A DNA stretch of 64,000 bases, from NCBI GenBank assembly GCA_903813345.2, contig CAIIXF020000007.1, positions 16,288,714 to 16,352,713 on the forward strand. Reading direction: 5' to 3'. Below the pieces are notes generated by a model that saw only the letters and a program-made list of their open reading frames with translations, was not told the DNA's origin and did not search any database. Shown here one piece after another: positions 1-64,000 of this stretch. The stretch is from Owenia fusiformis. Its lineage: Eukaryota; Annelida; Polychaeta; Sabellida; Oweniidae. The position numbers were made by a program, and so were the translations under genes. How positions within the stretch are numbered: position 1 is the first letter of the stretch; each line of letters starts with the position of its first letter.

Positions 1-399
1 TTGACCAAAAAAACATCATTGCCACCATGGTCAGAGTTGATGGTAATTTCATTGCCGATCATGATAGACCATGGTAAACCATGGTATACCATGGTATTAT
101 GGTTTATGTTTAAACATGGTATGTACTTTGCGGAGCAACTTTATCTTCTATACATTTTGAAAAAAAAAATTCTCATGTTAGTTTGTATGTGTCACAGCAT
201 TTACAAAAAATGGTGTTAAGTGGAAAAGTGAAGGTTAATCTGATCTTTATGCAGTTATGTGAATTTCATATTGTTTATTAAATTATTGTTTAGAGCTTGG
301 TTCATCTACATGTTCTGGTCCATGATAGTCATGTGAGAACTATTGTACTACTGTAAGATATGCTTTCGCTTTTCATAATTAAGATTTATATATTTCCAG
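1..399. other. Upstream flank or intron of the selenoprotein W-family gene
   Basis: No coding exon is recognised here. The stretch contains several copies of the palindrome ACCATGGT between about 60 and 120. The exon at 400 needs a preceding exon ending in TG to complete the Cys of the C-x-x-U motif. No such exon with a fitting donor was found, so exon 1 probably lies left of the window. Confidence 0.5.
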
Positions 400-497
400 T
401 GGCAAATGAGGTTACGAGCCTCAATTCCGTGATATGTCGCAGGCTATCAAAGCCTCCATTGAGGGAGTTGAGGTTCAAGGACAAGTAGGACGCTCTT
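400..497 (+). CDS. SelW-family exon with Sec (UGA) codon
   Basis: The acceptor is tatttccag and the donor gtaagt. The 98 nt comprise one base completing the previous codon, 32 codons, and one base passed on. UGA at 407-409 is the only stop in this frame; the next 29 codons are open and family-like (GYEPQF..., then a helix rich in A, I and K). The other two frames do not give family similarity. An ATG at 433 could be mistaken for the start, but the upstream codons fit the family. Confidence 0.85.
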
Positions 498-3400
498 GTA
501 AGTTAAGACTCATTGTTTGAAATCATTCCTCCTTTCTTTATCTAGTCTTCACATATATTAACCTCTTCCTTATTATATTGCTCTCTTTGCTTTTAAATCA
601 CATTCTTTACAGGGATAATATACGTTGTGAAATGTTATCGCATCCTCATTGGTCAGTCAATGTTTTTAGAAAGTAAAATAGACAGATACACAAAGACAGT
701 GTATTTATTTATTAATTTATATAAATCATTTTTTTAGCGCAGAATTTAATTCTGTGTTTTCATTAACCAATTAATGACTTGAATTAAGTAGAGTAAATGT
801 GAGGATTTAGTCATTAGATCTTAATGATCCCATCGAACGAATTTCAGAGGGATAAAGAGAACGCCTGTGTCCTCCGTGAACACCTCTTTGAAAAATGGCC
901 ACCATTTTTATGTGTTATTTTACATTTTTTACAATAACTCAAAAAGTAATAGAGCAATTTTGTTCATATTTGATATATACAAGCATGGCACACTGTCTTT
1001 TCAAAATGGTCGCTATTGACATGTATGTGTGTGCGCTTTTGTTGAAATATTACATATTCACTTTCTGGTATTACATACACTCTCTGATGACAATTTGGCT
1101 ATAATGGTGGCCTTTTTTGTGTGTTAACGATTTTTGCTATATACTTCATTTGTAAAATGCTAGCCATGGCTGTTCGATGTGATTTGCTACGCTTTGGTGT
1201 TGCTGTTGTCTAGTTTTAGATTATCAGTTTTGTGTATTTTTATCCCAACGAACGAAGTTCTGTAGGGATATAGTGAAGCCCTCCGTCCGTCCGTCAGTCG
1301 GTCAGTCCTTCTGTCCGGAAGATAACTCGAATACTAGTCGACAGATTTACTTCATATTTGGTGAAAAGATGTATATTGGTGAATGAATTTTTCGCAAAAA
1401 TCTTATGTTTTTCATTTGAAACCAAAATAATAAATATTATTTTTGAAATTTTGGTAGTATATTAACAACATCTATCTATTTCACATATATCCCCGGTTTT
1501 TCACCCTGACCCCCAGGGGTCGTAAATGGGGTATTAGGAAAATCAGAATTTGCGTTGATTTTGAGATGTTTTTGAAGTATAGCTTTATTATACTCAAATG
1601 AAAGGCAATTTAGAGTAGATTGCAAACATTCTAGCGTTTTTCTGATTCGGGCCTCAAAAAATTCAAAATTGCCGCCTAATGCAGGATTTCACAATTATTT
1701 TTTGATCTCTTAAAAGTATGGCTATATTATACTCAAATTGAAGGAATTTCAGAGTAGATGACAATTATGGCATTGTTTTTCTGATTTGCGCCTCTGAAAA
1801 TTCAAAATGGCTGACTAGAGCAGAAATTCGCCATTACTTAGAGTTATCTTGAAAGTTGGTTACATGATACTACAATGAATTAAAATATTTATTGAAGGAA
1901 AGAGTAGGTGGTAAATATTACATTGTGACTGTACAGATTGATGATTTATATTGGGTTAGTTGGGATTTGCTACTCCGTTGAGTTGCCATTTTCTAGTTTT
2001 ATATTAGTTTATGAATTCAATTTCATTTCTATTTGTTTCAGCATCATTTGAGGTCACCATCAATGATAAGCTGGTTTTCTCAAAGTTGAAGCTGGGCGGC
2101 TTCCCTGCAAAAGATGCAGTAAGTTTGAGGCCCACTCACATATGAACAATTCCACCAGACACAGTCCTGCGAAGTCAATTATGGTGATTGGGAACATAAA
2201 CATGCTAATTGGAGCATCTTTGTGCATGTTTCCGAAGCTTTACGGAGTGTACTTACTCATACCAACACCCCAATGATGTACAATGTACACATACTAATGG
2301 GAACGAATTCCTATTCGCAAGACTGAAATTAGTGGATTCGTTCATATATGAGGGGGGCTTCATTTACATAGGGGTAAAGTTTATTACATCCTTCCTCATA
2401 TATCTCAAACTTCATGAAGATGAGGCTTCTGCATTCATCATTTATTGGTACCTATGGAAAATAAACCTTGAATCTAACATACATCTTCATATTAAAATGC
2501 ATGTACAGTTTCCATAGCAACAAAGCAGGTATAAACTATGAACAATGCTGATTTGTAAACTGAAGTTTATTCACCTTTGTTATGTTATGTTTAAAGGAAA
2601 TATAACATGATTTTTTAGAAGATTGCCACTAATGTTTTTTACTCTTCTTCTATTATCTTAAATTCCTCTCTTTGTCTCAGTTCTATGATCATGTTGTATT
2701 GTAACTTTAAATGTGAGCTTGTCAGCGCTTTTATTTGTAGTGTTTGGTGAAAAGAAGGAAGATGTAATTTCAAAGGGAAGAGAAAAGCATGGCTCATAAA
2801 TATGATTACATCATTGTTGAATTAAGTTTTGTTCATTAGATTAAGTTTTGCGCCATGTTCTTCTGTTATAGCTTATTGCAGAAGTAAAAAGAGCACAAAG
2901 TGGGGAGGAGCCACAGGTTATAACCAAAACTAGATAAATAAAGCAGCTAGCATGTCTTCCGATGTAAGTTCACTGATCCTCTGAGGGTGTCTTATTTTCA
3001 ATAATTTTCTATGTGCTAGTTTCCCCTTTCACAAATGGCGGATATAACCGTCGCCATGTTATGTCATAACATTTATCCATTGAGAAAGAACAGTATTCTG
3101 CAGCAAAATCAACTAAATTACTTTGGGTCATAAATTAGAATTTGAGAATTTTCACAAGTGTAGTGGTGACTACACAATGTCAGTTCACGTTACCAAAATA
3201 TTTTAAGATGAGTGGATGGTGGTGGTAATCCTTAGAACACAAGTTTCTCAGCTTCCCAGTGATATATTGGGTCATAATAATTATCTATTAACGAAGAATA
3301 AAGAATTAACAAAATGACTTTATTACTTCGGATCATGAATTGGAGATTCAGAATTTTCATGAATGTAGGAGTGACTTTGACATGTCAGTAGACAGTACAC

Positions 3401-5568
3401 TCTAAACAATCAAAATATGGTAATTCTTTGAACATGTGTGTCTGCACAAGTTTCCCTGGCTTAACAGTGATATATGGGGTCATAATACATGTAATAACTA
3501 TCTATCAACAAAGAATAAAGTATTATACCACAATATGACATAATTAGACTTTTTGGGTCTTGAATTAGAATTTTCGTGAGTGTATGGGGTGATTTTGATG
3601 TGTCTTTACACTTTACATGATCGAAACATTATCATCCTTGCACAATGCACAGTACCAGCTTCATCAAAGAAATTATGAAACCGTTAGAGCCCTAGTTTCA
3701 ACGAAATATCTCGCAGCGCCTGAGCACATGAGAGCAATATTTTCACATGGAGTTGCGTACCCTTCTAATTGAAAGCCCATGGTCAAAGTTAGTGGCTTGT
3801 CATTACTGTGGCAGAATCAGAATTTATTTTAATTTTGAGAAACTGCTCTTAGTAGATCCTAACCTTGTTAAAAAATCGACGAGGCATTAACATGCAAAAT
3901 TTGACATTTGTATTTGACATTGAATGTGGAGCACCATCCACAAAAACGTTGGGGACTAACTTGTGATAGTGACATAATAAAAGCTTCCAAACACCCCATC
4001 ATAGATTTCAACAGGCCTGTAGCCAGGGGGGGGACAAAGATTATTTTAAATCATTCAGTTTTTCACTATTTTGAGCACTTTTCAAGTGATTTTAGGCCAC
4101 GTTGTAAAATGTGAACACCACTTGATTATTATCCCATCGAACGAAGTTCGGAGGGATAAAGGGAACGCCTCCGTCCGTCCGTCCGTCCGTCTGGGCAATA
4201 ACTCAAATACCGTTCACCCGATTTTGTTCATATTTTGTACACATATACCCTATGGGGGTAGAAGTTCTGCTCAAAAGCGGATTTTCAAAATGGCCGCTCA
4301 TTACAAAATGGCGGCCATTTTAGTGCCGAATTTACAGTAATTTAGGTGCAATATGTAAAACTGTAATAGCAATATGTTTTAGATGTAAAACAATTATATA
4401 GGACATTAATAAAGCTAGAAATGTAGATATTAAAGAAGCACATGGCAGCCATCTTGAAAAATGGCGGCCTTTACTCGTTATTATACGATTTTTGCTGTAA
4501 CTCGAAAAGTAGTGGAGCGATTTTGTTCATATTTGGTATGTGAATACTATAAACATTGCACACTGTCTAAAGACACTTTTGGTAGAAGGGGGCCACTTTA
4601 AAAAATGGCCGCCATTTTGAAAAATGGCCGCCATTTTAACCTATTTTACTATAACTCGAAAAGTAGTAAAGCGATTTTGTTCATATTTGGTATGTGAATA
4701 CTATAAACATGGCACACTGTCTAATGACACTTTTGGTAGAAGGCGGCCATTTTTCAAAATGGCCACCATTTTAACATATTTTACTATAACTTGAAAAGTA
4801 GTGGAGCGATTTTGGTCATATTTGGTATGTGAATACTAAAAGCATGACACACTGTCCTATGACACTTTTAGTAGAAGGTGGCCATTTTGAAAAAAATTTA
4901 GCAGTGTAGCGATTTTGTTCATATTTGGTATGTGAATACTATAAGTATGGCAAATGGTCTAATGACACTTTTTGTAGAAGGCGGCCATTTTGAAAAATGC
5001 CTGCCATTTTTGCTAAATACTTTGCTAAATACTTTGTTTGTAAAAATGCCATCCATGGCTGTTCGATGGGATTCGCTACGCTTTGGCGTTGCTGTTGTTC
5101 TGGTTTTGAAAAGAGAACCCCCTTGGCAAAAGCTGTCTATGGGGCCTGACACTAATTGCAAGTTATGGGTAATATATTTTAGAGCATCAGTGTAGCCTTC
5201 CACTTTGAAGACCTAAGCTAATGCACTTCTCCTTTTATAGACTATTATTCAAATATCAAACCAATTAAACTTCTGACTGTAAGTGGAACTTCCAAAGTTG
5301 GTTCACATCTGTTTGGAACACCCAACTGTATTCTTGACTAAAGGTCAAATTTAAAAACATGTTTATTCTTTTAGATCTGTTCATATAGGTCCTGAACACA
5401 ATATTATTCATGATGTTACGGGTCAAATGAGTGTTTCTTTGTGATAACTTCCTTTTTAATTTTAAATATATTTTTTTCTTTCAGATTATCAAAGAAGTCG
5501 AAAGAACACAGAATGATGAGACACCAGAAGAAATAACACAAGCAGAGTCACCTTGTATTATTTTGTAA
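400..5568 (+). CDS. Selenoprotein W / MIEN1 (Rdx12)-family thioredoxin-like protein, 5' partial
   Basis: Coding exons are 400-497, 2042-2118, 2872-2963 (alternative) and 5485-5568. The family consists of small thioredoxin-fold redox proteins with a C-x-x-U or C-x-x-C motif. Here the reading frame runs Gly-Lys-UGA-Gly-Tyr at 401-415, matching the CxxU-GY of selenoprotein W. A FEVTINDKLVFSK-type strand and a GGFP motif follow, as in MIEN1 and fish-type SelW2. The Cys before Gly is predicted from the missing exon (TG plus the T at 400). All junctions fit GT/AG and stay in phase, and a SECIS element lies in the 3' UTR. The ending CIIL is a CAAX box, as in human MIEN1 (CVIL), which suggests prenylation and membrane attachment. 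Sec combined with CAAX is notable because vertebrate MIEN1 has Cys in the redox motif. The exact orthologue within the family is uncertain. Confidence 0.85.
407..409 (+). other. In-frame UGA read as selenocysteine
   Basis: The UGA occupies the second redox position of the C-x-x-U motif of the SelW family and is followed by Gly-Tyr, as in selenoprotein W. The SECIS element at 8263-8328 supports recoding. Without recoding the protein would end after only a few residues. Confidence 0.8.
827..1218 (+). mobile_element. ATCCCATCGAAC-family element, short copy
   Basis: It begins ATCCCATCGAACGAA and ends with GTTCGATGTGATTTGC, an imperfect inverted match of the start, followed by a conserved GCTTTGGTGTTGCTGTTG end. 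The interior has the family phrases for an aaaatggccaccattttt block and a ttgttcatatttg block. No coding capacity was seen, so it is a non-autonomous element. Confidence 0.7.
1242..2000 (+). mobile_element. ATCCCATCGAAC-family element, diverged subfamily
   Basis: It starts ATCCCAACGAACGAAGTTC, carries a short CCGT run near 1280-1300, and ends GTTGGGATTTGCTACTCCG followed by ttgccattttctag. Internal subrepeats include the phrase gcctnnaaaattcaaaa twice (about 1650 and 1790). An inverted copy of the same subfamily lies at 24928-25622. Confidence 0.7.
2042..2118 (+). CDS. SelW-family exon, FEVTIN...GGFP core
   Basis: The acceptor is tgtttcag and the donor gtaagt; 77 nt, entered at phase 1 and leaving at phase 0. 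It encodes the central strands (SFEVTINDKLVFSK, then GGFPAKDA), closely matching the MIEN1/SelW2 core. The phase 0 end allows either of the two following exons (2872 or 5485) to be joined in frame. Confidence 0.88.
2119..2871 (+). other. Intron of SelW-family gene
   Basis: Unique AT-rich sequence. No repeat, RNA gene or exon was recognised. The open stretch at 2209-2517 has no family likeness and sits wholly inside the intron. Confidence 0.6.
2872..2963 (+). CDS. Alternative C-terminal exon without CAAX box
   Basis: The acceptor is ctgttatag and the donor gatgtaagt. It encodes LIAEVKRAQSGEEPQVITK, Thr, Arg, then stop TAA at 2935-2937. It aligns with the last exon (IIKEVERTQNDETPEEITQ...) but lacks the final SPCIIL, so its product cannot be prenylated. 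The donor lies 26 nt after the stop, close enough to be compatible with escape from nonsense-mediated decay, and would join the exon at 5485 as 3' UTR. An AATAAA overlaps the stop at 2937-2942. The exon is either a cassette or mutually exclusive with the CAAX exon. Confidence 0.75.
3105..3610 (+). repeat. Imperfect ~200 bp tandem repeat, three units
   Basis: Three units share the phrases actttgggtcat or equivalent, ttagaatttgagaatttt, gtgtagtggtgac and gtgatatattgggtcataat, beginning near 3115, 3325 and 3550. The copies are well diverged. Each unit also carries an aaagaataaag segment. Confidence 0.55.
3886..3985 (+). repeat. Dispersed repeat with GGCATTAACATGCAAA motif
   Basis: The phrases ggcattaacatgcaaaat and accatccacaaaaacgttgg recur at 37080-37195, and the first recurs at 35541-35645. 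The function is unknown; it is probably a degenerate transposon or SINE-like element. Confidence 0.5.
4012..4112 (+). mobile_element. Truncated CAGGCCYGTAGCCAGG MITE
   Basis: It starts CAGGCCTGTAGCCAGGGGG and continues with the internal phrase for catncagtttttcac, as in the complete copies at 43612 and 59859. The right end is missing, and an ATCCCATCGAAC-family element begins just downstream at 4131. Confidence 0.6.
4131..5108 (+). mobile_element. ATCCCATCGAAC-family element, full-length copy with internal tandem units
   Basis: It begins ATCCCATCGAACGAAGTTCG and ends GTTCGATGGGATTCGC plus GCTTTGGCGTTGCTGTTG, so the first 12 bases are inverted at the other end. A CCGT run is at 4170-4190. The interior has four ~150 bp units with ataactcgaaaagtagt, gcgattttgttcatatttgg and aaaatggccgccatttt. 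There is no transposase. It is a MITE-like element expanded by internal duplication. Confidence 0.75.
5485..5568 (+). CDS. C-terminal exon with CIIL CAAX box
   Basis: The acceptor is ctttcag; the exon starts at phase 0 and ends with TAA at 5566-5568. It encodes IIKEVERTQNDETPEEITQ, then AESPCIIL. This matches the end of MIEN1, where a C-terminal CAAX box directs prenylation; a Leu at the last position is generally read by geranylgeranyltransferase I. It is the sister of the exon at 2872. Confidence 0.88.
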   Translation: MIKEVERTQNDETPEEITQAESPCIIL

Positions 5569-6029
5569 AACATTCCTTGCAAATAGAACACCTCCCAAGA
5601 ATTATGGACTTTGATATACCTGAACCCCATAGAATTTGGACAATTATGAACAGCAACTAAAACTCAGAAGAATTTTTGAACTGATTTCAAACAAGATACC
5701 AGACTTTAATAATAGGCAGGCATGTAACTATAAACACTTAACAATGGGCAAACAACATGGGCAGACTGGAATATTCTCTCATGGTTTTTGTGGGATTCCC
5801 ATCTTCATGTGACGAGGACTTTTCTCAGGACTATATATTTTCACTTTCCAAAAGCTGCCATCTTTTGTTACTTTAAGAAATCAGGATACCATGATCTGTT
5901 TCATGATCTCCTTGGTTACAGGTACTAACACCTATATGTTTAGAAAAGCCTCAATTTAAGACAAGGCCTGATCCACAAGTTATTGCTAATTTTGAAAATA
6001 CTCTAGTATTCTGTTTGTGAACATAGTAG

Positions 6030-7757
6030 CCAGGCCCGTAAGACACTTTTCTCCAAGGGGGGTGCGGTTTTTAGCTTACTAAAGAGAATATAAAATTGTC
6101 ATTTTTTGCCGCGTAAATCAAATCGCGTAAGACAGAGGGGGGGGGGGGGGGGTCAGTTACTCCCTATATTGGTTTGGAATTAACAACTGCATGCAACTTC
6201 CAAACGTTCCAATTGTTTTGTGGGGGGTGTGAGGAGTGGTCCACTCCCCCTAGAAAATGTTACAGTTTTGAGATGCTATTTGGTGTTTTCTGGGCACTTT
6301 CAAAGTGTAAGTTTCTAAGTAGTACGCCACCACCATGGGAATAAGAGCTGAGTGAATAAAAAAACGATCATTCAGGGGGGTCTGGGGGTTCTCCCCCCGG
6401 AAAATTTTGAAATTTGGTTGTATTTGGAGCGAATTTGCAACCATCTGGTACGCCTGTGTGTTATGAGTCAATAAGAAAAATGTGAATTTTTTTCAAATTC
6501 TTTTGGGGGTGTCAAAGAGGATGAGAGGGTGAAGTGGGTTGGGGTGCCAGTAGGGGAGCAAGGGGTTGTCCCCCAGAAACATTGACCAGGTGCTATTTGA
6601 TGATGTCTGGGCACTTAAAAAATGTCTGAGACAATACATGAAATTCAGAATATTTTCTTTTGTTTTGTGGGGGATGTGAGGGGTGGCTAACTGTCCTAGA
6701 AAATTTTACAATTTAAAGATGATATTTGGTACTTCTGGTCACTTTTAAAGTGTATTGATTAGTCAATAAAAACATTGAAAAACAATCGCAATTTTTTCAA
6801 ATTTTGGGGGTGTCAAAGGGGGGGAGGGGTGCCAGAGGGGGAGGTGGGGCTGGGGTGCCAGGGGGAGCAAGTGTTTGTCCCCCATATCAACATTTACAAT
6901 ATCAAGGTGCTATTCGATGAAGTTTGGGCACTTTAAAAGTATCTGTGCCTAAAAGTGCCTATTTCCCAAGAAAATTTTACAATTTTAAGATGCTATTTGG
7001 TGCTTTCTGGGCACTTTCAAAGGGTATGAGTCAATAAAAAAATTTGAAAAATCTCAATTTTTTTTGGGGGGGGTGTTAAGGGAGGGGGGCTGCCAGAGGG
7101 GGAGGTGGAGTGGGGATGCCAGTGGCCAAGTAAGTGCTAGTCTTCCAGAATCATTAACTTTATCAAGGAGCTATTTGATGATGTCTGGGCAATTTAAAAG
7201 TGTCTGAGACAATACATAAATCAAATTCAGAACTTTTCCATTGATTTGTTTGGGGTGTGAGGAGTGGCCCACTCCCCCTAGAAAATTTTACAATTTTACA
7301 ACGCTATTTGGTGCTTTCTGGGCACTTTCAGTGTATGAGTCAATTAAAGAATTTGAGAAAATCACAATTTTTTTTGGGGGGGGGGTCAAGGGGGGGGGGC
7401 GGTGCCAGAGGAGGGGGGGGGGTTATGCAAGTGCAAGATGCAAGAGGGGGAGTAAGTCCCCCAGAAACACTAACTATATCAAGGAGCTATTTGATGATAT
7501 CTGGGCACTTTAAAAGTGTCTGAGACAAAACTCTAAAAAAATTTAGAACCTTTCCATTGTTTTGTGGGGGGTGTGAGGGGTGGCCGATACCCCTAGAAAA
7601 TTTTACAATTTTAAGATGCTATTTGGTGCTTTCTGGGTACTTTCAAAGTGTATGAGTCAATGAAAAAAAAATACAATTTTTTTTTCAAATTTATTTTGGG
7701 GGGTGACTAAGGGGGGTGCGGTCGCACCCATCGCACCCCCCCATCTGACGGCCCTGG
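6030..7757 (+). mobile_element. 1.7 kb transposon-like insertion with internal tandem units in the 3' UTR
   Basis: The ends are CCAGGCCCGT at 6030 and ACGGCCCTGG at 7748-7757, a short inverted repeat flanked by TAG on both sides. The interior is about five diverged units with the phrases actccccctagaaaat, tgctatttggtgctttctgg, gggcactttcaaa and gtgtcaagggggg. Long G runs occur. No transposase is seen. A segment at 6320-6460 resembles the MITE at 52659. AATAAA motifs inside (6355, 6765, 7033) are potential premature poly(A) signals. Confidence 0.65.
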
Positions 7758-8262
7758 TAGCCTGTGAATTTAAGAATTCTTTTTAGCAAAAGATGCCAGG
7801 GTAAATTGGAGAGTTTATTCTGGATGTTGAACCCCTGCTTATTGGAATATATATCAGATACAATTCAAGAAGTCCAAATATATGTCATTGCCTAACTCAC
7901 AGGCACAATGAAAAGCCTCAATTTAAGACGACACCTCATCCACTTATTATATAAGTCAACATCAGTTTTTGCGCCTGTGCTTGAGAGTGAATTGTACATA
8001 CGTTGTAACCTTACAGACTGCTGTCAATCCAAAATCAGACTTTCATACATCTGTATATAATCTTCATATGATCAAAAACTATTTTGAAACTAACAGAGTA
8101 AGTTAAACAAATTTTTTTGAGTGACTACACAGTTGGTAATATATGTTGTTTTGCTCAAAAATCAGAGCTTGATGATATCATGGACATGCATTGCTTTTTT
8201 ATAATCTTATATTATGGAGTCACAAAGTTCAGTTTAACATTTCATGTTTTTAACCCTGACAA

Positions 8263-8328
8263 CATGATCATTGTATGATGACATAAGTCAAAATTTCAGA
8301 CTCATGTCGGATGGTTTAATGAGCTATG
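8263..8328 (+). promoter_or_regulatory. SECIS element
   Basis: The SECIS recruits SBP2 and the Sec-specific elongation factor so that UGA is decoded as Sec. The core ATGA is at 8275-8278. An 11-position stem pairs 8279-8289 with 8299-8309, with ten of eleven pairs formed, including one G-U. The unpaired AAAA at 8290-8293 starts a 9 nt apical loop. The 3' core is GGAT at 8309-8312, giving the GA of the non-Watson-Crick quartet. The 11 nt from ATGA to the loop A's is the expected spacing. Below the core, 8269-8273 pairs with 8317-8321. The short loop suggests form 1. Confidence 0.8.
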
Positions 8329-8563
8329 TCGGGCATAGAAATGTCAATTGTTGACAAGAGCATTGTAGGGTCTATTTTAAATTCTCATGATTTTCCATTT
8401 TCAATTGCACGCACAAAAATATATTTATCTGTGTAAAGTACTACACTTTCTTTGATTTGGAAGTAAGGTACACAGGGTAAAATTGGTGTTTACCAACATC
8501 ATTATAATACATGTTTGATAACTCATCAATTGTAAATTTGTACCAAATCAGCAATCAATATGA

Positions 8564-8579
8564 AATAAAATTAAATAAA
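8564..8579 (+). terminator. Tandem poly(A) signals of the SelW-family gene
   Basis: AATAAA occurs at 8564-8569 and again at 8574-8579, about 240 nt after the SECIS, followed by a T-rich stretch near 8590-8615. Confidence 0.65.
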
Positions 8580-9665
8580 AAATCTAACCTATTTTTCATA
8601 TATTTTGATTTATTTAGGGAGACAATTTTTGATTGAGATTCATAATGAACTAATCTTTCATTCCCCTAGATTCGATCTCTCCCAAAACAAATAGATATAG
8701 TCTTAGGAACCTGCACCTATCATAGGAATAGGTTCACCTATGGGCCCAGTAAGCAACATGTGTCTCCTGGTCTCATATTAGTAAGAAATCTCGTCTAAGG
8801 AAATATTGCCATCCATTGAATGTTAAATCTTTAGGCCTACAGATGCAAATGCAGACTATGGTCAAGATATGATGAGCTTTTGGGCATGCTGGGTAATTCA
8901 TGTAATTAACAAGGAGGCCATTTTGCTCAAGTGCAATATTTAGCACTGCCTCTCGTTATACATGTAAATTCAACATCATATAATTATATTAATCCATGTT
9001 AAATCAATTTATTTCCGATGCAGTCTGCAAAGTACATGTTACATCAATGTACATCTTTGGTATTATTGATCCCTTCAAGGACTTGCACTTGCAATAAACA
9101 CAGCTAGAATGCTGGAGATGTTACCTTTCTTGTTCTCTAAAAGTTACCTCATACAAGGGATGATCAATCAGTTTTGAATATTTTTTTCTTATTGACAGAC
9201 TTTTATGATTTTCCACCAGTGATGTACATCATTCAATTGTCTATCAACCCTGTTGAGAATATCAAAGAGATTGCTATATAAGATAAGAATATAGCGTTCA
9301 TTACTTATTGATCACCCCTCGTATATGTAATATTATACTCTAAAAACATTTTTCTCTCTTATCAATATTCAAACATAGTGTTACATTGAGACAATATCTG
9401 CATTACCGTTAGATGTGAATATGTAGTTCATTGAAAAACAAAAACATCACAAATCAATTCAAGGACTTCACATGTATTTATTTACATGTATACATTACAT
9501 CTAGGACATATGGAACGTGATATCAAAGTTACATCTTGCTTAGCCTTACTTAAGCCATTTTATCACAAAATTAAAAATTAAAATACACCTATTTACATAT
9601 TTATACATGTATACACTTTTGTGTGGATATATTGATAGTGATACTGATTATGATTTTATAATTAC

Positions 9666-9964
9666 CAATGGCGTAGGCGTCATATATGCGTAAAACGCCA
9701 TTGCGTACTCTCAAAATTTAGAGGAAAGTTGATTTTTTATATTGAAGGCCCCACACTTTAAAAATATCAGATATTCTGATAAAATGGCCAATAATTTACA
9801 TTTTATTGGTCCATATTAGTCGGAATTTCATATTTAAAAATGCCCCAGAAGGCTTGAAACACAATCTCATTTTCAAATTTTCTGGGGGAAGAACCCCCAA
9901 ACCCCCCTCAGGATTTTGCTCACTCATGGCGTACACTCACAAAATACCCACGCTACGCCACTTG
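9666..9964. mobile_element. MITE with TGGCGTAG ends
   Basis: Left end CAATGGCGTAGGCGTCA; right end, read on the other strand, CAAGTGGCGTAGCGTGGG. A GCCATTGCG block near the left and a CATGGCGTAC block near the right extend the inverted similarity. Length is about 300 bp with no coding potential. Confidence 0.6.
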
Positions 9965-11036
9965 TTACCTTCCACAGAGAAATGAGTTTTCTTAAACATA
10001 TATTTAACTCACTTTATAGATCATTACAAACTGATATTCAAAGGCACGGGAGAGCAATTTGATGTCCATACTTTAAATAAAACTCAAGTTGAAGACATAT
10101 TTGTAGTTCCATTTTGCAATAGGATAGCCAAATAACAAGATTTTCCTCAATGAAACACATCATAACTTTCTCAATGTTTATTATTCTGACTTGGAATACT
10201 AAGTTTAATTTATTACAAGAGGAAAATACATCAGTGTGATAATTCTCTGGTAAGGACATAGACAACTATGAAATGTAACATCAAATTCCTAAACCTCAAT
10301 GGTGTTTCATGTGGAACAAAAATATACTTGGGAAACATTCTTTTATAAGTCAAGACATCTCAGTCTTGTGAATTATGTTCACAGTTCACACCTTGAGGCC
10401 AATAGAAACAGCTATCACTTGGTCCCTGTACTATATATAGAAATACTGAACTTATTGTTTAAATATTACTATGAATGTACATTTCATATTCTACACTCAG
10501 AATACTATAAATACAAAACACTGTTTATGATATTGGAATAAAGTAATACATCACAATTTCCATCTTAAGCATTTCCCTTCAAATTCTAACCTTGGAGAAA
10601 TCCATGGAAAGACATTATTTTCAGGACATACAAGGTAGCTCCTGGAACCTTAGTTATGTAGGTGATTCCTTAGAAAGGGTCACCCTGTAGTACCAGCATT
10701 GGAACAGTAAAACTATGTTGTTAGGCCTAGGCAACCATATACAGTGTCTTTTAAATAAGTTTTATATCAGTTCATTATTAAACAATACCATTCATGACGT
10801 AAATTGGAGGAATTCAGCATATTGAATATTTGAATAGTATAAATATTACACTAGGTAGAGGATAAGCTATATGTACATCATATAAAATATTAATTAAAAA
10901 TGACATTACATAAAAGAGACTACAAAGTGTATGTAGTCTTCAGTTTGAACAAATACATACTTTGTAATAATACAATGTAATCATAATAAAAAGGCAACTC
11001 TACACAATAGCACACTCAGAAGACAAGGACTAACCA

Positions 11037-11237
11037 TAAGCACTTTCAAGAAGCATTGGTTTACCAATAACACGTTTAATAAGCATTGGTTTACCCATAG
11101 CTCTTTATATAAGTATTGGTTTATCAATAGCTCTTTCAATAAGCATTGGTTTACCAATAGTACTTTAATAAGCATTGGTTTACCAATAACACATTTAATA
11201 AGCACTGGATAACCAATCATGCTTAAATAAGCATTGG
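11037..11237. repeat. 30-32 bp tandem repeat
   Basis: About six or seven units with the core aataagcattggtttacca followed by a variable part (ataacacatt, atagctcttt). The apparent open frame on the minus strand here is only this repeat. Confidence 0.75.
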
Positions 11238-13334
11238 TTAATATTACTGAGACATTTCATCAATCAATTGCACATTATAACACAGTTTATTTATGATATC
11301 TACAATCCTCAATAAATGAATAAATAAAAGAATCATTTTAATTTATCGGATAATTTTTACAATTCAATACAATCCCAATATTCGTAATGGGCTAAGCTGC
11401 CAATTAAGTAGATGAAATCATATTGTGTAAAGTTGTTACATGTACTACATCAAACCATACCACTTTGGTCTGAAATACTACTTTCTGGGTTTAGAATAAA
11501 ACCAATCTTGTCTTTTTTTCAATATATTTGTATAACATTATGCACTGAAGGCTTCTCTCAATCACATGTACAATCATTGTTAAGACTAGCTACTCAAGAC
11601 AAGTGCTCCAGTTATCGTCATAGTCCAGCATATCAGCCTATAAACCATTAGCAGAGCTTTCTTACTCATAGGAAGATTATGAATACAGATGTGTATGCTG
11701 TATGAGTTTGGATACATGACTTCTTTGGAGAATTGAAATTCTATGCGCATTGTATCATATATAATTAGACAAAATGTTCCATTGTTGCCTAAAATGCTTC
11801 AAAATCTGACACTGCCTCAAAGTTTTGACTTAGAGGTCAACGTTGAATGAATCTAGAGTTATGTTAAAGACTCAGCTGTGCTTCACCAATGAAGACTCAA
11901 TTTGAAACATTATTCAATTCTGAACATAGGGTTACAGAGCTGTATTCTACAGCCCAGTAGTCAGAGGATGTAGAATGTGTTCGGGCTGTTTCATTCACTT
12001 GTACTGTCTTCAATTTAAGAAGTTCAACATGAGACTTCCACTCAGTGCTTTCAATGACTTATTGTCGTTTCTATACGTTATAATCGAAGACACTGAGGAA
12101 TAAATATAGTGTGACAAACTCGCATAAAAAATCATATAATGATAGAATATAAGTAAGATAAGATAATGATGATGATGACATCTTGTTCCTACGCTCCATG
12201 TGCGTTACATTGTTGGTATTAGAAACACTAATCTGTATTAGAAACAGTCTACCCTTTTAGAAACAATTCACTGTATCAGCAAAATTGACTGTTTTACAAT
12301 GAGTTGCTATACACTATATACATTATACGGGGAGATATAAACCCCTGCGGAACATTATGTACACACTTGCATTGTTCCCTTCTCTTATAAAAATCATGCA
12401 AAAATTAAATATTTAATATTTCCTACTGCACTGGAAAGTAATCTGACTATTGTTTAGGGGAGGGGGGGGGTCTTATACTGAGCTTTTTGGAAAGATCAAG
12501 TTCTATACTTTACATAAGGATCTTAATCTGGGAGACCTGTCATTTCTCATCCATTACAGCTTCATATAGACCATTAAAAATCAACCTGATACCTCACTCA
12601 TGAAGTGTCACTACAGTCACGTCACAGGTATCCTATTTTCAATCTTGATTCAAGCATTGTGCTTATGGTGGTACACTTATCCTTCCCCTCTTTCAGGAAA
12701 CATGTGTAGCCTTGTACGGGGGTTGATCTAAAAGTTCTGCACCATTTGCTGGTACATGTACTTTAATTTGCAATATAAAAGGAGGAACCTTTTTATGCCG
12801 TATGCCAATATTGTATGAGATTCCGTGAAACCATAGTGACATTTCATTGCGCGTAAATATCTGGGAGGGGGGGGGTCTAAGGTGGACAATAAAAATGTTC
12901 ATTGACAGTGTGAAATCTAATATCTACCGTGCAAATTAATGATTAAGAAGTGATTCAAACAAAGATGACATAAGTTAATCAATAGTGTCAATTAGAATCT
13001 ACATTCAGTTGAGTTAATATGGTAGCTCATAAACTGACATCAATTAAAACTCAAGTTTGATGTCAACTTACAACTCCATGTTATGATGTCAAGTAAATTA
13101 CAAGTTGAAGTGTTCTCTATTTACAAAGAATATGGAATTTACAATATGAACACTATAACATTCAATTCCAAATTACTAGCTGAATAATTACATTCCCTTA
13201 TATGCAGATCAGGTGCATATCTAACAGAGACTAGTTGATTATCCAATATATGTCTTACAGTAGGTTAAAATTATCCATCAGTTTCCCTTCACATGGAAAA
13301 TCAGGCACGACATATATACTTTAGTATCATGTTG

Positions 13335-13415
13335 TTCTTGACATGTGGTGTGTCATTTTTAACATGTGGTGTGGCATCTCTCAAATGTGGTGTGCGATGT
13401 CAAATATGTGGTATG
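13335..13415 (-). repeat. Short ~27 bp repeats in the ceramide synthase 3' flank
   Basis: Four imperfect copies of an acatgtggtgtgncat phrase lie just beyond the probable proximal poly(A) signal of the ceramide synthase gene. Confidence 0.45.
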
Positions 13416-13492
13416 CCATAGTATGTTTCTGATAGAGGTGGGTCAGTTAAATGTGGGTCACTTGAGACATTTTACCATATTCCTACTCATGG

Positions 13493-13498
13493 TTTATT
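13493..13498 (-). terminator. Proximal poly(A) signal of the ceramide synthase gene
   Basis: AATAAA on the minus strand, 56 nt after the stop codon. A more distal signal at 9477-9482 is also possible. Confidence 0.4.
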
Positions 13499-13553
13499 GA
13501 GAGAATGGTATCATAAAAACAGTGAATCTTAAAGGAAAGCATCAATCAATTTC

Positions 13554-13635
13554 CTAATCAGTTTTACGTTGACGTGCTGACCGCCGTGGGGTTCCATTTC
13601 CATTGGGTATATCACCGTGTGATCCAACGCCATTG
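13554..13635 (-). CDS. CERS1: Ceramide synthase exon 7, basic C-terminus
   Basis: The acceptor is gtttgttccag, and the first base completes Ser with the AG of exon 6b. It encodes NGVGSHGDIPNGNGTPRRSA, then RQRKTD and stop TAG. It is low-complexity, polar and basic, consistent with a cytosolic tail. Its frame fits exon 6b but not the phase 0 donor of exon 6a. Confidence 0.85.
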
Positions 13636-16600
13636 CTGGAACAAACAAATGATTGTTGTACAGCACACATAAGTTTAAATCATTTAAGAGCAAAACTCGA
13701 TGCTTTACAACTTTATCATATGCATCTATGTATGGATAAAGATTCAGAAAACTACTTAAGTAAGCAACATGTATAAAACTATTGCTACCAGCCTACCATG
13801 GTACATGTGATAATTTATATTTAGCATGAATTTTAGTTTTTCACGTTGCAATGCTTACCTCTCTGCAACACCATTCTTCTCTGGTTTGCCTGATTTTGTG
13901 TCAAGCAATTTCTTTTCTACTTCGTACTCTCTCATATCATCCACTTCCTTAACTTGACCAGTTGCCACTTTATACAGGAAGTTGACAATAAACTGAAAAA
14001 AACATCGCAACTTTTAATACAATTTCTGGGTGACTTAAACACATGGTTTGTCAACTGGAGGGATAGTGAGTAATTGAGTTTTGGACTTTCTCAAGAGCCC
14101 ACAATGTCACGCATGCTTATATCTACACCTGGACACCTACAGGAGCTTCATTTGGACATTCCATCTAAAAGAATATAGAATTTACAAATTCATAATTAGT
14201 CTACAAACATATGTATAGTAACCATGTGTGTTTCTCTTGAATTCAGAACTGTGAATCCAATCTATGAAATATTTTTTCAGACATTATCATTATACATTAC
14301 AGCCTTTAAAATTGATGTAAGTAATGTTGTTATAAATATAAATAATTGTCAACTAAACTAAAAGTCTAAAGTGCAAAAACAAATGCTCAAAGATTGATGC
14401 ATGTTAGTAATTTGACATAAATACAACTCCACATGACATAAGATAACAAATACAAAAAATCTAAATAGAATACAGAAACTCCGGAGATGAGCAAATCCCA
14501 CCGAACAAAATATATTTTATAAAATTTTGTCATTTTGGACATTACATGATAGAAATAATCAGGAAATAGAAGAGAAGTTCCGTCTCATCTGGAAAAATTT
14601 ACACCCGAGGTCATGAACATAGGAAAATAGTATATAAAATTTGGAACAAATCTGGTGCCTCAATGGTATTTATGTTATCTTAAGAACCATTAGCATATAA
14701 AATTTTAACCAAATCTGTCTATTGGTATTTGAGTCATCAATGATTATATTTTTAACAAAAAATGGTGCCTATTTTTAAAGTTCCTTCTCGAGCAGAAGTC
14801 CTACAACCATTTAATACTGGTATTTAAGTTACATTACATTTTTTTTATAAAAAATAATGGCCATTTTGAAATTCAGTGGACCATTTTGAAAATCTTCTCT
14901 TGAGAAGAGCCCCTATGTACATGGGTATCAACATATTAAATTTGGAACACAATCGGTCATCTGGTTTTTGAGTACTCAAAGATTACATTTTTATGAAAAA
15001 TGGTGGCCATCTTGAATTGAGCTGCCATATTGAAAGTTCCTTTTTGAGCAGAGGTCCTACACCCATAAGGCACAAACCTATAAGATTTGAACCAAATCTG
15101 TATTTGAGTATTATTGAGTAACTTAGTTATTGAGTAACTGGTATTTGAGTCATCGCCAGGACACACAGACAACGGACAGACAGCTGCCTCTATATCCATA
15201 TGAACTTCATTCGATGGGATAATAACAAACGGAGCACCTGGATAAATCAAGGCCAAGCTGAACATTTCAAGATGTGAACATGCAAACACTTTGGTACTAT
15301 GTGCATAAATATATGAAAACAAAACAATGTATAAGCAAGATGAATATCTATAAAAGAGAAAAACATTAATGTGAAGCACAAGGAAATGACAGTATTAGTA
15401 ACATGCAAAAAACGTGAACTATCAAATTATATAAATGAATGTCTTCATTGTACACATACACAACTTTTTCATTTTTAGTTTTATCACTCCCATTATAATG
15501 GGATACAATTTATTATTTGTCATAAAATGAGAAATAAAATTTGACATTTGTTAATTTCAAACTCCTTTGAGAAAACACCTTGGTCGGAATCAATAAAGAT
15601 TTTATGAATAAATGTATATGTAGATGTATTTCTAAAGATTATAATGCTTTAAGTAAAAGGAAGGGATTGTAGAGAACTTATTTACAGTATGTAAATATAA
15701 TTATTATATCGATCTTTTATTTAGTTGCTGTTTAAAGTCTAGAACTAGGAAAATAGCAATTCCACACAGTAGGAAATCCCACCAAATTAAATATGTTTTG
15801 GCAAATCATTCCTTGTATTGAACATTTCATGCTTCTTTACTTATTAAATAGAAATGGTGTCCTATTATAACAAAAGGCAAATACATGTATGTGCAAGGCA
15901 TTGTCATTTAAAGGTATCAATCTATGAAATGCTATGTCAAACTTTTGATGAGAATTGGCAATTAACCAAAAAACAATTTAATAAAAAGATTAGATTTTCA
16001 ATTTGTCCATTTTTACGGAGCAAAGGTCCCATTTCCCCGGAGCATCTGACTAAATTTTGAACCAAATCTGACAGATAATCAATTTGATAGATAAACAGCA
16101 TGAGAAATGGGGAGATGAATGAACGAACTAAACAGACAAGAGCTTCTCTATATCCCAACACGGTGGGATAATAAAGGTAAGTAGTCGGAAAACCATTGGA
16201 CATTTATGCACAAAGTTGTCAATATTCAAGCCAAGTTGAGTAACAAGATGAATCATTCCATCTTGCACATGGAGATGTGAGAATTAAATGATCACATGCA
16301 GTTGTATAATGCAAACCACAACAAACAAGTGTGACAAAATACAAGCAAATGCAAAACATTATTCATAAAAGAACACTGTTAAAAACACACAAAGCAAACA
16401 TGGTAAAAATACCAATGCTACAAAGCATATTTGTGGCTCATATTATCATATTAAATAAGCTTCATGTGTACCTTGTAATTTCATTTTCATTCAATTTCAG
16501 AGACCTTTCACTTAACATCGACATTGGGTTTAACATGTGATAGTGACCTTTACCCTAAATGTAGAAGATTTCATCATTCAGACAGAAATAGTTCAAAATG

Positions 16601-19600
16601 ACCTCGACATTTGACCTTTCGCTATATCTGTGACCTATATACAATCAATTTTTCTGACCTCAAACCTGTGTTACTTATTCACATGATTAATATGATAATC
16701 AACAGTCTTTCTTTCCCAAAATAATTCTTGACCTCAGTCTTTCATTCCCAAAAATCTTTCTTACTTCCACTGCATTTTTTACTCCCATCATCTTTCTTGC
16801 CCCCCCCCCCAGTCATTCTGAATCCAACATTCTATCTTCTCTCCACAGTCTTTTATACTTCCATAATCTTTCTGATTCACAATCTTTCTTACCCCCAATC
16901 AGTCTCTTACCCTTACAGTCCTCACCACCAGTCTTACCCCATGTCTCTCTTACACCCATAGTGTTTATTAATCCTGCTATCTTTCTTACAACCATAGTCT
17001 TTCTTGCCCCCAGTCTTTCTTACAGAGATTGTATATAATTTGCCACCACAACCTATGGTCCACCAAGCTACCACGCCATATACGGGCTGTTTTTTGATTT
17101 GGCCTCTAATTTATGTTGCATAATTATCGCCAGAAGTTATGCATCCCAGTAATTGCAATTGGGCCAATCGCATTTATCCAATCATGAATATCAATATCTA
17201 GTTTCAATAGTTATAGACAATGTGGATCTCAATACATGTCTAAGCAGGTAGGGGTGGCAAGTTATACAAAGCCCTTCTGTAACCAGTCTTTCTGACCTCC
17301 ATGATTTTTCTTATCCCACAGCCTTGTCAACATAGTCTTTCTTACCCCAGTCATTCTTACCCCATCTCCTTGGGCTATCCCAACATGCATAGATCTACCT
17401 CCCCCCTCTGGGTTCCACAAGTGCATTCATACAATAAGTGGCAATGTCTGTATTATTGTATTTGTAGCTATCTTTAACCAAGAGATCACTTTCAGTATTT
17501 GGGGGGTTTGTTACCAAGCTTATTTTGGGTGATGTTACGCTGAATGACTAAATACGGTGAATGTTTGTTAAAACATGTGACAAAGATTTTCAAAAAACCC
17601 TAAATACAAGTTAATATCTCATTGTAGTTATTATAGTACCAATCAATGATTTTAAATTTTGTTTTTTGGATCAATTAATACAAACAATACCACTTTAAGT
17701 AATGTCTAAAACAATCCCATTCAATAAGAATTTCAAGATTGTTAGACGAGGCCATTATAATAAGCATTATAAAATCTAGTCTACGATGGTATAACAGCGC
17801 ACACTCATATGTATTTGCAACCTTTCTACGATAAACATACAACATCACAATCTCCCATTTTTCAGGTCCTGTAAGAAGTCTTTATCAACAGCCTCTCTTA
17901 CCATAACACAATGGTAAAGTAGTAATCAGAAGAAGGGGGACTGGGGGAGGGGGAAGGGGTTAAATTGACTAGTTTCATACTAAAAGGAATACTTTTTTAG
18001 CCTTTTGGGTTTTTGAAAAAGTATCATTTTTTCCCGAAATTCCAAAATACTAGTAATAGGAATGGGGAACCTCCCCCTCCCCTTCTTTCAAAGACAGAAC
18101 CTAAGAGGGGGTGTGCATAGACTTAATACATTACTATAATATATGGAGATATCATCATAACGAAACATATGTGTATGTGTGGTTAGATGCGAGGAATTAA
18201 AAATATAAATAAATGACTATATGATGGGGCCATGGCCATGTCATTACTTTAATTCGGCTTTCCCTAGGTTTCTTTTTTGCGACTTCATCCTCTACATCGA
18301 TCTCTCTGACATCATCCACCTCACTCATCTGTCCTCTTGCTATTTTGTAGAGGAATCTCACAATAAACTATAACAGACCAATGTTAGACATGCATACCCT
18401 AGCTTATTTATTCAACTTACATTGATTGGACTTCTCCAATGTTTCACAGGCTTTATTCCCTGTGGCAGTCTGTGGCAGTAAACATGTGGTTTTCTGACAA
18501 ATCCACCCTGGGTTCATTATCTGAATTCTAGCCAATATTAAAATTGATAACTCTCAGGGGTTTGATTTCTGAGAACACAAAATAAACAAATAATAGGAAC
18601 AAGGAGAATTATTGGAACTATAATTGAAACAGTTGAAAAATTCCCTACTAGAACTATAGGCAATTTTAATAATGGCTAGTGCATTCTCAACCTGGGTAGA
18701 CATCTATCATCCCTTTTTGGAGTGGATTGGGGGATACATGTAATTTGGGTTTCATTTAAGGTCAAACACACATGTTAAACATTCTGTTATGATGGCCACC
18801 TGGACATACACCCCAATGACGGCGAAAACTGAGAAGAGCAAGGATATGAGAAAATATATTTGGGGAAGCATTATGTCAAAGGCTGGGATGGCTTAACCCA
18901 AAGGTAGCAATGTAATCCTGCTGGCATTTTCTACCTATAAATATTTTAGTAATACAAAATAACTCGTGTCCAGAACTCCCATCCAATGGCCAAATAACAT
19001 ATTAGTACTTTATTCAATCACAATGACATGGTCACTTGTCAGCAAATGTTGTGGCCACCATGCTATTCTAGCTAATCTCCTGTTTTGTTTTGAAGATAGG
19101 TTTTCCCATGATTCCCTTTACTTAACCTAGAATATAAGACATGCATTACAGAGTATATAATAAATACATTATATGTCAGAAATATTTAAAAAGTCATACT
19201 TTAATAATGATTTACGACAATTCTACTAGAGTAATTACTATTTGAATCAAATAATGATACTTATTTGTTAAGGATTTATTTTTATATATGATTTATATGC
19301 CTTTAGCCTTATAATATGTACTATATGACAGACTGAATTATTACTACAATAACATCTTAGTATAACAGGCATATTAATAGGAGCATATTAATATATTTTA
19401 ATTTACATACAGTAAAATATGAAAACATGAACTACTCCCATCATATGGTTGATAACAAATAATTCATTATAACTTTTGTCCAGTCAATAACTCAAATACC
19501 AGCTGTCATATTTGCTTCAGTTTTCATTACATAATAGTCAGATTGTGTTCTAATTTTCTTCATTTAGTTATCAATATGTAAGTATGATGGGAATAGAGCA

Positions 19601-22600
19601 TTATGCATGCAACATTTATATAAAAAACATGAAAGAAATACAGTAATTTTGTTGAAATAAGAGTTATTTCTAACAAACTATAGCGCATGTACAGGTTTTC
19701 AATAATTAAAGCTTATTTTGCTGTAAAACTTTTATTGTATAATATCTGTTGCCCAAATTTTCACAAGAGTAGCATAATACATTTCATCAACCCTCATAAA
19801 ATACGGCTAAGATTAGTTGATATTTAGCACTGTAGCACTGTAGCAGTTGTCATAGTAACTTAAACAGAAAAATGGTTCAGTAAACTTATGATATCAGACA
19901 TCACAATATTATGAATAACTATTTATCTTCATAATTTGTGACATTAAGCTTTGCTCTGCTGAACCTTATGTCGTGACAACCGCTACAGTGCCAAAAATGA
20001 ACAGATCTTAGCCATATTTCTTTGATGGTTGGTGATCATGGTTACATCATGCTACTCCTATGCAAATTTGGGCTATAAATATTGCAAAATAAAAGTTTAA
20101 GAGCAAAATCAGCTTTGCTTATTGAACAACCTGTACATAATAAAAGAGTTAGATCCCAGAATTCCATAGTTTAAGTGTTACCTAAGCAAAAGTGCATTGT
20201 GGGTTATGTACATGTACTTTATTTTACTTAAAATTGCAGTTTTGGTAACTTGCATTTAATGAAGCATTAAGTTCTGGGTAATCATGGACTTCTGGGTAAT
20301 ATTGTTCAGCGGAGTAATGTAACTTATAATTTCAAAAAATAAATATTAATTCATAAAACTAAAATCGATATCCAAAAAACTATGAAATGATATAATAGTC
20401 AGAAGAATCTGGATTAAACAATATTTTATGTAAGTATTGATTTCATATAAGACATGTCTTCATGATAAAATGTTGAATATTTAGTCATCCATCTGAAAAT
20501 TATGGATTTAAAATTGTTTGTTCATAAGTATTTGATAATGTTTGTATTTCTTGAATATTATAGTGAAATTTGAAATGGCAGGTTGAACCTTTTAGCTTAA
20601 TTAACACAACACATAATCTCACAATGCATTTTACAAATTTACATCGAAGAATAATCAGTTAAGACACAAATTCCCAGAATATAGATAACACAAGTTCCTA
20701 AAAACTCCATTTACTTAAACAAAGGATGGGATTATATCAAACTAATATTGGAAAGTATAAGTCCAATGTAGAGCAACTAATTACAATAAAATTCAAAAAT
20801 AATTTATTAACTGTTTTTTAAGTCAGGATGCGATCACAGAAAATGTCAGGCATTTAGATTGTATAAAACATAGAATGTGTCAAAAATGTATTGATACAAT
20901 GACTGTGCCTCATTAAATGAGGCTATCATATATATTTACTAGCAGTAAAAATATTTTTAAGACGCATTTTATGTTGTTAGACAGTTATCCTCCATGCAAA
21001 GTCCAGGTTTACTTGTTGGTGAGTCATTCCCACAAACGCTTAATCAAATAATATTGCAAACAAATGACAAGCAATGGAAATAAAATTTTAAACTATTCTA
21101 AATATGTTGACATTTTTTCATCTGATTGTTCCTATTTTCATTAATCTTCAATTTGATAGTATATTGTTTAAATCAAAAATAAAGCGATTTTTATGTGGGA
21201 GTGAATCTTAAAGTGTTCTGGATTGGTTGTTATGCAGGTACATCTTGCCATCTATCATACACTATCAGAACTAAAACATATAAAGGTTTGGTTATTTCTA
21301 TAATCATCCCCTCTTATTCCCTAACTAACAAACTGGGCAGTCCCCTAGCAAGGGGAGGGGGTTCGGGGAGTTTGAGCACAGGATATAACAGGGGATGATA
21401 GACAGTTAAAGGCAGTTAGTTCCTGCAGGACCAATGATAATTGGTAATTTTAGTCGACTAGAATACTCCTCAGACACCAGACAGAGTATAGAAACCAGGG
21501 AAGTATGGCAACAACAAGAACAGAATGAGCAATGCACCAAGTAAAACCACCAGCTTTGTCAAATTAATATTACAATGACAGTGGACAGAAGATAAAAGGA
21601 TGACTGCACACCTTTGGAAATAACAAGCCAATATGCTGAGCAAATGAGCACACCATAAGTATATGCTACAAGAATGCCCAAAAGTCTTGATGAACACGAG
21701 TTGAGAAAATGGTCAAAAACTTGAGTAGATGACAACATGTTGAGTGAAATCACACAAGTTGAATAGATGGCCAGATGTTCAGAAAAATTGACCACACATT
21801 GAGTAGATGACCACACATTGAGTAGATAATCACATGTTGAGAAGATATATGACCACATGTTGAGTAGATTATATACAGATGTAGAGTAAAGGTTCAAAGA
21901 TTGAGTAGATGACCACACCAATGATAACACATGTTGAGCAGATGATCACATGTTGAGTAGATGACTACATGTGAGTAGGTTATATACAGATGTTGAATAA
22001 AGGTTCAAAGGTTGAGTAGATGACCACACCATGATAAGATGTTGATAGCCACATGTTGAGTAGGTTTATATACAGATGTTAGGTAGATGGCCACAAGTTG
22101 AGTTGATAACTACTTGTTGAGTAGATGCATATATGTTCAGTAGATGACCACATGATACATAGATGAGTACATGATAACTCCTGCCAATTTCAAGCACAAC
22201 ACAAACTAATGTTGCATCAATCTATATCAGCATTGCTTTTTACACTGCATTTACATTAAAAATGCATTAACATGAACACTACGTTCTCTGCATGAATACA
22301 GCATTAATATAAAATATGGTATCTACATGAATAATGCATCTACATGAATAGTGCATCTATATCAACACTGCATCTATATCCACACTGCATCTATATCAAC
22401 AATGCATCTATATCCACACTGCATCTATGTCAACACTGCATCTATATCAACACTGCATCTATATCAACACTGCATCTATGTCAACAATGCATCTATATCA
22501 ATACTGCATCTATGTCAACACTGTATCTATGTCAATAATGCATCTATATCAACACTGCATCTATATCGGCATTTTATTGATATTAACAGTGGATTTATAT

Positions 22601-25600
22601 ACTAAATCAATGATTTAATTACATTAATACAGGGTCTACAGAGTTCCATATTTTCACATTGAAATTTCCTAGCAACTTTTGCCCAACCAATCACATTTTT
22701 TCTGACTATGAAACATTAATAACTTTGGAATGGCATTTATCAGTGAAAAAGATCATAAACTGTGCAAGATTCAAATAAAGTCATTTATAGGCCTTATAAT
22801 ACAAAATTAATAATAACAATTTAAGATAAAACTCCTCTTTTAATGAATCTTTTTTGTCAATCTGAAAAAACATAGTTTAGGTAGAAAATCCCTATTCATT
22901 TTGGCCATTCCAAAATACATATCTAATGCCATGGGAGCAATGCTTAAATTAATGAAGAATTGCACATCACTGTTCCTCGTATCAGACGGATCTCAACGAA
23001 AAGCTATAAAAACCATAGATACTTGAAATTAACACTATAAGATCAGAACATAATTTACTCGTAAACAGATAAATCAGCCGATAAATGAGAAAATTTCAAC
23101 ACGAGACCATGGGATTAATTTTTCAAAATTAAGCATATACCTTATATAATCTATCCTTTTGAATACATGAATACATGTACATTCAATTGGTGTCTGGTAT
23201 ATAGAACATTGGACACTGCACATGAAGATTCATACCACATTCAAAAGACAATTGAAGTTATTCCAAAAATACAGTTTTTGGGTCTATTTTTAGGATCACC
23301 CTGTAGTATACAAGTATCTATAATTTTTATGGATTATATAACAAAAAATGTCTGATAATAGAGACAGTCTGAAATGGACAAAGGAGGAGTTCAGTGAATG
23401 AATATAAATGGTTGGACAAATGGACCAATTCAATGTAACCAAGTGAAAAACTAAAGAGTGCGTCTGAGACAGGGCCACTTCTAGAAATGTAGCAGCTGCA
23501 GAAGGACATTCTAAGTTCATGAATTGTTTCACATACATATTTCAATGAGTGCTTGATACAATTATTTCAGAAGTATATTTTTTTATTTCATATATAAATT
23601 TTCTTAAATGATCAAGATATTAGGAGATGCATCAAAAGTTATAGAATGTAAATATACTCAATTTCCAATTAACTATCTCTATTACTGTCTAAAAATATGT
23701 ATTTGTATATTATCATTATCTAGTAAGGTTTTAGGTATGTCATGGAAAATTAACGTTTTTGTGATAAATTAAGCATATCAATGCATGTGAACATATAACC
23801 AAGATGGTGCTGAATAAAGAAAGTGATCTCTTGGCAATATGCAAAAATATTAACAATTATGAACTTATGATGTCCCAATAGGAAATCTAAGTGAAAATAT
23901 AAAAATAATTGATAAGCTAAGAGAAGAGAAGATAATTTAAATCAAGCAAAGGGGGAGAAAATGAGCAAATGTGTGAATAAAGCATTTGTTAGAAATATAA
24001 TCAAAATTATGTGAAAGTGATAGTTATTATTTTAGGAACTACAGTAACAGTCGGAATAAGAGCCCCATATTATGTTGTGAAGTGAAGTTTTGTCACTTTA
24101 AAAAAATGTAATCTGACCACAAAATATGTAGAACTCTTACTCCAGGAATTACCTTTCAGAGAAATATAGATATTTTTCCATTCTTGTCTGGTGAGTTGGG
24201 AAGTTCATTTTACTCATATCACTCATGATTTTATAAATATCATTCATATATAAAGAAACATGGGATACTTTAACAATAGATGATTATGTTACCTTGTTGA
24301 TCATTTAATGATTTTTATATCTTAAAAGAGTCTAGGACCTTAAAATGAGTAAATATAGCATAATTAGAAATATCAGAGAAAAATTCTTTCATAGTTTGAT
24401 GGTGAATGAGTAACAAAAAAGTAACAAAAATTCATATTTGAGTTGCTATTTGTACCATCCCCTAATATAAATCATTCTGTGGGATATTAACGGATATATT
24501 CCGCACTATGTTTTCTGGCTATCCAGTTTAAAACCATTTCATTCAGTTGGTGTCATCATTATTTGCTTATATCAAATGTCAAGGATATTTAGCTCAGTTG
24601 AATGGAGTATGACTTTTATCCACCCTCCGGATAATGTTTAACTTCATAGTATTTTTGTGAGAAAAGAAACGGGTATTTACTCCAAAAATATATCTAAAGT
24701 AGGTTATAATCTAAACATTTTGAATGAATATCATATGATCATAAAACAGAATATTTGACAGCTTAACATTTGATGAGTTTATGTATTTTATCAATATAGT
24801 TGAGAATTAATATACTGAATGTTATGTATTTAGAAATCACTAGGATAAAATTGACTTTAAAATAATAAACCCAAAATTAGACTTTTTGATTAAAGAATGA
24901 AAAAAGATGAGAAAGAGTAAAATACAAGAACAATTAGAAATCGGCAACTCCACGGAGTAGCAAACCCCAACAAACCCTATATAAATCGTGAATCTCTCCA
25001 TTCAAAATATAGTATTTACCATCTATTCTTCCCTTCAATAAATACTTGAGATCATTATAGTACCATGTAATAAAGATATCTCTAAATAATGGTGAATTCC
25101 TGCTCTAGGTAGCCATTTTGAATTTTCTGAGGCACAAATCAAAAAACGATACCATAATTGTGATCTACTCTAAATTCCTTCAATATGAGTATAATATAGC
25201 CTTACTTCTAAGGATCAGAAAATTATTGCGAAATCCCACATTAGGCGGCCATTTTGAATTTTACGAGAACCGAACTGAAAAAAGGATACAATAATTGCAC
25301 TTTACTCTGAATCTCTAAATTGCCTTTCATTTGAGATTAATAAAGCTATACTTCAAAAACATCTCAAAATTAAATTCTGTTCCCAATCCCCTATTCACAA
25401 AAATGAAAAACATTAGTTTTTTGCAAAAAAATTCCTGGCATTTTTAAAGCGGCGGCAATCTTGAAAACATTTTTTTTGGCGTAAAACTATTCACTAATAT
25501 ACTCTTTCCAACAAATATGAAAAAATCTGTCAACTAGTATTCAAGTTATCTTCAGGATGGAAGGATGGATGGACAGACGTGACGGACGGCTTCATTGTAT

Positions 25601-28600
25601 CCCTACTGAACTTCGTTGGGATAAGAGTTGGGATAGAGCAAGTAAAAGTAAATGGAACAAGTAAAAGTAAATAGAGCAAGTAAAAGTAAATGGAACAAGT
25701 AAAAGTAAATAGAGCAAGTAAAAGTAAATAAAGCAAGTAAAAGTAAATAGAGCAAGTAAAAGCAGAATGAGTATGCATCTATTGTGCAAGAGTAAGCACC
25801 TTAAACAAATCTTTTTGGTCATCAATAAATCAGTCATAAACATTGATAGAGAATGTAAGTGCGAGCAACAATATGGACAGCATAGGTAATAAAGTATATG
25901 CATATAAAGAGATCATATACTTACAGGGTGGCACAAAAATGCAACTCTCATAATTTGGAATAACTTTTTTAATTATGGTAAACTTCAGAGTTTCTTTTGT
26001 GTAGATACTGGAGCAAGCTGTTGTGAATGATTTTAGATGAAATCATGCCTAAACAGACAGTGTTATCCCTCTAAAGTAGCTGCAATGTAAGTACATAGCT
26101 GTTTGCTCCGGTGAACACCTTATCTATCAAGATGGGTCTTTCACAATAGACAAAGTTATTCCAAAGTTAGAGGGTTGTATTTTTGGGTCACCCTGTATCT
26201 ATAAAGCAGAAGCTAACTGGACCACAATTACCAATAATCATCAACTTAAAAGCAAATGACTTCTATTTTGAAGACAACATCAAATATGGTCAATAACATA
26301 AAGAAGGCAAATGAAAGTCCGAACAAAGGAAATCTTATTAATACTTATTTTCAAAAACATCTACATTTTAATATAGTAATCTATCTAAATGTATTCTGAC
26401 AAATAATGCTGAATGCTATAGACACAAATCCACTCAACACTGTACATGTATTCTATTTGAATCCATAAAGCCATTATGACGTTATTCAGTTTTCTCAAAC
26501 ACCATGTAAATGCTAAACATATAAGCTCGGAAGCAAAAAACACACACACAACCATTGCATATTGGAACTTTAAGATTTCTATTTGAGATAAAAAGACTTC
26601 AACTTTGTTAAACAGCGATGAATGTTCGGATTCCATCCCTCTCAAGATTCCTTATATATTTTAGATAATATATTTAATCCCATGATAACGCATAGTTGAT
26701 AATGAGAAAATGGTTACACCCTTGTGGCCCTATTAAGATCAAACACCTTCCTAGTGTGAGTGTAATAACAATCACCAAAAAAATAAGTAAAATTAAATGG
26801 GTAATAGAATTCAAGAAAAACATAAATCAAATATAATCAATATTGAGGAAAGCATGCTTTCAGGGCAAAAAGCATATATTTACTAAGCAATATATTAGTA
26901 CCATATTAGTAACCTTTGTGAAAGCAAATTTGAAAAGGTTATAAACCATAAATCCCTAATCTTAGTTGTAGCAGATATGTTAAAAAGCTAAGCGAGGAAT
27001 GCGCATAGGTTGGTGTGAGTTTCATAATTGTCCTGAACCAAAAGGCACATCAACAATACAACAACAGAGCATGGCAGATTCGAGTTATAGCATGCATTCA
27101 GTCCTTATATGGCCCTAATGACTATATATGGTAGGACGCTTAATGTATTCAAACTTACCAAGAACCAATAAACATTGAGCACTTGGAGTATCCACAATAA
27201 TGAATTAAAGAAAATGTAGAATGGCAGGGGCCCAACACTGGCATTTATCGATTTATCTGCAAGGGCTGCCGATAACAGGATTTTCAGCGGGAACCAGTAA
27301 AGCCTAAACACATACCTGTGACCGAAAGAAAAATCATATATTTTAGCTTCAATTCTAAAAATGTACATGCTTTAGTAATGGCCTGTTGCAAAGATGGACT
27401 CCCTGCAGTAAAATGTGGCAAATAAGCAATGACTCGGTCAAATGATTACTCAATAGGGAGTTAAAATATCACACACATCCTGTCATAGAGAAGTCAGTAT
27501 GGCAAGAATTCCTGTCATAAAGAGGTCATTTTGACATGAACATCTTGTCATATGAGCTTTCCTTATATCAACAATGACAAGAGAATCTGTCAAAATATAG
27601 ATGTGCTGAAATTTTGCTGAAATACAAGTCCTTATGACAAAAATCCTGCAAAAATACGGAAATCTTCATGACAAAAAATCTTGTCATACAAATGCTACCA
27701 TGACAGCGAATAAATTTTCTCACAAGACAGTACTTGTGGGAATGTTAAAAGCCCATTGTCTCAAAACACTGGAAATCCACGTTATGAATTCCAAAGCTGA
27801 ATAAGCAAGAAATATTTTGTTAGTTTTTATTTTTAGTATGGGCTATAATTGTTGGTGCTGAATTGATAAGAGTGTTACTGCCAGATGTTTTACTCAAGGA
27901 TGTCTTTGCTACAGGTCAAAATTGAAGCATCATTACAGGCAAACTAAACATGTAAGCAAGTGACAATCAACATCAGCCACCAAACTCTGATGCAATGGTG
28001 CATGCTTCTCTAATGTCTTTAAATATGAAACCCATACACCATAGCTATCATACTTAACTAGAGCCAAAGTACCAAAGTGTGTGAGCTGATGAATTGTCAA
28101 TACATATATCACAATGCATATGACATCATAATGACATCACAGTCAGACTTACCGTGAACCAATAGATATTGAGTATTTGAAGTACCCACAGTAGGACATT
28201 GAAGAAGAAAAGGAATGGAATTCTTCCATTGGGTGCGTTAGTGATAACTCCCAGGCTGGCAGAGTGAAGAATCTTCAGAGGGAACCAATAGAGACGGAAC
28301 ACGTACCTACAATACTTATGATATTAACAGCACATCATTGCATACAGACTCAACATTAGGGAGCTTCGGGTACCTACTGAAACTTTATAGACTGAGGCTG
28401 GTAGTAAAACAACCACATCTAAACATTAAGTGTTAGTTATCAAATTATAATGAGGGCAGTGTCTTTTTTGCCATCTGAGCAAGACAAACTACTATGCCTC
28501 AGTCTAATAGAGTCCAAAACCTAGTAAGCACCCTTCATGGACCATAGTTGACTGTTAATGTGTCACATTCTGTTTTCAACTATATTCCTTTATCATGGGG

Positions 28601-31600
28601 GACCATTACAACTTTGGAGGAGACTTAACCTTTTGATTAGAATTCCCCCTGAAACATCTGGCCACAAATATCTTGTTTCTGACTACAATGTTATAACAGT
28701 ATTCGAACTGCCAGACAAATGATACTTTTTGTGTCCAAATATTTTCTTATTCAATATTCAGTCGTGGATGGTTTTTGAAAATGGTTAGGTCCTCTCTCGG
28801 TATAATGGTTTGGCCTCTATCCAAACATATATAATAATGATGGCTCAGAAATCCAGCTGTGTGTTTCTGAATGTGAAATAACTCAGCAAGCAAAGAGTCT
28901 GTTCAATGTAAGACTGTAGATTACAGCCTCCCATATTGAAGCATTGATGAACTAATGCCTTTGTTATCACAGCTAAATGAGTGAACCATAAAAGGGAGTG
29001 GGTCAATTTCATAGTACACTGCAGCAAACTGAGCCACAACTATCTGAAACAAGATATAGAAATATCAAACAGGTGTATTGTCAATGCCTGATCAAGAGCA
29101 TAATTTGTAATACCCTGCGCGCAGAGTCTAGTTAAACTACACTCTGCCTAGTAGAGACCATATTACAGTTTAGTAACCCCGCCCCCACGACGGGTACTGG
29201 TGACTGTTTGGGTAAATTACTTTTGACCTACTCGCTGACCTTCTACCAATCAGCGAGCTCGAAGAAACATACGCCAAATGTGTTCTAATTAAATATGCGC
29301 ATGTCATTGGTCAATTTCGGGCTCAACGATGACGTCAGAAGGAATGACCATATAAAGAACTTCGGTCAAATTTGGCCGACGAACACTGATTGGTGCGGTG
29401 AGTTCAAAGGTTTATTTTAGTTTGAAAGAGTGAAGATGAAGCTCTCTTTTACGAAGTGAAGTCAAACGAATGCAAAGGGTAAATTTGTAAATAAGTTCAC
29501 CAAGTTTTCTATCAAACTAAATGCCTTTTTTACTAACAAGAATGCAACACTGTAAATAAGACCGAACGTAACACAATTGATTGCATGTGTTTAAAAGACC
29601 TCTCTGATATGTTGGCTTGAAAATATGATCATTTCAAAACATATAAATTAATTTAGAAAAACAATTGTTCAGTGAGACCTTTTTAAGTCAGATTTAAAAG
29701 TTCAAGTCACTGGAAAAGTCTGGGATTCTTACTTATACAATATTTATCAGGTGCTTCATGTGAAAGCACTCACATCAAAGATTAAGCACTGCCATCAATA
29801 ACCTTGCATTGACACCAAGTAATATGACATCATATGACATTATACATTAAAATCTGATAAACATTGACATTAATATGATCAGACATTGACATATTCCATT
29901 TATATTGTCATAGAGAATCTCTGTTTCCATAGAAACCCATCAGTATAGGTTAGAAATCTGTAAATATTAATTACCATAAATGTGCAGCATTTGATCTGAA
30001 ATGATACTCATACTATTAAGCTAATTGATTAATTGTAGTGGAAAACATAGACAAATATCTTCAAATGACAGAAATAAAACAGAATGATGAGATACTTTAT
30101 TATATCATTCTTATATAATCAATATTATATGCATATATGTGCTGTTCTATTAAATACACATGCCAATGTTTTAATTATAGCATCAATTCAACTTTTGAAT
30201 CACTTCTGATGTTTATTGTACTTTGATTGCTATTGGCTTTATGACTCCTTTTCTTTGATAGTAACAACTTGTGTAGTTGAAGATATTTGTTCATGTTTCT
30301 TTTTTAATTCAAAACTATTGAACAACTATTAAAGCTACTCAGCCATAATACACTAAACATGTGCAACAACAGTTAATTCATGTCTTGCATCAAATCTCTG
30401 TTCAGCTCAACAATAGAGCCATTAATAAAATGGCACCTGAGAGTCAGATCTTGAAGTAAAAACTAAAGTAGAAATGAGTGAAAATAGATAGGTTTTGCAC
30501 AACGGGTTATAACTAAAATGTGTCTGCAACCGCATTTCATTATAATTGAACTGCTAGGCATGGTGAATGCGTTACAGATTTTAGATACATTGAGCTCAAA
30601 ACATTGTGCGAAATCTCTCTATTGTAACAGATTAAAAGACATTGACATGTGGTTAACACCCTTAATTGCATAAAAGTGACAACAATCCGAGTCTATATTA
30701 AAATTTTAAGAGAGGACTTGGGAATATTAAATGCGTCTAGAATGCCATTTCATCAACAGAGCTTTGGTGCAAGACAGTGTTTTATTAACATACCAGGTGC
30801 CAGCGAAAAACAGGAATCCTATAGTGGTCAGGTGGTCATTCAACTTGTGTATTTTTCCACCCCTCGTCTTTAGGTAGACGTTGCACTTGGTGAACTCGAG
30901 GCAGATGTCTGTGATGTCATGAACAAACAGAACCAGGACGCCTATCTTGTGGAACCTGAAGACAAAAAACAGGAGTTATTAGAATGAAATTTATATTATT
31001 ATCAGATCTCTCTTTTTATTTATTTATTTATGATTAAATGCATGTGTGATGTTTACGAACAAAAGCATCAAGATTTTATGAAAAAGAAGAGAATAGAATA
31101 TGTATAACATCATACATCCCCTTACTTTCCCGAAGGATATATGTGATGTCATCTGTACGCTCGCTCGTGCAGATATCATATCCATTCGTGGATAAAAATC
31201 ATATCACTCATAAATCATAGGATATCCTCTATTTACATAATAGCATATTACATGTAAAACAATGTATAAGAATTCAGATCAGGTAATTCACAGTTCATGT
31301 ATTGCTGAATCCTTTCTCAAACACTTAGAATACAATACACAAAAACCAAAACCTAAGAATCTGTTTTGAGAAATAAATCAAGTAGAGATTTTTTCTTTAA
31401 AAAACAATAAATAATGAGTTCTAGTGTTACTATCGCAGATGGTTTTTCATTTCACAACATTGAGAAGTTAGACAGGCAGTAAACAGAACAATTGCACTAA
31501 AACCTTAAAAATCGCTTATCTCTGTTATAGTGTAAAGTCTTATTCTACAGTGATTGAACTCCATAGAGGACACTGTGCTAAATATATATAAGTAATACTG

Positions 31601-34600
31601 TTCAAGGCTATACTTGGATTAAATTCTTTAGAATGAATAATCTTCCTCAAATAATTGACTCAAAAATTTATTTGAACATGCTAATAATATGATTGTTCAT
31701 AAAAAATATCAACCTGATCCCATCCCCATATATGTATATCTTCAATTGACACTAGATCCCATAACCGGACATAAACCCTAACTAACTAAAAAATATGATT
31801 TAAAACTACACCTTGCATTCTCCAGGGAGCTAAGAATTTTATTTAGCGTTTCAAGATCCTGTAAAGTTCTAAACAACATGGAACTTGTTGAAATGTTCCA
31901 GTTCTAAGGTACCAAAGAGATCCTGTTCTAATTTACAAGTATATAAGCTGTAAATAATTTGTTTTGATTTTTGACTGCATATTCTGATTGAGTATATACT
32001 CAATAAAATTTTTATCTCAAAATAAAGACTATGAGGTTAAGTTATCAAAAAATAAGATAGCCAGCGTTCAAGCTATAAATGAAAATCAGGAAAGATGAAG
32101 AGTAAACATCCTGGTTCCAGTGGCCCAGATAATCTCAAACAGAAGTGTAAGATGATTATGGTGATCAACAGATGTTATTTGATGTTAACTGTTAACCATT
32201 GTCTTGCTAAGAGACCTTGCTCTTCAGGACTTTGCACTCACCTTGGATTGAAGGATTGATGAGTGAAGTCTCATTTTACTATGTTTTATTTCAAGCAAGA
32301 TTTGTATATGACAAAGATTAACTTTGAAATTGCTGTTGCTAGTATTAGGAAATAATAAATAATAAAAAAAATAAATAAATAAAAAAAGATAAATTGGTCT
32401 AAAGAATGTAAGTCTATAGATATTGCAAAGTGAAATAAGAAACTTTGAGACATTTCTTGACATCCTCTAAGTCTTGCATTAGCGCTACCCCCATATCTAT
32501 TTCACCTCCTTTTAGCCATCAATCAAATAAGGTGACTGGGTTATCTATCACATGCTTTGAAAATATTTAAGAGCATATAAATAGATAGTACAAATGTATA
32601 TATTGCAATGTGAATATTGTTAGCAATATCAGCTCAAATATCCAGGCCAAAACATCAGCTCAAAGTTCCAGGTTAGGATAGGTCCAAAAAATCTTAAAAA
32701 TCTTTTTTAAAACCCTATTCTTTTTTAAAATCATCTTTTTCTTAAAGCCCTACTCTATCTAAAACCATTATCTTCTTAAAACCTTTATCTTTTTAAAAGC
32801 CTAACTTTGGAGTTCCCAGGAGATTATGATACAAGTTGGAGCAACTGAAACCTTATGAATCAAGATATAACCATCTCTAGTTCAACACCCCCATCCTCAA
32901 TCACCACTCAAGTATAAAAAATATAGCAGGCTATATAGTGTGAGGTAACAATGAAAGATCACGCCATCATGTAGAGAGCACTGTCTGCACTTAACAAACA
33001 CATTCAAGAAAATCCATACTTTATAAGGAATGTATGCAATGTTGCATGCTGTTCAAAGAGTCATGTATGCTCTTCTATTGATAATTCTTTATTTCAGCAA
33101 AGGTGAATAAACTAGTCTGCTAATATTGATCTCTTTTGAATGTGAGAGAAGTCTCCTACTTGGTAACCCCCCCCCATACCTTTCATAATCCTTTCCCTAG
33201 TATGGCTCAGTCTTTACCCTCTAGTAGGTTAACTGCCCATAAAAATGCTACTTAGCCAAAACAGTTTCGTTTTGCTCCTTTGAAAGAGAGATTAACCTTT
33301 GGACCTCTCTATCTACTTCACCAACACAACATAACTTGTTAAGAGGTGTGTAGGTTGGAGGGGGCTTACAAGGGCTTGTAGCAAGACTATTATGTACTAG
33401 ACTCTAGTACTAATAACTCAACTTGTTATGAGGTGTGTAGGTGGGAGGGGGCTTACAAGAGCTTGTAGCAAGACTATTATGTACTAGACTCTAGTACTAA
33501 CAACACAACTTGTTAAGAGGTGTGTAGGTGGGAGGGGGCTTACAAGGGCTTGTAGCAAGACTATTATGTACTAGACTCTAGTACTAATAACTCAACTTGT
33601 TATGAGGTGTGTAGGTGGGAGGGGGCTTACAAGAGCTTGTAGCAAGACTATTATGTACTAGACTCTAGTACTAACAACACAACTTGTTAAGAGGTGTGTA
33701 GGTGGGAGGGGGCTTACAAGGGCTTGTAGCAAGACTATTATGTACTAGACTCTAGTACTAATAACTCAACTTGTTATGAGGTGTGTAGATGGGAGGGGGC
33801 TTAGAAGAGCTTGTAGCAAGACTATTATGTACTAGACTCTAGTACTAACAACACAACTTGTTAAGAGGTGTGTAGGTGGGAGGGGACTTACAAGGGCTTG
33901 TAGCAAGACTATTATGTACTAGACTCTAGTACTAACAACACAACTTGTTATGAGGTGTGTAGGTGGGAGGGGGCTTATAAGGGCTTGTAGCAAGACTATT
34001 ATGTACTAGACTCTAGTACCATCAGGTAATATAATATACAGTGACTGATACAGAAGAACCATGATGTAAAATTATTACCACCTTGCCGGGCCAGTTCTAG
34101 GGGTTTTAGTGCTATTTTAGAAGGCATTCATTTTACTATATCGACCTGAGCAATATGTGACGTCATAGTGGTGGTCAAGAATGCATTTAACGACCGGTCG
34201 AGAATGAATTTAACGACTGGCAATTTTCCCCGGGAAATTAGATATCGTTCAGTGCGTAAGATTTTCTTGCTGTTTCAGTCCTGGTCATTAACGGTGGTAG
34301 TAATACTAATAAACGTCATTTCACTATATTGCCCTTCGAAATGCCGTTATTGTACTATTGGTTAGATGACCAATTTTCCATACTGTATACTATATGATAG
34401 TTGTTGCTGAAGTTGTTGCATGGGTTAAAGATGATAACATTCAAGGCTAACAACCTTAGGCGGTCATATAAGGTTTAGGTATATATAAGTTTATATCTTG
34501 TCAATATTAAATCAGAGTGCGTTATCATTAAATATGTATGAAGAACATGATGTTATTATCATTAGCACTAGGTTATTGTTTTTTAACACCCTAATATTGA

Positions 34601-37600
34601 TTTACAGAATATAATCTACAAGTAATAACATAATGTATAGGGGTTGTTAAATGTCAAGGTTCAAATTGACTTTGATTATAGTCATGCTTCAGGCCCTTGC
34701 GACTCCCTGACTCTCTCCTTAATATCTAAGCTCCAAGAGAGGTGAAGTAGAGAGGAGGGATGTCTAAAGGTTTGGTGCAAGACTTAAAAAATTACACAAA
34801 TTCTAGCTCAGGTACTCAGTTTTTAGCTCAGAATTTATGGTTGATAGTTGATTTTGCAACTACTTTGAGTCTGATTATGCCCTTCCAAAGGCTCTCTTCC
34901 TTACAAAAATATTTCAAACAAGCAAACTAGACAAAATGTCACAAACTGGGTGCAATTACAAATTGTAACCATTTGTTACAGATGTTTAACACCAAAATAA
35001 GAACCAACATACGATATCCTAGTCACAAAAGGGTAGCCTGAACAATATCAAAAGCGATACACATGAATGAAAGGGACAATATGAGGAAATTCTACTATTT
35101 CTAATGAGACTAGGTTTCAATGCAACATACTGAAACGCTCACTGAAGAATCTGAATAGCACTATATAATACTAGTTATTAGTTTTCTAAAAGCTTGATGT
35201 TACAGAAACCATATTCTTTCCTCTGGACATTCAAGCAGACAGGTACGATAATGAACGTCATAGTTCTGTCTTCGGGTATATTATTTCTGTTTCATTCCTG
35301 ATGTCTGTAAATGCCTGATGCATAACTGATGTGAGTCTATTCGGCATGATGCACAAATTCTAAACAAAGTACTTGAATTGATTTACTCATGAACGAGATA
35401 CGAGAGATACGTAATTGAAGTAATCATCCATAACCTGCACTAGAGGATGAATATAGGATGATCTTAACTTTTCATCAGTTACTTGACGTTTGACATATAT
35501 GCTTGATGTTTGACATGAAAATGAACAGCAATGAGAACATAAGGCATTAACATGCAAAGTGTCACTACCTGCCATTTGTAACAGATGCTGAACTCCAAAT
35601 GCTGACTGCCTGACACTGAACAACATTCACAAAGACATTTAATAATATTATAACTATATATAATATATACTTTTTTATTATATACCTCAAATGTATTCTA
35701 GATGCTCATTGGCTTATTCATGGTCACATGACATGGAATAGATGAACTAATTCCCTGGAAAGTCCTAAATCCCTGCTTTCAGGGAAGATGAATTGTACTA
35801 ATCACCAGTTAGGTCATGTGACCAGTCAATAGTACGTTTTATCTTCCCCCAAATCTGAGATTATAGAAGTTGAACAGTAAAATGCCTTTAAATGCCAATA
35901 AGAACCTGTGAACGTTTGATATTGAAATGAAAAGACTTCTCACTTTGTTTTTGTTTACAGAGTACTTATCGGGGATATAATAAAACAAATAGTGACTGCC
36001 ACATTTTCGGGAAATAGTGTAAAAAATTTCCTCTCGGGAATATCCTGTCCACTGACTTGTTCCCTCAGCCTGCAGCCTCGGGAAGATGTCAGTGGACAGG
36101 ATATTCCCTTGAGGAAAATATTTTGCACTATTTCCCTCAATGGCAGTCACTATTTGTACAATATTATATTATATATATAATACACCAAATTTCGTGTGGT
36201 CTTACACAAAGTTCATGCCCCCTTCTACAACTTACTCATATACGTAACCTGTAGAAACACCAGAAAACCCTCAAAAAGATAAAAGCACAGACCTGTTTCA
36301 TGTTTATCTAAATGTTACTAAATACAATGATGATGCCATTGCTGTAACATTTCAAGATGTTTTATGAATGGCTCTCTACTTTACACCTCCTTCTTCCACT
36401 AACCACCTGACAAGATAGCCAGAAGCATCTAACAAATTACAAACAACTACACCAGGAACGTGGCCAGATTTCTCCTTGTTACTTTACTCCCAAGAGGGTG
36501 ATTATTTGGCATAATTGTTTAGCAGGATTTCTTTAGAACCAGCAGAAGACCAGTGCAGAATACATAACATGGTAGTGTGTTCAAAAACCAATATATAATC
36601 TAACATAGTATGTCATTCCCAAACCCCATGTAGAATTAATGATATCCAAAGACCACATGTAGGTCTTGAGATATTTCATGACCCTTAGTAGAATTTATGA
36701 CACTTGGGACATTTCAAGAAGTCCACTTCAAGACATTCCAGGATTACATGAAGGATTACAAGATACCATGTGGCACCCTTAGATATATGATAGTTGTAAA
36801 TGCTAAAGTGTAAGATTTGAAGGTACCCTAACACAATACATATGTCAGTATATGGTATCCTAGGAGTAGGACGCTGCTTGATATTGCTAGACACTGTGCT
36901 AGTAATTGATCTGACCAACTAATTACTGAATGATAATGATCTAACATATGCCAGTATGACAGTAAACAGGGGAATATGTGAGAATGGGGATAGTTATAGC
37001 ATAAAGTATTTTAAAAATATATATAATATATTAAATGTAACTTTTGGTACAGATTTTTTCAATTATTTGGATTTTAATCGTAAACATGCAAAATGTCACT
37101 ACCTGCTATTTGTTACAGATGCCAACCACCGAACACCATCCACAAAAGAGTTGGAGACCATAACAATATGTCACCACTTGTGGTGGTGACATAAAAATAA
37201 CATTTATTTCAGATACTGTGTATTAATCATGATCTCTCAGAGTGCATATATACATAATGTATATGTATACATGTATGTCAATATTAGTATGTCACTATAA
37301 TAAATGTGAGTACAGCATATCAAATCTGCATATAGGGTACCATAAGCGCTTATAATAATATGATCATATTCCTAAACAGTTCATTAATTAGTATAAAATG
37401 ATAAATTGTATATGAGCATATCAGTTGGATCATACCTCAATCCTTATTAGATGTATTTCAATCTAATTAGCAGTATTTTAGTATTTTGGTTTGTGTAGGC
37501 ATTACAATGTTATATACAACTCTCATGAGAAAAAATTAAAATATTCTTGTTTCATGCAAACATGCTCATATATCATCAGTTTCTGCACCAAATTTTGCAT

Positions 37601-40600
37601 GAAATCCTGAATTCCACAATATATCCTGCGAGCATACATATGTATGCAAGGAGGAAATAATAAACAAAGAATTATCTAATTGTTCCTTCATTTTGTTGCA
37701 GTATGTTAGAGATGTGGGGGGGTGGGTGTCACTCACTATCTATGAGTTACTTTTCCATGTAATATTTGGGTAAAGCAATGACGATGAATGTCTCAATTAA
37801 TACATCAATGATATTGTCAGTAAATATACCCTTAGCTCTGGAACAAGAGGCAAACCAAAGATACCAAGAATGAGTGCTTGAAAATGTGTGGTTGAAACTA
37901 AAGAAGGATGCTGACTGTTATAATCTGAAGACAAATCACAGGTACAAATCTTATAGGAAAATGAACAGTCAGCAATACAGCTGAACGCACATCACAATGA
38001 AATATCCCAAATTCAGATTACACCTTTCATATATTGTGCCCTCCTCATTGGTAGAATCTTATGGGACTATGTTTTTGAGTGAAAAAACTTTTATTTGAAT
38101 ATAAGAGATACTAACATGATCCCTGAATAAAGTACAATCTGATATAAATGGGAACATCCTAGTCTGTAACAAGACTAGATAATGCATTAGTGTTAATCAG
38201 TGACTAAACACCCATTGTCTGTATGACTCACTCATTTAACTCATGATGATCTAAAGCATCACAATCCTCACAATACAGTTATAGGTTTGGCTAATGCAAC
38301 AAAATTACATTTAGAAACTGTCTCCCAGAACTGAAACAACTTGGTGCTGCAGAAAATTCTGTTAATGCAGAATTCTGCTCAACTAAAAATCTTTTTGCAT
38401 CAAGTCATATATTTGAAAATGTAAAATTGGGACAGTCTGAACAGTTTTAGACATTTCATAGTCAGGATTTGTAAAACTATTTGAAATAAACCAAAAATAA
38501 AATTCTTGGGAAAATGCTGTTTAAACTAACATTCATCAGGATAGCATAATAATATAATGTAATATGCTTGAGGATCTAATTTTCTTCCAGAATGAGTAAG
38601 CTAAATGTGAGTCCTGGCCTGATGAATGATTTGCTGGAAGCTGATAGTATCAGATACTCATCAGAGTCTTCAATTAGTTGTTCATATTACAAGCTGCAGA
38701 ATAGAAACATGTGCTCAGCCTGAAAAGACTGCAGATGATCTGGTTTATTATGTCTGGTGAGTGATCTTAAAAAAAAATGGAAGCATCTGGGGACTACTGG
38801 GTGGATTTGAGTACACGTGCACCCAGTCAGAATTTGAAGATCACTGTGCCTCCATTTGAAAATATATTGCCCCCATTTGAAAATGTATTCCATTAGCACG
38901 TTGAGACTTTAGAGGGGAATAGGCTGGAGATATCTGCTCTTATAATCACTGGCCATATTTCTACATGTCCTAATTTACCAAAGCAACAAAAATTTAATCA
39001 TCTCTCCTCCTCAGAGGCTAGAATTTTGCACATAGCTTCTGGATTTCAGGGTCGTTGAATATTGGTCTGGTATTTACAGAAGTAAAAATAGTCACTTGTA
39101 GATATTAATAAACTTGTTCTGATGTATATAACTGTCTAGTCTATACTCCTCACAAGACAAAACAACAGATTTTCAACACCTTACACATGTATGAGATCCT
39201 TCTCTTATTCACAACTAAACAATTCGTTATAAGTAAATCCACAAAGGTGAAAATCTAGTCCTGCATCTATACTCTGATCCCCTTCTATTTCAAGTTATTT
39301 ACTCTGGAGGTGAAATGTGTAGCATTAACTTGTGTTTAAAATCAATTAGCATAAAAAAACATAACAAAAAAGGTTTCAGATGGAACTTCTGATATTCATC
39401 ACCTGAGTTAACAGGGTGTACAAAGAGGGTTTCACATTCATTACTTTGTACAAAGAGGGTTTCACATTCATTACTTCGTACAAAGAGGGTTTCACATTCA
39501 TTACTTTGTACAAAGAGGGTTTCACGTTCATTATTACTTTGTACAAAGAGGGTTTCACGTTCATTATTTTGTACAAAGAGGGTTTCACGTTCATTACTTT
39601 GTACAAAGAGGGTTTCACGTTCATTACTTATCCCTCATTTTGTGTCAACGAATATATGTTCATATTCAGTAGAGTTTGTGTAAGCAGAACATGATGTGAT
39701 AACTCAAATATTCAGCTGGGAGGGGGATTTCAGATTACAGAAGACATAACGTTATAATGGGTATAAGGACTTAAGAAAATGTACAGGTTTTACTGAACTA
39801 TATTTTCTTACCTCGCCGCATATGAGAATCCTATAAGAGACAGAGTAAGGAAATGGTGGAACATCATCACTATGGAATCTTTCCTCCATTGGTCCATGTA
39901 GAGTGTTCCATATACAGAGTGGAGGTAGAAACTACACTGTACCATGTACAAGGCATACATATCCCATGGTACAAACATGCCAGGTGACCAGTCTGAAAAT
40001 AAGAACAGAGGATTTTAGTACAGTATACAGGGCGTTCATAAAGTTCTTGCAAAAGTCCTCTAAGATTTTTGCATCTCAGTCAATCTGGCTGAAATTTTCA
40101 CTCAGTATACCTACACTATTCATTCATTGAGATCCTAAGTTATAATTAATGGGTCCTTGACGAAAAAAAGTTATGGTTGCTATCGTCATATCAATCAGGG
40201 GTAGGTGGAGCAGGCAAAAAAGGATCTGTTCTGTTTGAATGTTCAAAATGTTTTTAACTTGTCCTATTTACTTTAATAACAGTATCTCAAGAGTATAGGT
40301 GTTCAAAATAGTGTCCATCGTGGTCTATACACCTCTGCTGTCTTACTTACCATTCCTCAAATAGATGGGGGAACCATTAGGAAAATCTGATTGCGATTGA
40401 CATTTGTATGGATGGCTTTCATCTACGTCATCTGATCCTCACTGGATTTCGTTCTTGGACGGTCTGATCTAGCGTTGTCCTTACCATTTGTTCTACCATC
40501 AGTAAATGTCTTAGTCCATTTTGTAAATGCTTCATTTGGACATAGCCTACTTCCAAAACACCTTATGAATGTCATCAAGTGTTTGTTTTCTTAGATTTCC

Positions 40601-43600
40601 CAGTAAAACATACATCCCAATGCTACTGATTATTTGTAATTGGAAATCATCATCTTTTGCTGATTTTGAAGCCATTTCCACGAAAATAAAATTGACGCTA
40701 CCTTTCACAAAGTCCGATATCATCAACCAATGTAGGTCACTAGGAAAATCTGATTGCGATTGACATTTGTATGGATGGCTTTCACTTGTTAAACCACTTA
40801 CTTTGGGCTGACGATCTTATTTTGATGTCAAATAGTAAAGATGGCGCCCAAACTTGGCTCAATTGTCTTTTTGATTTTTGTAAGAGATATCATCTTATAG
40901 TTAACACAATAAAGACAAAATCAATTGTTTTTAACTCAAAATTTGATATAGTTTTCACATTCAATGATAGTGCAATAGAAAGTGTTGAGCAATATAAATA
41001 CCTAGGATGTGTATTCAGCAAAACTAAGAATTTTGACCAGCATGTATGTTATCTAAAAGAGCAGGCAAGAAAAGCTTTGTTTAAAGTTAAACAGCAATAT
41101 AAAAAATTTAATGACATTCCAGTTAATCCTGCATTGCACCTTTTTGACTCTTTAGTTGAACCTATCCTAACTTATGCTTCAGAGGTGTGGATTAATGAAA
41201 AACATCTTAAGACAATAGAGACAATGCATTTATCTTTTCTTAAAAGTTTATTAGGTGTTAAAAAATCAACAGCAACACCAGCAGTCTATGGAGAATTAGG
41301 ACGTTACCCATTAAAAATACGTTTTGAAATTAAGTTAATTAAATATTGGCTCCGTTTAATTCATCTATCACCTGGAAACATTCTTCATAAAACATATACG
41401 CATGACCGTGAAATGAGCCAACTGGGTTTTAAAGGCACTTGGTCAAACAAAATCACTGATATTTTGAAAAAATGTGATTTATTCTCATATTGGGAAACTC
41501 AAAAGATCGATGATGATTATATTTTTATCAAGATGATAACAAAAAAACTGTACCAGAATTATAAGTCTCAGTGGCAGAAAGATATTTTCAAATATCCTGT
41601 TTTAAGAACTTACATAACATTCAAAAATGTCTTTGAAAGAGAGGGTTATTTAAATATACAAAATAAAAATTACAGACAAGCAATAAGTAGATTTAGGCTT
41701 AGTTCACACAAATTACATATAGAAATTGGTCGTCATTTGAAGCCTAAGCCAAGACCTTTGGATGAACGTTTATGTAATATGTGTGGTATTTTAGAAGATG
41801 AACAACACTTTATCATGGTGTGTAAGAAAAATACAACAGAGAGAAAACTTTTGTTTGACACCCTTACGCAATTTAATTTTGAAGGAAGTCCTAACTTTAT
41901 TTTCAAAAAGCTTTTGTCTCATAAAAATTCTTATGTAATTTTACATCTAGCAAAGTTCATTTATCATTCATTCAAAAAACTGGATTAATATTGTAACAAT
42001 GATACATCACACTGATGTTTTAAATTCTGTCATGTTGTATCTGTATTTTACAATAATCTCATTTTTGTATTTTACATTTTGTGATGCTGTAATTGTATTT
42101 TACAACTTTGTATATTTCCTATGAAGTAGTTAGTTTAGTCTTAGTTTAATTTTGTATATTGTAGTTTGTAGTGACTAATATGTCATTGCAATGACATCAG
42201 AGAGTCAATAAAAGATATATATATATATACCATGAGTGATGTCATGAATCAAAGAAATTTCAACTATGATGTCATCATATGACATCACCTAGTGTTAAAA
42301 TGGCAACATTGGCTTGTTTTGTATTTTCAAGAATACTTTAAAGTATGTTAAAGTTACCTCTAACCCATATTTTTTATCTAAATTTTTCTTTTTTTCAATG
42401 CTGCTCCGCCTACCCCAGACTCATGTTACTCTTGCAATCATAACTTTTTTTCTATTCATTATAAATCAAGAATCAACTGTAAGAATAATGTAGGTAAAAT
42501 GAGTGAAAATTTCAGCCAGATTGATTGAGAAACCCAAAAATTAGAGTACTTTTGCAAGAACTTTATGAACGCCCTGTATATCAAAATTAGGTATTTGCAA
42601 TAACAATGGATTTACATTTAAACAAGTGTTACTACATGTATTTAATAGGAGTTATCATTCAGTGGGTGTGTTTATATGCAGTGTGTTCACATGAACACTA
42701 TAAGGGGAGTTCTTATTTACTTAAATCAATTATGAGAAATACATATTTAAGAGGTGTTCATATAACATAGGTTTTCATCAGGGTGACATCGAGATTTTGA
42801 TCCTTTAGTGGGTACAGCACCCGGATGATAGATGCACGGTCGTTCATGTATGGAGAATTCGAGCACGACTGTGCTGCATTCTGATTGGTTGAGAAACTCA
42901 ATTAGAGAACAGTCATGTTTGAATGTGGGACAGATCACATATATACTGGGTGTTGACTTTGGAGATTTCTATGCATAAACATCAAGATGTGTTCACTACA
43001 TGTATATTCTTCAGCAACAATATTGAGTCATTTATAGAGAAAGATATGCTGGTGGATGTTATCACATATCACTCAATCATCCAATGTCTTGTTCTCATTG
43101 CCTATAATACATCCCAGCCACTCCATACTTTACCAATTACTGGCATACTTAAAAATGACAACAGAAAAATGTGTTCTAGATTTACTCAAATGAAGAGAAA
43201 CAAACTTAATATGTTATGTCATCTTAACCTGTCATGAAAGGTTCACCCTAAACTGATTACTATGGGGACCAAGTCAATATTTCATAGTCGTTCTAAAATG
43301 TAATAATTTGACTACTACATTTTAGAAAAGTATAATCAAACACTGATATACCCAATAAAACACAATGCACTTTTACCCTCTCCCTAAAACATCACTTACT
43401 ATATTTGTGGACATTTATCAACATGTTGGCCTTGTCCCATACTTATTCCAGGGTCAAACTATATGCATCTCTGACATCTGTACAGTAAAAACTGTACTAT
43501 TCATTTATAACATGATAATTTTCATTTCCCCAACTGCTTTACTTTTTACCTCTACCTCTTCCCCTCATCAATATACGGGCAAGGTAAAAATTTACATGAG

Positions 43601-46600
43601 GGAGATCATTTCCGTAGCCAGGGGGTTTCGAACCCCCCATCCCTTTGACCAAAGATTCATTCAAAATCATGCAGTTTTTCACAATTTTGGTCATTTTTGA
43701 GCCAAAGATGTGAAAAGTGAACCCTCTGAAATTTTTTAAAAAGTGACCCCCTTGGCAAATCCTGGCTACGGGCCTGGAGATTCTTAAGACCACCCTGTTT
43801 ACACAGGCTGGTATCAAAAGATTTGTCCGCTGTGACGGAGCATGCTATTTTTCATAAAAACACTAAGAATGCTTCACGATTTATTTTTTAACTCATATGT
43901 TTCGTTATATCAAAGATAATTACTTACTCCATGCAATGGATATATCATTTGCGTGTAACCTTCACTTCTGTTCGAAGTCCAATAACGCTAGGAGTAAAAT
44001 CTATTGAAAACGGTGCCAGAGTATCAAACTCTAAAATGTACCATTTCTTTTTTAACTTTTTAATGGCATGATATAGTGATACGATAATATTAACATATGT
44101 TTTCACCATAAGTCTGAATTTATTAATGAGATATTAATGCATTGGGTCTTTTTAATGTTTTTATAAAAAATAATATTAATATTTTTTGTCCGCTGTGACG
44201 GAGCATTTTCACAGTTCACATTTGCAACTGCTCCGTCACAGCGGACAAAAAAAATCAAACATTATTTTTTTATAAAAGAATTAAAAAGACCAAATACATC
44301 AACATCTCATTTATACCTTCATAGTTATGCTGAAACCATGTGTAAATATTATCGTGTCACTATATCGTGCCATTAGAAACTTAAACAAGAAATGGTACAT
44401 TTTGAAGTATGATACTCCGGCGCCATTTTCAATAGATTTTCTTCCCAGCGTAATTAAACTTTAAACAGAAGTGAAAGTTACCCGCAAATGAAATATCCAT
44501 TGCATGCAGTAAGTAATTTTGTATGGTATAACGAAACATATGAGTTAAAAAATAAATCGTGAAGTATTCTTAGTGTTTTTATGAAAAATAGCATGCTCCG
44601 TCACAGCGGACAAATATTTCGATACTAGCCTGTGGTTTATAGAGGTTCATTATTATGCTGTGTGACACCAAATATAACTTTGAGGGATTATTCAACATTC
44701 AAACTGTTCAGTACAAACATTGTTTACTACTTATGACATGTGAGGTTAAATGCTTGTCTTTATGATCAATGGTTTTTTTTTCATTTCAAGTGGGTGCAAA
44801 TGGATTTTGAGGTGGGTGCTAATGGATTCTCAGGTGGGTGCAAGCCTGTTTTCAAATTCTCAGGAAGTGTAATGCTGGGAAGATCACTGCATCTGACCAG
44901 TGAGTATTTAAAAGTATTTTTGAAAAAGTTAAAAAACCTTAATTAGGACTAAGGATAGGATCTAATCTGGATTCTACAGCTTCTACTGTCTCTTAAGGGA
45001 GAGCAAAAGCCTAAAGTGAGACTGATAAATCTGAATTTTAAGTATCAACATTTATAGGACATATTTACTGCCATCTAATTAGCTCTTTTGTATATAAGGG
45101 GGTCCTTTAAAGTATATTTTTAGATTTTTTATCCAGTAAAATTAGACTATTTATGACATCTTAAGAGGTTAATAGCTTGTTAAACTGGTATGGGATGGTG
45201 TTCCTAATTATCCACCCTGTTAAACATTAAGTGAGAACAAGTCAGTCAATGAAAATATATTATGTATAGTTTACTCTAAAAGTGGGGTAAAGTAGAATGA
45301 AGTATAAAGTCATGAATGTGATGTTTGACATAAAAAATGTCACAATTTATGTGCAGATGCCAAAATCATGTGTCATGACATGATTGAGTATTTTGATTTA
45401 GGCATGGGACTTAATATAGAAGTAGAATTCTCCTTCATCAAGACTTCTTCAATCAAAATATTTAAATCAAAGGATTTTAAAAATGATATGTTTCTGTCAT
45501 TCACCATTTATCCCAGTTATGTCAGTTTGTTATATTTATAATAATAATCTTGAAAAACTTGAAATGCTTACCTTTCCAGAGATCCAGAGGCCTCTCAAAG
45601 AATGTATATTTGTCTTCTTTTATGAAGAGCATATATGTACTTAAGGTCCATGTACAAACATAGAAGATAAGTTTGAAAGCAGACTCTGGGAATTTCTTCT
45701 GGTTGAGCATACTCATCTGTGTATATTTGCCTAAAGGCTGCAAGTAGAAATGAGAAACATTTGAAATATATTTTAAAAGTAAAATTATTTGAATTGTTGT
45801 GGAGGACTTCAACTTCGCCACACATGTTTCATTACACAGACAGGAGGACAGACAGACAGAGGGTGATTTACAATAGCTCACACCATGTGATATCCATAGT
45901 TTGATTTTGCTTAAAGGCTTGGACACTCGCTTAAAATCAAAGATTTTCTGTAAAACTCTGGTGAAAAATCTCTGATGATGAACTATAAAATGGGTTGCCT
46001 TTATCATAACGAGCACGAGAGAAATATACTGCACCTCGCCTCAAGTGATATTGATACATTCATTATGGTAACAAGATGACAATATAGAGTAGTCTAGTCA
46101 GGAGAAGATCAATACAAATATTCAAAGAATCTGAGCATATTGATGGGAGATTGCATTCTAGTTTTTATGCACCTATCATTGTTTGACTAATTCAAAACAA
46201 AACTCCAAATATGCAGTACTTCCTTGTGATTCAAGGAATATTTCACAATAACAAAATAATTACATGGTCACAGAAAATGTCATTACCTTATCAACAACAA
46301 ACTGCATGTTGTTGAATATTAAGCTTGTATACATAAATCAGAGTCAAAATAGAATCATTTTAAGGGAGATTGTTAGTGATGCAACTCCATATATCTGAAT
46401 CTGAATACCTCTAATTGTTTTGTTTGGAGGTCTCCCAGTTCACACCACATGGCAACAGGACAGAAAAATTAGCATGTATATTCTTTCTACTCATGGTGTC
46501 CAGGAGAGAGCACTACAGAGCTCAGGAGAGAGCACTACAGAGCTCAGGAGAGTGCACTACAGAGCTCAGGAGAGTGCACTACAGAGCTCAGGAGAGTGCA

Positions 46601-49600
46601 CTACAGAGCTCAGGAGAGTGCACTACAGAGCTCAGGAGAGAGCACTACAGAGCTCAGGAGAGTGCACTATAGAGCTCAGGAGAGTGCACTACAGAGCTCA
46701 GGAGAGTACACTAGAGAGCTCAGGAGAGTGCACTACAGAGCTCAGGAGAGTGCACTACAGAGCTCAGGAGAGTGCACTACAGAGCTCAGGAGAGAGCACT
46801 ACAGAGCTCAGGAGAGTGCACTACAGAGCTCAGGAGAGTGCACTACAGAGCTCAGGAGAGTGCACTACAGAGCTCAGGAGAGTGCACTACAGAGCTCAGG
46901 AGAGAGCACTACAGAGCTCAGGAGAGTGCACTATAGAGCTCAGGAGAGTGCACTACAGAGCTCAGGAGAGTACACTAGCACTACAGAGCTCAGCAAACTA
47001 TTCCGCATGTAAAAAATATTATTTCTATTTCTTTAATTCTGACTTTAAATGCAAGAACTTTATTCAAGCTTAGAATTTTATAAAAATTGGATTACCACTT
47101 TAGCCTGAAGTGTTAATTCTAGGCCCCATATTTGCAAGTGCCTTCATGACCTGTTTCCGTGTTTACATTTATTTAGACTCGTTTATCTATCATTTTATTT
47201 CATTGGTTTGTGTAATGTATGATCTTGGCATTGGTATGATCTTGACATTTATTTAGACTCATTTATCTATCATTCTATTTCATTGGCTGTGTAATATATA
47301 ATCTTGGCTTTGGTGCATCTATACTCTGGCTAAACACAGACTTTCTGGCTTATTCTCACATTATAACTTAAAAAGTTAGTTATCTATTATTGAGTTATCT
47401 ATTTTTCTATACCCTGATAATTCTATTTTTCTACATTATTCTACATATTAAAACTTGCATGACTTCACACATATGTAAGATATAGAATAATACTATTATA
47501 TACTGATCATACTTTGTACTTTCACCTTGCCACAATCAGCTGAGATGAGACTCACAAAAGTCAGTGACAAAGTTTAGAACTTGAAAAAATTTGAACTTTG
47601 ATACTGACAACAAAAAAGACTTGATACATATTCTAAAGTGCAAGAGTTCTTGAAGATTTTTGTTCTTGGGTTGCAAATGCCAAACAAAAAAATGTTAAAT
47701 AAAATATTGACAAGTGAGACTTTTTTCAATACTGACTGTTTGATTTCCGGATGACCGATAAAGCATATCACAATCTAAAATAGCAAATGCCAAGTGGTCT
47801 ATTTCACATTTTTATCTGAGCTTCACTCATTACAACTGGGCTTTAGGGTGCAAGAACACAGAAATTAATACTATATTTTCCACAAGATTCACAAGTGACC
47901 ATTTACCAGTCTCTATATTATATTCTCCTCACTCAAACAGCAATTAGGCAGTTAATACTTTTCTATCTAATTTACTGCATTTCTGATACATCTGGATGAT
48001 GATTAGCTCATAAAAAACAAATGCATTCGTTTAAGTCACCAGGCATGAGGATCTCTATCTCTCATTTTAGAATATGAGATCTCTATACAAGACAATGAAT
48101 TGCATTTTTTGAATAGGAGTGCTCATTCTGATACTCATTGCATCTTTCACTGTTCCAATCTTCTAGAAAGGTTAGGTCTCTGTCATCTCTCACAATCATG
48201 ACATGTACAGTATCCTATTCATATTATGCCTTTCGGTCATATAAAATACCTTGGTATATCAAGATGACAAATTCAAATAGATTTTGAGATAAGAATAGGT
48301 CACATATGTACTATAGAGTTCTAATTCTTTCATAAAGGTATCTATAGCTCGAGGATAAAAAACTTTTGACAATAAATACCAGTTTTAACCCATGTTATAG
48401 TAAGAACAACTTCAAATACACTATTAAAGTAAAACCTGTGAAAAAGGAACACCTTTGGTACCTCAAAAAGTGTTCAACTTGAGAGGTGTTCCACTTATAT
48501 AGGTTTACAAGTTAATGTGTAACAGCATTTTCCACTTCAGGAAGTGTTCTACTTGCAGAGGTGTTCCACTTGCTGAGGTATTCCACTTGCTGAGGTATTC
48601 CATTTTATAGAGTGCATATCAAATCAATAATATTAGTGCTAAGGTACTAAGCCATAGGTTAATATTTGATGAAAGATCACCTGATCATATTATACCTCTT
48701 ATTTATGTCTTAACTTATAACCCATTGATACACTAAAACCATCAAGAAGTACATAGATACGGGAACTGTTATGTCTTTCTCTATGCTTTTTATTACCTCA
48801 TTTCCTATAAATAGTTTGATTTGAACAAAGAAATATACACCTTCTACTGATATAAAATCATGACTGACAGGAAAATATTATAGCTTGCCAGAATCCAGAA
48901 TATTTAAAGGAGTATATGTCCAAATGAAATATTAACATTTAGAAAAACATAAAACAATTTTGCTTGGGGTATGGGATTAAAAACTCAAATCTGAATAAAT
49001 CCTTGTAAGTAAGCATAGGAAATCTAAATTAAAATATCATCCTTTGCCTGGTGCAGTAAAGATTTGATGCGATAACCTATAAGATGGCAGGTCTTGTTTA
49101 ATAACTTCTAATTAGTCTTAAATAGAATAATGAATCACTGTAGAAAATGTTGATTGTTAAATTGAAGTTTAAATCAACTGATACTCATTTGGCCGTGAGT
49201 ATCATGTAAAGGCATAACCTGCAGTGGTAAAATTATATGTATGATTCTACATTATATAAAAGTAGGTAGAGCCCAAAGAGTTGGGCAACATATTTTTAGC
49301 AAAATATTTTCCTAAGCATTAATTTATCTTCAAAATGCACTGATAACTTGGAAAATTCACTGGTCGGGAATAAGAGCCTAGAACGTGAGATAAAGCTCTC
49401 ATTAAAGAAGAAAAATCAAATTATTACAAAGGGTACTTGCCAGGAACATGTTTTGTGTTATGATAAATCAGAGTCCCCATCAAGTATTAGATACAGTGAG
49501 GCTCTGATAACCAGAATAAGGAGCTGTAGATGCAACAATGGCATATACTTAGTTATTAGCAAATGCAATATTTATTGCAGCTTTTATTTCATTTTTACCA

Positions 49601-52600
49601 TTTACTTCATCAGCTACAATCAATTCATTCTCGGTATTGCTCACAGGGTTACAGAAGTTCTGGAAGGAAGGAGGGAACTTTTGTGTATGATTCTAAGGAA
49701 GGAGGGAACTTTTGTGTATGATTCTAAGGAAGGAGGGAACTTTGTGTTTGATTCTAAGGAAGGAGGGAACTTTGTGTATGATTCTAAGGAAGGAAGGAAC
49801 TTTGTGTATGATTCTAAGGAAGGAGGGAACTTTGTGTTTGATTCCAAGGAAGGGGGGAACTTTGTGTATGATTCTAAGGAAGGAGGGAACTTTGTGTATG
49901 ATTCTAAGGAAGGAGGGAACTTTGTGTATGATTCTAAGGAAGGAGGGAACTTTTGTGTATGATTCTAAGGAAGGAGGGAACTTTGTGTTTGATTCTAAGG
50001 AAGGAGGGAACTTTGTGTTTGATTCCAAGGAAGGAGGGAACTTTGTGTTTGATTCCAAGGAAGGAGGGAACTTTGTGTTTGATTCTAAGGAAGGAGGGAA
50101 CTTTGTGTATGATTCTAAGGAAGGAAGGAACTTTGTGTTTGATTCCAAGGAAGGAGGGAACTTTGTGTTTGATTCCAAGGAAGGAAGGAACTTTGTGTTT
50201 GATTCCAAGGAAGGAGGGAACTTTGTGTTTGATTCCAAGGAAGGAGGGAACTTTGTGTATGATTCTAAGGAAGGAAGGAACTTTGTGTTTGATTCCAAGG
50301 AAGGGGGGAACTTTGTGTATGATTCTAAGGAAGGAGGGAACTTTGTGTTTGATTCTAAGGAAGGAAGGAACTTTGTGTTTGATTCCAAGGAAGGGGGGAA
50401 CTTTGTGTATGATTCTAAGGAAGGAAGGAACTTTGTGTTTGATTCCAAGGAAGGGGGGAACTTTGTGTATGATTCTAAGGAAGGAGGGAACTTTGTGTTT
50501 GATTCCAAGGAAGGAGGGAACTTTGTGTTTGATTCCAAGGAAGGAGGGAACTTTGTGTATGATTCTAAGGAAGGAAGGAACTTTGTGTATGATTCTAAGG
50601 AAGGAGGGAACTTTGTGTTTGATTCCAAGGAAGGAGGGAACTTTGTGTATGATTCTAAGGAAGGAGGGAACTTTGTGTTTTATTCCAAGGAAGGAGGGAA
50701 TTTGTGTATGATTCTAAGGAAGGAGGGAACTTTGTGTATGATTCTAAGGAAGGAGGGAACTTTGTGTATGATTCTAAGGAAGGAAGGAACTTTGTGTATG
50801 ATTCTAAGGAAGGAGGGAACTTTGTGTTTGATTCCAAGGAAGGAGGGAACTTTGTGTATGATTCTAAGGAAGGAGGGAACTTTGTGTTTGATTCTAAGGA
50901 AGGAGGGAACTTTGTGTATGATTCTAAGGAAGGAGGGAACTTTGTGTTTGATTTTAAGGAAGGAGGGAACTTTGTGTATGATTCTAAGGAAGGAGGGAAC
51001 TTTGTGTATGATTCTAAGGAAGGAGGGAACTTTGTGTATGATTCTAAGGAAGGAGGGAACTTTGTGTATGATTCTAAGGAAGGGGGGAACTTTGTGTTTG
51101 ATTCTAAGGAAGGAGGGAACTTTGTGTATGATTCTAAGGAAGGAGGGAACTTTGTGTTTGATTTTAAGGAAGGAGGAAACTTTGTGTATGATTCTGATTG
51201 TAATACGGAGGATGCAATCAATTATAGTCAGGTTATGGATGTAACACACACACACACACCTTTCCTGGCTAGTATTTGCCCAAGTTAAGGGGTTAGCTTG
51301 CCAGTGTATTATGCTTATAAATCCAAGTCCAGTGCACAAAGTTATATATATTTATTCAAGCCTGTCTGTATTCGCTAACAAGTATGTTTTGGCTGGTGAA
51401 AGCTGGTCGAATAAGTTGGTCAATTGATCTAAAATATGTTGGCTATAACATAGCAAGTTTGCAACATGTTGAGATGTTACCTATGTAGCTATGCAATGGC
51501 ATTCCCAGTACTATCACATATTCATCCTTACATAAAGCTGTATGTTGCCAATTTGTGTATTACCCTTTACCAGAGTATGGGGTTGTGTACCCACTATACA
51601 GCTACTCTTTTCAATAGTTTTGATTCACTTTTTTCAGAGAGTCTCACCTCAAAATCTGACTAGTCTTACATATAAGCCTAGAAGCTTATTTATAATGCAG
51701 CTCTTTTACAAGCTTGAAAAAATGCTATTCATTTTTTTCTGGATTGTATGCAGGACTAGATGATAATTACTAAATTACGACTATCATCTGGGGTTTAGAA
51801 TACCTCAAAAATCTTCTTTTTTTTATTTTACCATATTATTAATTTGGTAGAAAAATATTGAAACTATTCTCTCTTACTTGCACATCAACTTGTTAGTGAG
51901 ATAAGATAACCACTCCATTGTTATGATTGCATATAAATAATCTTTATAGCATGTGACAGCGAAAATCTACTTGAAAGATATCTAAATATATATACATGAG
52001 TAACATATTATGGTTTACTACTCCGCATTCATTTGACTTAGCTTCTTAAAAGAGAGCTTCATCTAATCATCTTCACTCTTTCAGTTTACAATAAATCTCT
52101 GAACTCACCAGGCTAATCAGAGTTTGTCGTCAATGTATAGACAACTTTCTACATATGGTCATTCCCTCTGATGTCATCAAATAGTTAATATTCTAACCCC
52201 ATAGGATGTGTATAAAACATTAACAAAATCGGGCTGATGGTATTTGAATTATCACCCAGACAGATGGACGTAAGGACTGAGGCGTTCCCTATATCCCTCT
52301 CATCTTTGGTGGGATAACTAGACTCTCCATGCAGGGTAATGGCTTACATGCTTAGTATATCTAACAGTATGTATATCATAACACCTCTCATCACCTGACT
52401 ATACTTATCTTCAATGAACAACAATTATCATAAATTATTCTCCAGTTTTAGCTTTCTCTGAAAATCTACATTCATCCATTGTCTTCTTCTGACCTAAGCT
52501 CCTTGAACCAAGTTCACACCCTAGAATGTATTTATAAACACTTACACCAAAACACCCTTTGTGAAGAGTTTCACTTCACATTTTCTAGGAGAAAGCTTTG

Positions 52601-55600
52601 TTTATCATCTTTAAACAAAAATTTTAACTTAAAGAGACTGCTAGATGTGATATGTAAGCATGAGCGTAACGCTATTTTTCTAACTAGTACGCCACCACTG
52701 GAACAAGAGTTGAGCGAAGCAAAAAACGAGTTTAGGGGGGTCTTAATTTTGTAATTTGGTTGTATTTGGAGCAAATTTGCAACCATCTGGTGCGCCTGTG
52801 CGTACCCAGCGTACCGGGCGCTACGCCTATGATAAGGTAAGGTAAGTATCTTGGTAAGTATATATTTATGAGCATCTCAAGGCACTGAGCTTTAACTTAT
52901 TATTCAGTTAAGTTCTCATGTTCTACTTCGAGGTAACTCTTGAGGTGAGATAAATGGCAATAAAACAAATGTCCCAAATTGAAGACTACATTGTATATGT
53001 CCTGTAACTATTATACTGTATACAGTTAGGCCTTGGTCTTATTCAAGCCTTATCATTTTGATAAATGCCATTTGTTTGATGCAAAGAAATTCAACCAAGC
53101 TTGTAAATGGAGTTAAATCTATTGTTGAGGTCTCTTCATACTGGTCACATTAGAGGTATCACGTACATACTGACATTAAAGAAGTCATGTATATACTGAC
53201 ATTAGAGACGTCACATATATACTGGCGTTAGAAGTGTCACATATATACTGGCGTTAGAAGTGTCACATATATACTGGTGTTAGAAGTGCCACATATATAC
53301 TGGCATTAGTTGTGTCACATATATACTGGCATTAAGGATGACACATACTTACTGACATTAGAGGTGCCATATATATAGTGACATCAGAGGTGTCACATAC
53401 ATGACATTAGTGGTATCACATACATATAGTGAAATGAGAGGTCTCACATACATACTGACATTTAAGGTATCACATATATACTGACATTAGAGCATTTCAT
53501 TATTTTTACATGACCCAATTACCTAACTAGTCGTTTTCTCCTTAGGCAATGGGTTCCCTTTTTAGGAGATAATAGCAATGTAGACCACAATCACGAAAAA
53601 AAGATATATTGAGCAATAACACATGAACACCACTCAATCCTACTAATATCTATCTATTTACAGATATTCTCAACATCAAGACAGTCATGCAATTGGGTTA
53701 TATTAATAACAACCATATTATGACGGTGGCCACCTCTGCCAGATTACATTTCCAGATTTTGTATGATTTATCTAAAAGCAAGATCATATCTTTCAATAGA
53801 ATCAAACACACCTCTTGAGCAGTTGAGACACACCTCTTGTAAGAACAAATAGAGACTTTTAGTGTATACCAAGGCCACACATGGCAGGAGTAGCATGGAG
53901 TTTAGTTACTGTTTTGTAGATAGAACCTGTTCCAACATTGACAACATGCACCAGGTCTCTCATGAGTCATATAAGGTGACCACTGTTGGTTTGCAACAAC
54001 CATATATCTAAAACAGGCAACAGCTCTACAAAATGCAAATTCCATAGAACACTATTTGCCCAACTCATTACATCTATTTAAAGCTAGCAATATTCTTCTC
54101 TGGAAGACTTCAATAAAAGGTTGTGATGTCTCACGTGATTATTTGCAATCTTACCAAAGATCTAGAAAAATGACATATGATGATTCCTCATCCTGATCTC
54201 TAAGGAATACTTAGGTCTACATGACTCCGACATATTCCATATCATGATAATCCATGACGACATCTCATTTCTTTTCAGCAATGAACCATGGTTCTAGTGA
54301 AACAGAAAGATATGCATCATGACATTCCAGAGCAACAGTCAAAATATAAAGCAAATCCTGATTGCTTGATGATATAATCATTTATAGGCCTGTCTGCAAC
54401 ATGTTCAATTTTTGAAATACCCTGATCTCCCCAGCTGGTATTCTTCCCTCTAACTACAGCTAATAATTTTATAGGTTTTGTTTTCAATCAAGCAGAGCAG
54501 ACTGGTTTAACTGTTGACAACTGTTGTAATCTGCAGGATTATTAAAGTCATCCGAAAATCCATTTGTATACATCATTCTCTTAATACTCTCATACCAATG
54601 ATTATTGTGAAGTTTTGAATCTAAAAAAGCAGCATTTAATAAAGAATTATTGGTTCCATTAGCCAGTCTTTTCCAATATGTAATACAGCCCTCATCTTTG
54701 AATGATGATAAGCTTAATGAGCTTGGTAAGTTCAAAGATTCATTGGTACAGTGTAACATAAAGAGGACAGTCTCTCATGCAAACGATAATGTTGAAACTG
54801 TAAACCAGGACATTGTCAAAATTTTCTGAAACTTTGTCCATTCAGGTCTTGCTGGAGGTACATTTTTTATGAGGGAAAAGCTTGAAATTGTGAAGTCCAT
54901 ACTTTATGAGATCCTCTTACCACAAGTGGTACTACAAGAGGGATATACAGTCCAGGTCAGAACACAGCTAGCACACAATTCTCTATCAAGTTATATCCCT
55001 TTACTGGTTGTGGGCATCTAGATGGAAAAAGCCTTACACCAGGAGGTCAGAAAAGTGCACTTAATAGTAAAAACATATGAATGTATATCTTGAAACAATA
55101 GGAGGGGAACTTAGCTTCACTGGCATGGAGGTCAAATTCACAATTTGTTGTCTTCAAATGAAAGGGCTATACTTGCACTATCAACACTTAGTTGGTATCT
55201 GGTTACATGGAACTTGTACTGTATGCTGGTTCATAAGTTCATCATTAGACCTTCTTATTCATTTCTACACATTTGAGAAAAATTAGTTGTGACTGAGACT
55301 AACCTTACCTGCTGCATCTGGAGAGTGAAAATTAAAAAAAATGTTTGTAGACTTTAGGCAATTAACTAACTATATTTTCAGAAACATTAGATGGTAAAAA
55401 GGGGCCAAAGGGTTAGAATCTGATTTCAAGGGATAATCAAAAATTTAGAATTCTTTCAGAATGTTAAAAGAAAATGTATGATTGTATGTCTATATACTGG
55501 GTGTTCATGGTAAACACCATTTTCAACTGGGGTTATGTTACAACATGCTAACTTATTAACTAAACATCTTTCAAATAAACAATTAAATTTATCAGCAGTG

Positions 55601-58600
55601 TTAAAATGTAATTAATTTTTCTACAAGTGAGTTTGGTTATATTCCAAGAATGAATGTGATACATTACAAAAATATGTGAAAATGATGAATCTCTGATTCA
55701 TAAGGAAATGAAACAAATAAGAATTTTTTTTATATATTATCCTAAATCTGCTACCCTTTAATTTCTAGTGAATGAATACACCTAAATCAAATAATCAGTG
55801 AAAATCGAGTTTTTTCTTTGATATCTTATTAAATATTAGTTAGAGAATAATGTGGATGTTGAGTATACCGAATTTCAATCTTTTTTCTGTGCCAATATTC
55901 CGTCAGATGAAGGGCACTTTGACATTCTAGGTTGAATTCTTTACATATCATGATTGATCTACCTTAACTTATTTCTAAGTATACTGATATACTTAAAACT
56001 ACTCTTTTCAATCTATTTTCTGATATGATACCAATCTTGTGTGTGCCACCTTGAAAGTTGAAAATTGAAATCAATAGAAAATGAAATACAAACTTTGGAA
56101 AAATGAACAGATGTTAGGCATAAAACAGTTTAATATTCCCTGAAATCAAAGGATCATGTAGGCTATTATTAAAATAACAATATTTCTTCTATACTGTAGT
56201 GGGTGTATCATTTTAAGTCAAACATCAAGCCCTTCATACATCCCTCCCCAATACCCAGGTTACTGGTACCATGATTCATTTGAATATTGAATGTAATCAC
56301 AGACAATGCAGCTGGGTTTTGATTCACATCATCTCATAATTCACTATACAGATGTATTCTTACTGATTGCACTGATTTCACAATGGATTCAGAGGGCATG
56401 ATTCTATTAGAGTTTTGTCAGACTGTTATATCAATGTTAGGTTCATAATGTTGAGTTTTATATACATGTGTCTCGTGTCTGTGTCATGTCTTTTGTTGTC
56501 TTCCTGTCCTTGATTCTAGTCTTTTATCACGATACATGGGCATCAGCAGGGAGAGAAGGTTGGGTACACCCCCTAACTGAGCCATTTTTCAAGTTACTCT
56601 TCCCAAGATTGCTTCACGGTGCTGAGGAGCAGAAGAGGCAACTCGGAATAAAGAAGAACTAATTGCTCTGGTGAAAGAGATAGAGAGAAGCTAGGTTTCT
56701 GGTCTATTGGAAAAATCCTGTGAATGCCCCTGCCATATTTATTTACCCCGACATTTCCCCTACCTATCTTTTGGATGAGAACCAGCATTTGGGGGTAATA
56801 TAACTGGCTAATATGAGATATTATAGAAAAAATTTTAAAGCAAGGGACAAAGAGCTCAGTATCATAGACTATGACTGAGATGCTAATGTTTTACATAAAT
56901 CTTATAGCAGTTGATTAATTCATTCATTCTTTACACCTAGACAATAAGCAGTATTAGTACCAATGTCACAGTATCATGTAACTATTGATTAGCAATTTTG
57001 TCCATACTTGAACAATCAATATTCAGGTTACTCTTTATACACTGAATAAACATTAGATCCCCCAAAACCTTCACATATAGTAGGTTGCTATGTACCACTA
57101 CAGATTACAAACAATGTGTTTACATATTTTGAGTACCAAAGAGTTTTTGCCACCAAAGAGTTTTTGCCTTTTTAAGCAGACTGTTTTAACTTTTTTCTTT
57201 TTACTATCAGTAATGTCAAAATTCTGAAAATAAGACTAGGAGAATATTTTTCAGTTTTGAATGTCCTGAAATATGGAGGTCTTCACCCTTCATATCATAT
57301 CTAGCCAAACAATGATATTGAATGTAAATAATAGAAAGAAAGTAGCTGATACTCTCTTGAACCCAAGTATTGCACTTTAAATATCAATTGTCACATGACA
57401 TTCTTGAAATTCAGTGCAGGTCAAATGCTAGAACAACACAAATCTCCCTGGAATTTGAACAACTTGATGCTGTAGCCTGTCAAAAAGTTGAGAATTACAC
57501 TCTACCTAAAAATCTGTTTGCACTCTGTCAAAGGTATGACACATTGAGATATTTAGACCAAATTAGAATGTAGCAGCCTATTGAGAAAAAATTAAGGGAG
57601 ATCACTGAATGCATACCATAATCATCTTTGGTGACCAATGTCCATGTTAGACTAGCTTATATTTTCCTGTTTCAATGGCATATACAGGTATAATATAGTG
57701 AAAAGGAACATTAATTTTAATATTAAATTGACTCTAACATACAGTTGGGGACATAAATAAATGACAGGTGGATTTGCTGAAGTGAGGATTTCCCATGTTA
57801 AAAATAAGAGAATTTACAAGAGGCCATACATCAGTGGATGAGATTATACAAAATGTAAAATATACAAATTTTAAGGGATATGTATCTAGACAATATTGGA
57901 AATTATGGGCTTTCAGACCACCATAATTAGGAAATGGTGATCGAAAATCGACCTGTCATTTATTTTTGTCCCCAACTGTAAAAGGATTTTTAATGGGAAG
58001 TATTGAATTAAATATCACAGATCATATATAGAGATCTTGCAGTATATTCATATCTACAAATACTTTATCAGAGATTTGGAAAATAAAGAAAAATACAAGC
58101 AGAAAGATAAATTTTAGGCCTATCTAATTAAACCAAAAAGTAAAAAAATTACTTTAGCCTCTTTAATTTTAGAGTTATGAAGAAGCTTCTAAAACCAGTC
58201 AATGGAAATTATCATAAATGTTACAAACAACATCAAGTCATCATCCTCTTTATTTAACAGATTATGGTAACCTAATTTTTCATTCTGTAATTTGGTGAAT
58301 ACTAATACTGGCTATGTAGTTATGCAGCCTATGCGCCTCCTAGTTTAGTAATCAAGTGACTCATAATACGATGAATATATTATGAATATGACCACTACTT
58401 CCTTCCAAGCCATGTGCACTTGGTTTATATATTAATTTTCCTGGATAGATTCATATTGGAATGTTGAATACTGACTGGCATGTAATACATTACCTATAAC
58501 CTTCAATTTGATCTCGAAATCAGCCATGTATTAGTTAAATAAAATGTCAAGAATATATATCGCTCTCTTGTCAAGACATGGGGCCATAACTTTGACATAT

Positions 58601-59187
58601 TATGTTATCACGACAAATATCCCACTGTAGTTAACATCTTGACTGACTATCCAGACACATTCACTCAGTCTTTTGACACTTTCAAGTTTATCACAATTAT
58701 TTTATTCCTTTAATTAATAACAAATTCATCAGAATCGTCAGGGTATGGGCCAATTTCTGGAGTAGATCTATTGATAAATGATTTTGATTGACAGGAAGGA
58801 AGTAAAAACACATGCATCCCATCTCCCATTCATCCATTTGTAAATATTCAACGAACTATTTCAAAATGATCAAATCATTCAGATCAAGACTTTTAATGAA
58901 TTATATTATTTCTGGTATTTTACATACTAGACTAAGAGCTCTCTACTCACCAAGAAGACGTTTTCAGTGAGAATGTACCGGATGATTGTCCACAAAACCG
59001 CCAGTCCTCCAACAACAGCAAAATCTCGCATAGGAAAGTATCCATATTCTTCTAATTGATTATAGAAACCTGTGGGACCAAAAGTACCTGCTTCTGATTC
59101 CCTAACATACTTTGATATCGATACATAAATGTCTTCTATACATTTTGCATAGGTTGGAACTTCATACACATCCGTCTCGCCCGCCAT
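13554..59187 (-). CDS. CERS1: Ceramide synthase, CerS1 type (LAG1/TLC domain), with duplicated exons
   Basis: An ER membrane enzyme that N-acylates sphingoid bases with acyl-CoA to make (dihydro)ceramide. Exons in order: 59187-58951, 45737-45572, 39992-39812, 30955-30794, then 5a 28306-28153 or 5b 27315-27159, then 6b 13992-13859 (or 6a from 18367), and 13635-13554. All junctions are GT/AG and in phase, giving 371 (5a) or 372 (5b) residues with exons 6b and 7; human CerS1 has 350. Motifs seen: PESAFK near residue 95-100, LYMDQWRKDS before HH at 180-181, and HDITD at 207-211 followed by LEFTK. These are the catalytic Lag1 residues. RLYWFPLK then opens the last membrane pair, and TGQ(V)KEVDDMREYE matches the CerS1 tail. 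There is no Hox-like domain, as expected for CerS1. Introns total over 44 kb. Confidence 0.93.
13859..13992 (-). CDS. CERS1: Ceramide synthase exon 6b, cytosolic tail version b
   Basis: The acceptor is tttttttcag and the donor gtaagc; 134 nt, phase 0 in and phase 2 out. It encodes FIVNFLYKVATGQVKEVDD, then MREYEVEKK and an NGVAE-type end. It aligns with human CerS1 residues around AAKVLTGQVHELKDLREYD and ends with a similar K/NG-rich segment. It is the more CerS1-like of the two tail exons. Confidence 0.92.
14472..15222 (-). mobile_element. ATCCCATCGAAC-family element, inverted copy
   Basis: Read on the minus strand it begins ATCCCATCGAATGAAGTTC (near 15220) and ends with the family's gggatttgctcatctccgg-like end near 14480. 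The interior has several aaaatggtggcca or aatggccattttg blocks and repeated ggtatttgagt phrases. Confidence 0.65.
15743..16170 (-). mobile_element. ATCCCATCGAAC-family element, shorter inverted copy
   Basis: The minus-strand start is ATCCCACCGTGTTGGGATA near 16168 and the end is gggatttcctactgtgtgg near 15770, in the same order as other family members. It retains the agcaaaggtcccatttcc and tttgaaccaaatctgac segments of the family interior. Confidence 0.55.
16725..17365. repeat. Degenerate pyrimidine-rich repeat (agtctttcttaccc)
   Basis: Many imperfect ~15 bp copies of agtctttcttaccc lie in two blocks, 16725-17025 and 17275-17365, separated by unique sequence. The open frame at 16728-16961 is explained by it. 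Confidence 0.6.
18197..18367 (-). CDS. CERS1: Ceramide synthase exon 6a, cytosolic tail version a
   Basis: The acceptor is tctgttatag. It encodes FIVRFLYKIARGQMSEVDDV, then REIDVEDEVAKKKPRESRIK; reading on gives a stop at 18197-18199. It is clearly homologous to exon 6b over the first ~25 residues, then diverges to an acidic-then-basic tail. A possible donor (AAA|GTAATG) at 18248 would leave phase 0. That joins exon 6b in frame but exon 7 out of frame. So 6a is either a terminal exon or, less likely, a 120 nt cassette before 6b. The mRNA form is not decided by the sequence. Confidence 0.75.
   Translation of the reverse strand, partial: FIVRFLYKIARGQMSEVDDVREIDVEDEVAKKKPRESRIKVMTWPWPHHIVIYLYF
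21715..22160. repeat. Degenerate tandem repeat (gttgagtagatgaccacat)
   Basis: About fifteen diverged copies of a ~20-30 bp unit with the core tgttgagtagatgacca, with interspersed ttatatacagatgt segments present three times. Confidence 0.7.
22324..22580. repeat. 17 bp minisatellite (tgcatctatatcaacac)
   Basis: About fourteen units of tgcatctatatcaacac with ta/tg and aac/cac variants. As 17 is not a multiple of three, all three + frames read the same peptide out of register, which explains the overlapping open frames here. Confidence 0.85.
24928..25622 (-). mobile_element. ATCCCATCGAAC-family element, inverted copy of the 1242-2000 subfamily
   Basis: The minus strand begins ATCCCAACGAAGTTCAGTAG (25622) and ends with a gggtttgctactccgtggag type end near 24955. 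It shares the interior of the 1242-2000 copy, including the repeated gcggccattttgaattttnngag blocks and actctaaattccttcaat segments. Confidence 0.7.
25640..25770. repeat. 19 bp minisatellite (caagtaaaagtaaatagag)
   Basis: About seven units of caagtaaaagtaaatagag/tggaa lie immediately beside the end of the transposon copy at 25622. Confidence 0.85.
25924..26195. mobile_element. Mariner-type MITE, 272 bp, TA target duplication
   Basis: The left end CAGGGTGGCACAAAAATGCA and the right end on the other strand, CAGGGTGACCCAAAAATACA, form a ~45 bp imperfect inverted repeat that includes tttggaataactttt. TA flanks both ends (25922-25923 and 26196-26197). It has no coding capacity. CAGGG ends with TA duplication are typical of the Tc1/mariner superfamily. 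Confidence 0.8.
27159..27315 (-). CDS. CERS1: Ceramide synthase exon 5b, alternative membrane-loop exon
   Basis: The acceptor is ggtcacag and the donor gtaagt; 157 nt, phase 2 in and phase 0 out. It encodes YVFRLYWFPLKIL, a loop LSAALADKSINASVGPLPF, then the last membrane helix ending NVYWFL. It has the same boundaries and phase as exon 5a, whose first 13 residues are identical while the loop differs. An N-A-S sequon is present only in this version. Joining 5a to 5b shifts the frame and meets TAG at the fourth codon, so only one can be used. Confidence 0.92.
27316..28152 (-). other. CERS1: Interval between exons 5a and 5b
   Basis: 837 bp without a recognised element. Repeated cttgtcata/cctgtcata phrases occur at 27478-27690. 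It is short compared with neighbouring introns, as expected of a tandem exon duplication. It is a natural place for competing splice-control sequences, but none could be identified by eye. Confidence 0.5.
28153..28306 (-). CDS. CERS1: Ceramide synthase exon 5a, alternative membrane-loop exon
   Basis: The acceptor is agtattgtag and the donor gtaagt; 154 nt, phase 2 in and phase 0 out. It encodes YVFRLYWFPLKIL, a loop HSASLGVITNAPNGRIPF, then FFFNVLLW and a helix ending NIYWFT. The flanking residues match human CerS1 (FRLYWFPLK, IPF.FFFN, YWF). The loop between the last two membrane segments is the segment that determines acyl-CoA chain length in mammalian ceramide synthases. Confidence 0.93.
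28307..30793 (-). other. CERS1: Intron between exons 4 and 5a
   Basis: 2.5 kb, mostly unique AT-rich sequence. It contains the promoter-like GC-richer block at 29100-29400 on the + strand. No other element was recognised. Confidence 0.6.
29100..29400 (+). promoter_or_regulatory. Intronic antisense promoter-like block (CCAAT, CRE, TATA)
   Basis: A GC-richer island in AT-rich DNA. It contains GCGCGC and CCCCGCCCCC at about 29117 and 29179, CCAAT at 29246-29250, ATTGG at 29306-29310, a perfect CRE TGACGTCA at 29330-29337 and TATAAA at 29351-29356. Order and spacing fit a + strand start near 29380. A donor-like GGTGAGT follows at 29397-29403. No open frame follows, so a product is unknown: a noncoding RNA, an alternative promoter or a transposon LTR are all possible. 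Confidence 0.45.
30794..30955 (-). CDS. CERS1: Ceramide synthase exon 4, HDxxD Lag1 motif
   Basis: The acceptor is tttgtcttcag and the donor gtatgt; 162 nt. It encodes FHKIGVLVLFVHDITD (motif at residues 207-211), then ICLEFTKCNVYLKTRGGK, matching the LHDxSDxxLEFTKxNxYFKxRGG of CerS1. The acidic residues of this motif are required for catalysis in the family. It ends TG, completing Trp with the G of exon 5a or 5b. Confidence 0.94.
32690..32805. repeat. Degenerate tcttttttaaaaccc repeat
   Basis: Six or seven imperfect copies of a ~16-20 bp unit of the form tcttnttaaaanccttat. Confidence 0.5.
33333..34020. repeat. 87 bp tandem repeat with 174 bp dimer order
   Basis: Eight units start with aacttgtt at 33333, 33420, 33507 and so on every 87 bp. 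Two types alternate: one has gttaagagg with acaagggcttg, the other gttatgagg with acaagagcttg. The last two units depart from strict alternation, so the array grew mainly as dimers. Confidence 0.9.
35541..35645. repeat. Dispersed repeat with GGCATTAACATGCAAA motif
   Basis: It shares ggcattaacatgcaaa, tgtcactacctgc and atttgtaacagatgc with the copy at 37080 and partly with 3886. Confidence 0.5.
35973..36172. mobile_element. ~190 bp foldback element
   Basis: The arms 35985-36055 and 36088-36157 are near-complementary: ACAAATAGTGACTGCC pairs with the TGGCAGTCACTATTTGT at the right, and tatcctgtccactgac with gtcagtggacaggata. The centre itself folds (TTCCC with GGGAA). AT-rich flanks extend the symmetry. 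There is no open frame of interest. It would form one long hairpin if transcribed within the ceramide synthase intron. Confidence 0.8.
37080..37195. repeat. Dispersed repeat with CATGCAAAATGTCACTACCTGC motif
   Basis: It shares tgtcactacctgc, tttgttacagatgc and accatccacaaaagagttgg with the copies at 35541 and 3886. It ends with a small hairpin, gtcaccac...gtggtgac. Confidence 0.5.
39417..39627. repeat. 30 bp minisatellite (tttgtacaaagagggtttca)
   Basis: Seven units of 30 bp with the core tttgtacaaagagggtttca; one carries a 3 bp insertion. The tttgtacaaa part is a palindrome. The peptides on both strands are explained by the repeat. Confidence 0.9.
39812..39992 (-). CDS. CERS1: Ceramide synthase exon 3, catalytic HH
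   Basis: The acceptor is cttattttcag and the donor gtaaga; 181 nt. It encodes DWSPGMFVPWDMYALYMVQ, then YGTLYMDQWRKDS and MMFHHFLTL. The two His (residues 180-181) are the essential pair of the Lag1 motif. YMDxWRKD is characteristic of CerS1. It ends AG, completing Arg with exon 4. Confidence 0.95.
40378..40784. repeat. 44 bp exact direct repeat inside the mariner element
   Basis: The 44 bases at 40378-40421 recur exactly at 40741-40784, the second copy abutting the start of LINE-like sequence. The separation of about 320 bp is unlike a simple target-site duplication. Confidence 0.85.
40785..41988 (+). pseudogene. 5'-truncated non-LTR retrotransposon reverse transcriptase
   Basis: A 405-codon frame, open from 40771, whose first residues come from the host repeat. 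It then reads LLNHLLWADDLILMS, with the xADD catalytic box of reverse transcriptase (motif C), followed by thumb-like sequence with QYKYLGCVFS, EPILTYASEVW and GELGRYPLKIR. Near the end a C-x2-C-x7-H-x4-C cluster (CNMCGILEDEQHFIMVC) resembles the C-terminal zinc knuckle of several LINE clades. The endonuclease, fingers and earlier palm motifs are missing, so it cannot be active. The uninterrupted frame implies a fairly recent insertion. The clade is uncertain. Confidence 0.85.
41989..42231 (+). mobile_element. LINE 3' tail with AATAAA and (TA)n
   Basis: Non-coding tail after the reverse transcriptase stop, ending AATAAA at 42207-42212 and a short (AT) run, after which mariner-element sequence resumes. 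Confidence 0.65.
43612..43776. mobile_element. CAGGCCCGTAGCCAGG-type MITE
   Basis: Left CCGTAGCCAGGGGG and right CCTGGCTACGGGCCTG are inverted. The interior includes gcagtttttcacaattttgg and gtgaaaagtgaaccc, shared with the copies at 4012 and 59859. Confidence 0.75.
43802..44634. mobile_element. 833 bp foldback transposon with 5 bp target duplication
   Basis: Almost the whole element is one palindrome: left arm 43802-44206, right arm inverted to 44634, with a centre of ~20 bp near 44210. The arms are roughly 85-90% alike. TTTGTCCGCTGTGACGGAGC occurs near each terminus and on each side of the centre, so each arm is itself bounded by it. The ends are CACAGGCT...AGCCTGTG, and GTTTA flanks both sides (43797-43801 and 44635-44639). 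No open frame. CAC-type ends with 5 bp duplication recall Transib-like transposons, but this is only suggestive. Confidence 0.85.
44790..44870. repeat. GTGGGTGC dispersed repeat
   Basis: Three spaced copies of ggtgggtgcnaatgga lead into aagcctgttttcaaa and aatgctggga. The same order occurs inverted at 62995-63090. Confidence 0.6.
45572..45737 (-). CDS. CERS1: Ceramide synthase exon 2
   Basis: The acceptor is ctacttgcag and the donor gtaagc; 166 nt. It encodes PLGKYTQMSMLNQKKFPESA, then FKLIFYVCTWTLSTYMLF and YTFFERPLDLW. It matches CerS1 from PLAKR through KMPESAWKFLFY to the segment before the catalytic loop. One membrane helix is evident (LIFYVCTW...LF). Confidence 0.93.
46501..46993. repeat. 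22 bp minisatellite (caggagagtgcactacagag)
   Basis: About 22 units of caggagagtgcactacagag+ct, with agagca/agtgca and rarer variants. 22 is not a multiple of three and the unit has no stop in any + frame, so three overlapping long frames result. Confidence 0.95.
47167..47307. repeat. Tandem duplication of a ~83 bp segment
   Basis: The phrase atttatttagactcgtttat, followed by ctatcattttatttcattgg and gtgtaatntatnatcttggc, occurs twice in direct order. Confidence 0.75.
48435..48605. repeat. Degenerate aggtgttccacttg repeat
   Basis: Five or six copies of gaggtgttccacttg-like units. Similar phrases occur at 61990-62040. Confidence 0.5.
49666..51195. repeat. 30 bp minisatellite, ~51 units
   Basis: The unit is ggaaggagggaactttgtgt followed by atgattctaa or ttgattccaa. 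As 30 is a multiple of three and the unit lacks stops in several frames on both strands, very long open frames (to 510 codons) arise. They carry no domain and lie antisense and sense in an intron. Single-base slips at 49682, 49712, 49952 and 50700 shift the register. Confidence 0.95.
52190..52320 (-). mobile_element. ATCCCATCGAAC-family fragment
   Basis: The minus strand reads ATCCCACCAAAGATGAGAGG, then gttccctatatcc, the CCGTCC-like tccgtccat and cagatggtatttgaattat family phrases. Only the start of the element is present. Confidence 0.5.
52659..52831. mobile_element. 173 bp MITE with GCGTARCGC ends
   Basis: Left CATGAGCGTAACGC; right on the other strand CATAGGCGTAGCGC. The interior agtacgccaccaccatgg-like and gcaaccatctggtgcgcctg segments also occur at 6320-6460. 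Confidence 0.6.
53148..53490. repeat. 26 bp minisatellite (gtcacatatatactggcgtt)
   Basis: About twelve units of gtcacatatatactggcgtt+agaagt, most regular at 53205-53330 and more diverged outside. Confidence 0.85.
54484..54759 (-). pseudogene. LINE-like C-terminal remnant
   Basis: A 91-codon minus-strand frame with YWKRLANGTNNSLLNAAFLD, then a Trp-Tyr-Glu-Ser-Ile-Lys segment and TNGFSDDF. This pattern (YW.RL...W...IK.....GF) matches the region after the reverse transcriptase thumb in LINEs, including the one at 40785. Both ends lack the rest of the protein. The assignment rests on pattern similarity only. Confidence 0.45.
57742..57978. mobile_element. Tc1-type MITE, 237 bp, TA target duplication
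   Basis: The ends CAGTTGGGGACATAAATAAA and, inverted, CAGTTGGGGACAAAAATAAA continue as atgacaggtngattt. TA flanks both sides (57740-57741 and 57979-57980). No coding capacity. Confidence 0.85.
58951..59187 (-). CDS. CERS1: Ceramide synthase exon 1 with start codon
   Basis: 237 nt, 79 codons, donor gtgagt, phase 0. The start is ATG at 59187 in a good context (CATCAAGATGGCGG), with an in-frame TGA nine codons upstream that excludes a longer protein. It encodes MAGETDVYEVPTYAKCIEDI with the P-S/T-Y-A segment of CerS1, a soluble stretch, then the first membrane helix (FAVVGGLAVLWTIIRYIL), followed by TENVFL. Confidence 0.92.
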
Positions 59188-59640
59188 CTTGATGTCAAAA
59201 TGTTGCTTAGATCATACCACTGATGAATAGGGGTGAAAGGTTAATAGTCACACCATGTCCAAATAAAATGGAAATATAGATGTCATTGAATTCAGATCAC
59301 TGGTTATCTATTTACTTTATTTCTTCTACTTTGGTCTTCCACTGTCTCTATATCTCAACATGAACTGTAGACAAATGTTGTGTTGACTTTATTGATAATT
59401 TGTGTCACTCGCTGGATACAGTTATACCATGAAAGCCCATGGTTATACCATGCAATAGTTTATATTTATAGTCTCGAGGCAAGTCTCTGGACCTGCATCC
59501 ATCCACCTCTATTATTCCTGGCCACTTGTTGGTTGCCGGTTGGCTGCGCTTCCGTGGACATCCTGTTTCAAATCTAATGAATCTGGGCAAATCTGCATCA
59601 CCATATTTGATTAGATATCTGAATCATTTTTTCAGATTAT
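59188..59640 (-). promoter_or_regulatory. CERS1: 5' UTR and probable promoter of the ceramide synthase gene
   Basis: Upstream of the start codon, no TATA box is evident. The GC-richer stretch at 59530-59570 contains, on the minus strand, CGGAAGCG, an ETS-type site common in TATA-less promoters. The start site is not determined. Confidence 0.35.
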
Positions 59641-59858
59641 ATAAATAGGTTGTAACAAAATCATTCAGGCCAGTAACCAGGGGGTTTGAGGGGTGCAAGC
59701 GAAATAGGATAAATTTTATCAATGTTTAATGCTATCTTTGAGACTGAAATGATCTATGAAATGCAAAAAAAGAATAAAAACTTCCATGATGTGTCCTGTG
59801 AAGAAGGATGTCATTAAGAGGGGGAAATAACCTGGCATAGAAGTTCGTCTTTGCATGA

Positions 59859-60055
59859 CAGACCCGTAGCCAGGATTTGCCAAGGGGGGGGGGGTTCAGT
59901 TTTCAAAAATTTCCAGGGGGAGTTCACATTTTACAATTTTGGCACATATATGGCTAAAATTCACTTCAGAAGTGCTCAAAATGGTGAAAAACTGCATGAT
60001 TTTGAAAGAATTTTTGGCCAGGGAACCCTGCGAACTCCCCCTGGCTACGGGCCTG
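59859..60055. mobile_element. CAGRCCCGTAGCCAGG MITE with 5 bp target duplication
   Basis: Left CAGACCCGTAGCCAGG and right CCTGGCTACGGGCCTG are inverted. CATGA flanks both ends (59854-59858 and 60056-60060). It shares its interior with the copies at 43612 and 4012. A further partial left end is at 59666. Confidence 0.85.
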
Positions 60056-60439
60056 CATGAAGATAGATAGGGTCACATATAAATTCCGACCAGTCCATCA
60101 TCATCATCCCCCAGTCCATCTTAGTGGTCAACATCTCTTCAAATCAATGAAAAATATATTTGGGTATGATTAGGTCAGTGTGATGAAGTGTTGCCATCTA
60201 TAAATTAAGTTTGTACTAAAACCACAAAACACCCCTACTATTTCTAATTGAATGAACTCATCTAGTTCGCTTCAACATGAACAAGAAGAAACATTTTAAA
60301 AAGACAAGCAGAAAATATTTTGTGTTATGTTTGAATCAAATACAACTAATGTAACATTTAATTCTTGAAATCATGATGAAGACAAATCATTGAAACGATT
60401 TATAAATCATTAATTCTGAAATTGTCAATGTTTAGGTGT

Positions 60440-61799
60440 CTTAATTCCTTCATCCGGGTCATAGAGTGTACGCGCGAAAGGAGATTGCCGAAGTAAACAG
60501 TGAGTGAACTTGGTAAGTAAACTCTTATTTTCTCATCAAATACTCGATTGATTCCGCTGTCTATATTACGTTAGATCAAATAAGGTCCATTTGCGTATAT
60601 TGTCCCAAACACATGGCTTGTAAACTTGATAAACAGCTAGAAAACAACTTACAAATGTGAAGGAATTTTTACAACCGAACCGTTCACTTCTCAAAAGTTT
60701 GCAAAAATAGAAATGTTTAGCAGCAGATCAATATTTGAGTCATTGCCAAGTGACGGTTTATCGGCTGTTTGCCAATGAAGATTCATTATTTTGCTCTATT
60801 TCATACACTAAATGCGGCCCAGTGAGTACTTTACCACATATTACTTGCGACTTATTACCCTACTTACCTGTTTCATGGCCTGACTTGCCAGAATAAAAAA
60901 GAAGACATCAAATACACCTCTTTGCATAATTTTAGTCCTGATCAGTAGAGTAAAAATGTTAACATTTGTTTTCACACACTATTACTTATTTGTTGTGTTC
61001 AGTATATACATGCATTTGCATATTTTTGTTTATTTCTAAGTTTGTGTAATTGACTATTCCTGATGATCATCGCGATGCACCGATGCATGATTATGGCACA
61101 TCGCAACAACACAAGATGGCAACCTTACTACAAATTTGAATTCAGTAAAAATGTCTGTTTATAATGCAGACTTCATCTTTTAAGGTTTCTCCCCTGGACA
61201 ATCAGTGATGTCTCATTATAATTGCTTATGTAATATCTTACATACCTTAGATACATCTCGAGACCAATTTATAGGTATAGTATTGCCGATATGTTGCGAA
61301 AATCAACAGAAAAACCAACTGTCAGAATTGAACACAATTGAGTTCGATCATGGCAAACGAGAGAAAACCCTTTCAAATGACAGGAGCATAGAAACTTCGA
61401 CAAACTCAACATGCGTCTTGACCCAGGCAGCCAATCAGATTCAAAGCTGGTTGTCAGTTTCTTTTAGAGGATTTCCAGAACTGTCATTTACAGAGTTCTT
61501 CTGGTCACATAACCAATACTGATAAACAAATTCAACGACCACGCAGATAACATATGGATTTCCCTGGTTTATTCAAGTTTCTGAATTATAAAATTATAAA
61601 ATGTTTCATGTTGGATCAATACCATCGTTCAATTGCCAGGTGATCAAAAATGAGAACTCTTTACATCTGTTTTAAGAATTTGAAAACTATTTCTTAAAAC
61701 GATCTAGTTATTTTTTGTTAATTCGCAGCGTAATTTGCGGCTTTTAACGACTATTGACAATATAATCTGTTGAAATGATGTTGACGAAGAAAGCATCAG
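60440..61799 (+). other. Possible 5' end of a divergent + strand gene
   Basis: A GC-richer stretch near 60455-60490 (acgcgcgaaagg) is followed by a donor-like acttGGTAAGT at about 60510. At 61717-61728 there is an acceptor-like ttcgcag, followed by a short segment with ATG at 61774 (MMLTKKAS) and a GTAAAA donor at 61799. This could be a noncoding first exon plus a start exon, but no homology supports it. Confidence 0.2.
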
Positions 61800-64000
61800 G
61801 TAAAATCTTTATTTTTAAACCATTCCAAGGCATTCCGATTCAAAATTGAAATGTTGAAACTTGTTGGATAACAAACTGAAATGGCTTTGAACCCCCTCCC
61901 CCTAACTACATTTATTTAGTTTTCGATCCGACATCAAACTTTGTGCCTCTCCTTACAGAGGTTTATTTAACATTGAGTCACATGACACAGAAGTGTTCAC
62001 CTAACACAGGTGTTCCACCTTTTAGAGGTGTTCTACATGTGTTTTATATGTTGTGAATAGAAGTTCAGGTGACAACTAATGGTCATTTTTTAATTCTCAG
62101 CTGCCTATTTTCTTAAATCACTTATACATTTTACTCAATCTAACTAGTATTTTTATCAACGGATTGTTAAAGGCAGAATTAGATATATAGTTCAGTATAG
62201 GCACAATTGCAAGCAATATGTACAACTGATCAGCCATTCTATTCATTACGGTCTCAAATAGAATATATTCCAAAAGATTCGTAAGATGCTTAATCGTGCA
62301 AAAATTGGGATGGAATTATGTTAAAATATCGCTAGATCTTATTGTCCTTTTTAACTCAAATTTAAATGTTTAAGTCAGAATATATGAATCTTACATCTGT
62401 TTGAGTGCAAACAGAGTGGTATTTAATTTTCTAATTTTCAGCAGAGTGCAGGAGAGAGAATCTACTGCATGCATACATTATATTTCTATGTATGTTCTGT
62501 ATATGAATTCAAAAAACAGAATCAATATTTTTTATTGTATCCTTCCTGTATCAAGTCTTATAGCACCTAAGTATCATAAGATGCAGAATCCCTATTCCTG
62601 ACATAGTTCATTTTTACTTGAATAATAGAGTCAATGCTTATGTTATGAACCAGACTGTTTTCAAATATAAGCCTTGATTGAACATAAACAGGGAGAAAAA
62701 CCCTTGGTAAAAATGTAACCCAATCTTACTTTCATAATCAGCAAGCTGAAAACTGTTCATTTTAAAGCACTTCTATTTATAGACACCTGTATTTCCTCTT
62801 GCTTTATACTAACCTCAGATCTTTCAGCTAGTCTTGGGTGATGTTTTACTGAGCTGAGAATTGTACTTCAAATTGTAATATTAATAGGTTCTTAACGTAA
62901 TGATAACCTATATCATCTTATTTCTTAGTTGTGAGGTGTTGCTAGTCATACAGGAAGATGTAATGAGTATCGGGATATTATTAGTTTAAGCAGTGATGTC
63001 CCCAGCATAAAAGCAAGTGGGTGTAGCACCCACCTGAGATTTTAAAAACAGGCTTGCACCCACTTGAAAATCTATTTGCACCCACCTGAAAATAAGAAAA
63101 ATCATGAAAATCGGCATACTTTGAAAAATTTGAGTCTAAATAATGAAATTACAAATTTTTCACCAACAGTCCTGTGGAAAGTATATTCAAAAGTATATTC
63201 AAAACCTAACATTATGTTTTGTGAAATTATCAGATGTATTTTACTGCTTGCATATATCAGTTGTATGATTTGACAGGAAGAGTTTGAAATCAAACAAAAA
63301 TTATAGTTTATATATAAACAGTACATTTGAAAATGTAGTTTGAAGTAGGTATATTACAGGCATTGCACAAGTTTTACTATATGTTACTCTCACCCATTTC
63401 CATTTAGAATCTGTTAACTTTATCCAGATATAACAAAAAAATAACACATAAGATGATGATTAATAGCATAATTGTATAAATCTATAAGAATGAAGCCCAT
63501 GGATACATAGATGGCCCTGTTATACTTCCATCTACTGAATCCATTTAAAAACCCCTTCAAATTGGTCAAAATATATTCTTGGGACCCCTCCCCCTTCCAA
63601 ATCTTAAACCTTCTTTTTGAGGTTAGGTATTATGTAGTTGGGTTCACAAAGTCTAATCAAAAACTCATGTGAGCTATTAAAAATGACTGTTTTGACAATG
63701 TAGTGTTTTTCCTCATAAGACATGAAATTATTTGTCCAAAGCCATTGACAAATTACCATCCCATTAACTTCATTCTTATATGATAACTTCCTTGACCATC
63801 AGGCATTGTTAAAAGGTTTTTCCATGTTTCTGCTTATATCCAAGGATCAATATATTTATGTACAGCAAGTATTTCACCATAAACGTGTGTAATTGCTCTG
63901 TTGCCTATTAGAACATTACATTGGAGATTATTGATTACAACAACATTGAATCCCTATGCTACATTTTTTCAAATAAAACTCAATTATAATTTCCTATGAT
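61800..64000. other. Right flank without recognised gene
   Basis: AT-rich. It includes the inverted GTGGGTGC dispersed repeat at 62995-63090 and a few aggtgttccac phrases at 61990-62040. No exon could be supported. Confidence 0.5.
62995..63090. repeat. GTGGGTGC dispersed repeat, inverted copy
   Basis: It has gtccccagcat, ttaaaaacaggcttgcaccc and three cacccacctgaaaat-like phrases, in reverse order to 44790-44870. Confidence 0.6.

Follow-up and report, generated by a model that had tools for sequence, protein, structure and literature searches.

The minus strand of the window, by which we mean the whole 64,000-nucleotide stretch of DNA that was analysed (contig C7:16288714-16352713 in an Owenia fusiformis assembly of 498 Mb and 525 contigs), carries a gene for a ceramide synthase of the CerS1 type whose fifth exon occurs twice in tandem. 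That the two copies, called 5a and 5b, have the anatomy of alternative exons is, in our view, highly probable. That they offer two forms of a segment made up of the last part of TM6, the TM6-TM7 loop and TM7, between which splicing would choose, so that acyl-CoA length would differ, is a likely reading, held with appreciable reservation. Here, the expression of both forms, their exclusivity in RNA and the switch in acyl chain are what we infer from the DNA.

The gene is modelled with seven exon positions (Table 1), like human CERS1, which is reported to have seven exons (PMC6315813, excerpt). The internal exon boundaries are AG and GT throughout. A tblastn search with human CERS1 matched exons 2 to 6b collinearly, with E values running from 9e-22 (exon 3) to 0.010 (exon 6a); the same query gave no match to exon 7 and no significant one to exon 1. 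All three of the three isoforms assembled pass the Pfam TLC cut-off (PF03798, 24.6 bits). These are 5a-6b-7 (371 residues, 142.5 bits), 5b-6b-7 (372 residues, 143.9 bits), and 5a joined to a read-through form of 6a (356 residues, 143.7 bits).

Table 1. Features of the predicted ceramide synthase gene of the window, of the exon pair in the second ceramide synthase gene, and of the coq2 exon pair. Positions without a prefix are those of the window.
Feature	Position	Strand	Remarks
Exon 1, with start codon	58951..59187	-	open frame, donor, frame continuity; CERS1 similarity not significant (E 23)
Exon 2	45572..45737	-	CERS1 tblastn match
Exon 3, catalytic HH, MMFHHFLT	39812..39992	-	CERS1 tblastn match, E 9e-22
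Exon 4, with HDITD; end phase 2, ahead of the exon pair	30794..30955	-	
Predicted alternative exon 5a (154 nt), comprising the last part of TM6, the loop HSASLGVITNAPNGRIPF and TM7	28153..28306	-	Pfam TLC 28.2 bits alone
Intron separating 5a from 5b, 837 nt	27316..28152	-	
Predicted alternative exon 5b (157 nt), comprising the last part of TM6, the loop LSAALADKSINASVGPLPF and TM7	27159..27315	-	Pfam TLC 28.4 bits alone
Exon 6a candidate, DVREIDVE	18248..18367	-	weak donor gtaatg, or read-through to stop at ~18197
Exon 6b, DMREYEVE	13859..13992	-	
Exon 7, coding part with stop codon	13554..13635	-	
Second-gene exon A, 157 nt, ILHSTMFEGHVIVDMIPAYYVFN...	C7:5298111-5297955	-	follows FPFK
Second-gene exon B, 157 nt, LIYTVGIESPMIIGMYNAMYLYV...	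C7:5293592-5293436	-	follows FPFK
coq2 exon, 131 nt, LTLNWG...IYSHQ (e, Leu)	1890-2020 of the piece C2:21736700-21743500	+	AG before, GT after
coq2 exon, 134 nt, MTFNWG...IYAHQ (a, Phe)	5520-5653 of the piece C2:21736700-21743500	+	AG before, GT after

Residues 1-346 of the 5b isoform align with the chains of human CerS6 and of yeast LAG1/LAC1. In the alignment with human CerS6, the gene keeps HHFLT in exon 3, HDITD in exon 4, and YWF in both 5a and 5b. The key residues of CerS5 are given as H220, H221, D248, D251 and W327, the last of these being listed as critical for activity (PMC10122649, excerpt). With the offset of 9 that follows from His220 in CerS5 and His211 in CerS6, W327 corresponds to W318 of CerS6, and the Trp is present in 5a, in 5b, and in exons A and B of the second gene discussed below. 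The gene model contains no Hox-like exon; the Hox-like domain is absent from mammalian CerS1 (PMC8789539, excerpt). The family named in an earlier note on this DNA, ceramide synthase, thus stands on the TLC scores and on the retained HH, HDxxD and TM7 Trp. The type is read as CerS1, with the best match, the missing Hox-like domain and the seven exons all pointing to it.

The two copies of exon 5 can be exchanged for one another without cost to the reading frame. Each takes over after the second base of a codon and finishes on a codon boundary. The acceptors end in agtattgtag (5a) and ttcggtcacag (5b), and both exons are followed by the same donor, gtaagt. Either exon alone keeps the frame and leads to a complete protein with a nearly equal TLC score; each exon, scored by itself, is already above the Pfam cut-off. 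Joining 5a to 5b, however, gives T-V-C-V-stop and a product that ends after 303 residues, and leaving out both brings a stop after 251 residues (with 6a) or 268 residues (with 6b). Such a break of frame on joint inclusion or skipping is, of course, not required of every mutually exclusive pair.

The earlier note had described these neighbours as mutually exclusive exons, and most of its description is borne out: homologous exons at the positions it gave, with equal phases and with lengths that are both 3n+1. The consensus splice sites are intact as well, and the frame breaks when both or neither are used. Both exons begin with YVFRLYWFPLKIL, identical at 13 of 13 residues, both contain the loops that it quoted, and the stop falls within four codons of the 5a-5b joint, as it had said. 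Its statement that nearly all residues of the loop differ was too strong, as eight of the 18 aligned loop residues are identical.

The mechanism that we propose is as follows. Exon 4 would be joined to one of the pair, 5a or 5b, and the chosen exon would be joined in turn to exon 6. Products containing both exons or neither would be shifted in frame, would stop early, and would be discarded. The exclusivity would most likely come from regulated choice of splice sites rather than from simple steric blocking, because the spacer is 837 nt long. Steric exclusion calls for a very short intron, and the spacers here are 837 nt in the window gene and 4362 nt in the second gene; it is, of course, one possible mechanism of exclusivity and not a requirement. 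RNA pairing was considered as a means of enforcing the choice. A scan of positions 26900-31000, made with no shuffled control, returned two pairs of inverted repeats (30043-30064 with 30277-30298, and 28326-28344 with 30128-30146). Neither links one shared site to both exons, and this candidate was set aside.

What the exchange might do follows from where the exon lies. Aligned with human CerS6, exon 5 spans the final part of TM6, the loop that follows it, and TM7. In the CerS6 structure, TM4, TM5 and TM7 form the walls of a tunnel that holds the acyl chain on His211. The TM6-TM7 loop seals this tunnel on the ER side, and the authors tie the loop to chain-length preference (PMC11919693). The specificity sequence of CerS5 is given as 11 residues, E299-S309, between TM6 and TM7 (PMC10122649, excerpt). 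The piece that is exchanged here matches the CerS6 loop and overlies the CerS5 sequence, which agrees with the earlier proposal that the swap falls on the loop that selects the acyl chain. Exchanging the 11 residues between CerS2 and CerS5 allowed CerS5 to use very long chains and left CerS2 inactive; this is the chimera work of Tidhar and others (2018), taken from a paper that cites it (PMC7876150, excerpt). No test of the TM6-TM7 loop in a CerS1 was found among the open-licence papers that made up the literature covered.

Thus, the catalytic residues are kept while the predicted tunnel cap changes between 5a and 5b. With catalysis in common and the cap different, the two enzymes should therefore prefer acyl-CoAs of different lengths.

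The differences between 5a and 5b are not spread evenly. They are concentrated in the loop, where 11 of 19 columns differ (the gap being counted as one), against seven of 33 elsewhere (Fisher p 0.014); pN is 0.41 in the loop and 0.22 in the helix that follows. The loop of exon 5b also contains the sequon N-A-S (27245-27237, minus strand) at a place where 5a has N-A-P. Should the loop lie on the lumenal side of the ER, glycosylation of the two isoforms could differ. The loop has been called cytosolic (PMC8789539, excerpt), contrary to the later structure.

A second gene tells a similar story. When the assembly was searched with Pfam and with protein queries, one additional ceramide synthase gene came to light, at about C7:5288.6-5315.4 kb and of the CerS2-6 type, with a Hox-like exon (ERWFRYRR) and a C-terminus that reads DDRSSSE. 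This gene also has a pair of exons, A and B, which share their phases and cover the same TM6-TM7 loop, with introns at positions other than those of 5a and 5b. Use of the swap becomes more likely for the presence of this similar pair. Either A or B alone leads in frame to VQKDDRSSSE, while A joined to B meets a stop after seven codons. Skipping both shifts the frame and meets no stop within the 62 codons translated past the junction, and for this reason the predicted frame control is weaker in the second gene than in the window gene.

From residue 283 of human CerS6 onward, exons A and B can both be aligned to it with no gap. In the 11-residue stretch, A reads EGHVIVDMIPA, B reads ESPMIIGMYNA, and CerS6 reads ESWEIVGPYPS. 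Over the whole exon pS is 0.73 and pN 0.31, and none of 20,000 neutral simulations reached the observed identity. Constraint is clear over the last 31 codons (pN 0.16, again none of 20,000). The first 21 codons show no clear constraint (pN 0.53, with 1591 of 20,000 simulations reaching the observed identity), and because of this the loop of exon B could be drifting. A and B differ more often over the first 20 positions (15 of 20) than over the rest (10 of 32; p 0.004). The strict 11-residue stretch is not significantly enriched in differences (7 of 11 against 18 of 41; p 0.32).

The two pairs probably arose by separate duplications. This is favoured because the exon edges differ at both ends, being TW/YVF...YWF/FIV in the window gene and FPFK/ILH...VTGK/ in the second. 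Sequence identity from column 13 on is 23 of 40 for 5a with 5b, 15 of 38 for A with B, and 17 of 38 for A with 5a. An independent origin is not upheld by identity alone, since A is no closer to B than to 5a; what speaks for separate duplications is the positions of the introns and the identity of 5a with 5b. An older, shared duplication followed by shifts of the introns is a possible alternative.

Taken at its widest, the proposal is that splicing, and not a larger number of genes, enlarges the set of ceramide synthases in this animal. The exon for the cap would have been duplicated in a gene of the CerS1 type and, probably in a separate event, in a gene of the CerS2-6 type, to give at least four enzymes with different chain preferences and a ceramide length set by splicing. 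This we hold tentatively, as possible and somewhat short of likely. The earlier note had contrasted one gene here with the separate genes that vertebrates use. One gene does hold an exon pair; the contrast is incomplete, as two ceramide synthase genes were found, each with a pair. The search of the assembly with PF03798 gave eight matches among the 15 candidates scored, of which three belong to the window gene, two to the second gene and three lie elsewhere. The last (C1:7729985, C12:33741785 and C12:2764882) were not counted as ceramide synthases, because a tblastn comparison of pieces from these loci with human CERS1, human CERS6 or a fragment from the window gave nothing below E 0.80. Two further hits in protein searches (E 5.9 and 7.06) were taken as chance. 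A missing match in the assembly does not, of course, prove that further ceramide synthases are absent.

The exon pair might be used and yet tune some property other than chain length, such as stability, glycosylation, the choice of partner, or the response to inhibitors or regulators. This is unlikely, but it is not to be neglected. The sequon that distinguishes 5b from 5a would fit it, as would the seven of 20 residues that change in TM7, in the C-terminal part of the exon, and as would the exon 6 candidates, which differ in the region of a motif (DxRSDxE) reported to act in the formation of dimers (PMC8789539, excerpt). Against this, divergence within the exon is greatest in the piece that corresponds to the lid of the CerS6 acyl tunnel, and the second gene has its pair at the same place.

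It is improbable that the gene makes a single enzyme because one member of the pair, as a relic or a decoy, is seldom or never used. The pair is, of course, known from the DNA of a single genome. But the record of substitution in the two exons argues otherwise. The two share 34 of 51 aligned residues in spite of 28.1 synonymous differences on 34.7 synonymous sites; pS is 0.81, near saturation, while pN is 0.24. In the first 13 codons there are 9.0 synonymous differences on 8.7 sites and not one change of residue. Against a crude neutral null, in which the same number of base changes was made at random, none of 20,000 simulations retained as many residues, and 81% acquired a stop. With synonymous change so close to saturation and the protein conserved, both exons are, on this comparison, old and constrained by selection on the protein. 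Frame and splice sites have been kept as well, and each exon alone reaches the Pfam cut-off. That the second exon serves as a poison exon, lowering the dose of enzyme through the early stop that follows joint inclusion (here, the product of 303 residues), is very improbable indeed, since a poison exon needs no conserved protein and both copies are constrained and each gives a full enzyme.

We return, then, to a choice between two caps for the acyl tunnel. Exchanging the gate for a substrate by exchanging an exon is a known trick. A close likeness is the switch between the a and e exons of coq-2, which are mutually exclusive in helminths, annelids and molluscs and differ by Phe-to-Leu and Ala-to-Ser (PMC7434440). 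There too, which substrate a membrane enzyme takes depends on the exon that is used. The differences are that the enzyme is a polyprenyltransferase changed in its core at two invariant residues, and that transcripts and metabolites provide the evidence (PMC7434440). This system also served as a positive control. Applied to the coq2 gene of the same genome (C2:21736700-21743500, plus strand), the self-comparison recovered one exon pair, the published a/e pair with both of its differences, and it therefore recovers a pair already known. The coq2 pair suggests that Owenia fusiformis can make rhodoquinone, and the animal probably comes from a lineage that does.

In ACSL1 and ACSL6, mutually exclusive exons swap the fatty-acid gate domain in two paralogous genes for a lipid enzyme; the enzyme is a different one, and the key change proposed there is a single aromatic residue, compared with a loop and a helix here (PMC1543647, excerpt). 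Muscle myosin heavy chain likewise uses exon choice in one gene in place of what is elsewhere a gene family, this being a motor protein with several exon clusters (PMC3912159 and PMC2257972, excerpts). The vertebrate enzymes CerS1-CerS6 belong to the same protein family, and their differences in specificity lie in the same TM6-TM7 segment (PMC11919693; PMC10122649, excerpt). In vertebrates, however, the variety comes from separate genes; in the present case a single gene would supply it through its choice of exon.

Variants reported for mammalian CerS1, CerS5 and CerS6 are C-terminal (PMC8789539, excerpt), and one of CERS2 comes from skipping of exon 8 (PMC7876150, excerpt); these are not loop swaps. 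No loop-swapping exon pair in a ceramide synthase was found in the open-licence literature, which covers few subscription papers, so that a report elsewhere is possible; PMC8659336 has ceramide synthase in a reference only. Searches for relatives elsewhere, in viral_contigs and genome_contigs, returned 13 and 115 stretches that fitted a pattern, respectively, with none confirmed in either.

If the proposal is correct, nature has run the loop-swap experiment within single genes, with the rest of the enzyme kept the same. Paired cDNAs would then be clean reagents for asking whether the TM6-TM7 segment alone sets the length of the acyl chain, in the CerS1 branch as well. The chain length of ceramide, which shapes membranes and signalling, would be under the direct control of splicing. 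The similar pair in the second gene would mark the TM6-TM7 segment as a favoured site for the evolution of substrate choice.

Exon 6 proved to be more complicated than had been supposed. A downstream exon exists, as the earlier note had it; what was taken to be a single exon is represented by two homologous candidates, 6a and 6b. Of their first 27 residues 18 are identical, with pS 0.58 and pN 0.23, and four of 20,000 neutral simulations did as well. In the region of the DxRSDxE motif, which is described at the C-terminus of ceramide synthases (PMC8789539, excerpt), both candidates keep the D and the R and not the S-D. No donor of exon 6a fits the phase of exon 7, and 6a was therefore not upheld as a simple partner of 6b; joined to exon 7 regardless, it gives 347 residues with a foreign tail. 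Joining 6a to 6b leaves the frame open (411 residues), but the helix would then be repeated. Exon 6a may instead be an alternative last exon, and the choices at exons 5 and 6 make four combinations possible on paper.

The introns of the gene contain tandem repeats. In intron 1, a long tandem array lies at about 49644-51351; each of the three frames of the minus strand stays open over long distances in it, with units that read KFPPSLESYT, HKVPSFLRII and NQTQSSLLPW. Two more short arrays lie in intron 3, at 33316-34005 and 39379-39627.
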